64,000 nucleotides of DNA, from the NCBI GenBank assembly GCA_031261345.1, contig JAISKC010000052.1, positions 1 to 64,000 of the forward strand. Reading direction: 5' to 3'. The notes below the pieces were generated by a model, which was not told where the DNA came from, did not search any database, and worked only from the letters and a program-made list of their open reading frames with translations. Both the position numbers and the translations under genes were made by a program. Numbering within the stretch: position 1 is the first letter of the stretch; each line of letters starts with the position of its first letter. The DNA comes from Eubacteriales Family XIII. Incertae Sedis bacterium (GTDB lineage: Bacteria; Bacillota; Clostridia; Peptostreptococcales; Anaerovoracaceae). Positions 1 to 64,000 of the stretch are shown here, in pieces.

Positions 1-80
1 CATAATTTGTTAGAAGTTTGGGATATGACAATATGGCAATGAGTCAAAATGGCAATATGGTTATTGCTACTCTAGAGAGA

Positions 81-110
81 AAAAAGGACGCACAGCGTGC
101 GACTTTTTTT
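81..110. terminator. Bidirectional hairpin terminator
   Basis: A stem formed by GTCGCAC/GTGCGTC-like arms is flanked by an A-run on the left and a T-run on the right, so it can end transcription from either side. It lies just downstream of the DUF975 gene on the minus strand. The remaining bases 1-194 show no convincing gene. Confidence 0.6.
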
Positions 111-194
111 GACAGTCTGCGTGATACTACCAGTATCACTACTTTTTTTACCTGTGACTTGGAACAAAATTCAGCACAAAATCAATGATAACAA

Positions 195-1001
195 CTAGTC
201 AGTGTTCCCAACCTTCTGATAAAAATCTGCTGCCGCTACTCCTCGATAGTTTAGAACAAACGAAAACAGCACTGCTACCAGCACGTAAATGAACATATAC
301 AGCGCAAAGAGAGCGTTGCCGCCGCTTTCGAGCGCAGACGGTGAAAAAAATGAAAGAATCGTTACGATGATGACGACCGGAGGAATACACCAAGGTATAA
401 ATGACAGGTCTAGCACAAACCTCTTCATCTTGTTTCCCCGCATCAAATCTCCGCTCATCCTTATCGCCTGAAGCGTCCCAATCTGCGGATTGTCAATCAC
501 GATGTAATACACAAGACTGTATCTATAGTAGGCAATCACGCCCGGAACGACAAATAAAAGCGTCCACAGAAATATCATTATCCTTGTGAGAACATAGATA
601 GCCACAGCTTTGGGAAGCTGAGCGAAACCATCAAACAGAGACAATGACGTAGCTTCCTGCCTTCTGATGACGGCGAGGTGAACAATCGTAAGTCCAAGCG
701 CAAAAGTTCCGGTCACCAAGATGCCATAGAGGGCTGAGAAATTGCTCGTTGCCTGAAGTGCATCTGCATTCTCCGCATACCATTTCTGAACGTCCATCGT
801 CGTCGAAATACCTTGCATAACCTCGGCCAGTTTGTTGAAAGTGCCATTGAGTCCCTCGATCACCGCCGTCGGAATAGTAAGACAGGAAATGTATATGAGT
901 CCCACCAAATAGAGCATGGACACCCTGCCACGCATTGCGTCCGCTGCTCTTCGTCTAAAATTGCCAACCGGTTCAGTGACTAAAATCGGGTTCAAATTCA
1001 T
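195..1001 (-). CDS. DUF975 family integral membrane protein
   Basis: The 268-residue protein has about six hydrophobic segments and looks like the DUF975 family of polytopic membrane proteins of unknown function. Features typical of the family are the short basic N-terminus (NFRRRAADAM), a long hydrophobic core with the segment VVPGVIAYYRYS, and IRMSGDLMRGNKMKRF, which resembles the amphipathic linker conserved in the family. It starts 8 bp after the recA stop codon, so it is probably cotranscribed with recA. Function is unknown; the family is common in Clostridia. Confidence 0.75.
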   Translation of the reverse strand: MNLNPILVTEPVGNFRRRAADAMRGRVSMLYLVGLIYISCLTIPTAVIEGLNGTFNKLAEVMQGISTTMDVQKWYAENADALQATSNFSALYGILVTGTFALGLTIVHLAVIRRQEATSLSLFDGFAQLPKAVAIYVLTRIMIFLWTLLFVVPGVIAYYRYSLVYYIVIDNPQIGTLQAIRMSGDLMRGNKMKRFVLDLSFIPWCIPPVVIIVTILSFFSPSALESGGNALFALYMFIYVLVAVLFSFVLNYRGVAAADFYQKVGNTD

Positions 1002-1008
1002 TAATTAC

Positions 1009-2091
1009 CTAATCCTCTACAACTACTCCGTCCTCATCCACTCTGATAGGAGCAGAAAGTTCTTCTTCCGGAACATCGACATCTTCGTTTGTACTCTTCT
1101 TCAACTTGGCCGTAACAAGCCCCTCTATTCGTTCAACCATCTCAGGTCTTTCCTTCAAGAAAATTTTAACGTTTTCTCTTCCTTGTCCTATTCTATCGCC
1201 TTCAAAACTATACCACGATCCGGCCTTGTCGATGATACCTTCTTTTGCCGCAGTATCAACGATGTCTCCGAGCTTTGAAATGCCTTCACCGTACATTATA
1301 TCAAATTCTGCCATCTTAAAGGGCGGTGCGACCTTGTTCTTTACAATTTTTGCTCTCGTTCTGTTGCCGAGCATCTGGTCGCCGACCTTGATGGTCTCTA
1401 TCTTTCTGACATCTATACGCATTGAAGAGTAGAATTTCAGAGCCCTTCCGCCCGTGGTGACTTCGGGATTTCCATAAACAACACCGACTTTTTCTCTCAG
1501 CTGATTGATGAAAATCGCACAGGTATTCGACTTGCTGATAGCGCCCGCCAATTTTCTGAGTGCCTGAGACATGAGTCTGGCGTGAAGTCCCATATGAGAA
1601 TCGCCCATATCACCTTGGATCTCAGCCTTAGGCACAAGTGCCGCAACCGAGTCAACTACGACTACATCTATCGCGCCACTCCTCACGAGCATTTCGCAAA
1701 TCTCGAGTGCCTGCTCGCCCGTATCCGGCTGAGAAACGAGTAATTCGTCAACATCTACACCGAGGTTTTTTGCATAGACGGGATCGAGTGCGTGCTCTGC
1801 ATCGATGAATGCCGCACGTCCGCCCGCTTTCTGTGCCTCCGCAATGATGTGAAGCGTGAGGGTGGTCTTGCCCGATGACTCCGGTCCGAATATCTCAACT
1901 ATTCGCCCTCTCGGCACACCGCCTATACCCGTAGCCAAATCGAGGCTTATTGAACTCGTCGATATTGCCAAGATATTGGCAATCGCGCCTTCGTCCCCCA
2001 GCCTCATCACAGCGCCCTTGCCGAACGCCTTGTATATCTGCTTCAGTGCCTCGTCTAATGCTTCTTCTCTACCATCTTTGATCTCTGCCAT
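1009..2091 (-). CDS. recA: Recombinase RecA
   Basis: This 360-residue protein is full-length RecA, the ATP-dependent strand-exchange protein of homologous recombination and the co-protease that triggers LexA autocleavage. The Walker A motif GPESSGKTT lies near residues 69-77, Walker B-type [10 protein letters not shown] near 140-149, and the L2-loop region [21 protein letters not shown] is intact. The C-terminal tail is acidic ([14 protein letters not shown]), as in other RecA proteins. A GAAC-N4-GTTT site and a -35/-10 promoter sit upstream, which fits SOS control. It lies downstream of the ftsK-rimO-pgsA-cinA run but has its own promoter and is separated from cinA by a toxin-antitoxin-like locus. 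Confidence 0.98.
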
Positions 2092-2119
2092 AACAATATT
2101 CTCCTTAATGCCCTTGCAT

Positions 2120-2131
2120 AAACATATGTTC
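2120..2131 (-). promoter_or_regulatory. LexA/DinR box candidate upstream of recA
   Basis: On the minus strand the sequence reads GAACATATGTTT, matching the Gram-positive LexA consensus GAAC-N4-GTTY. It lies about 30 bp before the recA start codon and downstream of the predicted -10. A roadblock or overlapping-operator mode is inferred. Confidence 0.6.
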
Positions 2132-2175
2132 TATAAGTATTATTACTTATCTGCTCAATCCTGTCAAGCATTATT

Positions 2176-2204
2176 ATAGTACCAATAATTTACATACATG
2201 TCAA
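2176..2204 (-). promoter_or_regulatory. recA promoter
   Basis: Minus-strand -35 TTGACA (2199-2204) and -10 TACTAT (2176-2181) are separated by 17 bp. An alternative -10 TATAAT at 2173-2178 would need a 20-bp spacer. Confidence 0.6.
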
Positions 2205-2246
2205 CATATTTCTATGTAATTTATATCATTTATTTACATTTTTTGG

Positions 2247-2275
2247 TTGACAAGTAAAATATTAGCCAGTATACT
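2247..2275 (+). promoter_or_regulatory. Promoter of RNA I (toxin mRNA) of a par/Fst-like locus
   Basis: Near-consensus TTGACA (2247-2252), 17-bp spacer, TATACT (2270-2275). It drives rightward transcription into a leader with a good Shine-Dalgarno (GGGGGAG) before ATG 2331. Confidence 0.65.
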
Positions 2276-2330
2276 CTAGTTGAGGGGTTGCCTGTGCGGA
2301 TACTTCCCGAAACGGAAAGGGGGAGCGCAT

Positions 2331-2499
2331 ATGGTGACAGTTGAAATGCGGTAGATTTCATTGCGGCTGAAGCCGCGAAATCCTCGCTGTCAGACCTACC
2401 ATCAATTTGCCAAAGCAAATTGGGTTAGGTCAAGCAACAATTGATGTTATTGCTCTTGTAGTCCTAGTGTTGTTTCTTTTTAGTAACAAAAAGAAGTAA
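2331..2499 (+). pseudogene. Disrupted holin-like/Fst-type toxin peptide gene
   Basis: An ATG at 2331 preceded by GGGGGAG opens a frame reading MVTVEM and then stops. An in-register hydrophobic peptide, ATIDVIALVVLVLFLFSNKKK in two pieces around 2434-2496, ends at TAA 2497. Joining codon 2346-2348 directly to 2434 gives a 27-residue single-span peptide with a lysine tail. That is the layout of the small holin-like/Fst toxins of Bacillota. The 85 bases between (2349-2433) are two hairpins, one like the GTCAT...ATCC palindromic elements found elsewhere in the window. Since 85 is not a multiple of three, the toxin frame is broken. A weak TTG start at 2407 could still give a 30-residue hydrophobic peptide, but I see no ribosome binding site for it. 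Confidence 0.5.
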
Positions 2500-2521
2500 T
2501 ACCGCTTAATGGAAAGCGGTA
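2500..2521. terminator. Shared hairpin between convergent RNAs
   Basis: TACCGCTT (2500-2507) pairs with AAGCGGTA (2514-2521) around a 6-base loop, directly after the toxin stop codon. On the minus strand it is followed by a U-rich stretch. In par-type loci a bidirectional terminator occupies this position. Confidence 0.55.
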
Positions 2522-2582
2522 CACTCATAAACTAGTATTTAGTTTTGGGAGTATCTGCCGCCCAAAGCAACTCCTCATCTAG

Positions 2583-2611
2583 AGTATATGGCCAATACCC
2601 ACGCACGTCAA
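2583..2611 (-). promoter_or_regulatory. Promoter of RNA II (antisense antitoxin RNA)
   Basis: Minus-strand TTGACG (2606-2611), 17-bp spacer, TATACT (2583-2588). The region from the -10 into the start of this RNA is a near-copy, in inverted orientation, of that at 2264-2290. The two convergent RNAs therefore begin with similar sequence, as in par loci. Confidence 0.55.
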
Positions 2612-2626
2612 CTTATTTTTTGACAC

Positions 2627-3907
2627 TTATTTTTCAGAAATAGCAATCAGTAGTTGGTTGAACATCTCGAGTACGGCGATGCTCCTGATGTAGCTGCGGC
2701 TTCTCTGAATGATTGTCTTCTTTATAGATTCGGTCAAAATGGTCTTTGAAGCCTCGTCATTTCGGCTTACGGAGATGTAACACAACCCCACAGGCTTCTC
2801 CTCGGTTCCGCCTTCCGGCCCCGCAATCCCCGTTACTGCAATCGCGATATCGGCAGCCGAATTTTGAAGTGCCCCCTCGGACATCAGCTCCGCCGTCTCC
2901 CTGCTCACAGCACCGAATTCCTCAATCACAGCCTCGGGCACGCCCAAAAGCTCAGTCTTCGCCTCATTACTGTATGTTACAAAACCGCGGTCGAACACGG
3001 CCGATGCTCCGGAGATATCCGTCACATTTTTGGCGAACAGTCCGCCCGTGCAGGACTCCGCCGCCGCGAGAACAAGCCCCTTTTCCCGAAGCTTCCTGAC
3101 GACGACCTCGGAGAGTTCCTCCCCCTCGGAGCTGTAAAGATATTTTCCGGCAATCGCCTTCACCTTCAAAACGGCCTCAAGAACAGCCGCCTCAGCCTCT
3201 GCCTCGGTCCCTCTCATGGACGCTATCCTGACGATACACTCGCCATCCTTCGCATAAGTGGCGATTGTGGGATCCGTCTGCCCGTCGATAAGGGGCAGTA
3301 ATAAGGTCTCAAGAGCCGACTCACCGACGCCGTAGAACCTGAGATTTTTCTGGTATAAAGCCGCATCCGACAATCCTGCAAGATACGGAATGACATCCTT
3401 TTTCAGCATGGCCCTCATCTCGCGTGGTGGTCCGGGTAGAGCTATTGCAACTTTTCCGCGGAAATCAGAACCCGTAGATCCCCTGAGTGCAAAGCCGGGT
3501 GCCGTCCCCTCGTCGTTTTGAAATACGGTCGAGCCCACAGGCAAGTAAGCCTGCTTTTTGTTGTTTTCCGTGAAATTCTTGCGCCCGAGCCTCTGAAACA
3601 TCTCCGTCATGCGCGTCAAAGCTTCCTCGTTGAACTCCGTGCCGACGCCCATCACCTCGGCGATCAATTCCTTAGTAATGTCGTCTTGCGTTGGCCCGAG
3701 CCCACCTGTGGTGATTACTATGTCCGATTCCTTCAGCGAAAGTTCGAGCACCTCTCTCATGCGACCAGGATTGTCTCCGACCGTGTGGTGATAGAGCACC
3801 CCGATACCGAGCGCCTGAAGCTCAAGCGAAACCTCCGCCGCATTCGTGTTCACCGTCTGCCCAAAGAGCAATTCCGTCCCGATAGACAATATAGTAGCTG
3901 TTATCAT
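2627..3907 (-). CDS. cinA: CinA family protein (competence/damage-inducible; NMN amidohydrolase fusion)
   Basis: The protein has the two-domain CinA architecture. The N-terminal MoaB/MogA-like domain (about residues 1-170) contains TGGLGPTQDDITKE and ALPGPPREM. The C-terminal CinA/PncC nicotinamide-nucleotide amidase domain (about 265-425) contains AAAESCTGG and VTGIAGPEGGTEEKPVG. PncC recycles NMN formed by NAD-dependent ligase, and CinA is often cotranscribed with recA in Gram-positives. I start it at the ATG at 3907 (MITATILSIGTELL), preceded by GGGAGG 5 bases away, not at the upstream ATG, which adds a non-homologous DGRNDREDF leader. It is 36 bp downstream of pgsA and likely in the ftsK-rimO-pgsA operon. 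Half of a GTCATTGCG palindromic element lies just before its Shine-Dalgarno. Confidence 0.93.
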   Translation of the reverse strand: MITATILSIGTELLFGQTVNTNAAEVSLELQALGIGVLYHHTVGDNPGRMREVLELSLKESDIVITTGGLGPTQDDITKELIAEVMGVGTEFNEEALTRMTEMFQRLGRKNFTENNKKQAYLPVGSTVFQNDEGTAPGFALRGSTGSDFRGKVAIALPGPPREMRAMLKKDVIPYLAGLSDAALYQKNLRFYGVGESALETLLLPLIDGQTDPTIATYAKDGECIVRIASMRGTEAEAEAAVLEAVLKVKAIAGKYLYSSEGEELSEVVVRKLREKGLVLAAAESCTGGLFAKNVTDISGASAVFDRGFVTYSNEAKTELLGVPEAVIEEFGAVSRETAELMSEGALQNSAADIAIAVTGIAGPEGGTEEKPVGLCYISVSRNDEASKTILTESIKKTIIQRSRSYIRSIAVLEMFNQLLIAISEK

Positions 3908-3943
3908 AAAATCCTCCCTGTCATTGCGCCCATCCACCCCTTA

Positions 3944-4474
3944 CTATTTCATAGTCAAAAGATGGCGTCCCTTCACAATATACTCAACCCCTGAGTAAAT
4001 CGTCAGCACTATAGCTATCCAAAGGCAAGCCTGATCGATCGGCAGATTCAAATACGAAAATGGCCAATTGTGCAGCAGCAGTAATGCTATCGCCACCATC
4101 TGAAATACCGTTTTCAGCTTGCCGCTCATGCCTGCGGCGATGACCTGCCCCTCGGAGGCCGCAACCGACCGGAGTCCCGTTATAGCAAATTCCCTCGCGA
4201 GAATTACTATTACCATCCATGCGGCTACCTGCCCGCTATCGACTAGGCAGATGAAGGCCGAAACCGTCAAGACCTTGTCGGCCAAGGGGTCCATGAGCTT
4301 CCCGAAATTCGTTATCTGATTTCTTGCCCGCGCGATTTTTCCATCTGCGGCGTCCGTGATAGCCGCCAAGATGAAGACCACCGCGGCGGCAATCGGCATG
4401 TCCTGATAGAACAGCACGATGAAAACCGGCACCATAGCCATTCGAAGCAGCGTCAAAGCATTGGGTAAATTCAT
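3944..4474 (-). CDS. pgsA: CDP-diacylglycerol-glycerol-3-phosphate 3-phosphatidyltransferase
   Basis: This 176-residue membrane enzyme makes phosphatidylglycerol phosphate, the first committed step to phosphatidylglycerol and cardiolipin. The CDP-alcohol phosphatidyltransferase signature D-G-x2-A-R-x8-G-x3-D-x3-D is visible as DAADGKIARARNQITNFGK followed by LMDPLADK (residues about 41-68). Several membrane segments follow. Its ATG overlaps the rimO stop (4-bp ATGA overlap), showing translational coupling. The rimO-pgsA-cinA-recA order is common in Bacillota. Confidence 0.95.
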   Translation of the reverse strand: MNLPNALTLLRMAMVPVFIVLFYQDMPIAAAVVFILAAITDAADGKIARARNQITNFGKLMDPLADKVLTVSAFICLVDSGQVAAWMVIVILAREFAITGLRSVAASEGQVIAAGMSGKLKTVFQMVAIALLLLHNWPFSYLNLPIDQACLWIAIVLTIYSGVEYIVKGRHLLTMK

Positions 4475-5931
4475 ATCAATTCTCCTACTAAATCATAATC
4501 CATGGCGTCTGTGATTTTGACCTTCAAAATCTCGCCAATAAGTTCCGGATTCAAAGCCCCTACGGCTGTAATGATGACCGCATTGTCGATCTCCGGTGCA
4601 TCCTTCCTCGTCCGCCCCAGATAATACTCGTCCTCAATATCATCAATTATAACATCGAGAACCTTTCCTATCTCTTCCTCGTTTTTCTCAAGCGAAATAT
4701 CAATCTGAAGCCGCATCAGTTCATCACGCCTTTGGATAGCCACCTCTTCCGGCACCTGATCGGGCATATCAAAAGCGACAGTTCCCTCCTCACGCGAATA
4801 GGCAAACACCCCGAGCCTATCGAGCCTTGTCTCCTGCACAAATTCCCTGAGCTGCGAAAATTCCTCGTCGGTCTCGCCCGGAAATCCCGTGATGATGGTG
4901 GTCCTGATGGAAATATCGGGCATGGCCGCTCTGAGCTTCGCAATCGTGCTCTGTATCGAGGCCTTGGTGGAGTGCCTGTTCATACGCGAAAGCACGCTGT
5001 CCGCCACATGCTGAATGGGAATGTCTATGTAATTGCAAATCTTTTCTTCCTGTGCCATCACCCTGATGAGCTCGTCCGTAATCCTCTCCTCATAGCAGTA
5101 AAGAAGCCTGATCCACCGTATTTCCTCAAGCCCCTCCTCGTGGCAAAGCCTACGGAGAAGCTCCGGCAAATCCGACACCGGCTCTGTCATTCCGGTCGTC
5201 CTACTTGTCATTCCGGCCCCCGAGCCGGAATCCCCCCTACGAAGATCAGTCCCATAATAAGTTACATCCTGCGCAATCAGCACAAGCTCCTTCGCCCCCT
5301 CGGTCGCCAGCTTCCTAGCCTCCTCAATGAGCGTATCCATGGGAACGCTCCTATAAGGCCCGCGTATCTTCGGAATAATGCAATAGGTACAAGCATTGCT
5401 ACACCCTTCGCCAACTTTCAAATATGACGAGTAACGAGGGTCAAGCGCAAGCCTATCCCCAGTAAGTATCCCCACATCCTGAGAAGCAAAAACTCTCGCG
5501 GAATCCAGCCCTATGGATCCAGGGTCGCTGCCCGGGATGACACTGTCCTGCTCTGTCATTCCGACCCCGCGAGCTTTTACCGCCCCTTCCAACTCAGCCA
5601 ACAAATCGGGAAGCCTCTCATAGTCATTCACCCCCAAAAAAGCATCGACCTCCGGAAGCTCCTCCGCCATCTCGTCTGCATAACGCTGAGTCAAACAACC
5701 GGTTACAACAACCTTCCTATGGTCAGCCTTATAGTCCAGCATTTCAAAGATAGCCTCGATGGACTCCTTCTTTGCATCTTCAATGAACCCACAGGTATTC
5801 ACTATGATAAAATCCGCCTCATCAGGCGTCCTCGCGAGTCCGTGTCCCGCACGAGACAGCAGCCCTGCCATGCGCTCGGAATCCTCCCGATTTTTCGGGC
5901 AACCGATAGTTTCAAAATAAATCAGACTCAT
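4471..5931 (-). CDS. rimO: Ribosomal protein uS12 methylthiotransferase RimO
   Basis: RimO is a radical-SAM enzyme that adds a methylthio group to an aspartate of ribosomal protein S12. The N-terminal UPF0004 domain carries cluster cysteines in TIGCPKNREDSE, VNTCGFI and GCLTQRY. The radical-SAM motif is GCSNACTYCIIPKIRG, and a TRAM domain ends the protein. The ATG at 5931 overlaps the ftsK stop by one base and has GAGG upstream. At about 486 residues it is longer than the usual ~440. The excess is two in-frame palindromic inserts: one between the UPF0004 and SAM domains (VGMTEQDSVIPGSDPGSIG) and one within the SAM domain (GDSGSGAGMTSRTTGMTE). Both appear to be tolerated, since all catalytic motifs are intact. 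Confidence 0.95.
   Translation of the reverse strand: MSLIYFETIGCPKNREDSERMAGLLSRAGHGLARTPDEADFIIVNTCGFIEDAKKESIEAIFEMLDYKADHRKVVVTGCLTQRYADEMAEELPEVDAFLGVNDYERLPDLLAELEGAVKARGVGMTEQDSVIPGSDPGSIGLDSARVFASQDVGILTGDRLALDPRYSSYLKVGEGCSNACTYCIIPKIRGPYRSVPMDTLIEEARKLATEGAKELVLIAQDVTYYGTDLRRGDSGSGAGMTSRTTGMTEPVSDLPELLRRLCHEEGLEEIRWIRLLYCYEERITDELIRVMAQEEKICNYIDIPIQHVADSVLSRMNRHSTKASIQSTIAKLRAAMPDISIRTTIITGFPGETDEEFSQLREFVQETRLDRLGVFAYSREEGTVAFDMPDQVPEEVAIQRRDELMRLQIDISLEKNEEEIGKVLDVIIDDIEDEYYLGRTRKDAPEIDNAVIITAVGALNPELIGEILKVKITDAMDYDLVGELI
5186..5233. repeat. Palindromic element family A, in frame inside rimO
   Basis: A full copy GTCATTCCGG...CCGGAATCC occupies 5207-5233, preceded at 5186-5195 by a second half-copy. 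Read on the coding strand it encodes GDSGSGAGMT plus a degenerate repeat of TGMT. It lies within the radical-SAM domain at a surface loop position by inference. Confidence 0.8.
5499..5575. repeat. Nested palindromic elements family A, in frame inside rimO
   Basis: An inner copy with CCCGG arms (about 5515-5543; GTCATCCCGGGC and CCCTGGATCC on the coding strand) lies between the two halves of an outer copy (GTCATTCCGAC near 5555 and GGAATCCAGC near 5500). This suggests one element landed inside another. It encodes about 25 extra residues in the interdomain linker. Confidence 0.7.
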
Positions 5932-8726
5932 CAAAAATCCTCATCATCCAAATCAAAGGGAACGTCATATTCCCCTCCTATGGAGGGGTGGCCGGCAAAG
6001 CCGGACGGGGTGGTCTCACCCGAATTATCGTTGTCCGAAACAACCTCAAGCCCTGAAAGCAAATCACCTTCCGGATACAAAAACGACTGTATCTGCGCCT
6101 CCGTCATTACTATCTGCCGAGGCTTGTTCGTCCCATCGCTAGGCCCGACTATCCCGAGTTCTTCCATCATATCGACGAGCCGAGCCGCCCTGTTATACCC
6201 AACCCGAAACCGCCGCTGAATCATGGACACAGACACCGTGCCCGTCTTCGAAGCCGCCGCCATCTCCACCGCGTCCATAAAGAGATCGTCCTCCTCATCG
6301 AGTGCCGGTTGGTTGAGGCTGCCCGAAACGGCCTGCACCACGTCCTGATTGTAGTCGGGGTCGGCCTGCTTCTTGACGAAGTCAGTAACCTTCCTTATTT
6401 CATCATCGGAGACAAACGAGCCCTGTATTCTCATAGGTTCTCTGGTTCCGACCGGACTGAACAGCATGTCGCCCTTTCCGAGCAATCTCTCCGCTCCGCC
6501 GTCGTCCAAGATGACCCTTGACGAAGAATTCGACGAGACCGAGAAGGCAATCCTCGACGGAATATTCGCCTTGATTACACTGGTCAGTATCGATGCAAGC
6601 GGTTGCTGCGTGGCGACGATAAGGTGCATACCCGCCGCCCTCGCCATCGCCGCGAGTCTCGAAATCGACTCCTGCACCTTCGCGGACGCGACCATCATAA
6701 GGTCTGAAAGCTCATCTATCACGATGACGATCTCCGGCATCACTTCCTCCGTAGTCCCCTCCTCGCGCATCTTGCCATTGAATCCATCGAGGTTTCTGAC
6801 ATTGTGCTCGGCGAATTTCTTGTACCTGTCGTTCATGAGGCTCACCGCGTAGCCGAGCGCCATCGCCGCCCTCTCAGGCTCCGTTACCACAGGCACCAGC
6901 AAGTGCGGAATATCGTTGTAAAGTTTCAGTTCGACCACCTTCGGGTCAACCAAAATGAGCTTCACCTGCTCCGGCGTCGCGTGATAAAGAATACTGAGTA
7001 ATATACTATTGATGCAAACGCTCTTGCCCGAGCCCGTCGTGCCAGCTATCAAAAGATGTGGCATTTCCTTGAGATCTGTTACGATGTTCTTACCGGATAT
7101 ATTCTTGCCGAGTGCGAACGAAATCATCGAAGGATTGTTCACAAATTCGGAGCTCTCAATCAATTCCCTGAGCGTAACCACGTTCATATTCGCATTGTAT
7201 GCTTCAATGCCGACTACGCCCTTTCCGGGGATTGGAACGACCCTGACGCTCTTCACCTCAAGCTTGAGTGCCAAATCCGATTCGAGAGTCTTGATCGACT
7301 GAATTTTGACGCCCAAATCAGGCTCTACTTCATATCTAGTAACGGTAGGGCCAACGATGGCGTCCGTTACCCTCGCATCGACTTTGAAGTCGCGAAGAAT
7401 CTGTTCCAATTTTGCCATTGCGGTTCTCAGGGCTGACTCGCTTGTCACCTTAGCCTTGCCCGTGTTCGCTTTGAGGAGACTTGTGGGCGGTAGCTTGTAA
7501 TTCGCATATGTACCTTCTGCCGCTTCCCCAAAGGTATTTCCGATCGGTGCGAATGTCTCGAGCTTCTCCGCGGGCTTTTTCTTTGCCGGTGCGGCCTTTT
7601 TCTTGACCGGAACTACATCGTCTTCAAGCAATTCCGCCGCGGTTACCGGTATATCTTCGAAGGTATCCCCGAGGTCTGCATCATCGGGCAAAAGTCCGAA
7701 ACCCTCCGGCCTATCCACAGCCGGCTCAAGACCAACCTCAAGATTTGAATCGGCAAATTCCGGCTCGGGAGCGGGAATATCGCCATCTACACCATCCCCG
7801 TAGATTTCATCGTTTTGAACGAGATCGAGTATCTTGTCCTGCGGCGTCTTTTCCGACGGACGCTCGTCTCTGGTTCCACCCAAAAACGACGGCAAAAATG
7901 ATAGAATGCTATTGCCCCGCGCGCTGGGGACGTAGGCGTCGGTTTTTCCAAGCAACTCCCGAGCCGTAGTCTCGTAGCTATCGGGATAATCATCAGAATC
8001 AAGTAGCTCTCCTGTCTCTCCGTCAACGTAGTCCTCTTCATATTCGTAGGCTTCCTGCTCAGCCCAAGCTGCCCGCTCCGCCGCACGCTCCTCTCGCCTC
8101 TGACGGCGCTCTTCCCTCCTAGGCTCGGTTTTATCCTTCAGAGCCCTCGCGTACCTTGACATCGGAGCTTTGAGGAACAGTATCAAAAAGATAATGATGA
8201 GTGCTCCGCTCAAAAGATAAAGACCTATCTTTCCCAAATACTTCACAGCGATTGAAGCGAGAAACATACCCGTTATTCCACCGGCATCTCCATTCTTACT
8301 CAAATCAAATATTGCCGAAACCGTGCCCGCGCCCGGCAGACTGCCGTTGGCCGCCAAATAGTGCCCCGACAGAAGCACATTGAAAAGCACGAACAGAATG
8401 AAGGTGAAGACAATCGGCCTGACACCCCTGAGCTTGTCCGCACCGATGAGCAAAAGCACCCCATAAATTACTATTATAATAGGTACGGAAAAAGCCACAT
8501 ATCCGAAAAGACCCTTCAGCCCTCCGGACAATACTGTCCCGAACTTGCCCGCCGCCGAAAAATACATCCCGAACGCGAGAAAAACGCCTAAGGCAATCAA
8601 GCAAATCGCGATTATCTCCTCACGTATCCTGTATTTGTCCGCAGTAATAGGCTTTGCATTTTTGCCGGAAGCCTTTGCGTTTACCCTTTTCGCCGCTGTG
8701 TTTTTTTTCTTACTTGTCCTCGCCAT
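5931..8726 (-). CDS. ftsK: DNA translocase FtsK/SpoIIIE
   Basis: The 931-residue protein moves chromosomal DNA through the closing division septum. Residues about 35-190 form four to five membrane spans. A long charged, Ala/Glu-rich linker runs to about residue 400. The alpha-beta motor follows with Walker A GTTGSGKSV and Walker B-type VIVIDELSDLMM. The C-terminal gamma winged helix (VSVSMIQRRFRVGYNRAARLV, PSDGTNKPRQI) should recognise FtsK-orienting sequences. After the gamma domain comes an unusual tail of about 40 residues in which a family B palindromic repeat encodes TTPSGFAGHPSIGGEYD before an acidic end. It is the first gene of the ftsK-rimO-pgsA-cinA run. Confidence 0.96.
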   Translation of the reverse strand: MARTSKKKNTAAKRVNAKASGKNAKPITADKYRIREEIIAICLIALGVFLAFGMYFSAAGKFGTVLSGGLKGLFGYVAFSVPIIIVIYGVLLLIGADKLRGVRPIVFTFILFVLFNVLLSGHYLAANGSLPGAGTVSAIFDLSKNGDAGGITGMFLASIAVKYLGKIGLYLLSGALIIIFLILFLKAPMSRYARALKDKTEPRREERRQRREERAAERAAWAEQEAYEYEEDYVDGETGELLDSDDYPDSYETTARELLGKTDAYVPSARGNSILSFLPSFLGGTRDERPSEKTPQDKILDLVQNDEIYGDGVDGDIPAPEPEFADSNLEVGLEPAVDRPEGFGLLPDDADLGDTFEDIPVTAAELLEDDVVPVKKKAAPAKKKPAEKLETFAPIGNTFGEAAEGTYANYKLPPTSLLKANTGKAKVTSESALRTAMAKLEQILRDFKVDARVTDAIVGPTVTRYEVEPDLGVKIQSIKTLESDLALKLEVKSVRVVPIPGKGVVGIEAYNANMNVVTLRELIESSEFVNNPSMISFALGKNISGKNIVTDLKEMPHLLIAGTTGSGKSVCINSILLSILYHATPEQVKLILVDPKVVELKLYNDIPHLLVPVVTEPERAAMALGYAVSLMNDRYKKFAEHNVRNLDGFNGKMREEGTTEEVMPEIVIVIDELSDLMMVASAKVQESISRLAAMARAAGMHLIVATQQPLASILTSVIKANIPSRIAFSVSSNSSSRVILDDGGAERLLGKGDMLFSPVGTREPMRIQGSFVSDDEIRKVTDFVKKQADPDYNQDVVQAVSGSLNQPALDEEDDLFMDAVEMAAASKTGTVSVSMIQRRFRVGYNRAARLVDMMEELGIVGPSDGTNKPRQIVMTEAQIQSFLYPEGDLLSGLEVVSDNDNSGETTPSGFAGHPSIGGEYDVPFDLDDEDF
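5971..6018. repeat. Palindromic element family B, in frame at the ftsK 3' end
   Basis: The sequence is a double hairpin: CCCCTCC/GGAGGGG followed by GGCCGGC/GCCGGAC and GGGGTGGTC. The same layout occurs twice inside comEC at 46772-46876. Confidence 0.8.
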
Positions 8727-8871
8727 ATTCCCTTTCTGCTTCTTTTTTACTTCCTTTTTGCAACCTCTTCATTTACAACACAGATATTACATTATACCCC
8801 GTTTTCAATCTGAATTTCCCAATATAACACAAACTTAACATTGCAAAAGGCAAACCATCTGTCATTTCTCC

Positions 8872-8900
8872 TTGAATCATTTGGATGACGGTAATATACT
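8872..8900 (+). promoter_or_regulatory. ackA promoter
   Basis: TTGAAT (8872-8877), 17-bp spacer, TATACT (8895-8900). Downstream, TGTAC/GTGTACA half sites (about 8908-8928) form a short inverted repeat that could bind a regulator. Confidence 0.55.
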
Positions 8901-8963
8901 GTTAAATGTACGCAGGATAAGTGTACATATACATTAAGGAATCAAATTAAGGAGAGTAGTGGA

Positions 8964-10160
8964 ATGAAAGTATTGGTAATTAATTGTGGAAGTTCTTCCC
9001 TGAAGTATCAGGTGCTTGACATGACGAACGAGTCGGTTCTGGCAAAGGGTCTCGTCGAAAGAATCGGCATGGACGGTGCGGTACTCAAGCACGAGAAGGC
9101 CGGCGTAGATGAGAAGTTCGTTCTCGAAACACCGATGAAGGATCATAAGGACGCAATCGCGAACGTACTGGACGCCGTCGTCGATGGAGAACATGGAGTC
9201 GTTGCGGACATCAAGGAAATCGGAGCGGTCGGACACAGGGTCGTGCATGCAGGCGAGAAATACGCGTCATCAGTCGTGGTTACGGAGCAGGTCATCAAGG
9301 ATCTCGAAGATTGTATCGAGCTCGCACCGCTTCACAATCCGCCAAACCTTCAGGGTATCGCAGCCTGCGAAGAAATCCTGCCAGGCATACCGCAGGTCGC
9401 CGTCTTTGACACCGCCTTCCATCAGACAATGCCCCCCGAATCTTACATTTACGCCATCCCCTACGATTACTATACGAATTACGGCATCAGAAGATATGGC
9501 TTCCACGGAACCAGTCACAAGTACGTTTCGGAAAGAGCCGCTGACATTCTCGGCGTCAACCTGAACGACCTCAAGCTCATCACCTGCCATCTCGGCAACG
9601 GCGCGAGCGTTTCGGCTATCAAGCGCGGAAAGTGCATCGACACATCAATGGGATTCACGCCTCTCGCAGGACTGGTAATGGGCACGCGCTCAGGTAGCAT
9701 CGACCCAGCCATCATTTCGTTCATTTCGGATAAGGAAGGTATCAGTGCCGACGAGGTCGTTGATATTTTGAACAAGAAGTCGGGCATGCTCGGAGTGTCG
9801 GGCATCAGCAGCGATTTCAGAGACATCGGCGAAGCCGTCGAGCAGGGAAATGAGAGAGCAGAGCTCGCTTTGAAGGTCTTCGCACATCAGGTTCGTTTCT
9901 ATATCGGCGCCTATATCGCAGAGATGAACGGCGTGGACGCTATCGTCTTCACGGCGGGCGTTGGCGAAAACGACATCGACACGAGAGACATCATCTGTCA
10001 GGAACTCGGCAATCTCGGCATCAAACTCGACCTCGTGAAGAACAAGGTTCGCGGCAAGGAGACCGTCATTTCCAGAGATGATTCCAAGGTGTCTATCCTG
10101 CTCATACCGACAAACGAAGAACTGGTCATAGCTCGCGACACATACGAGCTCACCAAATAA
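8964..10160 (+). CDS. ackA: Acetate kinase
   Basis: The 398-residue enzyme converts acetyl phosphate and ADP to acetate and ATP, the main substrate-level phosphorylation step of acetate-forming anaerobes. The N-terminal signature [14 protein letters not shown], the motif [14 protein letters not shown] with the catalytic histidine, and [13 protein letters not shown] are all present. The ATG is preceded by AGGAGAG. No phosphotransacetylase gene is adjacent. Confidence 0.97.
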
Positions 10161-10166
10161 TTCCAG

Positions 10167-10195
10167 TTGACATTCGTGGCGGTTGATACTATAAT
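10167..10195 (+). promoter_or_regulatory. rpmF promoter
   Basis: Exact consensus TTGACA (10167-10172), 17-bp spacer, TATAAT (10190-10195), just after the ackA stop. A strong promoter fits a ribosomal protein gene. Confidence 0.75.
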
Positions 10196-10256
10196 TTATA
10201 ACGCTGTGCGATAAAAGCTCAGCATATGTATACGAGTAATGATGGAGGAATGATTC

Positions 10257-10436
10257 ATGGCAGTACCAAAAAGAAAAACATCAAAAGCGAAGAGGGACTC
10301 TCGCCGTGCACCAAACATGCGCAAGACTGCTCCTGCTCTTTCGACCTGTCCTCATTGCCACTCTGTCAAGATGCCGCATAGGGTTTGTCCTGTCTGCGGA
10401 TATTACGATGGCAAGCAGATAGTCGCACAGGACTAA
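10257..10436 (+). CDS. rpmF: 50S ribosomal protein bL32
   Basis: A 59-residue protein starting [18 protein letters not shown] with the zinc-binding pairs CPHC and CPVC (residues about 31-34 and 44-47), which identify the zinc-ribbon form of L32. GGAGG stands 7 bases before the ATG. In many Bacillota a DUF177/YceD gene lies between ackA and rpmF; here it is absent and a strong promoter takes its place. A terminator follows directly. Confidence 0.95.
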
Positions 10437-10460
10437 GAGGATAGCAAAACAAAAACAAAG

Positions 10461-10490
10461 AAGACCGATCCAAACGGGTCGGTCTTTTTC
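10461..10490 (+). terminator. Rho-independent terminator after rpmF
   Basis: AAGACCGATCC pairs with GGGTCGGTCTT around AAAC, followed by a T-run. Confidence 0.85.
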
Positions 10491-10522
10491 ATACTCTGCC
10501 GAACTATGCCACATATCCCCTA

Positions 10523-10551
10523 TTGTAAAATGTCTCGTTTCAAAATATACT
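10523..10551 (+). promoter_or_regulatory. Promoter of the DHH-TIR-TIR operon
   Basis: TTGTAA (10523-10528), 17-bp spacer, TATACT (10546-10551), about 35 bp before the DHH gene start. Confidence 0.5.
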
Positions 10552-10585
10552 TTGACTAAATAATACAACTCGATTGGAGAAGATT

Positions 10586-12139
10586 ATGAGTGAAGCAACT
10601 TTGACGCTAAATACGCTGCCGGAGCACGATGGGGTCATACTCCAGTGTCATGACAATCCCGATGCTGATACGATAGCCAGTGCTTACGCCCTATATAGGT
10701 ATTTCGATTCTCGCAGCGAGCCCGTCAAACTGGTTTACGGCGGTTTCAATTCCATACAAAAACCGAATCTGTCAATCTTCGTGCAGGAGTTTTCTATGCC
10801 CCTTGAGTTTTTGGGCAAGGAGCCACCTTCAGCAATGGAACTGTTGCCGAAAGACCCTCTGCTTATCACGGTTGACTGCCAACACGGTGCCGGAAATGTG
10901 AAGAGGATAGAAGCGGAAAAGGTCTGTGTTATCGACCATCACATCAAGGAAAAAGACGAATACATCTCGGCTGACATAAGACCGTATCTCGGAAGCTGTG
11001 CGACCGTTGTCTGGACATTACTCAGAGATGCAGGTTGGGATTTGGATGCATATCCGGAGGTTTCAACCGCACTTTATTACGGGCTTTATATGGACACGAA
11101 CAATCTTGCTGAAATGTTTCACCCGTTGGACCGCGACATGCTCGACAGCCTTAAGTTTGATGCACGTTTCATCAAGAAGCTCAAGGGCGTCAATCTGACG
11201 AAGGAAGAGCTCGTCATTGCGGGGCGTGCTCTCGGCGGTGTTCGCTATTTTGACAGTATCGAAAACGTGATGTTTGAAGCGGAGCCTTGCGACCCGAACA
11301 TTCTCGGCTTCATCAGCGACATGACGCTTCAGGTGGACGGCGTGAATACCTGCGTTGGGTTCAGCGAAATCAACGGCGGGGTCAAGCTTTCATTGCGCAG
11401 CTCTACAAACGAAGTCATGGCAAATGAAATGGCTGCCTACCTGACAAATGGTGTCGGAAGCGGCGGCGGTAACAGTGAGAAGGCCGGCGGATTTCTAAAA
11501 TGCCCTGAGGATACGAGGTCGGCTAGGGATTTTCTGTCGGAGCGTATTCAAAATTACTTCCTGACGTACGACAAGATTGTCTCGGGTGTTGACGCACTCG
11601 ATACGAGCAAAATGAAGACGTACAGTAAGAGGCCCATCACGGTGGCATACGTGGAACTGCCGGAAATTTTCACCCTTGGAATGACGATTTCGGTCAGAAC
11701 CATTGAAGGCGATGCAGATTTCGAAATTACTGAGGATACCCTGCTCATGATTGGCATACAGGGCGAAACCTACCCTATCAGCCGCGAAACATTTGACAAA
11801 ACCTACAAAAAACTCGATGGCACGTTCGAATTCAATCTACTGATTGAAGATGAGAAATTCTATGTTCCGACGGCACACGACAAGCTCTACGGCAAACAAT
11901 ATGAGCTTATGCCGTTTGCGAAGCCCTGCGTGCCGACGGGCACATCTTTCATCTACGCGGCACCACTTGAACGCGATACCAAAATTTTCGCATCGTGGTA
12001 TCCGGATGGCTACATGTTCGGAAAGCCGGGGGACTATGTCGCAGTCAGATTCGACAAGCCGTTGAGTTCATATATCATTGAAAATAAAATCTTTGCCTAT
12101 TCGTATGAAGAGGTCGATAGTGAACAAATTCGCTCATGA
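10586..12139 (+). CDS. DHH-family phosphoesterase with an extra C-terminal domain
   Basis: About 517 residues. The DHH domain shows the metal-binding motifs HDNPDADTIASA, VDCQHG and IDHHIKEKDEY, as in RecJ/NrnA/GdpP-type phosphodiesterases that cleave nanoRNA or (cyclic) dinucleotides. A DHHA1-like domain follows, but its usual GGGHxxAAG loop reads GSGGGNSEKAGG, with Asn in place of His. The last ~150 residues (from about YSKRPITVAYVEL to the end) form a beta-rich domain I do not recognise; it carries a KPGDYVAV segment. The ATG at 10586 is preceded by GGAG. The stop lies inside the next gene, which encodes a TIR protein, so the two are translationally coupled. Substrate is unknown. Confidence 0.85.
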   Translation: MSEATLTLNTLPEHDGVILQCHDNPDADTIASAYALYRYFDSRSEPVKLVYGGFNSIQKPNLSIFVQEFSMPLEFLGKEPPSAMELLPKDPLLITVDCQHGAGNVKRIEAEKVCVIDHHIKEKDEYISADIRPYLGSCATVVWTLLRDAGWDLDAYPEVSTALYYGLYMDTNNLAEMFHPLDRDMLDSLKFDARFIKKLKGVNLTKEELVIAGRALGGVRYFDSIENVMFEAEPCDPNILGFISDMTLQVDGVNTCVGFSEINGGVKLSLRSSTNEVMANEMAAYLTNGVGSGGGNSEKAGGFLKCPEDTRSARDFLSERIQNYFLTYDKIVSGVDALDTSKMKTYSKRPITVAYVELPEIFTLGMTISVRTIEGDADFEITEDTLLMIGIQGETYPISRETFDKTYKKLDGTFEFNLLIEDEKFYVPTAHDKLYGKQYELMPFAKPCVPTGTSFIYAAPLERDTKIFASWYPDGYMFGKPGDYVAVRFDKPLSSYIIENKIFAYSYEEVDSEQIRS

Positions 12140-13403
12140 TTATCTGCTGGTTTCGCCTTCGGATGATGGCGATATCAGGATAGCGAGAGATCTCGCCGCC
12201 GCATTGTCTTCATACCGCATACCCAAGGGTATTTCGGAGGAGCATGCTGGCTATGCGGATTTTTCTGAGGATTTCTGCGAGCGGCCTATAACCGAAGAAG
12301 CTGTCAGGCAGCAGATGGACTCGTGCCGTGCGATGATAGTAATTTGTTCTTCACGCACAAAGGAAGACAAAGCTATCTCGGAACGGCTGGAGTATTTTGA
12401 GAAAACCGGTAGGCGGGACGCTATCATACCGGTTCTGGTCAGTGGCGAATCAAGGGATGCCATACCCTCATTCTTTTACACGACGCGGACGATTGAACGT
12501 ATCCTGAAGGATGGGACGACCGAAAAGATCACTGAGGAACTCAGTCCAATCGCCTCGGATCTTCGCGGCGAAAGCAAGTCCGAATACAGGAGCATGCTTG
12601 CATACGAGACCGTGCGAATAGTGGCAGCACTCACGGGGCTTCACCCCGATGAACTCGAAAAACGTCATGAACGTAGGCGCAAGGCGAGGTTTGCCACGCT
12701 TGCACTCGGCATCGGAAGCGTGAGCGTTATCGCTGCCGTGATATTTTTGTATCTTGGATTCATCGCATACAACGAGGGCAATATTGCTGAGAAACAGACC
12801 GCGGCAAGTGGAAAGACGGTGGACAGAATCGTCTCGGATTTGCCGCAGAAAGCCGCGGGAATTTCCGGTGCCGGCACCGTCGTTGATGAGGCTATCTTGG
12901 GCAGCTTAGATGCACTTGTGGCGAATGAAAGTGCAAATCTTCAAAATGTCGAGACTGACAATATCCTCAAAATAAGTGAGGGAGATTCTGCTTCGATTGT
13001 TCTGAAAAAGGCGTCGATACTGCGGCGTCTCGGCGAATATGCAGCTGCGGAAACTGCCTATGAAGCGGCTTTGAGCCTCTCCTCGCTGCTGAAGGAGAAT
13101 GAAGACCGTTACAGAAGTGCCTACAAATATGCCATTTCAGAGGAGCGTGCGGAGGTCGGCTATGTCGTGCTGATAGTAGGCTATGATAGCGATGTGTCTC
13201 CTATTGCACGTGGTGAAATCATCACAGCTTTCGATGGCGTGCCTTTCGCAAAATACAGGGATTACTCGTCCTTTGTTTCGGAATTGATTCCGGGGGCGGT
13301 GAGTAATGCCGAGTTGGTTACAATTTCCGGCGGCAAGTCAGAGCCACGCATGCAGAAAGTAACGACCGAGCAATTGAAGCTTTTGGAATACGTAATATTG
13401 TAG
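12120..13403 (+). CDS. Degenerate TIR domain-TM-TPR-PDZ-like protein
   Basis: I start this at GTG 12120, which has AGAGG 6 bases upstream and overlaps the DHH gene by 20 bases; an ATG at 12105 is the alternative. Residues about 5-130 are TIR-like (DYLLVSPSDDGDIRIARDLA, MIVICSSRT, IIPVLVSGES). The TIR2 neighbour has W-C-D-K-E at the catalytic glutamate; here the aligned segment reads A-I-S-E-R, so NADase activity is doubtful. One membrane span follows near residues 195-215. After it come TPR-like helices (RRLGEYAAAETAYEAALSL) and a C-terminal PDZ-like stretch (ARGEIITAFDGVPFAKYRDY). Topology would place TIR in the cytoplasm and TPR/PDZ outside, by inference. Confidence 0.75.
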   Translation: MNKFAHDYLLVSPSDDGDIRIARDLAAALSSYRIPKGISEEHAGYADFSEDFCERPITEEAVRQQMDSCRAMIVICSSRTKEDKAISERLEYFEKTGRRDAIIPVLVSGESRDAIPSFFYTTRTIERILKDGTTEKITEELSPIASDLRGESKSEYRSMLAYETVRIVAALTGLHPDELEKRHERRRKARFATLALGIGSVSVIAAVIFLYLGFIAYNEGNIAEKQTAASGKTVDRIVSDLPQKAAGISGAGTVVDEAILGSLDALVANESANLQNVETDNILKISEGDSASIVLKKASILRRLGEYAAAETAYEAALSLSSLLKENEDRYRSAYKYAISEERAEVGYVVLIVGYDSDVSPIARGEIITAFDGVPFAKYRDYSSFVSELIPGAVSNAELVTISGGKSEPRMQKVTTEQLKLLEYVIL

Positions 13404-13416
13404 AACAATCGGGAAT

Positions 13417-15561
13417 ATGGGTGAGAAATTGAGCGAGGGAATTTCGAATTTGAAACATAAAGAAGAAGCGTGGACCTATGACGCCTTCATCAGCTACCGG
13501 CACAAGGAGCTCGATAGCAAGGTGGCAGGCGCGGCGCTGTCTTTCCTTGAAAGTTACAGCCTCCCAAAACAATTATCCCAAAGTGGCATTACTGGTATCG
13601 AACGAGTGTTCAGGGACACGGAGGAGCTCGCTGTCTCACGAATTCTGAGCGACACGATTGTCGAAGCTCTGGAAAATACACGATTTCTCGTAGTCATCTG
13701 CTCAACGGACCTTCCGGACTCCTCTTGGTGCGACAAAGAGGTGGCGAGTTTCATCGAACTCGGCAGGTCGCAGAACGTATATGCACTGCTTGTAAACGGA
13801 GATAGGGAAAACTCATTTCTGCCGTCGTTGAAAAAAATTCCTGATATAGGGGATCGATTGCTCGACGCTAGGGTAGAAGGCGTAGACCCATCGGACAAAA
13901 CGAATTACGAAAAGAAGCTCATTTCGAACGTCAAGCGGGAACTCATGCGAGTGGTTTCTGACAAGGCCGACTGTCCTTTTGAGGTGTTGACCGCGCTCGA
14001 TACTCAAAGAAGACATCGAAATACGGCGGTTCGCTTCACCGCATCTGCCGTATCATTTGCGATATTCCTCGCGGTTGCGGCGGGACTTTGGCTCGGTGCG
14101 TCGAGCTTCAGGGATACAGCGCAAAGTGAGCAGGCGGCATCGATGGACATGCTCTACGCGCTCACCTATACACTGCCGGAGGACCTCGCGGAAATTTCGG
14201 GTACCGGAAGGCTCATATCCGATACGCTCCGGCAAAATGTGGCGGACATCGACGCAATACTCAGCATGGCAAAGAACCCTGACTTGGTTGCGCTGCAGAA
14301 GGCGGAAAACCTCATGAAACTCGCGGGCGTCTACAATACTCTCGGCGATACCGAAAGTGCTATTTCATCGGACAGAGAAGCGGTGAGTCTACTCAAGCCC
14401 GCTTTTGAAACCGGCGGCGGCAAGGAAACCTTCTCGTATGCGAAGAGCCTGACGGCACTCGGAAGCAGGTTGAGTGAATCAGGTAGCTTTGATGAAGCCA
14501 AAACGGTACTCACTGAGGCGGTAAGTGTGCAACGCTCGGATTCGACGGCTGCCGGAGCTGCACTGAATCTCGCCGCCTGTTATCAAAATCAAGCTGCAAA
14601 TCTTTCACGCATGGGGCAATATGACGAAGCTATCGAGATACTCCTGTTCTGCGCCGAATATCTGAAGGCTCTGCCGGATTTTGATTCGCAGGCAGTTCAG
14701 CGTTCATACATGAGCACGAGCCAAAACCTCGGGACCGATTTCGCCATGTTGGCGCAGTATGAAGATGCCGCCAATTGGATAGCAAAGCAGGTGGACACCG
14801 CGGAGGCTCTCTATGAAGATAATCCGACGAGAACCAATCTATCCGCTCTTGCTGCCGCCTGTGCTTCGTTTGCGAACACCGCCAATCTTGCGGGAGAAAA
14901 AGCCAATGCGGACGCATACTTTGCGAGAGCGATCGGATATTTCAAAACGCTCGCTTCGGATAGGGACAATGTAGCAGCAGCAGAAGCTCTCGCCACTGCC
15001 TACGCCAATTATGGTGCCTCACTGAACGTTTCGGGCGACTATGAGGGTGCCGCAAAATACTACGACGATGCGCTCGAAATCCGTGATAAATCTGCCAAAT
15101 CCAGCGACGATGCGCAGACCGCGCTCATCGCGAGGCTTTACTACAATATAGCTGAAAATTATTTGGATATGGACGATTTGGCCAAAGCCCGAAAGGCATA
15201 CGATGCATGTCTTGAAAAATACGAACCCGTTTCGGAGGCTCTCGGCGACTATCACAGGTCGGAATATCTGGCACGCCTCTCATATTACGACCTCATCTTC
15301 TTACGCAATCCCACAGAAGCGCAGAGTGTGGCGGAAGAAGCTGTGGCTAAGATGCCGGACTCGTCGTTTGCACACTACATGCTCGCCTACGCAATGCTCT
15401 ACAATGAAGACGCGAGGGCCGTTTCCGAATTTGAACTTCTGACCTCGCGCGGGCAAAATGAAAGAGACAACATCAGAGAGGATTTGGCGATGCAGACACG
15501 GATAGGTCTGACCTCTTCAATTACCGCCACCATTAATGTTTCACTTGACTTTTCAAAGTGA
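13417..15561 (+). CDS. TIR domain-TM-TPR repeat protein
   Basis: A 714-residue protein starting 13 bp after the previous gene. The TIR domain (residues about 20-150) begins YDAFISYRHKELD and includes RVFRDTEEL, LVVICSTDL and SSWCDKEVASFIELG, where the W-x3-E glutamate expected for NAD hydrolysis is present. A single membrane span lies near 205-225 (FTASAVSFAIFLAVAAGLWL). The rest is an array of about eight to nine TPR-like helical pairs with NTLGDTESAISSDREAV, YANYGASLNVSGDYEGAAKY and similar. This is the class of membrane TIR-TPR proteins seen in Clostridia; no experimentally defined role is known to me. Co-encoding with a truncated-motif TIR and a DHH phosphoesterase suggests a signalling or defence operon. 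Confidence 0.85.
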   Translation: MGEKLSEGISNLKHKEEAWTYDAFISYRHKELDSKVAGAALSFLESYSLPKQLSQSGITGIERVFRDTEELAVSRILSDTIVEALENTRFLVVICSTDLPDSSWCDKEVASFIELGRSQNVYALLVNGDRENSFLPSLKKIPDIGDRLLDARVEGVDPSDKTNYEKKLISNVKRELMRVVSDKADCPFEVLTALDTQRRHRNTAVRFTASAVSFAIFLAVAAGLWLGASSFRDTAQSEQAASMDMLYALTYTLPEDLAEISGTGRLISDTLRQNVADIDAILSMAKNPDLVALQKAENLMKLAGVYNTLGDTESAISSDREAVSLLKPAFETGGGKETFSYAKSLTALGSRLSESGSFDEAKTVLTEAVSVQRSDSTAAGAALNLAACYQNQAANLSRMGQYDEAIEILLFCAEYLKALPDFDSQAVQRSYMSTSQNLGTDFAMLAQYEDAANWIAKQVDTAEALYEDNPTRTNLSALAAACASFANTANLAGEKANADAYFARAIGYFKTLASDRDNVAAAEALATAYANYGASLNVSGDYEGAAKYYDDALEIRDKSAKSSDDAQTALIARLYYNIAENYLDMDDLAKARKAYDACLEKYEPVSEALGDYHRSEYLARLSYYDLIFLRNPTEAQSVAEEAVAKMPDSSFAHYMLAYAMLYNEDARAVSEFELLTSRGQNERDNIREDLAMQTRIGLTSSITATINVSLDFSK

Positions 15562-15645
15562 GTTGTTACAATTTTGTTATATATATGATACTGGGGGAAA
15601 ACATATAGTCCTTGACAATATGTTTCCATGTTGAGGGGGTGCAAA

Positions 15646-18600
15646 ATGATACGTTTTCGCGTTTCTTTTATTACAGTAATTGTAGTCTTGGTTCTTATTG
15701 TCACCTTGCTTCTTCCCACGACATTTGACGGTAGTTATGCAAACGCGGAACCCGCTGAAAAAGTCGCGATTACCATAGATGAAAGAATTGAATATGACAA
15801 GGCGTGGAAGACGTTAGAGCTCATCAACAAGGCTCGGGTTGCTGCCGGAAAAACTGCTCTTGTCATGGACAAAAGTTTAGTAAATGCTGCACTTACAAGG
15901 GCAAGTGAAATCGCAATACTGTTCGATCATAAACGCCCTGACGGCAGTGATTGGAGCACCGTTCCAGATTTGCACAAGGCTGCATGGCTTGCAGAAAATC
16001 TTGCAGTTGGTCAAGCCACACCGGAAGCTGTAGTGAACGGGTCGCTAGGCTGGGTCAATTCACAGAAGCACTATGCGACGCTCATAGATGCAAAATACAA
16101 AAGCACAGGTATAGTCTGTGTTACCATCGGTGGAAACCTTTGGTGGGTTCAGGTTTTCAGCTCCAAGGATGCGACGCCTCTGAGCAAGCCTGCAAACTCG
16201 AATAAGGTAGCCTCGGTGAACGCGCTGACGAGCAACCTAAATGCTCACGTTGTGATTTCGCCAAAAGTTCCTACGACGGAAACTCCTATCAAGTTTTCTA
16301 TAGTCAATCGCAACAATGAATTTGATGTGCCGCTCCATCATGAACAGTTTGACTTTTCATGGACAGGAAATTCGGCTCTGCTCGACGCTGCGGGTGGCGT
16401 GATACGCACCGGTGCACCGGCGGGAAGCTATGAAATCACGGCGGCACGAAGCGGTTCAAAATATACGATACAAAGCGGTGTTTTCAAAATACAAACTCCT
16501 GCCTATGTACCTCCGGATACAAAGTTTGAAGTTTCCTATCTTTACGACGATGAAAATCTTCCTTATGATGCGCCGCTCGTTCCGAGCGTAGCTTCCTTCT
16601 ATGCCGGAAGCAAGGTTTATATACAGCCGCCGGTGAAGCTCGCAGGGAGTACCTTTAGCGGTTGGTCAGGAAAGGGAAAAGTTTCCGAAAACCCTGTCGA
16701 GGTGAACGCCAACGGCAGTTTCAATATGCCGGAGGAAGACGTGGTCTTCACGGGGTCATTTGATACAAGCGTTTATGATGTCAATTTTTATGATGTCGAT
16801 GGGGCGTTGCTCGCAACAGAAAAGGTGTCTCACGGTACGAACGTGGACACGTTGCCGTTTTTCCTGTCAACTGATGGCAAGCCGGAGGGACCGGCAATAG
16901 AATATGATTCTTTATCGGAGCTGCGCGCAGATCATTTAGGAGGTCGTCCTTGTAAATCGTTTGAAGGCGAGGAGTACATATTTGACTCTTGGCAACCGGA
17001 CGCTGAAACTTGCCACAATTTCGGAGTTTCGCAGCGTGATTCCAAAGACAATTTCATCTCCACTTTCTTCAGCGTGAAGGGTGATTTGAATCTACATTCA
17101 AAATGGGCAAAGAGCGACGATCTTTCGGATTACATTCCGGGAATGGACGAGAATCGTATATTTAAAATTTCCTATTACGCGTCCACATCCGATCTTCCGA
17201 TTTATGGCGGCGGCGGTGAATGGGCTCCTAGTTCCGAAGACCCTGTTTCAATACCTCCCATAGCGGTAAAGACAGTAAATATGAGCGATCAGAACTTCCT
17301 AGATACGCAGATTCTTCCGACATCGGAATACAAGGAGTCGATGAAAACCTATTTTAAAAAAGAATATGGCGTGAATATCGACGGCAATTCCTCTTACGAT
17401 TTGCCGATGGAGTGGCATAATGTTGATTTTGGATACGCCAATCTTGTTGACGGTGAATCAATGATCGCTCCTGTTACTCCACGTGCAATTTATGGCTATC
17501 TCCCATTTAAGAGGGGAGAGTATTTGGACGAGAAACCCTTTGGTCCCGAACTTCCACAAACACAGGTGGATGGAGTGACTACTATTCGCGATTTTTTAGA
17601 GCTTCAAGAGGATTACGAGACTTGGTATCGCGATGAATATGGTGATGATGTAAACAACAAACTTGTTCAACTATATGATAAAAGACAAAAAAATTCCGGC
17701 GATGACTATACCGCAATAAATATTTTCCTGAGAACTGCCGCACCTAAGGCCTCATTTGAGGCAAATGTACCTGCTGAAATTCAAAGTGAATTCTCAAAGG
17801 ATAGCAAAGAAAAGTACATAATCCCGGGACTTCCGGATCCTATCACGCTTGTTGTCGATGAAGAAATTTTGTGGGGCGTTGATGCAGGCACACAAACAGT
17901 GAATCTGCGCTTGCCTGAAGATGTTCCTTCCTTAGGAACGAGCCATGCACAAGACTATATATTCAAAGGTTGGTCTTCTGTGCCGACGCCGACGTCCGAT
18001 GATGAGATTGCCAAACCAGGGGAGATGCTACAGTTTGATATATCCCACAATATGCTAACGGATTATGGCGAACGCCCGATTTATGCACAATGGGCTAAGC
18101 GTAGTTTCCGCGTTTACTATTATCTGCAGGAAAGCGACAGCGACTACTTTGCTGTGCGAGATGGCCTGGACTGGACATCTAAAGCATTCCCCGATGATGG
18201 CTCCGCCGCTTCGGTATTTGACTTCCTTGGCAAAAAGCTATCTGATTATGTCTTCACTGGGACGCCGGAAAGCTGGTCGAAGGTCATACTAGGCACCGGC
18301 GATGTAGAATATGAAGTCGATGATTATACAATTAATTCCGGCAGTTATCCGAAGACACCTTCTGCTGTCAGCGATTTTTTCAGGACTCAGAAATACGATT
18401 ATGCTCGTATCATTCTTGATTGGAAGGCCGTCAAGCCTGCCGGCATGGATTTGACTGTTGCCTCGACCTATGCGGAGGACAAAAAAAGCGGTGATGGCAA
18501 AAAAGATCCAATTGATGATGAGAAAGACGATGATGAAAATAAGAATGGCAATGAGCAGGGAGTAAATAATGGAGAAAATAATCTTGCTGATACCGCGAAT

Positions 18601-18897
18601 GGTGCATCAGAACCCACTGCAAGTTATAGGATAGGCGGAAATGCGATGACTCCACTGACAGGTAATGCCAACACGGCGCAGGCGCAGAAAAGAAGCACAG
18701 GTCTGACTTCTGAAAATGAGCCGAAGGAACCATTAGCTCCGTCCGACAACGAAGGCACATCGGGTAGCGCAGGCTTGACACCGCTTCAGCTCGCAATCAT
18801 CATAGGCGTGATTTTGATAGGAGTGATAGCCGGACTCATCATAGCCAGCAAATTTGGATTATTCAGTGCCAAACATTCCACGCTACACAGCCGATGA
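15646..18897 (+). CDS. CAP-domain surface protein with InlB-type repeats and C-terminal membrane anchor
   Basis: The start at ATG 15646 has GAGGGGG upstream. An N-terminal signal peptide (residues about 5-33) is followed by a CAP/SCP domain (about 45-195) containing LINKARVAAGKTAL, LAENLAVG and ILFDHKRPDGSDWS. A long region of beta-rich repeats (Flg_new/InlB-type, with FSGWSGKG, YIFDSWQPD and YIFKGWSS) fills the middle. An acidic Asp/Lys/Asn-rich linker precedes a C-terminal hydrophobic helix (LAIIIGVILIGVIAGLIIAS) and a short basic tail. There is no LPxTG motif that I can see, so anchoring by a transmembrane helix is more likely. It is separated from TIR2 by 84 bp and may have its own promoter. 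Probably a cell-surface adhesin or matrix protein. Confidence 0.85.
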   Translation: MIRFRVSFITVIVVLVLIVTLLLPTTFDGSYANAEPAEKVAITIDERIEYDKAWKTLELINKARVAAGKTALVMDKSLVNAALTRASEIAILFDHKRPDGSDWSTVPDLHKAAWLAENLAVGQATPEAVVNGSLGWVNSQKHYATLIDAKYKSTGIVCVTIGGNLWWVQVFSSKDATPLSKPANSNKVASVNALTSNLNAHVVISPKVPTTETPIKFSIVNRNNEFDVPLHHEQFDFSWTGNSALLDAAGGVIRTGAPAGSYEITAARSGSKYTIQSGVFKIQTPAYVPPDTKFEVSYLYDDENLPYDAPLVPSVASFYAGSKVYIQPPVKLAGSTFSGWSGKGKVSENPVEVNANGSFNMPEEDVVFTGSFDTSVYDVNFYDVDGALLATEKVSHGTNVDTLPFFLSTDGKPEGPAIEYDSLSELRADHLGGRPCKSFEGEEYIFDSWQPDAETCHNFGVSQRDSKDNFISTFFSVKGDLNLHSKWAKSDDLSDYIPGMDENRIFKISYYASTSDLPIYGGGGEWAPSSEDPVSIPPIAVKTVNMSDQNFLDTQILPTSEYKESMKTYFKKEYGVNIDGNSSYDLPMEWHNVDFGYANLVDGESMIAPVTPRAIYGYLPFKRGEYLDEKPFGPELPQTQVDGVTTIRDFLELQEDYETWYRDEYGDDVNNKLVQLYDKRQKNSGDDYTAINIFLRTAAPKASFEANVPAEIQSEFSKDSKEKYIIPGLPDPITLVVDEEILWGVDAGTQTVNLRLPEDVPSLGTSHAQDYIFKGWSSVPTPTSDDEIAKPGEMLQFDISHNMLTDYGERPIYAQWAKRSFRVYYYLQESDSDYFAVRDGLDWTSKAFPDDGSAASVFDFLGKKLSDYVFTGTPESWSKVILGTGDVEYEVDDYTINSGSYPKTPSAVSDFFRTQKYDYARIILDWKAVKPAGMDLTVASTYAEDKKSGDGKKDPIDDEKDDDENKNGNEQGVNNGENNLADTANGASEPTASYRIGGNAMTPLTGNANTAQAQKRSTGLTSENEPKEPLAPSDNEGTSGSAGLTPLQLAIIIGVILIGVIAGLIIASKFGLFSAKHSTLHSR

Positions 18898-19188
18898 CGA
18901 TATTCCCTCTATCTTTTCGCGAATGTGCGCCACGGTAGACTCAATAGAGTCCGGTTCCCACATATACACAATCTCTCTATGTTCATATTCGCTGATATCG
19001 GCGCACTTATTCGTGCAACCGCAAACCGTCAAAAGCAAGTCATAGTGCGCCCCTGCTTCGGCAACTTCCACTATCGTGCCCTCGGGCAAGTGGCCGACAG
19101 AAAGAAGAAGTCTAACGACCTCCCCTGCGTCCTCGCCCCTGTTATATCCGGCTCGACAGCCGCCACAATATTTTATTCCAATCCTCAT
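18883..19188 (-). CDS. Small Cys-rich conserved hypothetical protein
   Basis: 101 residues beginning MRIGIKYCGGCRAGYNRGED, with a second cysteine cluster LLTVCGCTNKCAD. C-G-G-C plus Y-N/D-R near the N-terminus is seen in a family of small conserved anaerobe proteins of unknown function; a metal or FeS site is inferred. It lies downstream of the 4-hydroxybutyryl-CoA dehydratase gene, separated by a terminator, and overlaps the 3' end of the convergent surface-protein gene by 15 bp. No clear Shine-Dalgarno precedes the ATG. Confidence 0.65.
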   Translation of the reverse strand: MRIGIKYCGGCRAGYNRGEDAGEVVRLLLSVGHLPEGTIVEVAEAGAHYDLLLTVCGCTNKCADISEYEHREIVYMWEPDSIESTVAHIREKIEGISSSAV

Positions 19189-19202
19189 ATATGGTTACAA
19201 AT

Positions 19203-19253
19203 CAGTGGGTGCACCAGTTTTGCCGCAGCGTTTTCCTGCTGACACACCCACTG
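19203..19253. terminator. Long-stem hairpin between the surface-protein gene and abfD
   Basis: CAGTGGGTG (19203-19211) pairs with CACCCACTG (19245-19253), with a small inner GCAG/CTGC stem. On the plus strand it is followed by a T-rich tail, so it can terminate rightward transcription. On the minus strand it would form the leader of the small Cys-rich gene. I could not match it to a riboswitch class. Confidence 0.5.
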
Positions 19254-19300
19254 ATTTCTTTCTTTTTTAATAACATCAAAATTAGTAATAACTATTCTAC

Positions 19301-19336
19301 AAAAAACCTGTGCGCAGGCAACCGCCAACGCACAGG
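19301..19336 (-). terminator. Terminator after the 4-hydroxybutyryl-CoA dehydratase gene
   Basis: On the minus strand CCTGTGCG pairs with CGCACAGG, followed by TTTTTTG. It sits 33 bp past the abfD stop codon. Confidence 0.85.
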
Positions 19337-19368
19337 AAATTCTTAAAAATTACAATTGACCCGCAGAA

Positions 19369-20850
19369 TTACTCTTTGATTCCTGCGACTGCCTTTGCAA
19401 GTTCCTTCTTTGCTGCGATGTTGCCCTGTCTCTGGATCATGATTCTCTGAGCCTGAGGTGAACCTGCACCGTGCATTGATTCCGTTCTGTAACCAACAGC
19501 TGCTGTGCCGAGGCAGAGGTTTTCGAGAAGTCTTAGGACTCTCATTCTGTTCTCGGTTGTTACTGACGGAACGCCTTGGAAGTACTTTGTTGCCCATTCG
19601 CCAACCGTGAGGCCCGACTCCGTAGGAACCTTGAGGTCCGACTTGAAATCCTGCTCAGCGGGCATCGTAACCATGAGTCCACCGGCGATATCTTCGGCCA
19701 AACGAACGATTTCGTATGGGAAGCGAGTAACATTCTGCTTGCAGACGTTTGCAAGGAGAAGGTCAATCTGATAGTTTCCAGCTTCCGTCTTGAATCCCTC
19801 GGACGAGCATGCGATGCCGCAGCTGAAGAGAGTCTCATTCAGGTGAGTCATTTCGATGAGCTTGTCCTTGATGTGTGAAGCCTTTGCCGCACCATTGTAA
19901 TCAGCAGCAAGAGCGGCAGCACCGATGACGACATCACCAACACCAACCTTGCAGCCACCGTATGACTGTCTGTGGTAACCGGCAAATCTCTCGACCATCA
20001 TGCCTGAGAAATCATACTCCTCATTGAGGAAGATTCTGTCGTTCGGAATGAAGACCTTGTCGAATACTACGAGAGCTTCCTGTCCACCGAACTGCTTGTT
20101 GCCGACATCTATGTCCGCACCGGGCTCCGTCTTTCTCGTGTCGCATGACTGACGTCCGTAAATCATGAAAAGTCCGGGAGCGTCCGACTCGATTGCGAAA
20201 GCAACCGCATAAGCCTTATCAGCTTCTGTCATTGCTATTGTAGGCATGATGAGGTGCTCGTGGCTGTTGATAGAACCGGTCTGGTGAGCCTTCGAACCGC
20301 TGACGACGATGCCGTCCGGCCTGTGCTCAACGATGTGGAGGAAGAGATCGGGATCAGCCTGATCCGCCGGACTCTTGCCTCTGTCTCCCTTAGGATCAGT
20401 CATTGCGCCGTCAACTACGAGGTCGTTCTGCTGAATGTAAGTGAGATACTTCTTGAAATTTTCGTGATAGTTTGTGCCGTGTGCCTTATCGCACTCAAAT
20501 GTTGTAGAATAGACAGCGTTGAAAGCGTCCATTCCTACGCATCTCTGGAAACATGAAGCTGTCTTGTTTCCGAGAAGTCTCTGCATCTTCACCTTCTTCT
20601 TCAGATCGTCTGTGCTCTGATGAAGATGTGCAAATCTGTTGACCGTCTCACCTGTGAGATTTGACTTAGCTGTCATAAGATCGGCATATTCCGGATCCTG
20701 AGCCAAATCGTAAGTAATCTTTACGCTGTTTATCGATGGTCTGATGATTGGATGATCCACCCAATTTTCAACTTTTTCGCCGAACATATAGACCTGTGTC
20801 TTGAGCTCTCTAAGGCTCTCGATATACTGATCTCCCGTCTTCAATGTCAT
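19369..20850 (-). CDS. abfD: 4-hydroxybutyryl-CoA dehydratase / vinylacetyl-CoA isomerase
   Basis: The 493-residue protein is a flavin and [4Fe-4S] enzyme that dehydrates 4-hydroxybutyryl-CoA to crotonyl-CoA, the key step in 4-aminobutyrate and succinate fermentation. The three cysteines and one histidine known to bind the cluster are visible: C100 and C104 in ASCFQRCVGMD, and H-x6-C in GYHRQSYGGCKVG near residues 293-300. The 4-hydroxyphenylacetate 3-hydroxylase-like fold is supported by FIPNDRIFLNEEYDFSG and the HEHLIMPTIAM segment. No 4-hydroxybutyrate dehydrogenase or CoA-transferase gene is nearby; the acyl-CoA dehydrogenase-etf operon at 52.5-55.8 kb would take its product on to butyryl-CoA. 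A clean terminator follows. Confidence 0.93.
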   Translation of the reverse strand: MTLKTGDQYIESLRELKTQVYMFGEKVENWVDHPIIRPSINSVKITYDLAQDPEYADLMTAKSNLTGETVNRFAHLHQSTDDLKKKVKMQRLLGNKTASCFQRCVGMDAFNAVYSTTFECDKAHGTNYHENFKKYLTYIQQNDLVVDGAMTDPKGDRGKSPADQADPDLFLHIVEHRPDGIVVSGSKAHQTGSINSHEHLIMPTIAMTEADKAYAVAFAIESDAPGLFMIYGRQSCDTRKTEPGADIDVGNKQFGGQEALVVFDKVFIPNDRIFLNEEYDFSGMMVERFAGYHRQSYGGCKVGVGDVVIGAAALAADYNGAAKASHIKDKLIEMTHLNETLFSCGIACSSEGFKTEAGNYQIDLLLANVCKQNVTRFPYEIVRLAEDIAGGLMVTMPAEQDFKSDLKVPTESGLTVGEWATKYFQGVPSVTTENRMRVLRLLENLCLGTAAVGYRTESMHGAGSPQAQRIMIQRQGNIAAKKELAKAVAGIKE

Positions 20851-21036
20851 ACTACTTCCTCCTTCATTTTTGGTACCCTATATTGGAAAGCGTCAATATA
20901 CACTATCGCCCTCCGTGATTGGTAATTAACCGAAATATAGTATGTGCACCCAAATTCGGGGACACCTTGTTTACACTATACCTCAAAAATAGTATATTAC
21001 ATGTATATCTTTCGTGCAAGAAAAAAAGGGGCAACG

Positions 21037-21717
21037 ATGAGTAATTACGTGATAATTTCAGCCTACCAGAACGCTCCATTGGAAGAGCAGTATGATTTTG
21101 GCGAGGAGGACTATATAGCCTGTGCAGACGGGGGATTTGACCATGCGATCTCTTCAGGTATCCGCCCCGATATAGTAATTGGGGATTTCGACTCCTGTTC
21201 TGTCACCGAGGACTATCTTCACTCTCTCGGCATAGCGGTCAAGCGGTTCGACCCCATCAAAGATGATACCGACACCCTGCTCTGCGTCAGACATGCACTC
21301 GCGCACGGCTTTGAAAATATAGTAATTATCGGTGGTCTCGGCGGTAGTTTCGACCACACCTTTGCAAATATTCAGACACTCTCATTTCTGGCAGATATGG
21401 AGGTAGGCGCAAGGATAGAGACCGAGTCGGAAACAGTCTATATTCTCGCCGGCGACACCGTCAAAGTAGGTCCGGCGGCAAGGCAGGGAAGCAAAAACGC
21501 CTCAATTACCATTACTGGAAAGGAAGGACAGCATTTCTCAGTATTCTCCTATGAAGAACGTACCAGCGGGGTCTACATCGAGGGCGCGAAATACGAACTC
21601 CACGATTCTGTCCTAACGCACAGCTACCCCATAGGGGCCCGAAACGAATTTTTGGCGGCGGGGGAAGCCACAATCAAAGCAGGCTACGGGCGCCTCCTAA
21701 TCACCGTGTCAAAATAA
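21037..21717 (+). CDS. thiN: Thiamine pyrophosphokinase
   Basis: 226 residues starting MSNYVIISAYQN at ATG 21037, with GGGGC a few bases upstream; the upstream ATGs lie in promoter-like DNA. Thiamine pyrophosphokinase transfers pyrophosphate from ATP to thiamine. The diagnostic motifs are ACADGGFDHA, PDIVIGDFDSC, DTDTLLCVRHAL and GGLGGSFDHTFANIQTL. The C-terminal vitamin-binding domain contains SYPIGARNEFL. It stands alone, with no adjacent rpe or rsgA as in many Bacillota. Confidence 0.93.
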   Translation: MSNYVIISAYQNAPLEEQYDFGEEDYIACADGGFDHAISSGIRPDIVIGDFDSCSVTEDYLHSLGIAVKRFDPIKDDTDTLLCVRHALAHGFENIVIIGGLGGSFDHTFANIQTLSFLADMEVGARIETESETVYILAGDTVKVGPAARQGSKNASITITGKEGQHFSVFSYEERTSGVYIEGAKYELHDSVLTHSYPIGARNEFLAAGEATIKAGYGRLLITVSK

Positions 21718-21721
21718 ATCC

Positions 21722-21791
21722 TTCCCGTTTCATTCACAAAATTCACATAAAAAAGGCCCCAAATATGTGAATTATATCAATGAAACGGGAA
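21722..21791. repeat. 70-bp cruciform inverted repeat
   Basis: TTCCCGTTTCATT (21722-21734) is perfectly complementary to AATGAAACGGGAA (21779-21791). Inside, ATTCACAT (21741-21748) pairs with ATGTGAAT (21765-21772). There is no T-run after it, so it is not a simple terminator. It lies between thiN and the HI0933-type flavoprotein gene. Confidence 0.8.
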
Positions 21792-21810
21792 TCATGCACA
21801 ATTCACAGAG

Positions 21811-23334
21811 ATGGATAAAAAAATGACAAGTAATACTGCAAAAAAATATGATGTGGTCGTCGTCGGAGGCGGACCGGCGGGTATGATGGCGGCCATTTCT
21901 GCGGCCGAAGGTGGAGGACAGGTTCTGCTCGTTGAGAAAAACGAAGTAGTCGGGAAAAAGCTCGCACTCACCGGCGGAAGTCGCTGCAATCTCACGACTT
22001 CACTATCCACGGACGAGATCATAGAAAACACGCCGGGCAACGGCCGGTTTCTATACAGCGCACTCAACCGATGGGACAACAATGACATCATAGCCTTCTT
22101 CAAGGGGCTCGGCGTGAAGCTGAAAGAGGAAGACCGCGGCAGAATATTTCCGGTGAGCAATGATGCGCAGACAATCGTTTCGGCACTGAGGAACAGAATG
22201 GCAGAGCTGCAAGTTGAAGTCATCTACAACTCAAGAGTGAGTGAACTACTGACAGATCAAATCAGCGAAAAATATATCGCCGGCACTGATGAAACCAATG
22301 GCATAGTGAGCTCTGCGAACGTGGCCTCCGAGCCGCAATCAAACGATGTCATTGTGGGCACCGACCCGCAATCCACAAAAACAACTGCGCAAACAATCAT
22401 AAGCGGGGTCAAACTACAGTCGGGCGAAACCATCAAAGCCCGAAATGTCATAATAGCGACAGGCGGCAAAAGTTTCCCTGCTACAGGCTCCACAGGAGAC
22501 GGCTATGAACTCGCAAAAACTCTCGGACACACAATCAAGCCGCTATCGCCCGGCGAAGTACCACTGACGTCCGAAGACCCATTTACCAAGAAAGATCGCC
22601 TGCAAGGTCTCAGCCTACAAGACATTTCAGTCAGCGTCCTGAACGCGAAAGGCAAAAAGCTAATTACTCACAGAAACGACCTACTCTTCACGCATTTCGG
22701 GCTGAGCGGACCGGCAATCCTCAGCTCAAGCACATTCGCACTGAAGGAGTTAGAAAAACAAAACCAATCAGCTGTAGAAGCAAAGCAAAACTCGTCATTG
22801 CGAGTGCAGCGAAGCAATCCACATGCAGATTTCACTCGCCCGTGCCATTCGGAGTGCAATGACGTAGTTACTGTAGAACTATCATTAGACATACTGCCGG
22901 ACAGATCCACTGATGAAATAGTGTGCGAAATTGAAAAATGCGTTTTGTGTAGCGGAGACAAGTCGCTGCGAAACGGTCTGCGAGATTTCTTACCGGAAAG
23001 GCTACTATTATACTTTCTAATAAATCTAGACATAAACCCTGACCGCAAGCTCAAAACACTCACCCCAACCGAAGCAAAGTCGCTGGCCGCGCTGTGCAAA
23101 AACTTCATAGTAAATATCAGCGGTTCGCTTCCGCTCGACAAAGCCTTCGTTACCTGCGGCGGCGTGTCCCTGAAAGAAATAAACCCGAAAACAATGGAGA
23201 GCAAACTGGTCAGCGGTCTATATTTCTGCGGCGAAATCCTAGACGTGAACGGCTACACGGGCGGCTTCAACCTAACAGCCGCCTTCACCACCGGCCATCT
23301 AGCCGGCATGGCATCAGCAGCAACGGCCATTTGA
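21811..23334 (+). CDS. HI0933-family NAD(P)/FAD-dependent oxidoreductase (BaiN/YhiN-like)
   Basis: The 507-residue flavoprotein has an N-terminal FAD-binding Rossmann motif (VVVVGGGPAGMMAAISAAEGG), the family motif KKLALTGGSRCNLT, NVIIATGGKSFPATGSTGDGY and a C-terminal YFCGEILDVNGYTGGFNL. The family is conserved but its reaction is unsettled. The protein is about 90 residues longer than usual. The excess maps to two low-complexity segments coded by palindromic elements (SEPQSNDVIVGTDPQSTK near residue 180 and SSLRVQRSNPHADF near 330). The last 42 bases before the final codons are duplicated at 27006-27047, marking the left edge of an inserted island. Confidence 0.88.
   Translation: MDKKMTSNTAKKYDVVVVGGGPAGMMAAISAAEGGGQVLLVEKNEVVGKKLALTGGSRCNLTTSLSTDEIIENTPGNGRFLYSALNRWDNNDIIAFFKGLGVKLKEEDRGRIFPVSNDAQTIVSALRNRMAELQVEVIYNSRVSELLTDQISEKYIAGTDETNGIVSSANVASEPQSNDVIVGTDPQSTKTTAQTIISGVKLQSGETIKARNVIIATGGKSFPATGSTGDGYELAKTLGHTIKPLSPGEVPLTSEDPFTKKDRLQGLSLQDISVSVLNAKGKKLITHRNDLLFTHFGLSGPAILSSSTFALKELEKQNQSAVEAKQNSSLRVQRSNPHADFTRPCHSECNDVVTVELSLDILPDRSTDEIVCEIEKCVLCSGDKSLRNGLRDFLPERLLLYFLINLDINPDRKLKTLTPTEAKSLAALCKNFIVNISGSLPLDKAFVTCGGVSLKEINPKTMESKLVSGLYFCGEILDVNGYTGGFNLTAAFTTGHLAGMASAATAI
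22348..22375. repeat. Palindromic element family A inside the HI0933 gene
   Basis: GTCATTGTGGG and GACCCGCAATCCA arms; a half-copy (CCTCCGAGCCGCAATC) lies just left at 22325-22340. It is in frame and codes for VIVGTDPQS. Confidence 0.75.
22794..22820. repeat. Palindromic element family A (GCGAG arm variant) inside the HI0933 gene
   Basis: GTCATTGCGAG...GAAGCAATCC, coding for SSLRVQRSNP in frame. A degenerate second half (GTGCCATTCGGAGTGCAATGAC) follows at 22842-22863. Confidence 0.75.
23275..23316. repeat. Left 42-bp direct repeat (att-like) of the 3.7-kb island
   Basis: This segment of the flavoprotein 3' end matches 27006-27047 at 41 of 42 positions in direct orientation. Both copies stay open in the flavoprotein reading frame. 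Confidence 0.85.
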
Positions 23335-23456
23335 CTGGCACGGCATAGTGAATGAAATGAGCGTGAGCACTGCGACTTCGCGCAGCACAGGCTACGCGAA
23401 GCAATCTAATCGAGTACACTTTGTTCACAAAGATGTAATTTTCGAAGCCACGCCTG

Positions 23457-23582
23457 TCATCTACTCCGGAACTTAATGAAAATAATAACTATTACAATTA
23501 TGATAACTATCACAGCTCCCACGGGACCGGCATTGGCGATGTCCGCAAGTAGGGGTAATCCGGCTAAAGTAGTAAATTGCAT
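23457..23582 (-). CDS. 41-residue single-span membrane peptide
   Basis: The minus-strand ATG at 23582 is preceded by AGAGGG at 8 bases. The peptide begins MQFTTLAGLPLLADIANAG, continues with a valine/isoleucine-only membrane helix of about 16 residues, and ends FIKFRSR. This is the size and charge pattern of small membrane toxins or membrane-protein regulators, but no family is recognised. It lies downstream of the J-domain/RCC1 gene on the same strand, within the island. Confidence 0.55.
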   Translation of the reverse strand: MQFTTLAGLPLLADIANAGPVGAVIVIIIVIVIIFIKFRSR

Positions 23583-23777
23583 ATAAAAATCCCTCTAAAT
23601 AAAAAATCCATATTTCCGAATAGTGCCAATCAATCCCCTATTCCTTCTTAACAGAAGATTGTGGTAGAAAGAAATACGACATATGCCTATTCGTATTATT
23701 TCTTGTATATTGAGCCTGTTTTATTCGCAAATCAAGCCGAAAGTCTACCCCAAATTCCCCCATTATATATAACATTA

Positions 23778-25523
23778 TCAGTAGGAACTTCCCCCGACAA
23801 AAATTACAGAGCCGCCTGCTCGTCGTCCTATTGTACGTTGGTATCCCGCAGATATGGCAATGATATCCCTCCATTCTGCCACATCACATTGTCCATAATC
23901 ATTTCTACCTTTAGCAATTACAGAGTCATCCGCTCTTAGCCCTATTGTATGAGAAGCCCCTGCAGATATGGCAATGATGTCCCTCCATTCTGATACATCA
24001 CATTGTCCAAAATCATTCTTCCCGATAGCAATTACAGAACCGTCCGCTCGCAGCCCTACTGTGTAAAATTTCCCCGCAGATACGGCAATGATATCCTTCC
24101 ATTCTGATACATCACATTGTCCGTAATCATTTCTACCCGCAGCAATTACAGAGCCGTCCGCTCTTAGCCCTATTGTATGAGAAGCCCCTGCAGATATGGC
24201 AATGATATCCCTCCATTCTGCCACATCACATTGTCCGTAATCATTCCTACCTGTAGCAAATACAGAGCCATCCGCTCGAAGACCTACTGTGTAATAATAC
24301 CCTGCAGATATGGCAATAATATATCTCCATCCTGATAAATCACACTGCCCATTATCATTTCTACCCGCAGCAATTACGGAGCCGTCCGCTCTTAGCCCTA
24401 CTGTATGAGAAACTCCTGCAGATACGGCAATGACATGACCCCATTCTGATACTTCACATTGCCCATTACCATTTCTACCCGTAGCACTTACAGAACCGTC
24501 TGCTCGTATCCACACTTTGTGATAATATCCTGCAGACATCTCGTCGGAACCCGAATGCCTTGTTGCCTCAAACAACAATTCCAGTGTTGCATCAAGCTGA
24601 CTCTCCGCATCATGATAATTTCCGGCTTGCTCAAATTTAGTAACTGCGCCTCTGTAATCCTCAGCTTCAACCAAAGACAAAGCTTCTGAATAAGCTGATT
24701 TTGCCTCTACGTTTGGAATGATTATTGCATAAACAATAATGAACACAGCAAAAACGGATACAAGCGACAAAGAGATTGTTAGATATCTTTTCTTTCTTTT
24801 TCGCTCTATCTTTTGAACCTCATCTCGATGCCGGCCAACTTTATTATAACCTTGCATATTAAATCCATCTTTATCAAGTCCGTCTCTGTTGTAGCCGTTT
24901 CTCCCATAGCCGGCACGATTATAACCACCCCTATTGTATCCTTCTTTGTTATAACCAGACCTGTCGTAACAGGCACGATCATAGCCAACGCGATTGTAAC
25001 CTTTTCGATCATATCCATCCTTGTCAAAACCAGCCTTATCGTATCCATCTCTTGCATACCCATTTCGGTTATAGCCATCTTTTCCGTACCCCGCCCGATT
25101 GTAACCATTTCTATAGCCTTCTTTATCATAACCATCTTTGTCGTAACCAGTTCGATCAAATCCATCTTTACCATATCCGGCACGGTCGTAACCAGCCCTA
25201 TCGTAACCATTTTTATCATAACCATCTCTGCCGTATGTCGAAGAAGCACCCGTTTCTGCTTTTGCTTTTGCACCCGACTTTTTTTCCGAGCTTGACGTAT
25301 TCTTGTGGCTATAGCTCCTGCTGTAGTTGAAACTTTGGCTATGTCCACTCAAATAATCGTATGCAGCATTGATTTCCCGCATACGTTCCTCCGCCAAATC
25401 CTGCAATGGGTTGTCAAGATGCTTATCCGGGTGAAACTCCTTCACAAGCTTTCGATAAGCAGCCTTGATTTCCTCTGCACTTGCAGAAGGCTTAACTCCT
25501 AATACTTTGTACGGATCACTCAT
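23778..25523 (-). CDS. J-domain / GY-pentapeptide repeat / TM / RCC1-repeat protein
   Basis: 581 residues. Residues 1-60 are a canonical J domain (PYKVLGVKPSASAEEIK, with HPD at 31-33). Residues 101-230 are 26 tandem units of G-Y-[DN]-[RK]-x (25 pentads, one tetrad). A basic stretch and one membrane helix (about 248-270) follow, then a TPR-like helical pair (LVEAEDYRGAVTKFEQAGNYHDAE). From about residue 329 to the end are six full 38-residue RCC1-like repeats (SAG...GLRADGSV...GRNDYGQCDVSEW) and a shorter seventh, consistent with a seven-bladed propeller. J domains recruit and activate Hsp70. RCC1 propellers bind proteins or nucleic acids. The membrane helix would put the J domain in the cytoplasm and the propeller outside. 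I know of no characterised protein with this order. Confidence 0.85.
   Translation of the reverse strand: MSDPYKVLGVKPSASAEEIKAAYRKLVKEFHPDKHLDNPLQDLAEERMREINAAYDYLSGHSQSFNYSRSYSHKNTSSSEKKSGAKAKAETGASSTYGRDGYDKNGYDRAGYDRAGYGKDGFDRTGYDKDGYDKEGYRNGYNRAGYGKDGYNRNGYARDGYDKAGFDKDGYDRKGYNRVGYDRACYDRSGYNKEGYNRGGYNRAGYGRNGYNRDGLDKDGFNMQGYNKVGRHRDEVQKIERKRKKRYLTISLSLVSVFAVFIIVYAIIIPNVEAKSAYSEALSLVEAEDYRGAVTKFEQAGNYHDAESQLDATLELLFEATRHSGSDEMSAGYYHKVWIRADGSVSATGRNGNGQCEVSEWGHVIAVSAGVSHTVGLRADGSVIAAGRNDNGQCDLSGWRYIIAISAGYYYTVGLRADGSVFATGRNDYGQCDVAEWRDIIAISAGASHTIGLRADGSVIAAGRNDYGQCDVSEWKDIIAVSAGKFYTVGLRADGSVIAIGKNDFGQCDVSEWRDIIAISAGASHTIGLRADDSVIAKGRNDYGQCDVAEWRDIIAISAGYQRTIGRRAGGSVIFVGGSSY
23781..24539 (-). 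repeat. 114-bp tandem repeats encoding RCC1 units
   Basis: Six consecutive 114-bp units and one partial unit encode the RCC1-like repeats. Adjacent units are nearly identical over long stretches (for example the segment for AISAGASHTIGLRAD occurs twice), which suggests recent expansion by unequal recombination. Confidence 0.85.
24837..25223 (-). repeat. 15-bp minisatellite encoding GY[DN][RK]x pentapeptides
   Basis: 26 tandem units of 15 bp, with one 12-bp unit, all in frame. The G-Y core and the basic fourth position are kept while the fifth residue varies, indicating selection at protein level as well as repeat slippage. Confidence 0.85.
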
Positions 25524-25564
25524 AGAATTAAATTCCTTTCAGCATATCGCCAACAACAATATTC

Positions 25565-26272
25565 TTAATTGGTGCACTGTAAATCCCTAGGACAAGTGGA
25601 TTCAGTTGTGCCGCATTTATAAAATTTATGTAGCTCACAGTAATCCTCTTTTATTATTACCTTCTTGTCCCTATCGTCGTCCGTGTACTGAATAATAGAT
25701 TTTAGTAGTTCCTTCGTTTCTAAATCCATTTGGCACCCTATTATTACCTCACTAATTTTCACATTCACAGTTTTCGTTGGGGCTTTCGTAAATACACGCA
25801 CCTCTTTTTCGTGTAACCATTCTTCTGATTTATGTTTGAGAATTCTTAGGGCTGTCTCCTCATTTATAGTTATACAATTTGATAAATGTGGTATCTCTTT
25901 GTATATAATTTCTTCTACTCTGTAATTATCTGTATCTATTTCAACACCAATTACAATTCCTTTATGATTATCTGCATAATGTGACCACATTACTTGGCTC
26001 TTGTCCGTTTTTGAAAGCGATAGTATTCTAAATTCGCATTTCCATTCAAGCAATTTTTCACGTGTTTCGAGTGACAGTAAATCGGAAGACATTTCTGTAT
26101 CATTTACACGCAGTTCATCAAGTACTTTTGTCCTATCAAACCCCAAAAACGTGAATATACCTTCTCTGAAATCGTTTTGTTCATTGAAGCCCGCAGCATA
26201 TAGTCTATTATTCAGAAAAATATCCACGATTCTACCGAAGTTTTCAAGTGACCTATATTTGTAGTAAATCAT
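25565..26272 (-). CDS. DUF2971 domain protein
   Basis: 235 residues with the DUF2971 hallmarks: YYKYRSLENFGRIVDIFLNNRLYAAGFNEQND at the start, then FRILSLSKTDKSQVMWSHYADNHKGIVIGVE and WLHEKEVRVF. The family is widespread, often in islands and phages, and has no agreed biochemical function. It lies 41 bp upstream of the J-domain gene on the same strand and may be cotranscribed. Its promoter region overlaps a 10-bp-arm palindrome shared with the divergent XRE gene. Confidence 0.85.
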   Translation of the reverse strand: MIYYKYRSLENFGRIVDIFLNNRLYAAGFNEQNDFREGIFTFLGFDRTKVLDELRVNDTEMSSDLLSLETREKLLEWKCEFRILSLSKTDKSQVMWSHYADNHKGIVIGVEIDTDNYRVEEIIYKEIPHLSNCITINEETALRILKHKSEEWLHEKEVRVFTKAPTKTVNVKISEVIIGCQMDLETKELLKSIIQYTDDDRDKKVIIKEDYCELHKFYKCGTTESTCPRDLQCTN

Positions 26273-26332
26273 TTTATTCCAAATCTCTAATATTTGTCCT
26301 CATAATCTACGAAAATGTAATTACATTACTTT

Positions 26333-26366
26333 AACACATATGTATTCAAATGACAACATATGTGTT
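26333..26366. promoter_or_regulatory. Palindromic operator candidate between DUF2971 and XRE genes
   Basis: AACACATATG (26333-26342) is perfectly complementary to CATATGTGTT (26357-26366) with a 14-base spacer. It lies between divergent genes and overlaps a weak minus-strand TTGTCA-17-TAAAGT promoter. A site for the adjacent XRE repressor is inferred. Confidence 0.5.
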
Positions 26367-26401
26367 CATAGTTTTTGCATTCACAATCTACAATTATAAA
26401 T

Positions 26402-26668
26402 ATGGAAACTATAATGATTGACCCTATAATTGTTGGAAATGTAATTCAAAACTGTCGCCAAGAAAAAGGCGTATCGCAGGAGGTATTAAGTGGCTTTGCT
26501 GGAATAGGTCGGACACATTTAAGTGCAATTGAGCGCGGAGAGCGAAAACCCACATTGGAAACTTTCTGTCATATCGCGGTTGCACTTGGTATGAAGTCAA
26601 GCGAGTTACTTTCAGTTATTGAATCAAAAATATACGAATCCGCTGAAAATTTTTCAGATACGAAATGA
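26402..26668 (+). CDS. XRE-family helix-turn-helix regulator
   Basis: About 88 residues containing a classic Cro/C1-type HTH (VIQNCRQEKGVSQEVLSGFAGIGRTHLSAIERGERKPTLETF, residues about 9-50). The start at ATG 26402 is chosen over the upstream one, which lies in the promoter; ATG 26414 is also possible. It is divergent from the DUF2971 gene and probably controls the palindrome between them. Confidence 0.8.
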   Translation: METIMIDPIIVGNVIQNCRQEKGVSQEVLSGFAGIGRTHLSAIERGERKPTLETFCHIAVALGMKSSELLSVIESKIYESAENFSDTK

Positions 26669-26735
26669 AAATTAGTATGTATCAAGTCTATAGTGCTGTG
26701 CCTTTCGATAGAAGAAATAGGTAGGAGATAGAATT

Positions 26736-26960
26736 ATGGATTGTGATAGGCTAAAGAAATTAAGACAGAAAAAAGGATATACACAAATTAAAATCCAGTT
26801 GCTTACAGGTATTGACCAATCAGATTATTCAAAAATCGAAAAGGGTATAAGATATCCAACCGTTGAGCAGGCAAAACGTTTGGCACTTGTGTTTGAGACA
26901 AGCACAGATTATATATTCTGCTTAACAGATGAAGAAACCCCATATCCGAGAAGAAGCTAG
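26736..26960 (+). CDS. Small XRE-family helix-turn-helix protein
   Basis: 74 residues, nearly all one HTH domain (LKKLRQKKGYTQIKIQLLTGIDQSDYSKIEKGIRYPTVEQAKRLA). GGAG precedes the ATG by 8 bases. It is 67 bp downstream of the first XRE gene and last in the island before the right repeat. Confidence 0.8.
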   Translation: MDCDRLKKLRQKKGYTQIKIQLLTGIDQSDYSKIEKGIRYPTVEQAKRLALVFETSTDYIFCLTDEETPYPRRS

Positions 26961-27005
26961 CCCGTTTTCCCGCACAGAAATTTATTGATGGGTGGAAAAA
27001 AGGTT

Positions 27006-27047
27006 ACAGCAGCCTTCACCACCGGCCATCTAGCCGGCATGGCATCA
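27006..27047. repeat. Right 42-bp direct repeat (att-like) of the 3.7-kb island
   Basis: Copy of 23275-23316 with one mismatch (27011). The reading frame of the flavoprotein continues through it for 12 more codons to a stop at about 27080. Confidence 0.85.
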
Positions 27048-27055
27048 CGAAATAA

Positions 27056-27526
27056 TTACTTCGAAAGGCTTGCGTTCAGCTGATTATTGATAATATCCTC
27101 TGTGATTTCGGAAGCCTCCATCACATAACGCCTACATTGCTTTCGCCTTTCCGGTGCCTCCCACTCAAAGCCCGTAGTCAGGACTCGGCAACAAGTTGCC
27201 TTATTTATTTCCTTAAATCGGTCGTGAAGTTCATTCGTTACCTTGAGGATAAGCTCGTTTGATTCATCGGGCGCAAGCCTACCTGCAATCAGGCTCAGCG
27301 CCATGACGCAGCCGGTGATACCTCCGCAAAGACAACCGGATTTTCCGAGTCCGGCGGTGAATCCGGAGGCAATTTTGAGACATTCCTCCGGCAATCCCAA
27401 CTCGTAGAACTCATTGAAAGCCCTGATCGTTGACTCACTGCACGAAAGCTTATTCGCATGATAAAAATCAGCGAGTTCGGTAGCATTCGCCCAAGTTTTT
27501 TTCTCGTCAATATGTTTATCACTCAT
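27056..27526 (-). CDS. C_GCAxxG_C_C family protein
   Basis: 156 residues starting MSDKHIDEKKTWANA, with AGAGGAA upstream. The conserved cysteine pattern is present: SCSES, GKSGCLCGGITGC, KATCCRVLT and RRKQCRRYV. The family is thought to be a redox or metal-binding membrane-associated group in anaerobes; function is not established. It is convergent with the flavoprotein/island side. Confidence 0.85.
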   Translation of the reverse strand: MSDKHIDEKKTWANATELADFYHANKLSCSESTIRAFNEFYELGLPEECLKIASGFTAGLGKSGCLCGGITGCVMALSLIAGRLAPDESNELILKVTNELHDRFKEINKATCCRVLTTGFEWEAPERRKQCRRYVMEASEITEDIINNQLNASLSK

Positions 27527-27621
27527 AAAATTTCCTCTCACTCGAAGTTACTAAACAGTCATCGCATAAAATTATTATATCACGAGATTTATAATAATTT
27601 ATTTTGTGCTACAATTTATCA

Positions 27622-28272
27622 ATGGAAAATAGTGTACACAAAATGCCTGTATGGATTGAGCCCCTGTTTGATTTGCTCTATTTAATTGCGGGGCTAATCA
27701 TCGCAGGCTTTCTATTCGCAGGCGATGCCGGCTATATCGGGCAACTCTATGGAGCGATGGCGTTGGTGCTCGTTCTTGGCGACAGCTTCCATCTAATTCC
27801 CCGTATCCTGTGTGCCGCAGGAAAGAGCGCGAAAGTCGAGACTGCAAAAGGCATAGGCCTCTGCATCACATCGATCACCATAACGGTTTTCTATCTAATG
27901 CTATATGGCGTGTACTGTCGCTATTTCGGTTTCTCGCAGCCATGGCTCACCTGCACGATTTGGGCACTCGCCGCTTTTAGGATTCTCCTGTGCCTATTTC
28001 CCCAAAATCACTGGCTCAGTGGGGACAGCGGGCGTTGGGGCATATATCGAAACATTCCATTCGCCTTGTTAGGCTTGGTCTTGGCTGCATTGTTCGCAAC
28101 AAATATGACTGTGTCAGGCCCATTTCAGTTGATGTCAATAGCCATCATTTTGAGCTTCGGCTTCTATCTTCCGGTAGTTCTGCTATCAAAAAAACATCCC
28201 AAGATAGGAATGCTGATGCTACCAAAAACCTGCACATACATCTGGATGCTGACCATGGGCTTAGCCCTTTAG
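27622..28272 (+). CDS. Polytopic membrane protein of unknown function
   Basis: About 216 residues with six to seven hydrophobic helices (for example LIAGLIIAGFLFAGDAGYI and GLCITSITITVFYLMLYGVY). No family signature is recognised. I use the ATG at 27622 (MENSVHK); no strong ribosome binding site is visible. Bases 28273-28494 downstream hold no gene that I can support. Confidence 0.65.
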   Translation: MENSVHKMPVWIEPLFDLLYLIAGLIIAGFLFAGDAGYIGQLYGAMALVLVLGDSFHLIPRILCAAGKSAKVETAKGIGLCITSITITVFYLMLYGVYCRYFGFSQPWLTCTIWALAAFRILLCLFPQNHWLSGDSGRWGIYRNIPFALLGLVLAALFATNMTVSGPFQLMSIAIILSFGFYLPVVLLSKKHPKIGMLMLPKTCTYIWMLTMGLAL

Positions 28273-28494
28273 GGATTCCATTCCCACTCGACCAAGGTTG
28301 ATTATCCTGTTTTAGAAACGATTGTTTTTCAATGTTTCATATATTAGCTATGTGTTTTTATACGCAAATAGCATTTTTTAACAATCCAAAAATGTGGATA
28401 ATTTCAAGTAATCTCGATGTGTTTGAAGAAATGGCAGAATATTATTATACGGAGCCATCTGAGAAAATCGGTCTGCATCAATGTCACCTATTAT

Positions 28495-31400
28495 CTAGAA
28501 ATCGATGTTTCTCGCCGTTTTTGCTTTCAGTAGACCGCTGGGTGCGCTTAGGCTATCACTGAGGCACTGCATACAACCGAAGACCAAAAACGAGTCTTTC
28601 GCTCTTGATACGGCTACGTTCATCAAACTCTTGTTGTGGTCGATAAAGAAACAACCGTCGTCCGCACCGTATACACTCGAAAAAATAATGATATTTCGTT
28701 CCGCTCCCTGAAACGTGTGTATCGTGCCTACAGTGATATTTGCCGCTATTTCCGGCAGTGTGCGTTTGAGCCGTTTCCTTATTTCGGCAGCCTGACTTTT
28801 GAATGGCGTGATGACGCCCAAAAGGTTTGTCTCGTTCAATTTCCCGTTGCCGTGAATCCGATTCCGATACCGCTGCACAATTTCACCATAATTGTCTCCA
28901 ATCCATGATACGATCGCTTCGGCTTCGTCATGATTGACCCGACTACTGCCACACTTTACAGATGCATCGGCAAATACTTCCCTGTGCCCCATCGCGGGGA
29001 GAAACCCACTCAGCGCATTTTGAGAATCGTTCTCCGCCGGCCCTCTCTTGGGCTGCAACCTGCCGTGGTAGACTAGCGTGTTGCAGTATTCAATAATGTC
29101 ATCGTAACATCGTCTGTGTTCACAGAGGAACAGACCTTTGCCATATTGGATTGCTTGATCGAATTTGCATGACAGTGAAGCGACCTTCATCAGGCTTGAC
29201 GTAGAACAGTTGAGGCCGTTTCCCTCCTGTATGCGAAATGCTGTCTTGTTTAAAATTACTCCATTGCGAATCGCCATGGCAATGTCCAGTGCCCGCGTTG
29301 TGCCCCAAACCGGTGGAATCTGATTTTCATCTCCAACAACAATAGCTTTTTTTGCCAGTGAAAAAGAGGCGGCCGCTATTTCGGGTGAAGTCTGTCCAGC
29401 CTCATCAACGATTAACAAATCGATATAGCCATACATATAAAATTCATTCTTTGTATTACCGTCATAAGCCAGGAATTGTTTTGGCAGCATGAAAAATGTC
29501 ATGACCATACACGGCGCAATCATCGCCAGCCGCCGGTAACGGTTTTCGAGTACGTCAACGAAATTGCGTTTCTTTTGGTTTTCCGTGAGTGTATCTTCTT
29601 CGGACAGCCATATGCTTTCATAATAGTGAACCGCCAGCCAGAATTCAATATATCGTATTTTGTCGAGAGCGTTGCTAAGTTTGCTCAAATCGAAATCATC
29701 CAAAGCAGATTCTATGACATTTTCAAAAGGCGTTGCTTTATGACTTTTTAGTTCCGCAAATAACTCTGTTAATTTTTCAAATAAGAGAATCAGATCTGCT
29801 TTTCTTTGCTGGAGCTGTTCAATGCTATTTTCTGTTTCCTCAATTCTTGTATTGAACTCCTTGATTTTGTGATGATTGTCGACAAGTTTTTCTTCATAGC
29901 CTTTTGTGATTTCGCCAAATGCCGTACCTCGGTCAAAGTACTCCAATTCTTCTTCCATAGTGAAGGTAAAAGACCAATGGTAAAGTTTCTTTTTAAAAGC
30001 CGGAAGGAATTTCAGACACCGCCAGAACCACGGCAATTTTTGATAGGCCCCTGTCCATTCCGTAATACGGCAATGCAAACGCAAATTTTCCCCGTCAATG
30101 TTGTGGATTTTTTCTTTCAACACGTCTATATTTTCACACAGCGATTTTTCTTCTGTATCAAGTTTTGACAAATAGCCTGTGTAGGAATCCTCGCCAATTA
30201 CATTTTTGATTTCTGCCGCGACTTCAATGCTTTGATCCCGAAGCTTATCTACCGTCTTTAGTTCCGAAAGTATTTTGTCGCGGCAGGCCGCTATGCCGAC
30301 TACCGGTTCCTCAAAATATTGCTGACACCCCTCCAACATACAGACCATCGATTTTTTCCGGATATCCTCCGCTTCCATATCTTCAATGAAATAATTTCCC
30401 CGCACATCTGTGTATTGATAATTGTTTTTTTTCGCATCGTCTCGTTTCGATTTCGAGGAAGAAGGGAAATAGACAGCAAAACTATGTGCCCCATCGATCC
30501 ATCTTCTTTCGAGATTTGTGCAACAAACCGGATTGATTTTGCTAAAGGAATCAATGATATTTGTAACGGCCTGATTGATGGTGGAGGTTGCTACAATGAT
30601 TGGCGGATCCGCCGCTTTCAGCGCACGGGAAACGTACATATCCGCAACGATGGATTGGAGTAGGGTTGTTTTACCTGTACCCGGAGGCCCGTTCACGGCC
30701 AAGATTTCGCCATTGCCCAACACATTGAAATGGTGGAGTGCTTCCCGTTGTGACGGCGATAAGGGATATTCTCCGTTCATCTGGCCGCCATGCCGTTTCA
30801 TCATATCCGTATCGTCGTTGGCAATCATCGGCACAGATGCTTCCGTAATGCCGTCTGTCAATTTTGAGTAGAGCGGCTTTTCTGTATCCGTATTCGCAAG
30901 TAGATGATCGTAGAGCTTTTGAATATGAACGGTGGCTAATACGGTTTCATCCTTGAAAATATAGTAACGGCCATCGGTACCGATTCGATTTCCGTGAATC
31001 GATATTTCATCCTCATCGAATTTCGATTTGGTAACGACCTCGTACATTTGCCTAGTATAATCCAAATATTTTTTCCATGAGTCAATCTGATTTTTCTCAG
31101 CAATCGTGCTTTCTAAATACCGGTCGTAGTCTTCCTCGCTGCCGATGCTAAGTTCTGGTTCTATCATTGGTGTCAAATATTCGCGAGGAATCCATGGCAG
31201 CCTTCCGTCATCTCCACCAGTCATCGAAAGAATGCCCTGTCTACTTAGTAAAGCCGGCAAAAACAGGATAGACGTCATTTCCTCAGGATCGAAAGCTGAA
31301 ATTACCGCGTTTGTGATGTCTAGCCGGATGGTCTTTAGGGCAATAATAATCGGAATACTCTGGCGTTTACTTTTTTGCGCAGAGATCTTCTCCTCCTCTT

Positions 31401-31563
31401 CTTCATCCTTTTTTTTAAAGAGCACCTTCGCAACGCGCTGCGAAACATTTCCGTTTTCAATTTCTTCCATGCTAATGATTTCAAATGGATTGAATCGGTA
31501 ATCTATCGTCGGATTGTTCTGCGCGACAACTGCGTTTCTGAAGTATTTTGTTACAGCATCCAT
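28495..31563 (-). CDS. SF1 (Upf1-like) helicase/AAA domain protein
   Basis: 1022 residues. Walker A is GPPGTGKTTLLQ (near residue 295), motif II reads LLIVDEAGQTSPE (near 720), and the C-terminal half contains VVGDENQIPPVW, LCEHRRC, VGTIHTFQGAERN and VAVSRAKDSFLVFG, the DEXX-box motifs of the Upf1/Dna2-like AAA_11/AAA_12 superfamily. The first 250 residues are poorly conserved, and residues about 430-650 form a coiled-coil insertion between motifs I and II. No nuclease or phospholipase D domain is visible at the C-terminus. It lies 144 bp downstream of an AlbA_2-type protein on the same strand. Large stand-alone helicases of this type are frequent in defence islands; that role here is inference. 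Confidence 0.85.
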   Translation of the reverse strand: MDAVTKYFRNAVVAQNNPTIDYRFNPFEIISMEEIENGNVSQRVAKVLFKKKDEEEEEKISAQKSKRQSIPIIIALKTIRLDITNAVISAFDPEEMTSILFLPALLSRQGILSMTGGDDGRLPWIPREYLTPMIEPELSIGSEEDYDRYLESTIAEKNQIDSWKKYLDYTRQMYEVVTKSKFDEDEISIHGNRIGTDGRYYIFKDETVLATVHIQKLYDHLLANTDTEKPLYSKLTDGITEASVPMIANDDTDMMKRHGGQMNGEYPLSPSQREALHHFNVLGNGEILAVNGPPGTGKTTLLQSIVADMYVSRALKAADPPIIVATSTINQAVTNIIDSFSKINPVCCTNLERRWIDGAHSFAVYFPSSSKSKRDDAKKNNYQYTDVRGNYFIEDMEAEDIRKKSMVCMLEGCQQYFEEPVVGIAACRDKILSELKTVDKLRDQSIEVAAEIKNVIGEDSYTGYLSKLDTEEKSLCENIDVLKEKIHNIDGENLRLHCRITEWTGAYQKLPWFWRCLKFLPAFKKKLYHWSFTFTMEEELEYFDRGTAFGEITKGYEEKLVDNHHKIKEFNTRIEETENSIEQLQQRKADLILLFEKLTELFAELKSHKATPFENVIESALDDFDLSKLSNALDKIRYIEFWLAVHYYESIWLSEEDTLTENQKKRNFVDVLENRYRRLAMIAPCMVMTFFMLPKQFLAYDGNTKNEFYMYGYIDLLIVDEAGQTSPEIAAASFSLAKKAIVVGDENQIPPVWGTTRALDIAMAIRNGVILNKTAFRIQEGNGLNCSTSSLMKVASLSCKFDQAIQYGKGLFLCEHRRCYDDIIEYCNTLVYHGRLQPKRGPAENDSQNALSGFLPAMGHREVFADASVKCGSSRVNHDEAEAIVSWIGDNYGEIVQRYRNRIHGNGKLNETNLLGVITPFKSQAAEIRKRLKRTLPEIAANITVGTIHTFQGAERNIIIFSSVYGADDGCFFIDHNKSLMNVAVSRAKDSFLVFGCMQCLSDSLSAPSGLLKAKTARNIDF

Positions 31564-31707
31564 AATCCGTCTCCTTTCGACTCCGCAAGGATTGATTCTG
31601 TGAATAAATTATCACCTAACGAAGTGTTTTTCAAATGTTATGCTATCACCATTGCATCCAAATATTTTTTGGAAGCGGTTGTTTTACATAAAAATCACTT
31701 AATTTGC

Positions 31708-33180
31708 TTACTCATCTCGTAACCGAATATACTTATTTCCCCTGTCGCCTCTCTTACCTAAAAGGCGCACTTCATTCTGTTCAATCAGTTTGCCAAGTGA
31801 ATATCTCACCTGTGAAAGAGTCAACCCTGTTTTATTCGCGATCTCTATCCTTGATAATGGAGCATCAAACAATGCGGCTAATACGATATCTGTATTATTT
31901 GCCTTATTGACATAACCTACATTGCCCTTCGTCATCGTTGGGTTTTGCAAGATAGCCGTGAAATATATGCCGCCATCAAAGAACTTTGGTAGTGCAAATC
32001 CATATTTCTTACATTCAGCGTAAATCTTTGGAATTCCACTCCCTAACTTTTCAATGATATTTGCTTCTCCTTTAGTGGAAACAAACTGACATATTTCTGC
32101 TAACCTTGCATTACGTGCTACCGAGGCCGTATTCCCCAGTTCCGAAAGGGATATTCCATATAGGCCGCCGGGATTGCTGATTACAAGTCCTTTATCCTCT
32201 ATAGTAAGACTAATATTTTGAGTCATTGATAGCGGATTAAGATCACGATGAATCAGCGCGTTTGCAATCAATTCCCTTGTTGATACCGGTGGGTATTCCT
32301 TTACTTTCGCTACCATACCTCCGGAAATATCCTTCGTCAATTCATTACTGTTATCCAAAACCCATTTTGTTACATCTTCCAAAATCACAGGTATAGGTCC
32401 GTCGAAGACCCTTACATTGGTTGCCCTTACATCATCCGATACTACAGAGCTTTTTTTAACACTTGCTTGAATCGAATAATTTGGGAAGAACTGCTGCGGA
32501 TATATACCCAATGTCAAAATACCTGCAACAGTGACCTCTCCAGTACCTGAAATAACTCCGGAACGTAATAAGACCTCATCGTCTGTCATTTCATTCAATA
32601 CGGTCGAAAAGTTTTTCCTCTCGGCGATATATGATTTGCATAATTCCTGATTTAAATCCATTACGCTCGACTCCGGTACAATATCTTCATCAAACCGCGC
32701 AATGCCTCTGTTGGATATAAAAATCTGTTCTTCAAGAGATGATAATTCAAAATCACTATCATACATTCGTATGTATGCTTTCCCTGTTTTCCCAACCTTA
32801 ACGGGTTTAAGCGATTTGTCTGATTCAAGAACATCAGCAAGTATGACCGACCCATTTTCATGCATAATCAATTCACTCTTGAAAGTAATTCTCGAACTAA
32901 ATTCATTTTTTGCATATGCCGCCAATGTTTGTTGACATTGTTTGCTATCGTATACACCGACAACTGTAAAGTTTTGATTTTCATCTACACCAAAAACAAG
33001 CGTGCCACCGCCCGGCGTATTCGCAAAAGCACTTATCGTCTTTACCGCTGTTTCAGAAAATCCCTTTGCAGCTGCCTTTGCCTCATATTGCCTGTTGTCA
33101 CTATGTTCAGCCTGAAGTATCTGAATAATCTCCTTTAGGCGATTTTCTTGTTTCTCACTATTCATGGAATAAGCATACAC
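31708..33180 (-). CDS. AlbA_2/Schlafen-type ATP-binding transcriptional regulator-like protein
   Basis: 490 residues. The N-terminal AlbA_2 (divergent AAA-4/Schlafen-like) domain has YEAKAAAKGFSETAVKTISAFANTPGGGTLVFGVDE. A central HATPase_c_4-type region contains PPVSTRELIANALIHRDLN and LGSGIPKIYAECKKYG. The C-terminus is a winged helix (IEIANKTGLTLSQVRYSLGKLIEQNEV). The start could also be ATG 33165; neither has an ideal Shine-Dalgarno. The leader contains three 21-bp repeats. These proteins are usually annotated as putative transcriptional regulators, and autoregulation through the repeats is plausible. Confidence 0.85.
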   Translation of the reverse strand: MYAYSMNSEKQENRLKEIIQILQAEHSDNRQYEAKAAAKGFSETAVKTISAFANTPGGGTLVFGVDENQNFTVVGVYDSKQCQQTLAAYAKNEFSSRITFKSELIMHENGSVILADVLESDKSLKPVKVGKTGKAYIRMYDSDFELSSLEEQIFISNRGIARFDEDIVPESSVMDLNQELCKSYIAERKNFSTVLNEMTDDEVLLRSGVISGTGEVTVAGILTLGIYPQQFFPNYSIQASVKKSSVVSDDVRATNVRVFDGPIPVILEDVTKWVLDNSNELTKDISGGMVAKVKEYPPVSTRELIANALIHRDLNPLSMTQNISLTIEDKGLVISNPGGLYGISLSELGNTASVARNARLAEICQFVSTKGEANIIEKLGSGIPKIYAECKKYGFALPKFFDGGIYFTAILQNPTMTKGNVGYVNKANNTDIVLAALFDAPLSRIEIANKTGLTLSQVRYSLGKLIEQNEVRLLGKRGDRGNKYIRLRDE

Positions 33181-33203
33181 CTAAATGCTACTTTCCGCAA
33201 TCT

Positions 33204-33266
33204 ACATTGCTAAATTACACCTTCACATTGCTAAATTGCACCTTCACATTGCTAAATTGCATATAA
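33204..33266. repeat. Three 21-bp tandem repeats upstream of the AlbA_2 gene
   Basis: Units at 33204, 33225 and 33246 share ACATTGCTAAATTGCACCTTC; the third is degenerate at its end. The 21-bp period equals two helical turns. On the gene's strand the repeats also read as an open 15-codon peptide (MQFSNVKVQFSNVKV). Confidence 0.85.
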
Positions 33267-33562
33267 AATGTCGAAAACCCACATAGTCGTATACAACAAG
33301 GAGCTTGCTGACTTACGGTTTTAGGTTCTCTTCCCACTCTTCGCTATGAGTTTTGAGGTATATAGAACCGCATATTTTTCAAGGCTCATAGCAACACAAT
33401 TGTATCTATTGTTCATATTATCGGGGTCATCTCGGAGAAAACCGGAGTTTTGCAGTCACCGACAACCACTTCAAGTGGTGGTTTGGAATGGATCCTATAA
33501 GGGCCAGTTACGTGCTCCGCCTAAAGACGGGTGTCATAAGTACTATTACCTTAAAGTGGCCT

Positions 33563-33750
33563 CTAACTTCTTTTCAATGCTTCTTTCATATCAGATTCTT
33601 GCCACTCCCTGATCGCATCCTCTGTAATATTTATTTTATAAATTCTCTTTTCATAGGCCACATCAACATGTCCATGGAATAGTTCTAAATATTGGAGTCT
33701 TTTTGATTTACTAATGGATTTAGTTCAATTGTGGTGAGATTGTGGTCCAT
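33563..33750 (-). pseudogene. Frameshifted small gene remnant
   Basis: A minus-strand frame starting MDHNLTTIELNPLVNQK runs into a stop. In the next frame the sequence continues KRLQYLELFHGHVDVAYEKR and on to a stop at 33563, with sensible amphipathic helices (ITEDAIREWQESDMKEALKRS). The total length is not a multiple of three, so this looks like one ORF with a one-base indel. The rest of 33267-33870 shows nothing else I can support. Confidence 0.4.
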
Positions 33751-33876
33751 ATCGGTTTCTTCTTACACAATGCCTTCGATTTTGTCCTTATTATAACATA
33801 GGCAAAGCCATAATCTATGAACCAACGTTCATTTTATCCATTACAGTAATTATGTAAATTGTTATTATAATAACAT

Positions 33877-33905
33877 TTGACACACCTAATAACATATTGT
33901 ATTAT
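33877..33905 (+). promoter_or_regulatory. Promoter of the 33946 gene
   Basis: TTGACA (33877-33882), 17-bp spacer, TATTAT (33900-33905). Confidence 0.6.
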
Positions 33906-33945
33906 ATTATTATAAGCAACTAGCAGAATAAAATTGGAGGAATAT

Positions 33946-34545
33946 ATGAATAACAAAAGAATAAAATTTTCCATTGAATTAACCCCCGAAGGACTACAGG
34001 CTCTCGAGAAAATTCAGAAGGAACTATCAATGGAAGTCGGCTTTAAAATCGGAAGAGGGCAAGTTGTCGAAGCTCTAGTTACTAGCAAGAAATATGAATT
34101 TCCAGAACTAATCAAACTCGGAGCTGTCATGCGCTATATGATGTGGTCAATGGCTTGGGATCTTGAAGAACTTGGTATTTTAAAATTTGCAGGAGTTTAT
34201 AGTTCAAACGACAGGCACAGCGTTGAAGAAGATTTAAGAAATTTGGGATTTGATTACATTGAGGATATTGATAAAGAAACACGAAAAATCATTAACCGAA
34301 AACAAGCAATCCTTTTCGATGTTGATGAAGATGGATCAGTTTTTGCGGATGCAGCAAGAAGAAAAAAGGATGAATATTTTTTGCAACAACATAAGATGGT
34401 TGAGGAAGGAATTGAAGAAGGTCTATTCCAGTGGGGTGGAAAGATAGACTTTCAGGATGAAGAAAGAAATCAAAGATGGGCATACCTATCAGAAAAGGTC
34501 TCATATTGGGAAAAGTTAACTCGACATTGCTTATGCAATGTATAG
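33946..34545 (+). CDS. Hypothetical protein, possible ribbon-helix-helix N-terminus
   Basis: 199 residues starting MNNKRIKFSIELTPEGLQAL at an ATG with GGAGG 6 bases upstream. The first 50 residues have a beta-strand then two helices, loosely like a ribbon-helix-helix DNA-binding domain. The remainder is charged and helical with no recognised family. It has its own promoter and no operon partner. Base composition is AT-rich compared with core genes. Confidence 0.6.
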   Translation: MNNKRIKFSIELTPEGLQALEKIQKELSMEVGFKIGRGQVVEALVTSKKYEFPELIKLGAVMRYMMWSMAWDLEELGILKFAGVYSSNDRHSVEEDLRNLGFDYIEDIDKETRKIINRKQAILFDVDEDGSVFADAARRKKDEYFLQQHKMVEEGIEEGLFQWGGKIDFQDEERNQRWAYLSEKVSYWEKLTRHCLCNV

Positions 34546-34600
34546 TGACCAAGCTTAACATCTAAAAAACTGTGAATTTCCTCTACGCACACCCAACCAT

Positions 34601-35122
34601 TTATAGCGAAAACGGGGCAATCCCTTCGTGCTCTAGCAGTTTGATTTTCTTGTCGATTCCACCGGCGTAGCCTGTCAAACTCCCATTCGCACCCACGACG
34701 CGATGACAGGGAATCATGATCGAAATGGGATTGTGCCCCACGGCACCGCCGACCGCCTGTGCAGACATGGTTTTCTGCCCTGTTTTCGCGGCTATTGTTC
34801 TCGCAATGTTACCATAAGTAATGCACTCTCCGTATGGGATGTTCCTCAAGATGTTCCAGACTTCCTTGCGAAAGTTGCTACCAATGGGCGCTAAAGGCAG
34901 TTCTGAGGTGGCTGGCTTTTCCCCGACAAAATATCGATCGAGCCAGTCCCTAGCGATGGCGAACACCGATAAGTTGTCTTTCTGTACGGCTTCGATAATT
35001 TCATTTTTCAAGACACCGCCAAAATACTTCTGTCCTTCAATCCAAAGTCCAACGATGCTATCGCCGTCGCTAGCAAGCAAAAGCCGCCCAACCGGCGATG
35101 TGTAATTTGTAATGTAATACAT
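34601..35122 (-). CDS. ogt: Methylated-DNA-protein-cysteine S-methyltransferase
   Basis: 173 residues from ATG 35122 (MYYITNYTSPVGRLL), preceded by GAGGAG. The enzyme removes methyl groups from O6-methylguanine by transfer to its own cysteine. The active site PCHRV (IMIPCHRVVGANGSLTGYAGG), the helix-turn-helix region IPYGECITYGNIA and the final Leu/Glu-rich helix are intact. Its start lies inside the 3' end of the preceding small gene, suggesting coupling. Confidence 0.94.
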   Translation of the reverse strand: MYYITNYTSPVGRLLLASDGDSIVGLWIEGQKYFGGVLKNEIIEAVQKDNLSVFAIARDWLDRYFVGEKPATSELPLAPIGSNFRKEVWNILRNIPYGECITYGNIARTIAAKTGQKTMSAQAVGGAVGHNPISIMIPCHRVVGANGSLTGYAGGIDKKIKLLEHEGIAPFSL

Positions 35123-35339
35123 GGAACGTTTCTCCTCTTTTATTTGCCCCGAACTGTGGCAGTTTTTTTCTATAATATTCGCGTGAATAGGCGTAGTTAT
35201 CTGTAAACTCGCCATTTTCGTCGAACAATCCAGAACTAATGAGCGCCTCCTTCGCAATTTTCTCTTGCTCAGGTATTGGCTTTTTCCTATATTCGTTCAA
35301 ATATTCCTGCATTTCGAGTGTGTATTCGTATGGTGTCAT
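35070..35339 (-). CDS. Small hypothetical protein upstream of ogt
   Basis: 89 residues starting MTPYEYTLEMQEYLNEYRKK at an ATG with AGGAGG 8 bases upstream. It is charged and helical with no recognised motif. Its last 17 codons overlap the ogt start in another frame, so its C-terminus may be a recent extension. Confidence 0.6.
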   Translation of the reverse strand: MTPYEYTLEMQEYLNEYRKKPIPEQEKIAKEALISSGLFDENGEFTDNYAYSREYYRKKLPQFGANKRGETFHVLHYKLHIAGWAAFAC

Positions 35340-35601
35340 TGCGCGTGCCTCCTTTTGCCACTCTCTGTTGCGAGTATAACACAAGGTAGTAATATTTACT
35401 TATTTCGCGGCTTTCCTGTTTCCGCGGATGCTCTCTATTACTTCTACTACTACTGAAACTTCTTCACCTGACAAGCCACTTACATCGACTGAAACCTCGG
35501 TGTTTATTGGTTTCGGAAAAAGAATTTATAAAAAAATGTTTAAATTCCGAATTTCTGGGTATATATTATATAGAACAGTTGATTTAAGGGAGGTAGTTTT
35601 G
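35340..35601. other. Intergenic stretch with a possible gene remnant
   Basis: On the minus strand a frame without a start codon, about 35400-35520, reads INTEVSVDVSGLSGEEVSVV and ends ESIRGNRKAAK. It looks like the C-terminal remnant of a decayed gene. No other signal is visible. Confidence 0.3.
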
Positions 35602-35655
35602 ATGATGAGCAAGTGTAAGATAATGGTAATGGGGGGGGGTATTCCCAGAGCATAA
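35602..35655 (+). CDS. 17-residue leader peptide with a G9 tract
   Basis: ATG 35602 follows GGGAGG at 8 bases and encodes MMSKCKIMVMGGGIPRA. Nine consecutive G (35631-35639) lie inside the frame. A strong terminator follows at 35698-35730, so this may be an attenuator leader for the downstream genes. Changing the tract by one or two bases would alter the frame and the stop position. Confidence 0.35.
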   Translation: MMSKCKIMVMGGGIPRA

Positions 35656-35697
35656 ACAGTAGGGATACTTTATACCCTTTATATTTTGATATTGCGG

Positions 35698-35730
35698 ACA
35701 CTCTGTGCTTTGATGCACAGAGTGTTTTTT
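35698..35730 (+). terminator. Rho-independent terminator
   Basis: ACACTCTGTG (35698-35707) pairs with CACAGAGTGT (35716-35725), followed by TTTTTT. Confidence 0.85.
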
Positions 35731-35805
35731 GTGTGCCGTGACGGATGCCAAGCAGCGACGGACATAGCAATAAAACCAATGAAAAATGAAAAGGAGTAAA
35801 ACAAA

Positions 35806-35925
35806 ATGAAACAGAAAAGAAAAATAGGAAAGAGCGCAAGGAAAGCACCGGTATTGATTCTGGCGGTCATTCTGATGCTTATGGCAGTTCCGGCATTTGC
35901 GGCGGACATTGAAGCATGGAGGTAG
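35806..35925 (+). CDS. 39-residue signal-peptide-only protein
   Basis: ATG 35806 is preceded by GGAG. The product has a basic N-terminus (MKQKRKIGKSARKAP), a hydrophobic core and the cleavage-like motif AFAAD, then stops after EAWR. It therefore encodes little beyond a signal peptide, either a truncated secreted protein or a translational leader. Its last codons form the AGGTAG Shine-Dalgarno of the next gene. Confidence 0.55.
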   Translation: MKQKRKIGKSARKAPVLILAVILMLMAVPAFAADIEAWR

Positions 35926-35929
35926 AAAG

Positions 35930-36232
35930 ATGTGCTATGAAGAACAAAATGAACAATGGGAAAGGAAACCCAGAGTTGGGCCACAGAATGGCAGCGGTGT
36001 AGCGGGATTTGTGCTTGCGTTAGTTGCGTTTTTCTTTTCGTGGGTTCCCGTGTTTGGAACTTTGATTTGGTTGTGCGGCTTGATTTTTTCAAGTGTGGGT
36101 TTGGCACAAGCGGGAGAAAAACAAAAGAACGATTTAGCTGTTGCGGGTTTGGTAGTTTCGATAGGCAGTCTTATATTGTGGGTGTGTTCGCTAGCATCTT
36201 GCGTAATGACGTTAGCGCCAGCGTTTGGGTAG
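35930..36232 (+). CDS. DUF4190-like small membrane protein
   Basis: 100 residues starting MCYEEQNEQWERKPRVG, with the Shine-Dalgarno made by the stop region of the preceding ORF (GGAGGTAG). Two hydrophobic hairpins (GFVLALVAFFFSWVPVFGTLIW and a second near the C-terminus) flank GEKQKNDLAVAGLVVS, as in DUF4190 proteins. Function is unknown. Confidence 0.7.
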   Translation: MCYEEQNEQWERKPRVGPQNGSGVAGFVLALVAFFFSWVPVFGTLIWLCGLIFSSVGLAQAGEKQKNDLAVAGLVVSIGSLILWVCSLASCVMTLAPAFG

Positions 36233-36289
36233 CGGGAACTTTGAAAGGTATGTTACTAATCATTGTAGTAATTAGTAAGGAGGAGATTT

Positions 36290-37324
36290 ATGAGTACAGC
36301 AGATGAACTGTTGAAGCTTAAACAATTATTGGATGAAGGTCTCATAACCCAATATGAATTCGACCAACAAAAATCGGACATACTTGGTAATGGATTTGCA
36401 AGACAAGAAAGAGAGAATACAAATCCATTTTACAATTACCACCAACCATCATATCCACCGCCTGATGAACAGTGGCCACAAAATTCACATGGAGCTTCTA
36501 GTACCAGCTCTCATATGAGAAAAAGCATGAAAGTATGGGGGATTGTTTGTTTTTGCCTTGCTGCATTAGGCTTGATAATGACAGATGGAGAGATGGCTAT
36601 AGTTATGACAATTCTTGGTGTTATGTTCGTTATTTTGGCTCGTTCTCAAAAGGGAGATAAATATCTTAAATCGGCGCACATTGGTCGAATGAGAATAAAA
36701 AAATCAACTTTTGTTATTGCTTGTATAATTATCGCATCTATGAGTACGTCTCTTATTTCCATAACTCAAAATGAATCCAGTGATAATTCAGCCAATAGCA
36801 CTTCTAAGTCGGAATCAACATCATCAGATGGTTCATCTGATACAACAGCAGAGGACGTACCCACAATAGCTCCTGAGGCATGGCTCGAATTTGATGCCAG
36901 AGCGTGGGAAGACTATAAAGTACTTTACCAAATGCACAACAGTCTCATGGATTATGTTGGAGCCTATGGAAACGCTCAAATATCAACATTAGAATTCTAT
37001 AACAAATGTAAGGAATTTTACAATGCATTCGGTACAGCATCTCTCTCATATGGATATGGAAGCAATGATGTCGAAAAGGATTATCTTGATCTTTATGCAC
37101 ATGTTGCAACATCTGACCAACTTGCTGCAAAAAATATCTTGAAATATCTAGATTCGAACGATATTAGCGATTTTTCAAAGGCAAATGCATGCGTAGAAAA
37201 AGCTAAGGAAGGCATGATAATGATTGCTTCAAATCGTGGATTATTACTTCAAAAAGCAGGGTTGACTGAGGAAGAAATAACCGCAAAGGTTGATGCTGAG
37301 TATGCCGAATTGGATGCAGCATAG
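36290..37324 (+). CDS. SHOCT-domain membrane protein
   Basis: 344 residues. Residues 3-33 are a SHOCT motif (DELLKLKQLLDEGLITQYEFDQQKSDIL). Two membrane helices near 80-120 and one near 140-160 follow, then a Ser/Thr-rich linker. The C-terminal ~160 residues are helical and presumably outside. SHOCT domains occur in many membrane-stress and secretion-linked proteins; the specific role here is unknown. GGAGG-type site before the ATG. It is in the same orientation as the flanking small genes. Confidence 0.75.
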   Translation: MSTADELLKLKQLLDEGLITQYEFDQQKSDILGNGFARQERENTNPFYNYHQPSYPPPDEQWPQNSHGASSTSSHMRKSMKVWGIVCFCLAALGLIMTDGEMAIVMTILGVMFVILARSQKGDKYLKSAHIGRMRIKKSTFVIACIIIASMSTSLISITQNESSDNSANSTSKSESTSSDGSSDTTAEDVPTIAPEAWLEFDARAWEDYKVLYQMHNSLMDYVGAYGNAQISTLEFYNKCKEFYNAFGTASLSYGYGSNDVEKDYLDLYAHVATSDQLAAKNILKYLDSNDISDFSKANACVEKAKEGMIMIASNRGLLLQKAGLTEEEITAKVDAEYAELDAA

Positions 37325-37372
37325 TCGGCTTGAATAAATTAAGGATTTTGATTAGTAAAGGGGGTATTGAAA

Positions 37373-37630
37373 ATGGTTTTCATAAAACGCAAGGGAACAT
37401 CACAGATGACATTACACGAATTGGGCAAAATATTGAATGAAATGTACTCAACTGCCGCTTGGGGCGAAAAAACCGCTACGGCACATCTATTCGGTATCAT
37501 ATACGCAGGAGAAATAAATAAGGGTGGTTATTCCGCTGCTGGTATTGCTCGCGAGGCAGGATTGCATGATACTGTGAACACGGAAGTAAGTGCGGGTATC
37601 AAACTCTCACAATATGTTACCCCAAAATAA
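37373..37630 (+). CDS. Small HTH-like hypothetical protein
   Basis: 85 residues; the core MTLHELGKILNEMYSTA... with YSAAGIAREAGLHDTVNTEVSAGIKLS resembles a helix-turn-helix. ATG 37373 has GGGGGT 8 bases upstream; ATG 37406 is an alternative start. No close characterised relative is known to me. Confidence 0.6.
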   Translation: MVFIKRKGTSQMTLHELGKILNEMYSTAAWGEKTATAHLFGIIYAGEINKGGYSAAGIAREAGLHDTVNTEVSAGIKLSQYVTPK

Positions 37631-37675
37631 CTAACCCTTAGTTTCTAATAAATTTTGAAGGTGAAGGAGAAAAAA

Positions 37676-37840
37676 ATGGCGACTATCGATGAACAGGTTG
37701 TTGAAGTACACTTAAGCGAAGCAATCTACGATAGAAGATACCATTATCCAGTGTATAAAATTATTGGATTGCCACGTCGCTTCGCTCCTCGCCTGTGCCC
37801 TCTGGGTGCAATGACGGGGAGAAATAGTACATATCTGTAG
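37676..37840 (+). CDS. Truncated small hypothetical protein ending in a palindromic repeat
   Basis: 54 residues from ATG 37676 (GGAG upstream). The first ~30 residues (MATIDEQVVEVHLSEAIYDR and RYHYPVYKII) look like a real protein. The rest (GLPRRFAPRLCPLGAMTG) is encoded by a palindromic element at 37765-37814, so the original C-terminus has been replaced. Confidence 0.45.
   Translation: MATIDEQVVEVHLSEAIYDRRYHYPVYKIIGLPRRFAPRLCPLGAMTGRNSTYL
37765..37814. repeat. Palindromic element family A (GCGAG arm variant) truncating a gene
   Basis: TGGATTGCCACGTCGCTTCG at one end and GGTGCAATGAC at the other, the TGGAT...ATGAC termini of the family. Confidence 0.65.
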
Positions 37841-37863
37841 TCAGCGGATAGCTTATACTGCTG

Positions 37864-37895
37864 AAAATGGGCTGCCCTAGTGGACAGCCCATTTT
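37864..37895. terminator. Bidirectional terminator between convergent genes
   Basis: AAAATGGGCTGCCC and GGACAGCCCATTTT form the stem around TAGT; T-runs flank on both strands. It ends the small-gene run from the left and the NuoG-like gene from the right. Confidence 0.8.
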
Positions 37896-37905
37896 GGTTT
37901 TATTG

Positions 37906-37933
37906 TGGATTGCGGCTCGGAGGCCGCAATGAC
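37906..37933. repeat. Palindromic element family A, intergenic
   Basis: TGGATTGCGGCTCGG / GGCCGCAATGAC, directly after the terminator and before the stop of the NuoG-like gene. Confidence 0.8.
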
Positions 37934-37937
37934 TACC

Positions 37938-40900
37938 CTAACCCATATGTGGCATTGGCGTTGGTTTGGGCAGCCTCTCGTCGATCATGTTGGTGAGGTT
38001 GTCGCTCACGGGTAGTGGGTCTACGAGCTTGCCAGCTTCGGGAGCAGCGAGCCAGATGTCATCCGCCTCTACGTCTGCCGGTAGGATTTCGCCAATGACC
38101 GCATAACGATATGCCGGATACTCATCGGCGAGTTCGTCAGCAATGTCGTCCTCATTTTCCCAGAGGATTCCCGCTTCGTAGATGTTTGCGATTTCCTTGG
38201 CAACCTGCCAATTCGTGAAGTCCGAAGTTTCAGAAACCTTCACGACTTCGCCGAGTCTGCCTTCGGTGTTCGTGTACGTGCCGTCCGTCTCCGTCCAACC
38301 TGAGCCAGGGATGACCACATCGGCCTCGAGTGCCGTAGCCGTGTTGTGGGTATCGCAGACCATCACGAATTCTGCGTTCTTCAGGAGAGCCTTGGCGGCC
38401 TTCGCTTCCGGCGGAAGTGTGCCGGAAATGGCGGCAATCTGACCGAGTGGGTCTTCGCCGAATATGAGCACGGCCTTTGCGCCCTCAACGTCGGTGGCAT
38501 CGGAAGTGATACCGAGGTCGTAGAGCCCCTGACTGTTGTTCTTCGATGCAACGCGGACGATACCGTCGCGAGGTGTGCCAATATGACCGGAAATGGCGGC
38601 GATTGCACAGACGAGTTCAGCAGCCTCAAACGAAAGAATATTCTGCTGATAGATGATGATGGCCTTCTTCGCCGCAAGGTAATCAGCGGCAATCTGGGCC
38701 GCCTTTGCACTCACCTTGACATCTGCGAGTGAAGCGGCGAATTCCTTGTAACCGTTGAGTTTCAAAAGACGAGCCTTGTCCGAATCCTTCTTCTCTGAAA
38801 CGACGGCAGCCGCGATTTCGCGAAGGAGCTTCACGTTGTTTGCAGCCGCGAAGCTGTCGTAGCCAAACTTGTTCAACCCGTCCTTCTTAGCGGACGGATC
38901 TATGAACACGACCTTTGCGCCGTTCTTTTTCGCGGTATCAATCTTCAGGCGCGCTACGGGATTGTGGTGCGGGTCGAAGCCGACGCCAAGAATGTAGTTT
39001 GTGCCAAGAAGCTCGTCGATGGAGTTAGGCGAGGTATGAACGCCGAGCACCGTTGATGTAGCACTCGCACGATTGTTGAAAGAGAAAATGTCCGCACCGA
39101 TTTCGTCGGCAAGACGAGAAATGGCATAAATCTCCTCATTTGTATATCTGTCCGAAACAGCGATAGCGACAGCACCCTCGCCGTAGCGAGCCGTGATACT
39201 CTGAGCCTTCTTCGCCGTCATGACAAAGGCGTCGTAGTAATCTGATTCTACGAGACGCTCCGCCCCCTCTATAGCCAAAAGTGGCTCTGTAAGTCTGCCC
39301 TCAAGCTCCGCACAGTCAAATCCAAACTTGCCACGTCCGCAGGTAACACCAGCATTCACAACTCCTGTTGCAGTCGGGTTGACCTTGTAGAGAAGATCGC
39401 CGTAAGTCTCGAGGTCGAGTGTGCAACCGATAGAGCAATGTGAACATGTCGTCTGCACCACATCAGTTTCAAGCGGCACGGACTTAGGAATAGAAAGCCT
39501 CTCGCGAAGCGCACCCGTCGGGCAAACAGAAACGCACTGACCGCAGGAAACACAGCCCGATTCCTCAAGCGGAAGCAGCAAAGTGGGCTGCACAATCGTA
39601 TCAAAACCTCTATCGACGAGATCGATTGCACCGATCCCCATGACTTGGTCGCAGGCACGAACGCAGAGTCCGCAGAGTATACACTTGCCTGATTCTCTTA
39701 TGATGAACGGATGCCCATCGTCTGTTGCATCAGGAGCGAGAGCCTTACCCTCTTCATCAGAAACGGAAACATCGCCCTTAAATCTATCGGGCTTGACGTC
39801 GTACTGGTTTGCAAAGTCCACGAGCTTACATTCGAAATAGTCTCCGCAACCACATTCGAGGCAACGATCAGCATCCTGAGTAGCCCTCTCTTCATCATAG
39901 CCGAAGACGACTTCCGTGAAGTTTGTCTTGCGCTCTTCGGGGGTGAGCCCTTCCATTACTGGACGGCACTGTCTTTCCCTGTCTTCGAAAGTCTTCTCAG
40001 AAATATCGTCACGAATAGCAACGAATTCAGGCTCGTAAGAGACATCTTCGCCGAAGAGATAGGAGTCGATGACGACCGCACTCTTCTTTGCGTCAGCGAT
40101 AGCCTCAACCGCGATGGAAATCTTGTCGTTGCCGCAGTCGCCGCCGGCAAATACGCCTGGGATAGAAGTCATGAAAGTCTCGGGATCGTAGACGATACCA
40201 TTCTTCTTCGTGAGGTCAACCTCGTCAAATCCGAGCGGATCGACAGCCTGACCGATTGCGAGAATGACGCTATCGACGGCAATCGTTTCAGTCTTGCCCT
40301 TCACGGCTACAGGTGCACGGCGTCCGGACGCATCCGGCTCACCAAGCTCCATGACCTGAAGTTTGATCTTCGAAACATGACCGTTCTTGTCCTTGACAAT
40401 CTCAAGCGGATTGCGAAGGTTCTTGAATATGACGCCTTCTTCGAGTGCCTCGTCTATCTCAATTTGATCGGCGGGCATCTCGTCCACCGTCCTGCGATAA
40501 ACGTTATAAACCTTCTTTGCACCGAGGCGGACAGCTGTCCTGCAAGCGTCCATAGCCGTGTTGCCGCCACCTACGATAGCGACATTGTCGCCAAGCGCAA
40601 GCTCCTCGTTGCGAACGACGTGGCGGAGCATATCGATACCACCGATGACGCCCTCGGCATCCTCACCCTTTGCACCCGTGCCGGTCGAAACCCAAGCACC
40701 GATACCGATGGAAACAGCGTCGAATGTGTCCCTTATATAGCCAAAGTCCACATCCCTGCCAATCTTCGTATTCGTCAAAATCTCGACGCCCATAGCCTCT
40801 ATCAAAGCGATTTCACTATCGATGATTTCGTTCGGAAGCCTGTATTCGGGTATGCCGTATCTGAGCATACCGCCGGCCTTGGGCATAGCCTCAAATATAG

Positions 40901-41558
40901 TGATAGCATGCCCCTTTTGGGCAAGGAAATATGCGAGCGAAAGTCCGAAGGGACCGCCGCCGATGACAGCAACACTCTTGCCAGTCGGAGCCTCAATATC
41001 AGGAACATATGACACTCCGCTCATCAGGTCGTTGTCAGCCAAAAATCTCTTGATGTTGGCGATCGAAATAGGCTCGTCCACATACTTACGCCTGCAGGAG
41101 TCCTCGCAGGGATGCGGGCAAACTCTGCCGATTGACGCAGGCAGAGGAATGTTGTTTTTCACGAGCTCGTGAGCTTCCTCGGGCCGTCCGTTTGCGAGCA
41201 GTCCGACGTAGCCCTGACAATCCGTGTGTGCCGGACAGTTGAGCACGCAAGGCGGTCTGCAATCCCCGGGGTGGTTCGAAAGCAGAAGCTCGAGATTTGT
41301 CTTTCTGGACTCTATTACTCTCTCGGAATCCGTCGTGATGACCATATTCGGTGCGATTTCCGTCGCACACGCCTTCAAAAGCTTCGGATTTCCCTCAGCC
41401 TCCACCATACATATGCCGCAGGAACCGTAGATCTCCGTGCGTTCATCAAAGCAGAGCGTCGGAATAAAAATATCATTTTCCCGTGCGACTTCGAGAATTG
41501 TCTGACCTGGCAAGGCCAGTAGTTCTCTGCCGTCGATGTTGATTCTAAATTTTTTCAT
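37938..41558 (-). CDS. NuoG-like iron-sulfur protein fused to a GltD-type NAD(P)H oxidoreductase
   Basis: 1206 residues in four parts. Residues 1-80 are a [2Fe-2S] ferredoxin domain with cysteines in TLCFDERTEIYGSCGICMVE and LKAC. Residues about 95-510 are a GltD/NfnB-like flavoprotein with a Cys-rich entry (CPHPCEDSCRR), FAD motif VIGGGPFGLSLAYFLA and NADPH motif VAIVGGGNTAMDACR. Residues about 625-690 hold two [4Fe-4S] sites (CILCGLCVRACDQ, CVSCGQCVSVCPTGA). From about 715 a molybdopterin-oxidoreductase fold follows, with CSHCSIGCTLD as an FeS site, but it is short (about 430 residues) and may lack cofactor, as in NuoG. With NuoE and NuoF next door this predicts a soluble electron-bifurcating or transhydrogenating complex linking NADH, NADPH and ferredoxin, resembling Sporomusa-type Stn or formate dehydrogenase complexes; the exact reaction is inferred. 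Confidence 0.85.
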   Translation of the reverse strand: MKKFRINIDGRELLALPGQTILEVARENDIFIPTLCFDERTEIYGSCGICMVEAEGNPKLLKACATEIAPNMVITTDSERVIESRKTNLELLLSNHPGDCRPPCVLNCPAHTDCQGYVGLLANGRPEEAHELVKNNIPLPASIGRVCPHPCEDSCRRKYVDEPISIANIKRFLADNDLMSGVSYVPDIEAPTGKSVAVIGGGPFGLSLAYFLAQKGHAITIFEAMPKAGGMLRYGIPEYRLPNEIIDSEIALIEAMGVEILTNTKIGRDVDFGYIRDTFDAVSIGIGAWVSTGTGAKGEDAEGVIGGIDMLRHVVRNEELALGDNVAIVGGGNTAMDACRTAVRLGAKKVYNVYRRTVDEMPADQIEIDEALEEGVIFKNLRNPLEIVKDKNGHVSKIKLQVMELGEPDASGRRAPVAVKGKTETIAVDSVILAIGQAVDPLGFDEVDLTKKNGIVYDPETFMTSIPGVFAGGDCGNDKISIAVEAIADAKKSAVVIDSYLFGEDVSYEPEFVAIRDDISEKTFEDRERQCRPVMEGLTPEERKTNFTEVVFGYDEERATQDADRCLECGCGDYFECKLVDFANQYDVKPDRFKGDVSVSDEEGKALAPDATDDGHPFIIRESGKCILCGLCVRACDQVMGIGAIDLVDRGFDTIVQPTLLLPLEESGCVSCGQCVSVCPTGALRERLSIPKSVPLETDVVQTTCSHCSIGCTLDLETYGDLLYKVNPTATGVVNAGVTCGRGKFGFDCAELEGRLTEPLLAIEGAERLVESDYYDAFVMTAKKAQSITARYGEGAVAIAVSDRYTNEEIYAISRLADEIGADIFSFNNRASATSTVLGVHTSPNSIDELLGTNYILGVGFDPHHNPVARLKIDTAKKNGAKVVFIDPSAKKDGLNKFGYDSFAAANNVKLLREIAAAVVSEKKDSDKARLLKLNGYKEFAASLADVKVSAKAAQIAADYLAAKKAIIIYQQNILSFEAAELVCAIAAISGHIGTPRDGIVRVASKNNSQGLYDLGITSDATDVEGAKAVLIFGEDPLGQIAAISGTLPPEAKAAKALLKNAEFVMVCDTHNTATALEADVVIPGSGWTETDGTYTNTEGRLGEVVKVSETSDFTNWQVAKEIANIYEAGILWENEDDIADELADEYPAYRYAVIGEILPADVEADDIWLAAPEAGKLVDPLPVSDNLTNMIDERLPKPTPMPHMG

Positions 41559-41586
41559 CTGTGTTTACCTCCGCAGAAAACTCTCA

Positions 41587-43338
41587 TTAATCCCTGAGAA
41601 CAGCACTAAAGTTGCAGTTCTCTTCGCACTTGCCGCATTTGATGCAGAGTGCTTGGTCGATAACGTGTTTGCCTTTGAGCTCGCCCGTGATAGCGCCGGT
41701 CGGGCACTTTTTCGCGCAGAGCGTGCAACCCTTACAAGCGTCGGTAATCTCATATTTGATAAGGGCCTTGCAGTAATGAGCGGTGCAATGCTTGTTATAG
41801 ATGTGATCCTCGTATTCGTTTCTGAAATACTTGATGGTCGTGAGCACGGGATTTGGAGCCGTCTGACCGAGCCCGCAGAGCGAACCGTCCTTGACCTTGT
41901 TTGCCAGTTCCACAAGAAGCTCGATGTCGCCTTCCTTGCCCTCGCCCTGAGTAATGCGCTCGAGTATCTCCAGCATCCTCTTCGTGCCGATACGGCAGTA
42001 ATTACATTTGCCGCAGGATTCCTTACGTGTGAAATCGAGGAAGTAACGTGCCATATCAACCATGCACGTGTCCTCGTCCATTACTATCATACCGCCCGAA
42101 CCGACGATGGCGCCGGTCTTCGTGATATTCTCGTAATCCACGGGCGTGTCCGCGAGGTCAGCCGGAATACAGCCGCCCGAAGGTCCGCCCATCTGGACAG
42201 CCTTGAACTTCTTATCCTTCTTGATACCGTCGCCTATGCCGAAGATGATGTCCTTCAGCGGAAGACCCATAGGAACCTCAACGAGGCCACCCTTCTTGAT
42301 CTTTCCCGCAAGTGCAAAGACCTTCGAACCCTTCGACTTGTCCGTGCCGAGAGCGCCGAACGCCGCTCCGCCCTTCGAGATGATGACGGGGATATTTGCG
42401 AAAGTTTCAACGTTGTTGATATTCGTAGGCGTCTGCCAGTAACCCTTTTGTGCAGGGAACGGTGGCTTCAGCCGAGGCATACCTCGCTCGCCCTCAAGCG
42501 ATGCGATGAGTGCGGTTTCTTCTCCGCAGACGAACGCACCTGCACCCGCCTTGATTCTGATGGAAAAATCGAAGCCCGAACCGAGAATGTTCTTCCCGAG
42601 ATAGCCTGACTTCTCAGCCTGAGCAATCGCGATATTGAGTCTTTCGATTGCCAACGGATATTCGGCTCTGACGTAAATGACACCTTCCGAAGCACCGATG
42701 GTATAGCCACCTATGATCATGCCTTCAAGGAGTGTGTGAGGATCGCCTTCCAAGACGGAACGGTCCATAAACGCACCTGGATCGCCTTCGTCAGCATTAC
42801 AAACCATGTATTTTTCTTTGCCTGGGCTCTTCATCGCCGCATCCCACTTGAACCAAGTCGGGAAACCCGCACCGCCACGGCCCCTGAGACCCGAGACCTT
42901 GAGTTCCTCTATCACGTCCGTAGGCTTCATTTCGCCAAGGACCTTCGCGAGTCCTTCGTAGCCGCCGACCGCAACGTATTCATCTATATTTTCGGGATCT
43001 ATGATACCTGCGTTTCTGAGAACTATTCTCGACTGCTTTGAAAGAAACGTCTTGTCAACTTCGCTGATAAGCTTGTCCTCGAGAACCTCGCCCTTTCTGA
43101 TATGACTTTCGACAATCGCCGTTACATCCTCTTCATGAACCTGAACGTATCTCGCCTCGAGGTCGCCCCCCTCCGAGTAAACATCCACGATCGGCTCGAG
43201 GTAACAGTTGCCTATACAACCTGTCTTTTTGACGGTAGCTTTGAGTCCGCCGACCTTGATTTGCTTTGTGAATTCAGCTTCAGTCTTCTTTGCACCGGAG
43301 GCAATACCGCAGCTGCCCTGTCCTACTACAATTTTCAT
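41587..43338 (-). CDS. NuoF-like NADH-binding subunit
   Basis: 583 residues. An N-terminal thioredoxin-like [2Fe-2S] domain (GSCGIASGAKKTE, GCIGNCYLEP) precedes the NuoF core with FMN/NADH-binding GLRGRGGAGFPTWFKWD, NADEGDPGAFMDR and CGEETALIASLEG. The [4Fe-4S] site is ESCGKCNYCRIGTKR. A C-terminal 2x[4Fe-4S] ferredoxin domain (ACKGCTLCAKKCPTGAI, CIKCGKCEENCNF) ends the protein. This is the form found in bifurcating HydB, HndC and FdhB subunits. It is 28 bp upstream of the NuoG-like gene and 10 bp downstream of nuoE. Confidence 0.92.
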   Translation of the reverse strand: MKIVVGQGSCGIASGAKKTEAEFTKQIKVGGLKATVKKTGCIGNCYLEPIVDVYSEGGDLEARYVQVHEEDVTAIVESHIRKGEVLEDKLISEVDKTFLSKQSRIVLRNAGIIDPENIDEYVAVGGYEGLAKVLGEMKPTDVIEELKVSGLRGRGGAGFPTWFKWDAAMKSPGKEKYMVCNADEGDPGAFMDRSVLEGDPHTLLEGMIIGGYTIGASEGVIYVRAEYPLAIERLNIAIAQAEKSGYLGKNILGSGFDFSIRIKAGAGAFVCGEETALIASLEGERGMPRLKPPFPAQKGYWQTPTNINNVETFANIPVIISKGGAAFGALGTDKSKGSKVFALAGKIKKGGLVEVPMGLPLKDIIFGIGDGIKKDKKFKAVQMGGPSGGCIPADLADTPVDYENITKTGAIVGSGGMIVMDEDTCMVDMARYFLDFTRKESCGKCNYCRIGTKRMLEILERITQGEGKEGDIELLVELANKVKDGSLCGLGQTAPNPVLTTIKYFRNEYEDHIYNKHCTAHYCKALIKYEITDACKGCTLCAKKCPTGAITGELKGKHVIDQALCIKCGKCEENCNFSAVLRD

Positions 43339-43348
43339 GGCCTACCTC

Positions 43349-43855
43349 CTATCCTTGTGCTCTGATTTCTTCAATAACTTTAACGACAGACGTCTTCGTG
43401 AGGTTGCCGTAAACCGCATCCCCGCTCGGCCCCTTGACCATCATCGCGGGTGCAAGGCTGCAACAGCCGAGGCAGGCGACGATGTTGAGTGTGAATTTGT
43501 TGTCTTCGGTGGTCTCTCCGTCATCTACGCCAAGATGTTCGGAAATGGCTTCAGCTATCGCCTGTGTTCCGTTGACGTGGCAGGCCGTACCTGCACAGAG
43601 CATGATGAGATTTTCACCGATTGGTGCCAATCTGAATTGAGTGTAGAATGTCGCAACGCCATAAATCTTCGCCGGTGTCTCCCCCGTGCGAGCCGAAATA
43701 TAGCCGATGACATCCGTGGATAAATATCCGTAAGTATCCTGAGCCTTCTGAAGTATTGTGATGAGACTTCCCCTCGTGCCCGCATACTTGTCCAAAACGG
43801 GCGCAAGTTCAGGATAATCCTTGTCCTGATACGTTGCCTTGATTGTTTCACACAT
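43349..43855 (-). CDS. NuoE-like [2Fe-2S] subunit
   Basis: 168 residues starting MCETIKATYQ at ATG 43855 with GAGGAG 8 bases upstream. A longer ORF upstream reads through a palindromic repeat (MDSGSVAGMT) and is not the true start. The four cysteines of the thioredoxin-like [2Fe-2S] fold are in MLCAGTACHVNG and VACLGCCSLAP. It is the first gene of the nuoE-nuoF-nuoG-like operon. Confidence 0.92.
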   Translation of the reverse strand: MCETIKATYQDKDYPELAPVLDKYAGTRGSLITILQKAQDTYGYLSTDVIGYISARTGETPAKIYGVATFYTQFRLAPIGENLIMLCAGTACHVNGTQAIAEAISEHLGVDDGETTEDNKFTLNIVACLGCCSLAPAMMVKGPSGDAVYGNLTKTSVVKVIEEIRAQG

Positions 43856-43877
43856 TATTTCTCTCTCCTCTTTGCTT

Positions 43878-43905
43878 GTCATTCCAGCCACGGAGCCGGA
43901 ATCCA
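43878..43905. repeat. Palindromic element family A, intergenic
   Basis: GTCATTCCAGCC / GAGCCGGAATCCA. It abuts the stop codon of the isochorismatase-family gene and lies within the nuoE leader. Confidence 0.75.
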
Positions 43906-43906
43906 A

Positions 43907-44461
43907 TTACTTTATCAACTTTGATATAGCCTTGAACGTCTCTGACTTACTGTCGTTTTCCAGTAACTCGAACAGAGCTGCCTCAACGGTAGTCAAATAC
44001 ACGCCGGCCTGAGCCATGCGCTTTGTGCCAAATTTCTTGTCGAACGGTTTTCTGGAACTGATGCCATCTACCACGAGAAATACATCGTAGCCTTCCTCGA
44101 GCAAGCCGAGCGCTGTCTGAAGTACACAAACATGAGCTTCTATGCCGAAGATGATTACCGACTTTTTCTTGCTTTCCGTAAGAGATTTGACAAAATTGGG
44201 TTCACCCATTGCCGAAAATGCGCTCTTTTCGATGTAGGTGAAATTTTCCTTGGCCTCCTTGATTTCTTCCAACGTGTCGCCGAGACCCTTCGTGTACTGC
44301 TGAGTAATAAGTGCAGGTATTTTAAATATATCCGCAGCCTTTAGCAGTATTTTTGCCGATGAGATAACCGCTGCCTCCTCGGCCATTGCTGGCGTCAACC
44401 TTGCTTGCATGTCAATGCATACAAAGATAGACTCCTCCCTCCTTAATCTTTTGATCGCCAT
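43907..44461 (-). CDS. Isochorismatase-family hydrolase
   Basis: 184 residues starting MAIKRLRREESIFVCIDMQ at ATG 44461 (AGAGG upstream). The cysteine-hydrolase triad is present: D in CIDMQARLTPAM, K in TYIEKSAFSAM and C in IFGIEAHVCVLQTALGLLEEG. Family members hydrolyse amides such as nicotinamide or N-carbamoyl compounds; the close YcaC-like form is suggested by EAHVCV. It is on the same strand and just upstream of nuoE, separated by one palindromic element. Confidence 0.85.
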   Translation of the reverse strand: MAIKRLRREESIFVCIDMQARLTPAMAEEAAVISSAKILLKAADIFKIPALITQQYTKGLGDTLEEIKEAKENFTYIEKSAFSAMGEPNFVKSLTESKKKSVIIFGIEAHVCVLQTALGLLEEGYDVFLVVDGISSRKPFDKKFGTKRMAQAGVYLTTVEAALFELLENDSKSETFKAISKLIK

Positions 44462-44581
44462 ACACACCTCTTCTTATTTCTTCATTATCTTCCAACACAG
44501 ATAACACTCAAATTATATCAGCTATCAACATGGTTTGAACATAAAATTTCACATAAATTTCATAAAAAAATTATAAAAGGG

Positions 44582-44611
44582 TTGCATTATTTAGTAATTT
44601 TGGTATATAAT
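44582..44611 (+). promoter_or_regulatory. comEC promoter, possibly leaderless
   Basis: TTGCAT (44582-44587), 18-bp spacer, TATAAT (44606-44611). The comEC ATG is only 7 bases after the -10, so the transcript would start at or near the initiation codon. Confidence 0.55.
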
Positions 44612-44618
44612 ACCAAGC

Positions 44619-47420
44619 ATGAAAGTAAAACTTCCGCGCAGACCATTATTCGCAGCTACGCTCGCCTTCATAGGAGGCATAGCCTTCGTGTACATTTTCT
44701 CACCAACGACGTGGCTCATGGCGACGCTACTAACCATATCCGTGATTGCAGGCATCGTAATGCACAATTGTGGATTGCGGGTCTGTGCCCGCAATGACAA
44801 GCATAAACATGTCATACCAGCTCTCACATCTGTAATGCCAGTATCCAAATCTGTCATACCGGCCCCCGCATCTGTCATACCGGCCCCCGAGCCGGTATCC
44901 ATCAAGCCCCGCCTAGTCTTCCCACTGCTACTTGCGGCAATCTTCTTCGCCTCCTCCCTCTACACAATTCACTCCTTCGGCGAAACCGATCCTCTTATGA
45001 CCGCCGCCGAGTCCTCTGACACCGTCGCCATCAGCGGCCGCGTAGTAAAGATTCAGATAAAGGATAGCGACTACTATGTGCTCACCGTACAGTCGGAAGG
45101 GAGGAAAATCCTCGTGCGCATCTTCGCTGACATCGCAGCGGACCCAAAAACCGCACCGAAGGCCATCATGGGGCGAAACATTACTTTCAAGGCAAAAGTC
45201 ATGCTCCCTGACACGGCCCGAAATCCCCGCTGCTTTGACTATAGGCTTCATTTGCTTTCTCAAGATATTCGCGTCATCGCCACCGCCGAAGCGGGGAGTC
45301 TTTCTTTGGTGAGCACTTCGGGCAAAGCTGACGGGGTGGTCGGCAACCTGATAGGCTCGTTTTACAACCACCTCTACAATGTGAAATGTGAGTTTTACGA
45401 CATCATTGCCGAGAGCATGTCAGGAGAAAACGCGGCCGTAATGAACGGTATGCTCTTCGGCGATACGAGCCTGATAGACGAGGACACCTACGAAGGGTTT
45501 CAGAAAAACGGCATCGCCCACATACTCAGCGTCAGCGGCCTCCACGTTGCGATGGTCTACGCCTTCATCAGCAAACTCTTTTCAAACAGGCGGACGCGCA
45601 GCACCTACGCCGTTATCATCATCTTCCTCATCATCTACGCGGCACTCGCGGAATTTTCGCCGCCCGCCGTCCGTGCCGTGATCATGATAAGCGTTCACCT
45701 GACTTCGAAGATAGTGTTCAAACGATATGATTTCCTCACATCGATCAGCCTTTCGGCCCTGCTCATACTGCTTCACAACCCGCTCGAGCTCTTTGGTGTC
45801 GGCTTTCAGCTCTCATTTCTAGCCGTCGCCTCACTCGCCTTCGCCCTGCCGTTTTCGGACAAATTCATCGGCTACAGGTGGCGAGTAACTCAAAACAAGT
45901 TGAATGAAAAGGAAATTGAAACCTACATGAACAACACGGTTTTCACTCGCCTCGGCAGAGGGTTATCGAAACTGTTTCTTCCCATTTTGATAATCCAGCT
46001 TTTTATGATGCCCATCACCGCCTACGCATTCAACTATACTTCTCTGTCCGCGTTCGTCCTGAATGTGCCGATAGTCTTTCTTGCCGGTTTCATCGTGCCG
46101 CTGGGCATCGTCCTTCTGATATTTGCAGAGCTATTCCTGCTGTATCCGCCTGCCGAGGCACTCCTCTCCATCTTCGCGAAGGTTCTGAGCGAGATTTCCG
46201 AAATGCTCGTAGCCACCATGAACTACCTGTCGGATTTGGGAACCGCGGCGCACTTCAGCAGCTTCATAGTTGCATCGCCCAAAGCCCCCTTCATGCTCAT
46301 TTTCTACGGCCTTGCATTCTTCCTGCTTTCGGAGTCATTCACCGTCCTCAAATCGAGAAAGTTATACCGCCAAATATCCGTCATTACCGCCATCATTTTC
46401 ACCCTTAGCCTTGCGACTTTCGCCTCGCCCACAACCTCTCAAAACAACGCGGCACTCACCTTCGTCGATGTGGGTCAGGGAGACTGCCTTCATATCAAAA
46501 CAGCAGACGGGAAGAACTACCTGCTCGACGGAGGCGGAAGTGCTGACTACAACATCGGGAAGAAAACGCTTCTGCCGTATCTTCTGAAAAACGGTGTCAG
46601 AAGGCTCGACGGGGTCTTCGTATCGCATCTGCACATGGATCACTTCAAGGGAGTAACAGAGCTAGCGGAGAAAATGGATATCGGAGCAATATACACCTAC
46701 GCAGGGAACGTAGTACGAAAGGAGGAGCTGACAAACAAAGTTTGGAATTCTGAGAAGGAGTATCAGGGTGGACCACCCCGTCAGGCGGAGCCTGCCACCC
46801 CTCCAAAGGAGGGGAATTCTGGGTTTGGAAAATTCCCCTCTGAGGAGGGGTGGCAGACGAAGTCTGACGGGGTGGTTTCTTCAAAAGATTTGCGCTTTGT
46901 CGGAGCCGGCGACACTGTCAACCTCGGCAAAAACGCCAAAGCTGAGATTCTCTTCCCGCCTAGAGGCACGCCCGACGACTACAAACGTACGGTGCTAGAA
47001 AACGAGGACGAAAACGCTACCAGTCTGCTAGTGAGGATAAGTGTCGGCAAACTGAGTGTACTTATGACAGGTGATTTGGGCTTTGACGGAGAGGCCCGCA
47101 TACTCGCGCTTGCAGAAGATGAGAGCAAACTCCAAACCGATATCCTCAAAATCGGACACCACGGCAGCAAGACATCGACCTCCGATGAATTCCTCAAGGC
47201 GGTCATGCCGTCCGTATCTGTCATACAGGTCGGCAAAAACAATTACGGGCATCCGACACCCGAAGTCCTTGATAAACTTCGCGATGCAGGTATAATTACA
47301 TACAGGAATGATACATGCGGTGCGATAATGATGGACGAAAAACCCGCGCAGAGGATTGCGGTCAAAACCGAGCAAACCTCATTCACATCAAAAGCACTTT
47401 TAGGAAAATATAGGAGATAA
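44619..47420 (+). CDS. comEC: DNA internalisation-related competence protein ComEC/Rec2
   Basis: 933 residues. N-terminal membrane helices and an OB-like DUF4131 region are followed by the ComEC core (GMLFGDTSLIDEDTYEGFQKNGIAHILSVSGLHVAM), about eight membrane spans, then a C-terminal metallo-beta-lactamase domain with FVSHLHMDHFKG, VLMTGDLGFDGEAR and KIGHHGSKTSTSDEF. ComEC is the channel for single-stranded DNA uptake. Two clusters of palindromic elements are inserted in frame: residues about 48-94 between the second and third helices, and about 717-752 inside the beta-lactamase domain after the first metal motif. All metal-binding motifs are intact. No ribosome binding site precedes the ATG. 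Confidence 0.93.
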   Translation: MKVKLPRRPLFAATLAFIGGIAFVYIFSPTTWLMATLLTISVIAGIVMHNCGLRVCARNDKHKHVIPALTSVMPVSKSVIPAPASVIPAPEPVSIKPRLVFPLLLAAIFFASSLYTIHSFGETDPLMTAAESSDTVAISGRVVKIQIKDSDYYVLTVQSEGRKILVRIFADIAADPKTAPKAIMGRNITFKAKVMLPDTARNPRCFDYRLHLLSQDIRVIATAEAGSLSLVSTSGKADGVVGNLIGSFYNHLYNVKCEFYDIIAESMSGENAAVMNGMLFGDTSLIDEDTYEGFQKNGIAHILSVSGLHVAMVYAFISKLFSNRRTRSTYAVIIIFLIIYAALAEFSPPAVRAVIMISVHLTSKIVFKRYDFLTSISLSALLILLHNPLELFGVGFQLSFLAVASLAFALPFSDKFIGYRWRVTQNKLNEKEIETYMNNTVFTRLGRGLSKLFLPILIIQLFMMPITAYAFNYTSLSAFVLNVPIVFLAGFIVPLGIVLLIFAELFLLYPPAEALLSIFAKVLSEISEMLVATMNYLSDLGTAAHFSSFIVASPKAPFMLIFYGLAFFLLSESFTVLKSRKLYRQISVITAIIFTLSLATFASPTTSQNNAALTFVDVGQGDCLHIKTADGKNYLLDGGGSADYNIGKKTLLPYLLKNGVRRLDGVFVSHLHMDHFKGVTELAEKMDIGAIYTYAGNVVRKEELTNKVWNSEKEYQGGPPRQAEPATPPKEGNSGFGKFPSEEGWQTKSDGVVSSKDLRFVGAGDTVNLGKNAKAEILFPPRGTPDDYKRTVLENEDENATSLLVRISVGKLSVLMTGDLGFDGEARILALAEDESKLQTDILKIGHHGSKTSTSDEFLKAVMPSVSVIQVGKNNYGHPTPEVLDKLRDAGIITYRNDTCGAIMMDEKPAQRIAVKTEQTSFTSKALLGKYRR
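44771..44900. repeat. Array of family A palindromic elements in comEC
   Basis: Three copies (44771-44799, 44811-44846 and 44853-44900, the last with a doubled first half) lie within 130 bp. They encode the peptide SVIPAPASVIPAPEPVS and its flanks. Arms vary (GCGGG, ACCAG, ACCGG) while the GTCAT and ATCC termini are kept. Confidence 0.8.
46772..46876. repeat. Inverted pair of family B elements in comEC
   Basis: A left copy (46772-46818) and a right copy (46831-46876) are reverse complements, separated by 12 bases. Each is itself a double hairpin. The pair is read in frame as ATPPKEGNSGFGKFPSEEG and flanks inside the metallo-beta-lactamase domain. Confidence 0.85.
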
Positions 47421-47421
47421 C

Positions 47422-48483
47422 TTGTCATATAAACAACTCAACGCCGACCTGAAGTCGGGAGAAATAAACAGCCCAAAGCCTATACTGCTCTACGGCACCG
47501 AAGCCTACCTCGTGGATTTCTACGCGAATAAGCTGATAGAAACCTTTGGCGTTTCACCCGAAATGTCCTTCGATTTCGTGTCCCTGAGAGGAGATGAGAC
47601 GGACGACCAAGCCATCATGGCCGCGATAGACACCTTCCCCATGATGTCCCCTCTGAAAGTTATCGTAGTTCACGATTACCAAGGCCTCACGGACTCGAAC
47701 AAAGACGCCCCATTACTCACCTACATCGAGCAGATGCCGGACTATGCCAGACTGATTTTCGCTACGACCAAGGTGAAAAAGGACAAGATGACCGGCGAGA
47801 CGCAGAGCGAGGTCAAGAAGAACACGGCTGCATACAAACGCCTCGCGAAATACGGGCGGGTGTACGAATTCGGAAAGCTGAGCGAAAAGGAATTGCAAAA
47901 TTTCGTCGCCAAGCGGCTGAAAGAAACCGGCGTCGGCATCACGGCCGAACTCCTAGCCGCCTTCATAGGCGAAAGCGGCTACCTCGACAAGAGCTCCGAG
48001 AAAGACCTTCTCACGGTCATGAACGAGGCGTACAAACTCGGCACCTACGCGCATGATGCGGGAAGGAATCGCATCGTATCTCAAGACCTCACGGACTGCA
48101 TGGGCATCACTCTCAGAAAAGACACCTTCCAAATGCTCGACTACATCAGCACGGGGCAGAAGGGGAAAGCCATCGAACTCCTCGAGCAAAGTTTCTCTAT
48201 GGGGGAAAGTGCCTTCGGCGTCATAGCGCTTCTGACAGGCCAATTCGAGATAATGCTCGCCTACAAGGAAATGAGCGAAAAAGGTTATCCCATCGGCAAG
48301 ATGACTTCAATTCTGAACCAAAAAAGCGACTGGCGGCTCAAAAAACTCGGGGGCTTCTCGGGGAACTGGACAAAAATACAGCTCATGGAAGCTCTCCACA
48401 AGCTGTACAATATCGAAAAGGAAATCAGGCTTGGCAACGTTTCGGAAAAACTGGGTCTAACCGTTCTTGTCTCTCAAATATAG
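47422..48483 (+). CDS. holA: DNA polymerase III subunit delta
   Basis: 353 residues. HolA is the clamp-loader delta subunit that opens the beta clamp. The N-terminal PILLYGTEAYLVDFYANKLIE and the central helical AAA-lid region (LGNVSEKLGLTVLV at the end) fit the family. It begins with TTG at 47422, preceded by AGGAG and one base after the comEC stop; comEC-holA is a common pair. Its 3' end overlaps the convergent PBP gene by 27 bp. Confidence 0.9.
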   Translation: MSYKQLNADLKSGEINSPKPILLYGTEAYLVDFYANKLIETFGVSPEMSFDFVSLRGDETDDQAIMAAIDTFPMMSPLKVIVVHDYQGLTDSNKDAPLLTYIEQMPDYARLIFATTKVKKDKMTGETQSEVKKNTAAYKRLAKYGRVYEFGKLSEKELQNFVAKRLKETGVGITAELLAAFIGESGYLDKSSEKDLLTVMNEAYKLGTYAHDAGRNRIVSQDLTDCMGITLRKDTFQMLDYISTGQKGKAIELLEQSFSMGESAFGVIALLTGQFEIMLAYKEMSEKGYPIGKMTSILNQKSDWRLKKLGGFSGNWTKIQLMEALHKLYNIEKEIRLGNVSEKLGLTVLVSQI

Positions 48484-51400
48484 ACGATTGTCCGCACCAG
48501 AAAGATTGAAATACTCGAAAGCCTTCGCGGTATCCGGCTGCGCGGCAAAGTAATTTGTCAGCAGAGTCCAATTTCCGTACGCCGCCCCACCTACGCTAGC
48601 ACCTGCAATAGGTTCTGTATTTTCATCGCCATCGCCGTCGTCGCCGCCGCTATCACCACCACCATCGTCGTCATCGCCATCATCGGGCGGAGTCGGTGGC
48701 TTCGGCTTAGGAGTCGGTTTCGGCTTTTTCTCGGGTTTCTTCACAGGCTTGACCGTCTCCTTCTTCTTGTTTGGATCAAAGGTCGTATCGAGCGTCTTCT
48801 CCGGATTGTAGGGATACAGAAGCGGATCGATATTGTGGAGGTTGCAGTAGTATTCCGGTGCCTTGTTCACTTCATCTGAACTGAATAGGTTGAGGCTGTT
48901 GAAGGTTCTGACCTCGTGTAGCTTGCACCAAGGCGTCGCTCTGTCTCCTGATTCCAGACAAATATCAACATCTTCATTTCCAAAGTTGAGCTTCTCGGGC
49001 ACCGTGCCCTCAATGAAGTAATCCGTGATTCCTCCGACGCTCGCTGACACGACATTGCCCGGAGCCCCCGGAAAGTCTCCCTGCGGATCGCCCTCGCAGA
49101 CCCTCGTCATCATCTTCTTGAACAGACTTGCCGAATTCGGAGTCGGTGCCATCGGAATATTGACGTCATTACCCATCCAAACACCGCATGAATACTTAGG
49201 CGTATTTCCTACGAAGTAGAGGTCAAATTCGTCGGAAGTCGTTCCCGTTTTGCCCGCTACAGGCACGCCAGGCACCTGCGCGGCACCGCCAATACCCTGC
49301 GAAACCGTAGTTCTGAGTATGTCATTCATGATGAACGCCGTCCCTGGATTCATCGCTTGGCTACTCTCCGTCGTGCCATCGAGCACAACATTGCCCATCT
49401 TGTCAGTTACACTCGTGTAGGTGATAGGTGTAACGTGAACACCCAAATTCGCAAACGTTCCGTAAGCCGACGTTATCTCCAGTGGCGTAACACCGTTGGT
49501 CATACCGCCGAGTGCCAAGGCCGCCGGATTCATATCGTTGTTGTCGCCCTCTTCAACGAGGGTCGTAATACCGAGTTTTTTCAGGAAATCAGCCGAATGT
49601 CTGACGCCCACGCTGACCTGCACCCTCACCGCATTGACGTTCATCGACTGCTCGACAGACTTTCTCAGCGTCGTAGGACCTCTGTAGCCTCCATACCAGT
49701 TCGTCGGCCAAACTTTGCCCTGATAAACGGTCTCCTCATCGACGATGATGGATGCGGCTGTCCAGTAAGTACCGGCGGTCGCTGCCTCGCCATCGCTGAC
49801 GGGTTCCTTGTTGGCGCCCATTTCAATAGCGGGTCCATACGTCCCTATTGGTTTCATAGATGAACCAGGCTGTCTTGGATTGATGGCCCTGTTGTAATTC
49901 ATTTCACCAGTAACGTTTCTGCCGCCCATCATGCCCTTGATTTGCCCCGTGTGATGGTCCAAGATGACCGAGGCCGACTGCGGCTGAATAGTGCTCTGCC
50001 TGAGTGTATAGTTTTCGGGGCCGAACGAAATGATATTGTTTTCGTCGATAGTCCACTTGATCGCGATATCCTTGTCGGTGAAATATGCTCTGCTGAGAAT
50101 CATATTGCCCTCTTCGTCCATCGTCTTGTATTCCTTCGGCACATTGATAATGCCGCCGTTTGTCATATAGAGAACCCCATCAGGACGAGAAAAGTAACTT
50201 TTGAACTCAACATTCACGTCCTCGCCTGCCTTGCTCTCCGTGTGATAATACCCAATTCGGCTGTAGACGCTTCTATAAAAGATGATATCCCCGCTTTCGA
50301 GCACATCGTATTCATCATCAGAGAAGGTGAAAACGCCACCCTCCCCAAATATATTTGCAGAATCGAACAGCATCACCTTACCGGCATCATCGATGATATT
50401 ACCCAAGCTATCGTATCTGATTGACCGTATCGCCGGAAAATTGTCTCCGATAGAATATTCGTCGGCCATGATGTTCTGAATTCTCGTGCTTAGCGTAGAG
50501 TGGATTTCAAGACCGCCGCTATATACCATCTGAAGAGCCTCTTCCTTGCTCTCAATCGCGGGATACTCCGCCATCAGCTTTGTGGCAACATTGTCTATCG
50601 CGTAGCTGACAAAGAACGCGGCGTTCGAATCGCCCTGAACCTCGGTGGGCTGAAGATGTTCTCTGAGGTTTTCAGCTACACCCGCGTCATATTCCGCCTT
50701 CGTGATGAGATCTTGCTCAAGCATATTCTTGAGAACCAGCTTCACCCTCGGCTCGATTGAATCGTTGTATAGATAGCAATACTGGCTGCCTCTGAGTAGT
50801 ATTCTCGGGTCGCCCTCCGCGACCGTATCGAGTGCAACAGTCTCTATAGGAGCGTATTTGCCAGGATACTTTGGAAGCGATGCAAGTACGGCAGATTCAA
50901 GGAGATCCAAATCCTCGACGTTCTTATTGAAGTAGGAATGTGCCGCCGCCGAAATACCATAGCTATGGTTGCCGAGCGAAATCATGTTGAGGTATGCAGT
51001 AAGTATTTCCTTTTTTGAGAGATTTTTCTCAAGCTCGTAGGCATAATACGCCTCTTCTATCTTTCTTCCGATAGACCTCTCCGATTTTCTATCCGAGAGC
51101 CAGAGATTTCTCGCAAGCTGCTGAGTAATGGTGCTCGTTCCGCCGATCTGTCCGCCGCCAAATATCTTGTCCTTGACAGCGCCAACCATTCTCACGTAGT
51201 TGAAACCGTGATGTTTCCAAAACGTCTTATCCTCTATTGCAACAAAGGCATCGACCGTATGTTGCGGAATCTGATCATATGTAACGAGCGTTCTCTGCCC
51301 ATCATCAAGGTAGATGTTCTTTACAACATTTCCTTCATCGTCATATATTGTGGACATGACCTTGAGGCGCTTCTCGATGTCATTCGTGTCATACTTCGGC

Positions 51401-51879
51401 GCATCCTGTATGATACCGTAAGCATAAATAGCGGCAACGACGACAGCAATTATACCCAACACGAGAATGACAAGAAGCGTCCACTTCGCTATCCTCTTTC
51501 CCCTGCTACTTTTCCTTTTGCCGTTCTTACCATTTTTGCCATTCTTGCCGCCGGATTTACCCTTTTTTGATTTAGTCATATTTTTTTCCTTTGACTTCTT
51601 CGCTCGGCCGGCTCGTCTCGATTGAACCCTATCTCTGGCAGTTTCCGAAGCGGTCTCTGAACTCAAGATCCCATCCACGGGAAAATCCCCATCCGTGACA
51701 GGTTCTTCATCAATAGCAACTGTGTCCGTTGGTTCCGGTCCCAGTTCCGGTTCAGGATCATTTCGCAAAAATTCCGCCTGAGACTTCCTATACTGTTCAC
51801 TTAATTCATCAAATTTCTTTAATGCTTCGTCAAGGTTATCGCCATCGGGCTTAAACCCATTATCGTTATTATCTGTCAA
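48457..51879 (-). CDS. Class A penicillin-binding protein (PBP1A-like)
   Basis: 1140 residues. A cytoplasmic acidic then Lys/Gly-rich N-terminus precedes one membrane helix (about 134-156). The glycosyltransferase domain contains EDKTFWKHHGFN and GGTSTITQQLARNLW. The transpeptidase domain carries the catalytic serine in RQPGSSMKPIG, SMN in VEQSMNVNAVR and KTGT in VAGKTGTTSDEF. The C-terminal tail is Pro/Lys then Asp/Gly-rich. It starts with TTG at 51879 with GGAGG 7 bases upstream. It polymerises and crosslinks peptidoglycan. Confidence 0.93.
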   Translation of the reverse strand: MTDNNDNGFKPDGDNLDEALKKFDELSEQYRKSQAEFLRNDPEPELGPEPTDTVAIDEEPVTDGDFPVDGILSSETASETARDRVQSRRAGRAKKSKEKNMTKSKKGKSGGKNGKNGKNGKRKSSRGKRIAKWTLLVILVLGIIAVVVAAIYAYGIIQDAPKYDTNDIEKRLKVMSTIYDDEGNVVKNIYLDDGQRTLVTYDQIPQHTVDAFVAIEDKTFWKHHGFNYVRMVGAVKDKIFGGGQIGGTSTITQQLARNLWLSDRKSERSIGRKIEEAYYAYELEKNLSKKEILTAYLNMISLGNHSYGISAAAHSYFNKNVEDLDLLESAVLASLPKYPGKYAPIETVALDTVAEGDPRILLRGSQYCYLYNDSIEPRVKLVLKNMLEQDLITKAEYDAGVAENLREHLQPTEVQGDSNAAFFVSYAIDNVATKLMAEYPAIESKEEALQMVYSGGLEIHSTLSTRIQNIMADEYSIGDNFPAIRSIRYDSLGNIIDDAGKVMLFDSANIFGEGGVFTFSDDEYDVLESGDIIFYRSVYSRIGYYHTESKAGEDVNVEFKSYFSRPDGVLYMTNGGIINVPKEYKTMDEEGNMILSRAYFTDKDIAIKWTIDENNIISFGPENYTLRQSTIQPQSASVILDHHTGQIKGMMGGRNVTGEMNYNRAINPRQPGSSMKPIGTYGPAIEMGANKEPVSDGEAATAGTYWTAASIIVDEETVYQGKVWPTNWYGGYRGPTTLRKSVEQSMNVNAVRVQVSVGVRHSADFLKKLGITTLVEEGDNNDMNPAALALGGMTNGVTPLEITSAYGTFANLGVHVTPITYTSVTDKMGNVVLDGTTESSQAMNPGTAFIMNDILRTTVSQGIGGAAQVPGVPVAGKTGTTSDEFDLYFVGNTPKYSCGVWMGNDVNIPMAPTPNSASLFKKMMTRVCEGDPQGDFPGAPGNVVSASVGGITDYFIEGTVPEKLNFGNEDVDICLESGDRATPWCKLHEVRTFNSLNLFSSDEVNKAPEYYCNLHNIDPLLYPYNPEKTLDTTFDPNKKKETVKPVKKPEKKPKPTPKPKPPTPPDDGDDDDGGGDSGGDDGDGDENTEPIAGASVGGAAYGNWTLLTNYFAAQPDTAKAFEYFNLSGADNRLYLRDKNG

Positions 51880-51937
51880 AATTAAACCTCCATCCTCATA
51901 GAGCTTTGACTATTATACCAAAAACAATACAAATAGG

Positions 51938-52354
51938 CTAATCGTTTGGTATAGACCTGTGGCCGAGGCCAATGACGACCTCGTTCAGATGCAAAAGTCC
52001 AATGCTCATGAAGATGCAAACTGAAAGATGCTCCTCCTGCCGGCAGACGGCGATTTTGCCCCCGCCGTTCAGCCCGATAGCCTTTGTAGCGATTTGGGCC
52101 ACGGCCTCCCTTGCGGCACCGGCTATCGCACCGTCCTGGACATGACATTCCTTAGTAATGCCAGCCTTTCTGGACGCCAGTATGGCGCGTTCTATGACGA
52201 CGTGAATGGAGTTCACTATATCCCCGCCTATATCGACAGCAGCGCCCTTGATATTGCTACCTGCAAGCACTCCGATATACTTTTCCTCAGCGGCTCTGTT
52301 GGGCGTGATGGCAAGGCTGATAGCAGCCCGAGCTATATCTATACTATCTAACAT
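51938..52354 (-). CDS. HutP-family RNA-binding antiterminator
   Basis: 138 residues from ATG 52354 (GGAG at 5 bases). The family core is strong: AALAITPNRAAEE-like start, GGDIVNSIHVVIERAILASRKAG, AGAAREAVAQIATKAIGLNGGGKIAV and ICIFMSIGLLHLNEVVIGLGHRSIP-type end. HutP binds NAG-repeat RNA with histidine and metal to antiterminate the histidine-utilisation operon in Bacillus. No hut genes are nearby, so its target is unknown. A 70-bp palindrome lies just upstream. Confidence 0.85.
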   Translation of the reverse strand: MLDSIDIARAAISLAITPNRAAEEKYIGVLAGSNIKGAAVDIGGDIVNSIHVVIERAILASRKAGITKECHVQDGAIAGAAREAVAQIATKAIGLNGGGKIAVCRQEEHLSVCIFMSIGLLHLNEVVIGLGHRSIPND

Positions 52355-52365
52355 CATTTCTCCTT

Positions 52366-52435
52366 AGGGGACAGGTCCGCTGTCCTACTTTTTGTCATTT
52401 ATTTTCCAGAAAGCAGGACAGCGGACCTGTCCCCT
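52366..52435. repeat. REP-like palindromic element family C
   Basis: AGGGGACAGGTCCGCTGTCC (52366-52385) and its perfect complement GGACAGCGGACCTGTCCCCT (52416-52435) flank a ~30-bp spacer. GGGGACAGGTCC-type inverted repeats are typical of REP/REPIN elements linked to Y1 (IS200-like) transposases; no transposase is present here. Confidence 0.8.
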
Positions 52436-52456
52436 CAATCGCCCTTAATTATAGCA

Positions 52457-52489
52457 TAAAAAAAGGGGTCCAGTGATTACTGAACCCCC
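52457..52489 (-). terminator. Terminator of the acd-etfB-etfA operon
   Basis: On the minus strand GGGGTTCAGT pairs with ACTGGACCCC, followed by TTTTTTT. Confidence 0.85.
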
Positions 52490-52499
52490 AAATTACATT

Positions 52500-52526
52500 G
52501 TCATTGCGGGCTTGACCCGCAATCCA
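52500..52526. repeat. Palindromic element family A after etfA
   Basis: GTCATTGCGGGC / GACCCGCAATCCA, 4 bp from the etfA stop codon and before the terminator. Confidence 0.85.
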
Positions 52527-52530
52527 GTCC

Positions 52531-53844
52531 TTATGCGTCCTTCGAACGGTCGAGTGTGGCTTCGTAAATGTCCTCAGCCTTATCCCACTCAGCGATGATC
52601 TCAGGAATGACCTTGTAGAGATCGCCAACGATACCGTAGTCAGCAACTTCGAATATGGGAGCTTCCGGATCCTTGTTGATAGCAACGATGATGTCAGAAG
52701 TCTGCATACCTGCGAGATGCTGGATAGCACCCGAGATACCGCATGCGAAGTAGATGATTGGCTTGACGGTTGTGCCCGTCTGACCGACCTGATGACTGTG
52801 ATCGATCCAACCTGCATCGACAGCCGCTCTCGAAGAACCGACGACTCCGCCGACCTTGTCCGCAAACTGCTTGATGAGTTCAAATCCTGAAGGATCGCCG
52901 AGTCCTCTTCCGCCTGAGCAGATGATGTCTGCGTCTGTCAAAGAAACGAGTTCCTTTGCGCTCTTCACGATGTCAACAACTTCGATATGGATATCTGAAG
53001 CCGCGAGCTCTGGCTTGTAGATGACAGTTTCGCCTGTTGCACCCTCAGCTCTTTCGCGTCTCGTCATGACTCCAGGACGGACTGTAGCCATCTGAGGCCT
53101 TGTCTTCGGAGTGATGATGGTAGCCATAAGATTTCCGCCGAATGCCGGACGAGTCTGCTTGAGACCTCTGTTCGGATCGTTCGGATCGAGGTCTGAAGTA
53201 TCCTGAGTCGTGTATTTGTCAGCATACGCGATATAGGAAGAGACCTTGATGTCGAGGCGAGTACAGTCAGCCGTGAGACCTGTTGCAAGTCTGGCAGCAA
53301 CTCTAGGAGCGACGTCGCGTCCGATATGAGTAGCACCGAAGAGAACGATCTCAGGCTTCTTTTCGTTGATGACGTCCGTGAAGACCTTGGTGTAACCGTC
53401 CGTGGTGAAGTTCTTGAGGAGCGGATCTTCGATGATGATGACGCCATCTGCGCCATACTCGAAACTTTCCTTGGCAAGGTGATCCACCTTGTCTCCGATG
53501 AGAACCGCATAGACCTTTGTCTCGGCTGAGATTTCTCTTGCGAGTCTTCTACCTTCTCCGATGAGCTCGAGAGCTACATTCTGGAGTTTGCCCTGACGCT
53601 GTTCGGCATAAACCCAAACATTTTTGTAATCGTCGAGGTTGACAGTCTTCGGATCTTCCTTGACCACTTCCTTCACTTCTTCATAGATAGCTTCGAAAGG
53701 GCATGCAGCGATACACTGCTTGCACGATGTGCACTTTGTGTTGATGACAGCAAGTTTGTTTTCCAAGTCGATAGCTTCAAAAGGACAGGCCTTGATGCAA
53801 AGTCCGCAACCAACGCATTTGTCATTAATAATGTTAATAGCCAT
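52531..53844 (-). CDS. etfA: Electron transfer flavoprotein alpha subunit with N-terminal ferredoxin domain
   Basis: 437 residues. Residues 1-60 are a 2x[4Fe-4S] ferredoxin domain ([32 protein letters not shown]). The EtfA FAD domain is at the C-terminus with [43 protein letters not shown] and a terminal [11 protein letters not shown]. With EtfB and the acyl-CoA dehydrogenase it would form a flavin-based bifurcating complex coupling NADH oxidation to crotonyl-CoA and ferredoxin reduction. The ferredoxin domain resembles that of CarE in the caffeyl-CoA reductase complex. 15 bp downstream of etfB. Confidence 0.94.
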
Positions 53845-53859
53845 AATCTTGCCTCCCTT

Positions 53860-54663
53860 CTATATCACATGCTTGGTCTTCAGACCAACCAAGAGCTTGT
53901 CAACTTGTTCTTTTTCCGTGTCGCCTTCGAGCATTTCGCCCTTGCCCTTAGGAGCAGGAGTGAATGAACGGAAAACGTTTGTCGGAGATGCTTCAAGACC
54001 AACTTCGTGATCCACATCGACACCGAGGAATTCTGCGTTGAAAGTAGGAATGTCCTTCTTCACTGCGTCAAATATTCCGCTGATTGACATGTAACGAGGT
54101 GTGTTGAGTTCCTTGATTGCTGTGAGCATGCAAGGAGTCTTGATCTTGATGAGCTCATAACCGTCTTCGAGAGCCCTCTTGACAGTAATGTCTGTCTTGT
54201 TGTCAGCAATCTCAAATTCCTGAACGTAAGTAACCTGTGGAATTCCAAGCTTTTCGGCAAGCTGCGGACCAACCTGTGCGGTATCTCCGTCTATAGCCTG
54301 TCTGCCGGCGAAGAGAATGTCGAAATCTCCGACCTTCTTGATTGCTGCGCCGATTGCATTTGATGTTGCCCATGTGTCCGAACCGCCGAGTGCACGGTCT
54401 GACGCAAGAACGCCTTCGTCAGCACCCATCGCGAGACATTCGATAAGCATATCTTTTGCCTGCGGGGGTCCCATTGTGACGACCGTGATATGTGTATCCG
54501 GCCACTTGTCTTTGATTTTCAAGGCCTCTTCGAGAGCGTTTGCATCGTCATGGTTGAGGATGCTCGGAACGCCTTCTCTGATGAGGGTCTTCTTGATCGG
54601 ATCGATTTTGATTTCATTCGTATCCGGAACTTGCTTTGCGCAAACGATAATCTTTAATGCCAT
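53860..54663 (-). CDS. etfB: Electron transfer flavoprotein beta subunit
   Basis: 267 residues. EtfB binds the bifurcating flavin and NADH. The family signature VKRALEDGYELIKIKTPCMLTAIKEL and the N-terminal KIIVCAKQVPDTNEIKID are present, as is GRQAIDGDTAQVGPQLAE. It lies 14 bp after the acyl-CoA dehydrogenase gene and before etfA. Confidence 0.95.
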   Translation of the reverse strand: MALKIIVCAKQVPDTNEIKIDPIKKTLIREGVPSILNHDDANALEEALKIKDKWPDTHITVVTMGPPQAKDMLIECLAMGADEGVLASDRALGGSDTWATSNAIGAAIKKVGDFDILFAGRQAIDGDTAQVGPQLAEKLGIPQVTYVQEFEIADNKTDITVKRALEDGYELIKIKTPCMLTAIKELNTPRYMSISGIFDAVKKDIPTFNAEFLGVDVDHEVGLEASPTNVFRSFTPAPKGKGEMLEGDTEKEQVDKLLVGLKTKHVI

Positions 54664-54677
54664 TTTTCATTCCCTCC

Positions 54678-55820
54678 TTATTTACCAAACACGGCGCCGG
54701 AAATAACGAGTTTCTGAGCTTCGGTCGTGCCTTCGTAGATCTCAGTGATCTTGGCATCTCTCATCATGCGCTCAACCGGATAATCTCTTGTATATCCGTA
54801 ACCGCCGTGGAACTGAACGGCCTTTGTCGTTACTTCCATAGCTGTTTCTGATGCGAAATATTTTGCCATTGCAGACTGCTTACCATACGGGAGGTGAGCG
54901 TCCTTCAGTGAAGCTGCTTGATAAAGAAGAAGTCTTGAGGCTTCAATCTTCGTTGCGAGAGCAGCCATTTCAAATCTGAGAGCGTCCATATCGGCCAATC
55001 TCTTTCCGAACTGCTTTCTCGCCTTCATGTAATCGACCGTAACGTCAAATGCGCCCTGTGCGATACCGAGAGCCTGAACGCCGATTCCGATACGACCGCC
55101 GTCAAGAGTTGACATAGCAACCTTGAATCCGTCGCCGAGGCCGCCGAGGAGATTTTCCTTCGGAACCTTCATGTTCTGGAATACGAGCTCTGCTGTCGAT
55201 GATGCGCAGATTCCCATCTTGTCTTCGATTTTTCCAACTGAGAAACCTTCAAAATCCTTTTCAACAATGAAAGCACTGATGCCCTTGTTGCCTTTGGTCT
55301 TGTCGGTAACGGCTATGACTACGAATGTCTCTGCATATCCGCCGTTTGTGATGAATATCTTTGAGCCGTTGATGAGCCAATGATCGCCCTTATCTTCCGC
55401 TCTGGTCTGCTGGCCCTTCGAGTCCGTTCCAGCGTTGGGTTCTGTGAGTCCGAATGCACCAAGCTTTCTGCCTGAGAGCAAATCCGGCAGATATTTCTGC
55501 TTCTGCTCTTCTGTGCCCCATCCGAAGATAGGCCAACAACAGAGTGATGTGTGAGCTGAGACGATGACGCCTGTCGAACCGCACTGTCTCGAAAGCTCTT
55601 CTACAGTGATTGCATAAGAGAGATTGTCTCCGCCTGCACCACCATACTCTTTAGGAAACGGAATGCCGAAGAAGCCGAGTTCGGCCATCTTTTTGACATT
55701 TTCTTCGGGGAATCTGTGCTCTTTGTCAATGTCGGCGGCGATTGGCTCTACCTCATTGGTTGCAAATTCCCTGACCATTTTCCTGACAAATTCTTGTTCC
55801 TTTGTCAACTGAAAATTCAT
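54678..55820 (-). CDS. Short-chain acyl-CoA dehydrogenase (butyryl-CoA dehydrogenase-type)
   Basis: 380 residues with the acyl-CoA dehydrogenase signatures AFGLTEPNAGTDSKG and QFHGGYGYTRDYPVERMMRDAKITEIYEGTTEAQ, the last containing the catalytic glutamate (YEGT). It is full length. First gene of the acd-etfB-etfA operon, as in the bcd-etfBA clusters of butyrate producers. Substrate preference (butyryl versus another acyl group) cannot be read from the sequence; the AbfD gene in the window supports crotonyl/butyryl-CoA. Confidence 0.93.
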   Translation of the reverse strand: MNFQLTKEQEFVRKMVREFATNEVEPIAADIDKEHRFPEENVKKMAELGFFGIPFPKEYGGAGGDNLSYAITVEELSRQCGSTGVIVSAHTSLCCWPIFGWGTEEQKQKYLPDLLSGRKLGAFGLTEPNAGTDSKGQQTRAEDKGDHWLINGSKIFITNGGYAETFVVIAVTDKTKGNKGISAFIVEKDFEGFSVGKIEDKMGICASSTAELVFQNMKVPKENLLGGLGDGFKVAMSTLDGGRIGIGVQALGIAQGAFDVTVDYMKARKQFGKRLADMDALRFEMAALATKIEASRLLLYQAASLKDAHLPYGKQSAMAKYFASETAMEVTTKAVQFHGGYGYTRDYPVERMMRDAKITEIYEGTTEAQKLVISGAVFGK

Positions 55821-55932
55821 TATATTCCTCCTTCAGGTCAATAAAAGTTACTATCATGCTATTTTAACCACAACAGGCCTTCGCTTGCAAGCGATTTTTG
55901 CCCATATGGAAATAGTCAGACTATTCAAAAAC

Positions 55933-57165
55933 TCACTCCGGCTTTGCGATTTGAATGACCTCGCCTGCCATAATTTCTTTGATAATTTCTTCGTAATTCT
56001 CTATCTGTGCTTCCGAGCGCAGGATATTTTCAAGATGCGGGCGTGTCCGCGGGTGCTTCGGCAGGAATACCGTGCAGCAATCCTCGTAGGGCTGGATAGA
56101 AGTTTCGTAGGTCCCAATTTCCTGTGCCTTATCCATGATATCCACCTTGTCCATTGCAATCAGAGGCCTCATTACCGGAAAGGTCGTTGCATCATCCGTT
56201 ACGACCAAAGCCTCTGCGGTCTGACTCGCGACCTGTCCGAGATTTTCGCCGGTAATAAGGACGTTTGCCGAAACCTGTTCGCCTACAATCGTCGCGATTT
56301 TCATCATAGCCCTCCTGACCAAAAGCGTCATCTCGTCTTCGGGACAATTTGCAGCAATCGCCTCCTGCATGGGCAGAAGATTGAAGATATGCACGTTGAT
56401 TTTGCCCACGTAACTAGCCACGATACCGGCGAGTTCCATGACCTTTTCCTCCGCACGCTTGCTGGTATATGGATAGGAATGGAAGTGAACCGCCTCTATG
56501 AGCATACCGCGTTTTGCCATCATCCACGAGGCGACGGGACTATCGATACCGCCCGAGAGCAAAACGAGCCCTTTTCCGTTCGTGCCGAGCGGCAAGCCGC
56601 CGAAGCCTTCAAGGCTGTTGTCGTAGATGAGCACAGCATTCATTCTGAGGTGTATGTAGAGCTTCACATCGGGATTGACAACATCTACCCGAACCCGCTC
56701 GCCCAAGGCCTCGAGCACAAAGCCGCCGACATCGGCACTCATCTCAGGAGAAGTAACCGGATAGCTCTTATCCGACCGCTTCCCCGCAATCTTAAAACTC
56801 GTCATTGCGGGCCCCGACCCGCAATCCATCCCCCGCCCCTCAACAATCCGCCTAATCCAAAGCACGGCCGCCTCACGAATATCGTCCATCTCGCGAGAAC
56901 AAAGCTCCCAAGCATAGCTGACGGTAGCGACCCCGAATATCTTGAGTATACGTTTGGCCAAAGTCTCCCGAAGCTCCGGAGCATAGCCCCTCACGATGAC
57001 GAGTCCATCAGACCGCTCAGCCTTGAAATCGGGAGCCCCCGTCGCCCCGATTTTCTCCGCCTCAGAATTTATCCTGCGAAGAAGTGCCTTCTCAAAATAT
57101 GGCTTATTGATACCCTTGAGGGCAACCTCGCCATGCCGAACAATCAATATATCATTAATAATCAT
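55933..57165 (-). CDS. thiI: tRNA 4-thiouridine synthetase ThiI
   Basis: 410 residues from ATG 57165 (MIINDILIVRHGEVALKG) with AGGAAG upstream. A ferredoxin-like plus THUMP region is followed by the PP-loop ATPase motif LLSGGIDSPVASWMMAKRG. There is no rhodanese domain, as in the shorter ThiI of Gram-positives that takes sulfur directly from a dedicated cysteine desulfurase. The gene just upstream encodes such an enzyme. A palindromic element (56801-56828) adds MDCGSGPAMT in frame within the THUMP region. Confidence 0.94.
   Translation of the reverse strand: MIINDILIVRHGEVALKGINKPYFEKALLRRINSEAEKIGATGAPDFKAERSDGLVIVRGYAPELRETLAKRILKIFGVATVSYAWELCSREMDDIREAAVLWIRRIVEGRGMDCGSGPAMTSFKIAGKRSDKSYPVTSPEMSADVGGFVLEALGERVRVDVVNPDVKLYIHLRMNAVLIYDNSLEGFGGLPLGTNGKGLVLLSGGIDSPVASWMMAKRGMLIEAVHFHSYPYTSKRAEEKVMELAGIVASYVGKINVHIFNLLPMQEAIAANCPEDEMTLLVRRAMMKIATIVGEQVSANVLITGENLGQVASQTAEALVVTDDATTFPVMRPLIAMDKVDIMDKAQEIGTYETSIQPYEDCCTVFLPKHPRTRPHLENILRSEAQIENYEEIIKEIMAGEVIQIAKPE
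56801..56828. repeat. Palindromic element family A, in frame inside thiI
   Basis: GTCATTGCGGGCC / GACCCGCAATCCA, coding for MDCGSGPAMT. Confidence 0.85.
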
Positions 57166-57178
57166 CAAAACTTCCTTA

Positions 57179-57207
57179 TGGATACCGGCTCGGAGGCCGG
57201 TATGACA
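57179..57207. repeat. Palindromic element family A in the thiI leader
   Basis: TGGATACCGGCTCGG / GGCCGGTATGACA, 14 bp before the thiI start codon. Confidence 0.8.
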
Positions 57208-57237
57208 CACTAATCATCTTTACCCTGTCATTACCCT

Positions 57238-57266
57238 GTCATTGCGGGCTCCGACCCGCAATCCAG
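57238..57266. repeat. Palindromic element family A after the cysteine desulfurase gene
   Basis: GTCATTGCGGGCTCC / GACCCGCAATCCAG, with a short direct duplication CTGTCATTACC just left (57226-57236). Four bp from the stop codon of the desulfurase gene. Confidence 0.85.
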
Positions 57267-57269
57267 CCC

Positions 57270-58490
57270 TTATTTCCGGCCCACATTCCGAAAGCGTGCA
57301 ACCGCAAACGCGAGCTTCTCCGCCACAAAATCCATCTCGTCCACCGTGTTGAACCGGCTGAAACTGAACCGTATAGCTCCCTCGGCCTCAGCCTGCGTCA
57401 ACCCAATAGCCCCAAGCGTACCACCTCTTGCGCTCTTACTGAGATTTGCACAAGCCGATCCTGTGGACGCATAAATCCCGCTTCTCTCAAGCTCATGAAC
57501 GATGACTTCCCCGCGAGTATCCAGAAAACTGACATTCAGCACGTAAGGCGAGCAGTGCCCAGGCTTCCCCGTAGTCGAGTGTTCAAGAGGACTGTTGATC
57601 TGCACCTCCGGTATCTCCGAAAGAATTCGGTCGAGCAACCTCTTTCTCGCAGTAGCAGCGGCGGCGGCATGAGCCACAATATCGGAAATAGCCGTCCTCG
57701 TCGCAAGCCCGAAGCCCACGATTCCCGGAACATTTTCCGTTCCCGAGCGTTTCCCGCCCTCCTGTCCGCCACCGAAAATCATCGGCTGAACCTTTCGGAA
57801 ATTCCTAGCATAAAGTGCCCCGATTCCCTTAGGCCCGTGCAGTTTGTGCGCACTCATAGAGACAAAATCGACGCGCCTGAAATCTCCGTTCGTTACATCT
57901 ATCTGAAACTTGCCGAAGGACTGAACCGCATCCACGTGAATAGGAATGGCAATCCCCCTCGCGTTCATATATTTCGAAACGATCCGAGTCAATTCCTCAA
58001 TAGGCTGAATGGTCCCTATTTCGTTGTTGACGTGCATCACCGATATGAGTCCTATATTGTCGCCGAGAAGCTTTTCGAAAGCCGCCAAATCTATCATGCC
58101 AAGAGCGTTTTTCCCCTTCGGCAAGACAGGTATCTCGGTAAGCTCAACACCCTTTGACGCAAGAAAAGCCGCGGGCTCCTTGACCGCCGGATGTTCGACG
58201 GAGGAGATAAGCAGCTTTTGCCCGTTTTCCGGTGTCGGATTTCGAAATGAGGTCAGCAATGCGAGATTGTCAGCCTCGGTCCCACTTCCGGTGAATATGA
58301 TATTCGGTTGCTTTGTATTCAGGGAAAACGCAATCTGCTGTCTCCCCTGCTTCATTATTCTTTCGGCCTCCTGCCCCGCAGTGTGGAGCGCGGAAGGATT
58401 TGCATAGGTCTCGGTCATCGCAAGATAGACCGCCTTCGCCACTTCGGGAATCACCCTCGTCGTCGCACCATTGTCGAGGTAAATCTTCAC
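57270..58490 (-). CDS. Cysteine desulfurase (NifS/IscS family)
   Basis: 406 residues. PLP-dependent enzyme that mobilises sulfur from cysteine. The PLP lysine is in SMSAHKLHGPKGIG, the N-terminus reads MKIYLDNGATTRV, and the catalytic cysteine lies in ASTGSACANLSKSARGG. The start is GTG at 58490, 12 bp after the rny stop; a TAGGT upstream is a weak Shine-Dalgarno. Pairing with thiI suggests it supplies tRNA thiolation, though FeS assembly is also possible. Confidence 0.93.
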   Translation of the reverse strand: MKIYLDNGATTRVIPEVAKAVYLAMTETYANPSALHTAGQEAERIMKQGRQQIAFSLNTKQPNIIFTGSGTEADNLALLTSFRNPTPENGQKLLISSVEHPAVKEPAAFLASKGVELTEIPVLPKGKNALGMIDLAAFEKLLGDNIGLISVMHVNNEIGTIQPIEELTRIVSKYMNARGIAIPIHVDAVQSFGKFQIDVTNGDFRRVDFVSMSAHKLHGPKGIGALYARNFRKVQPMIFGGGQEGGKRSGTENVPGIVGFGLATRTAISDIVAHAAAAATARKRLLDRILSEIPEVQINSPLEHSTTGKPGHCSPYVLNVSFLDTRGEVIVHELERSGIYASTGSACANLSKSARGGTLGAIGLTQAEAEGAIRFSFSRFNTVDEMDFVAEKLAFAVARFRNVGRK

Positions 58491-58502
58491 CTTGGAAGAT
58501 AC

Positions 58503-60053
58503 CTATTTCGCGTAATCGACAGCTCTGGTTTCTCTGAGCACATTGACCTTAATCTGACCAGGGTACTCCATCTCGCTCTCGATTTTCTTGCTGATGTCTC
58601 TGGCGAGAAAGACGATATCCTTGTCATCAACCTCGTCGGGCTTCGCTATGATACGGATTTCTCTGCCCGCCTGTATCGCGTATGAATGGTCAACACCCTT
58701 GGTAGTATTTGCGATTTCTTCAAGTTTCTGGAGCCTCTTGATGTAGGTCTCAAGAGTTTCCATCCTTGCGCCAGGTCTCGCGGCAGATAAGGCATCAGCG
58801 GCAGTGATAAGCACAGCCTCAAGGTTCTTCGCCTCATAATCCCCGTGATGGGACGCCATAGAATCTATTACCGTCTGGCTCTCCTTGTATTTCTGGAGAA
58901 GCTCAATACCGAGATCGACGTGCGTACCCTCGCGTTCATGATCGACAGCCTTGCCTATATCGTGGAGAAGTCCCGCCCTCTTCGCGAGCTTCGGATCAAG
59001 CCCGAGTTCGCTCGCCATAAGTCCAGCAAGAAGTGAAACTTCAATGGAATGTTTGAGTACATTTTGCCCATAGCTCGTCCTGAACTTGAGCCTTCCGAGC
59101 AGCTTGATGAGCTCAGGATGCAGGTTGTGGACGCCCGTGTCAAACGACGCCTGTTCGCCCGCTTCCTTCATCACATTGTTGACTTCCTTCTCCGCCTTGT
59201 TGACCATCTCCTCGATACGCGACGGGTGAATACGTCCGTCCACGATGAGTTTCTCAAGACTGAGCCTAGCAACTTCCCTCTTCACAGGGTCAAATCCCGA
59301 AAGCACGACGGCCTCAGGCGTATCGTCAATGATGAGGTCAATGCCCGTCATAGCCTCGATAGCTCTGATATTTCGACCCTCACGGCCTATGATGCGGCCC
59401 TTCATTTCATCGTTTGGAAGCGGCACGACGGAGACGGTGATTTCGGCAACATGGTCCGCGGCACATCTCTGCACGGCACCAGTAATGATTTCCTTCGCCT
59501 TCTTATCGCCGTTCTCTCTGGCCTCCTGCTCTATTTCCTTGATGAGCACGGCAGCCTCGGTCCTGATTTCCTTCTCGATATTTTGAAGAAGAATCTGCTT
59601 GGCCTCCTCCTTCGTGTAACCGGAAATTTTCTCGAGCTCGTCGTTCTGGCGGCTGATACTCTTATCGAGCTCAGCCTCCTTGTTCAGAATACTTTGCTCC
59701 TTCTGAGCAATACTCCGTTCCTTCTCCTCGATATTTTCGGTCTTCTTGTCTATAGACTCCTCTTTTTGTATGAGTCTTCTTTCGGATTTTGAAATTTCGA
59801 GCCTACGCTGCTTGATTTCTTCGTCCGTTTCCTTTTTGATTCTGTGGGCCTCTTCCTTCGCCTCTAGAACCTGCTCTTTCCTTGCGGATTCGGCATGCTT
59901 TTCAGCATCCAGTAATAAGTTCTTCGCTTTTTGCTCTGCATTTCCTATGGTCTTTTCGCCTATTGCTTTGCGAATGATATAGCCGAACAAGAGCCCAATT
60001 GCCAATCCTGCGATTGCAATCAGCACAATAAAAATTGGATTTATGATAAACAC
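58503..60053 (-). CDS. rny: Ribonuclease Y
   Basis: 516 residues. One N-terminal membrane helix is followed by a long coiled coil (residues about 40-170), a KH domain ([28 protein letters not shown]) and an HD domain with [12 protein letters not shown] and [10 protein letters not shown]. RNase Y starts mRNA decay at the membrane in Gram-positives. AGGAGG precedes the ATG. Confidence 0.97.
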
Positions 60054-60142
60054 CTCCTAAGTGATACATTCATAATCGTGAAACCGCCGATATTCAGCAA
60101 TTTCAAATATATCGAATAACATCTAATTAACATTATATGTGG

Positions 60143-60171
60143 TTGCCACAATAATACTCATACATTATAAT
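60143..60171 (+). promoter_or_regulatory. rodA promoter
   Basis: TTGCCA (60143-60148), 17-bp spacer, TATAAT (60166-60171), 50 bp before the rodA start and divergent from rny. Confidence 0.65.
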
Positions 60172-60220
60172 GTGTGATGTTGGCTAATGTCAATCAAACG
60201 GTACCGAAATGTGAGGCTTC

Positions 60221-61339
60221 ATGAGTGCAATTCTCGAAATTTTCAGACGTATAGACAAAATCCTGATACTGCTGCCACTGGCATTTGCCATCATCAGTAT
60301 CGGCATGATTTCGAGTATCACCGCTACAGCAGCTGACCCCATCGGCAAGCAGGTCATCACACAAACGGTCGCCTACGCCCTCGGCTTCGGCCTCCTAGTA
60401 GCCGTTGTGGCCTTTGATTACAAGAGATTACTGCCATTCAAATGGGTCCTATACGGCATGGCCATTCTCATACAACTCACGGTGTACATACCAGGCCTCG
60501 GAGTCGAAATGTACGGCTCAAGAGCGTGGATCGACATCTTCGGAATTACTACCGTACAGCCCTCCGAAATAGTCAAAGTCTTCTATATACTGTGCCTCGC
60601 AATCTACTTGACGGAAAAGAAAAAGGACCTCGCGACCTTCAAAGGCTTCCTACTCTGCTTCGCCTACGCCCTGCCAATCATCGGCATCGTCGCGGTTGAA
60701 GACATGGGCGCCGGCATAGTGATGATGTTCATATTCGTCGGAATGGTATTCGCCGCAGGCATGAGCGCCGGCCTATTTCTCAGGCTCGCCGCCCTCTTCA
60801 TCATCAGCGTTCCCGTCCTCTACAGATTCATGGCACCCCACCAAAAGGAGCGTTTTTCAGCCTTCCTGCACCCCGAAAACCTCTCGATCGACGCCACGTA
60901 TCAGGTCTTCCAATCAAAGGTAGCGATAGGAAGCGGCGGCTTCTTCGGCAAAGGCTTCAGAGACGGAGTTATCAAGCAATCTGGCCTCATTCCCGTGCAG
61001 GAATCCGACTTCATCTTCCCGATCATCTGCGAGGAATTCGGCATGCTCGGCGGCGTCATCGTCATCGCCCTCTACGCGCTCCTCATACTGCGCATCTGGC
61101 GAACGGTTGCAAGATCGACCGAAATCTTCGGAGCCCTCATCTGCGTGGGCTTCATGTGCCTCTTCGGCTTCCAACTTTTCGAAAACATAGGCATGACCAT
61201 GGGAGTAATGCCGGTTACGGGCATCACCCTCCCCTTCCTCTCGGCAGGCGGCTCCTCCATCCTAGCCAACATGCTCGGCCTCGGCCTAGTCATAGGAGTA
61301 GGAATGAGAGACACCAGCAAACAAGTCCGCTACCTATAA
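60221..61339 (+). CDS. rodA: Rod-shape-determining SEDS glycosyltransferase RodA
   Basis: 372 residues with about ten membrane helices. SEDS-family polymerase motifs are YGSRAWIDI, the acidic VEDMGAGIVMM, IPVQESDFIFPIICEEFG and GITLPFLSAGGSS. RodA polymerises glycan strands for cylinder growth. FtsW is less likely because of length and sequence near GSRAWI, but the two are hard to separate by eye. It stands alone. Confidence 0.85.
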   Translation: MSAILEIFRRIDKILILLPLAFAIISIGMISSITATAADPIGKQVITQTVAYALGFGLLVAVVAFDYKRLLPFKWVLYGMAILIQLTVYIPGLGVEMYGSRAWIDIFGITTVQPSEIVKVFYILCLAIYLTEKKKDLATFKGFLLCFAYALPIIGIVAVEDMGAGIVMMFIFVGMVFAAGMSAGLFLRLAALFIISVPVLYRFMAPHQKERFSAFLHPENLSIDATYQVFQSKVAIGSGGFFGKGFRDGVIKQSGLIPVQESDFIFPIICEEFGMLGGVIVIALYALLILRIWRTVARSTEIFGALICVGFMCLFGFQLFENIGMTMGVMPVTGITLPFLSAGGSSILANMLGLGLVIGVGMRDTSKQVRYL

Positions 61340-61370
61340 CAACAACGCCCACTCAAGTCCGCAAGATAAT

Positions 61371-61416
61371 GTGATAAAAATCACGAAATAATGCATTTTT
61401 TCGTGATTTTTATCAC
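61371..61416. terminator. Bidirectional terminator between rodA and the aldo/keto reductase
   Basis: GTGATAAAAATCACGAAA (61371-61388) pairs with TTTCGTGATTTTTATCAC (61399-61416) with a 10-base loop, 18-bp perfect arms. Confidence 0.85.
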
Positions 61417-61447
61417 ACTTTCATGGAATTTCCTCTTTTGTGTCGGT

Positions 61448-62368
61448 TTACACCAATACAAATCCGGAGCTTATCAGGATTTCGTACCATTCCGTGTGGG
61501 TGATGTTGACATCGCCTGCTTCTAGGTATTCCTTTAGACGCCACGCCTTTGTTGTGCCGGCTACCACCTGCATTTTCGCGGGGTGTCTCAGTATCCACGC
61601 CACCGCTATGGCCGTCTTGCTCACGCCGTATTTCGCACCTATCTCTTCCAATTTCGCATTGAGCTCGGGGAAGGACGGGCTGTCTATGAAAGTCCCATTG
61701 TCAATATGGAATCTGATCGGCGACCAAGCCTGAACAGTGATGTCATGAAGCCTGCAATAATCGAGCACCCCACCGTCCCTGACAATGGCATCGTCATCAA
61801 GAACGTTGACATGCAGGCCGTTTCTGACCATCGGAGAGTGGACGACGCTGAGTTGCATCTGATTTGTCACGATGGGAAACGGCAGATCCTTTTTCAAAAG
61901 CTCAATCTGGTTTGAGCTGAAATTCGATACGCCAAAATGCTTCACCTTGCCTTTTCCATGAAGGATTGAAAACGCCTCGGCGACCTGCTCGGGCTCGATC
62001 AAGGCGTCCGGCCTATGAAGCAGCAACACGTCTAGATAGTCCGTCTTCAGCCTCTGAAGCGAGCCGTCCACAGCCTCAAGTATATGCTCCTTCGAAAAAT
62101 CATAACTGATATCGGGCCGTATGCCGCATTTCGATTGAAGTATGATGTTCTCGCGCTTGTCGTCGCCTTTGCCAAAGGCCTCAGCAAAGAGCGATTCACT
62201 CTTTCCCGCCCCGTAGACATCTGCGTGGTCGAAGAAATTGACCCCCGCCTCAAGCGAAACGTCAATGAGCTCGCGAGCTTCCGAGACGGGGAGCTCCGAC
62301 GCCCTGAAAAAACCTGTGATGATGCGTGGAACCTTGAGTCCCGTCTTTCCGAGTTCTGTATACTGCAT
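61448..62368 (-). CDS. Aldo/keto reductase
   Basis: 306 residues in the YdhF-like clade. The catalytic tetrad is visible: D and Y in FFDHADVYGAGKSE, K in NIILQSKCGIR, H in VLLLHRPDALIEPEQVAEAF. The NAD(P)H-binding end contains VVAGTTKAWRLKEYL. Substrate unknown. AGGAGGG precedes the ATG. Confidence 0.9.
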   Translation of the reverse strand: MQYTELGKTGLKVPRIITGFFRASELPVSEARELIDVSLEAGVNFFDHADVYGAGKSESLFAEAFGKGDDKRENIILQSKCGIRPDISYDFSKEHILEAVDGSLQRLKTDYLDVLLLHRPDALIEPEQVAEAFSILHGKGKVKHFGVSNFSSNQIELLKKDLPFPIVTNQMQLSVVHSPMVRNGLHVNVLDDDAIVRDGGVLDYCRLHDITVQAWSPIRFHIDNGTFIDSPSFPELNAKLEEIGAKYGVSKTAIAVAWILRHPAKMQVVAGTTKAWRLKEYLEAGDVNITHTEWYEILISSGFVLV

Positions 62369-62451
62369 GTTTCCCTCCTTATCTCAGAATGTAATACGTC
62401 TTATTTTCCATGTCATCAATTATAGCAGATTTGTGCTGCCATTTTAGAGAA

Positions 62452-62486
62452 AAAGGCACGGTCTCATTTCGAAACCGTGCCTTTCT
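62452..62486 (-). terminator. Terminator of the right-end surface-protein gene
   Basis: AAAGGCACGGT pairs with ACCGTGCCTTT; on the minus strand a T-run follows. Confidence 0.85.
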
Positions 62487-62528
62487 TCTGTCATTCTACT
62501 ATCGTGTTGGCCGTAGGGCCAGTTATCC

Positions 62529-64000
62529 TTAGATCAAACTACCGTCAATCTTCGGCAAAACCTTCTTTGCAGCGATGACATTCACCGCGAGGGCCACCAC
62601 AAATTCAGGGGAAACAACATCTACAAGAGCCATGCCCTGTGTCAAATCCTGAGTAGTGAAGAACAGGACAACCGAAGCAATCGCCATTGCGATAGTGATT
62701 GCGAACAGTCCATATCTCGGATTGGCATTGGAGTCCTCGCCCATCTCATAGACATACTTTCTGCGTCTTGCCACAGCTATCGTCGTGTAGATGGCAAAGA
62801 CCAATGCGGCAAGCATGAATAGCATGTTCGCGAGCGACCAAGAGTCAACTCCAAAAGGTGCAACGAGCGGAATCTCATTACCGCCGATACCGAATGTCGG
62901 TATGCCCTGTTCTGCAGCCGCCGCAGCTATCGTAGCCTGTGCCGTCGCAGGTGTAGCAGGAGCAGGAGTCCGAGTAACCTTGGTGTTTGTAGTAGCAGGT
63001 TTTGGTGTATCTGCCTTAGGCTCCTTGGGCTCGTCCACAACGGTGTCATCGTCGTCATTATTGCCATTTTCATCATCATTGCCGTCGTTCTGTCCGCCGG
63101 TGCCATCACCGCCGCCATTACCGCCACCGTTGTCAACCAGAGTCCAGCTACCGGTGAAAGAAACATCGCTGTCAGGCATAGTGAAGCTCGCACCAGAAAC
63201 GCCATCTGCAGTCCAACCCGAGAACGTATAGCCATCAAACGTCAGAGCCTGCGCCACATTCACAGTCTGTCCATAAGCCACATCAGAAGCCGCAGGTGCA
63301 GAAGGTGCACCCTCAGGCACAGTGCCAGTTACGCTGTAACTCACCACATTATGGTTGATACCATAGTAGAGTTTGAGCACGAGCGAACCGTCGCCAGCCA
63401 CATTGCCACTTGCCACAGCAGAGCTGTGCGCGCTGTTCAGCGTATAGTGATCGTAGGTCTTCGCCGTAGCATTGGCTGTAGTATCCGTCTTCGCCGTATG
63501 ATTCGATGTCTCCTTGAGCGAAGCACTTCCTAAAGCATCAACATGATAATGCTCCACCTTGTAAGCCGTGTTGCCGTTGGCGTTCCAAACCGCATAAAGG
63601 GGGATATCGCTATCGGCTGCAAGTTTGTAACTAGCCTTATCAGCATAAGCCACGCTACCGTCCTTGCTAGTTGCCCAACCTGCGAAACTATAGCCTGCCT
63701 TGGTGAACGCGTTAGCACTCAGTGCCTTGGTCTCATCGAAGTAGATATTAAGAGGAGACATTGCACCTGTTCCGCTACCTGCATTAAAGTTAATGTTATG
63801 CAAATTGGCTGTCCACTTAGCATAAAGTGTTAGAGTAGCGTTACCTGTTCCTGTTCCATCTGTTACTCCATGACCTACATCAAGAGTGGTTGTTCCAAAC
63901 TCAAACTCATTTGTAAGGTTGCTATCGTAGAACCAACCTGCAAAGGTGTAACCGGTCTTTGATGGCTGTATTGTCGGTGCTGCATTTAGCGTACCATCAT
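62529..64000 (-). CDS. Partial repeat-containing cell-surface protein (cut by the window edge)
   Basis: The frame is open to base 64000, so only the C-terminal ~490 residues are seen. Repeats of the InlB/Flg_new type recur (FAGWFYD, FAGWATSKDGSVAY, FSGWTADG), with MucBP-like YKVEHYHVDALG. An acidic Asn/Asp/Gly linker and a Pro/Thr/Ala-rich stretch lead to a C-terminal membrane region with three hydrophobic helices, not a single anchor. The last helices (VVSPEFVVALAVNVIAAKKVLPKI) are unusual for a wall-anchored adhesin. Composition and repeats resemble the CAP-domain protein at 15.6-18.9 kb. Confidence 0.8.
   Translation of the reverse strand, partial: DGTLNAAPTIQPSKTGYTFAGWFYDSNLTNEFEFGTTTLDVGHGVTDGTGTGNATLTLYAKWTANLHNINFNAGSGTGAMSPLNIYFDETKALSANAFTKAGYSFAGWATSKDGSVAYADKASYKLAADSDIPLYAVWNANGNTAYKVEHYHVDALGSASLKETSNHTAKTDTTANATAKTYDHYTLNSAHSSAVASGNVAGDGSLVLKLYYGINHNVVSYSVTGTVPEGAPSAPAASDVAYGQTVNVAQALTFDGYTFSGWTADGVSGASFTMPDSDVSFTGSWTLVDNGGGNGGGDGTGGQNDGNDDENGNNDDDDTVVDEPKEPKADTPKPATTNTKVTRTPAPATPATAQATIAAAAAEQGIPTFGIGGNEIPLVAPFGVDSWSLANMLFMLAALVFAIYTTIAVARRRKYVYEMGEDSNANPRYGLFAITIAMAIASVVLFFTTQDLTQGMALVDVVSPEFVVALAVNVIAAKKVLPKIDGSLI

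Follow-up and report, generated by a model that had tools for sequence, protein, structure and literature searches.

J-domain proteins are usually viewed as chaperone helpers that deliver clients to Hsp70 or fix it in place. Extracellular propellers on single-pass receptors are found in plants, where ACR4/CRINKLY4 carries a kinase inside the cell. The membrane-bound J-proteins DjlA and the tail-anchored DjlB and DjlC combine a J domain with a membrane helix and thereby put Hsp70 at the cytoplasmic face (PMC8215388). BLIP-II, built of seven short RCC1-type blades, is a secreted protein binder (PMC9218822). The stretch of DNA analysed here (64,000 nucleotides, below called the window) encodes a protein of 581 aa (P0001) that, like DjlA, DjlB and DjlC, contains a J domain and a membrane helix; however, its J domain is N-terminal, a tract of 136 residues precedes the helix, and a large ectodomain follows it. 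P0001 is a real and apparently undescribed domain combination among membrane J-proteins rather than a new kind of machine. The domains are arranged in the order J domain (with the HPD motif), G[YF][DN][RK]x tract, basic stretch, transmembrane (TM) helix, TPR-like repeat, and seven RCC1-type blades. This order, proposed in the original prediction, was borne out by the continuous reading frame, Pfam matches, hydropathy, and homology of individual segments. The features of the locus are as follows.

23778..25523, minus strand: gene of the J-domain membrane protein, 581 aa (ORF, translation, Pfam)
25338..25517, minus strand: J domain, residues 3-62, with HPDK at 31-34 and a basic helix II (Pfam, J-domain matches in PDB, paralogue)
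25236..25337, minus strand: Ser/Lys-rich linker, residues 63-96 (sequence; AF2 pLDDT <50)
24828..25235, minus strand: G[YF][DN][RK]x tract, residues 97-232, 26 units, 18 of them strict (pattern count, paralogue, AF2 model)
24786..24827, minus strand: basic juxtamembrane stretch, residues 233-246 (count of K/R before the helix)
24714..24785, minus strand: single TM helix, residues about 247-270, predicted N-in/C-out (hydropathy, flanking charge)
24558..24713, minus strand: TPR-like repeat YxxAxxLxxxxxYxxAxxxFxxxGxYxDA, residues 271-322 (paralogue, homologous segments)
23781..24536, minus strand: seven-bladed BLIP-II-type RCC1 propeller, residues 330-581, 38 aa per blade (Pfam, AF2, Foldseek, TIR-domain protein L333)
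25565..26272, minus strand: DUF2971 gene directly upstream, 41-bp gap, PADLOC PDC-S31 (ORF list, Pfam, PADLOC)
26333..26366, no strand assigned: inverted repeat of 16 nt, 88%, candidate XRE operator (divergent intergenic region)
26375..26668, plus strand: divergent XRE-like HTH regulator (ORF; HTH family by sequence inspection)

The J gene is uninterrupted and starts with ATG, just 5' of which lies a Shine-Dalgarno-like AAAGGA. As the source assembly is a draft (91 contigs, 94.6% complete), an assembly error or frameshift could have fused two genes, one for a J-protein and one for an RCC1 protein, a possibility already raised together with the original prediction. We consider it extremely improbable, since the ORF is continuous, a 49%-identical paralogue on another contig keeps the order J domain, tract, TM helix, and stalk, and L333, a TIR-domain protein from another genome, retains the junction between stalk and propeller. 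Both repeat regions had also been claimed to be prone to copy-number change, which may apply to one of them. Blade units in the 114-bp array (TRF scores 850-955; best register 228 bp, or two blades) are 75-91% identical to one another in DNA, and slippage-driven change in their number is plausible. The 15-bp array encoding the tract (TRF 62% matches, score 62) is hardly a DNA repeat, and the divergence of its units contradicts the claim. Near-perfect short tandem repeats of 21 bp were observed elsewhere in the window, at 33204-33261 (97%) and 44849-44889 (100%).

The J domain is matched by the Pfam DnaJ model at residues 3-62 (E 1.9e-17, 63.6 bits against a cut-off of 27.8) and by J-domain structures in PDB. 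The HPDKH sequence is invariant between P0001 and its paralogue, and P0001 also has the YxxLG..KAAYRKL features. Pfam finds neither the zinc finger nor the C-terminal substrate domains of classes A and B, and full-length NCBIfam DnaJ models align over the J part only; judging by the HPD motif and the missing class A/B domains, P0001 fits the class C J-domain proteins. It falls outside the DjlA family, as the NCBIfam DjlA model yields 47.2 bits against a cut-off of 162 and covers only the J domain. The closest J domains (53-62% identity) belong to a J-TPR protein of about 200 aa that is common in the bacterial family, which makes local recruitment of the J domain probable. The copy of this protein in the same genome (L006) likewise has a G/S/Y-rich linker after the J domain, but contains neither the GY[DN][RK]x tract nor an ectodomain. 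Two candidate Hsp70 partners are encoded in the genome: DnaK (E 1e-247) and a second Hsp70-like protein of 564 aa (L316:1267-2961, G000:C46), which stays below cut-off for both the DnaK and the HscA model and possibly is a dedicated partner of the membrane J-protein. The J domain may interact productively with DnaK, of which a J domain alone is no proof.

Counting degenerate ones, the tract has 26 units; 18 of these fit G[YF][DN][RK]x. The original prediction of 26 GY[DN][RK]x pentapeptides was therefore right about the number of units, when degenerate ones are included, and wrong about the pattern, which only 16 fit. The 136 residues include 31 G, 23 Y, 17 R, 11 K, and 22 D/E, and an irregular short unit, GYRNGYNRAGY, is common to the paralogue. 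The tract occupies the position taken in DnaJ, and in the family's short J-TPR proteins, by the Gly-rich linker behind the J domain. All 18 strict units differ in DNA: third-codon positions agree in only 32-53%, although the encoded residues are conserved; hence the pattern is maintained by selection on the protein, and an origin by chance low complexity or DNA slippage was rejected.

A tract of this kind may phase-separate or bind RNA, as suggested in the original prediction. The composition rich in Gly, Tyr, and Arg, the maintenance of the pattern at the protein level despite DNA divergence, and its recurrence in unrelated proteins could also mean that the tract is the working part of the molecule, that is, a condensate-forming or self-associating Tyr/Arg-rich region at the membrane whose assembly is controlled by the J domain. 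A pattern scan of named genomes revealed the tract in at least 84 ORFs encoding unrelated proteins of Firmicutes, Actinobacteria, Ignavibacteria, Nitrosopumilus, and others; being so widespread in bacteria and archaea, it is not special to P0001. The tract adjoins a TM helix in some clostridial proteins (L030, L032, L071, L125, and L170), which accords with a role at the membrane, and does not in most tract proteins; with a strong hydrophobic stretch within 65 residues in 6 of the 84 ORFs listed, the tract was rejected as a general membrane-adjacent element. None of the 84 ORFs listed contains a J domain; accordingly, the tract is no hallmark of J-proteins and its pairing with this domain is not general. 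AF2, run with 17 sequences, predicts an ordered solenoid (pLDDT 88), which argues against a condensate as well; however, AF2 is known to yield confident but unrealistic solenoids for repeat sequences (PMC11795689), so that this value does not settle whether the tract is ordered or disordered. We regard a condensate-forming tract as the functional part of P0001 as very unlikely. The tract may conceivably form a pentapeptide quadrilateral beta-helix, but the Pfam Pentapeptide model gave no match to it, and a Foldseek search of the AF2 tract model against PDB gave none either.

Some tract proteins form groups of their own. Proteins of about 250 aa from Nitrosopumilus and other Thaumarchaeota, several of them marine ammonia-oxidising archaea (L058, L079, L085, L100, and L136), consist almost wholly of GY[DN][RK]x units. 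Several clostridial proteins (L078, L170, L071, and L032) have a hydrophobic N-terminus, a GY tract, and an alpha-helical domain that by eye is HEPN/DUF4145-like. Six typical tract strings were searched for in the full-text literature and none was present.

The TM helix stands out in the hydropathy profile, with a 19-residue mean of 2.76 compared to 0.80 for the next best segment elsewhere in P0001. There are ten K/R among the 20 residues before it, and one K/R and five D/E after it. By the positive-inside rule, basic residues before the helix and acidic ones after it place the J side inside the cell and the propeller side outside, and a single-pass N-in/C-out topology is well supported as a prediction. 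The segment after the helix is not named by Pfam; its TPR-like nature is supported by homology to TM and TPR-like segments of other membrane proteins. AF2 confidence is low over the TM helix and stalk (residues 243-326).

Pfam RCC1_2 recognises six scoring repeats in the ectodomain (E 1.1e-52, 175 bits against a cut-off of 22), and inspection of the units gives seven blades, namely six full ones of 38 aa and a shortened last one. The AF2 model of residues 329-577, based on six sequences, contains seven strand sets with pLDDT mostly 78-96, consistent with a closed seven-bladed fold. Foldseek found BLIP-II to be the best match of this model (E 5.6e-22, TMt 0.80, 1.6 A), followed by UVR8, RCC1, and the ectodomain of the receptor kinase ACR4 (7a0j, TMt 0.73). 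BLIP-II shares the seven short RCC1-type blades (38 aa each in P0001), but is free and secreted and has a beta-lactamase as its target, while the propeller of P0001 is predicted to be membrane-tethered; the similarity of the model to BLIP-II indicates a fold, not a ligand. ACR4/CRINKLY4 also has a seven-bladed RCC1-like ectodomain on a single-pass receptor; being eukaryotic, with a kinase inside, it is related to P0001 by the propeller fold only. Blade-to-blade variation is concentrated at positions 4, 5, 19, and 24 of the 38, and somewhat at 17, 33, and 34, in an otherwise invariant frame, which suggests that the variable positions form a binding face. The propeller probably binds a ligand. 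Another membrane use of such propellers was observed in ABC-transporter permeases of 610 aa from two relatives (L192, ORF from 689, plus strand; L193:1272-3104), in which the first helix is separated from the permease core by an inserted RCC1 propeller.

The paralogue of P0001 (518 aa, L002:1501-3057, G000:C71:46131) shares with it the J domain, linker, tract, TM helix, and TPR-like stalk, i.e., the first 320 residues or so (49% identity over 346 aligned columns), and ends in DUF6273 in place of the RCC1 propeller. Since the stem is shared and the tail differs, the C-terminal domain is the exchangeable part of these proteins and the fusion is no artefact. DUF6273 has been modelled as a C-type-lectin-like domain in phage receptor-binding proteins (PMC10743442). 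Relatives of both ectodomains have export features, which supports their location outside the cell: four DUF6273 proteins are signal-peptide or lipoprotein-like (L214, L219, L237, and L319), and RCC1 proteins have a signal peptide with an SLH-like C-terminus (L207), an N-terminal anchor (L334), or a lipoprotein-like form (L336). Diversification of DUF6273 by a diversity-generating (DGR) mechanism was considered and rejected, as no reverse transcriptase (RVT_1) was found in the genome assembly. The two domain types also occur together in one soluble-looking protein of the same genome (L003:409-1959, G000:C23), with no evident TM helix, signal peptide, or J domain, and followed by an unnamed 273-aa gene.

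A profile of the TM helix and stalk built from the two paralogues recovers this segment in numerous DUF6273 proteins of Clostridia, the better matches having E values of 6e-20 to 6e-7. Five clostridial TIR proteins (L333, L200, L217, L221, and L228) have a homologous tail of TM helix, TPR-like segment, and RCC1 or DUF6273 domain, and show the same exchange. Two of them (L200 and L217) are arranged as zinc ribbon-TPR-TIR-TM-TPR-like-DUF6273, and L333 (genome G160) as zinc ribbon-TPR-TIR-TPR-TM-TPR-like-RCC1; the tail of the latter is 43% identical to residues 272-574 of P0001 (E 1e-83), including the conserved stalk-propeller junction. As L221 (TIR-TM-DUF6273) comes from the same genome as L333, RCC1 and DUF6273 alternate on a TIR stem in that genome, just as both do on a J stem in the genome of the window. 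P0001 thus fits, by sequence, a set of modular membrane proteins with TM, TPR-like, and RCC1/DUF6273 parts. The cytoplasmic output in the five proteins is a TIR domain with a zinc ribbon and TPRs, whereas P0001 has a J domain and the tract there. The J domain sits where the modular receptor set has TIR, and no other observation speaks as strongly as this parallel in tail exchange for a modular, receptor-like design in which J provides the output. The domain order, the exchange of ectodomains between two paralogues, and the cassette common with TIR proteins can all be read from the sequences.

The reading that we prefer, with roughly even confidence, is a single-pass membrane J-protein receptor that would couple binding outside the cell to local recruitment of Hsp70. 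An Hsp70 recruiter in the membrane whose binding domain lies outside, along the lines of the original prediction, is still the best reading; the DUF6273 paralogue and the TIR receptors that share the tail lend it further weight. The BLIP-II/RCC1-type propeller, on its short TPR-like stalk, would bind a ligand outside, probably a protein or an envelope component, and the lectin-like DUF6273 domain would be the ligand binder of the paralogue. Inside, the long tract of Gly, Tyr, and charged residues would space the J domain from the membrane. The helix and stalk may carry the engaged protein to a particular site or into clusters, and the J domains would recruit DnaK or the second Hsp70-like protein to the membrane face where the outer domain is engaged, stimulating the Hsp70 ATPase and triggering ATP hydrolysis on a local client. 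The TM-stalk-ectodomain tail would serve as an exchangeable cassette, with J replacing TIR as the cytoplasmic output. In this scheme, we infer the ligand, the client, the Hsp70 recruitment, and the transmembrane signal. More tentatively, P0001 may represent a class of transmembrane receptors with interchangeable ectodomains and TIR sisters, in which an outside ligand is read by the J domain inside and Hsp70 is the first signalling step. If J does stand in the place of TIR in modular receptors, outside-in control of Hsp70 could be tested directly in bacteria, and a natural scaffold with an exchangeable ectodomain and output domain would be at hand.

The same architecture could serve as a static dock, in which the propeller or lectin-like domain ties the protein to a structure of the envelope while DnaK is kept by the J domain near a membrane site, for example one of secretion or membrane-protein assembly, with no ligand-dependent signal. 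Known membrane J-proteins do act as localisers, DjlA with DnaK among them, and the RCC1 homologue L207 has an SLH-like cell-wall anchor at its C-terminus, so that such propellers do occur in wall-bound proteins. A stem that carries either of two different ectodomains, and the parallel exchange in TIR proteins, fit ligand-specific receptors better than a fixed dock, and we find static docking rather doubtful.

The DUF2971 gene upstream is probably on the same transcript as the J gene. Both J loci consist of a divergent XRE gene, one small gene, and the J gene in this order, and the divergent intergenic region contains inverted repeats; the small gene differs, being DUF2971 at one locus and an unnamed 185-aa protein at the other. 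The J unit is likely an acquired, regulated accessory unit. It lies in a stretch of low GC content (23.4-33.2 kb, 41.7% vs. 49.2%). Here the region 25565-33180 resembles a defence island in its gene content, which includes DUF2971 (PADLOC PDC-S31), an AlbA/Schlafen-like gene with a score to a pAgo-labelled profile, and an MkoC-like helicase (E 3e-269). TIR domains in bacteria are common in defence, and phage sensing by the bNACHT25 system requires DnaJ (PMC12169576). Together with the common layout of the two loci, these observations are compatible with a defence or conflict component, in which an XRE-controlled accessory gene senses a phage or competitor at the envelope and responds via Hsp70. 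Neither P0001 nor the paralogue is matched by a PADLOC model, the small genes differ, and a neighbourhood alone proves nothing; a defence role of the J unit is only possible and, in our estimate, unlikely.

A profile of the J domain and tract was run against three overlapping genome sets, drawn from the family (350 genomes), the class (391), and the phylum (398). The combination was found only in the genome of the window, in two copies; other matches were J-only or tract-only. With two such proteins, both in one draft genome, there is no cross-species conservation to show that the combination was selected. Phage or plasmid origin was rejected, the matches listed being J-only or due to repeat composition and covering at most 45% of the query; viral origin was rejected too, as matches on viral contigs were J-only, with no tract. 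The expectation that the architecture matches no described protein held: no Pfam or NCBIfam model covers the whole of P0001, and no comparable J-protein was found in the full-text literature or the genomes searched, although a survey of J-protein domain partners may list J with RCC1. Two adjacent TIR-like membrane proteins are also encoded in the window (12078-13403 and 13417-15561, plus strand; TIR_2 E 9e-4 and 7e-6), each with a hydrophobic helix and TPRs.
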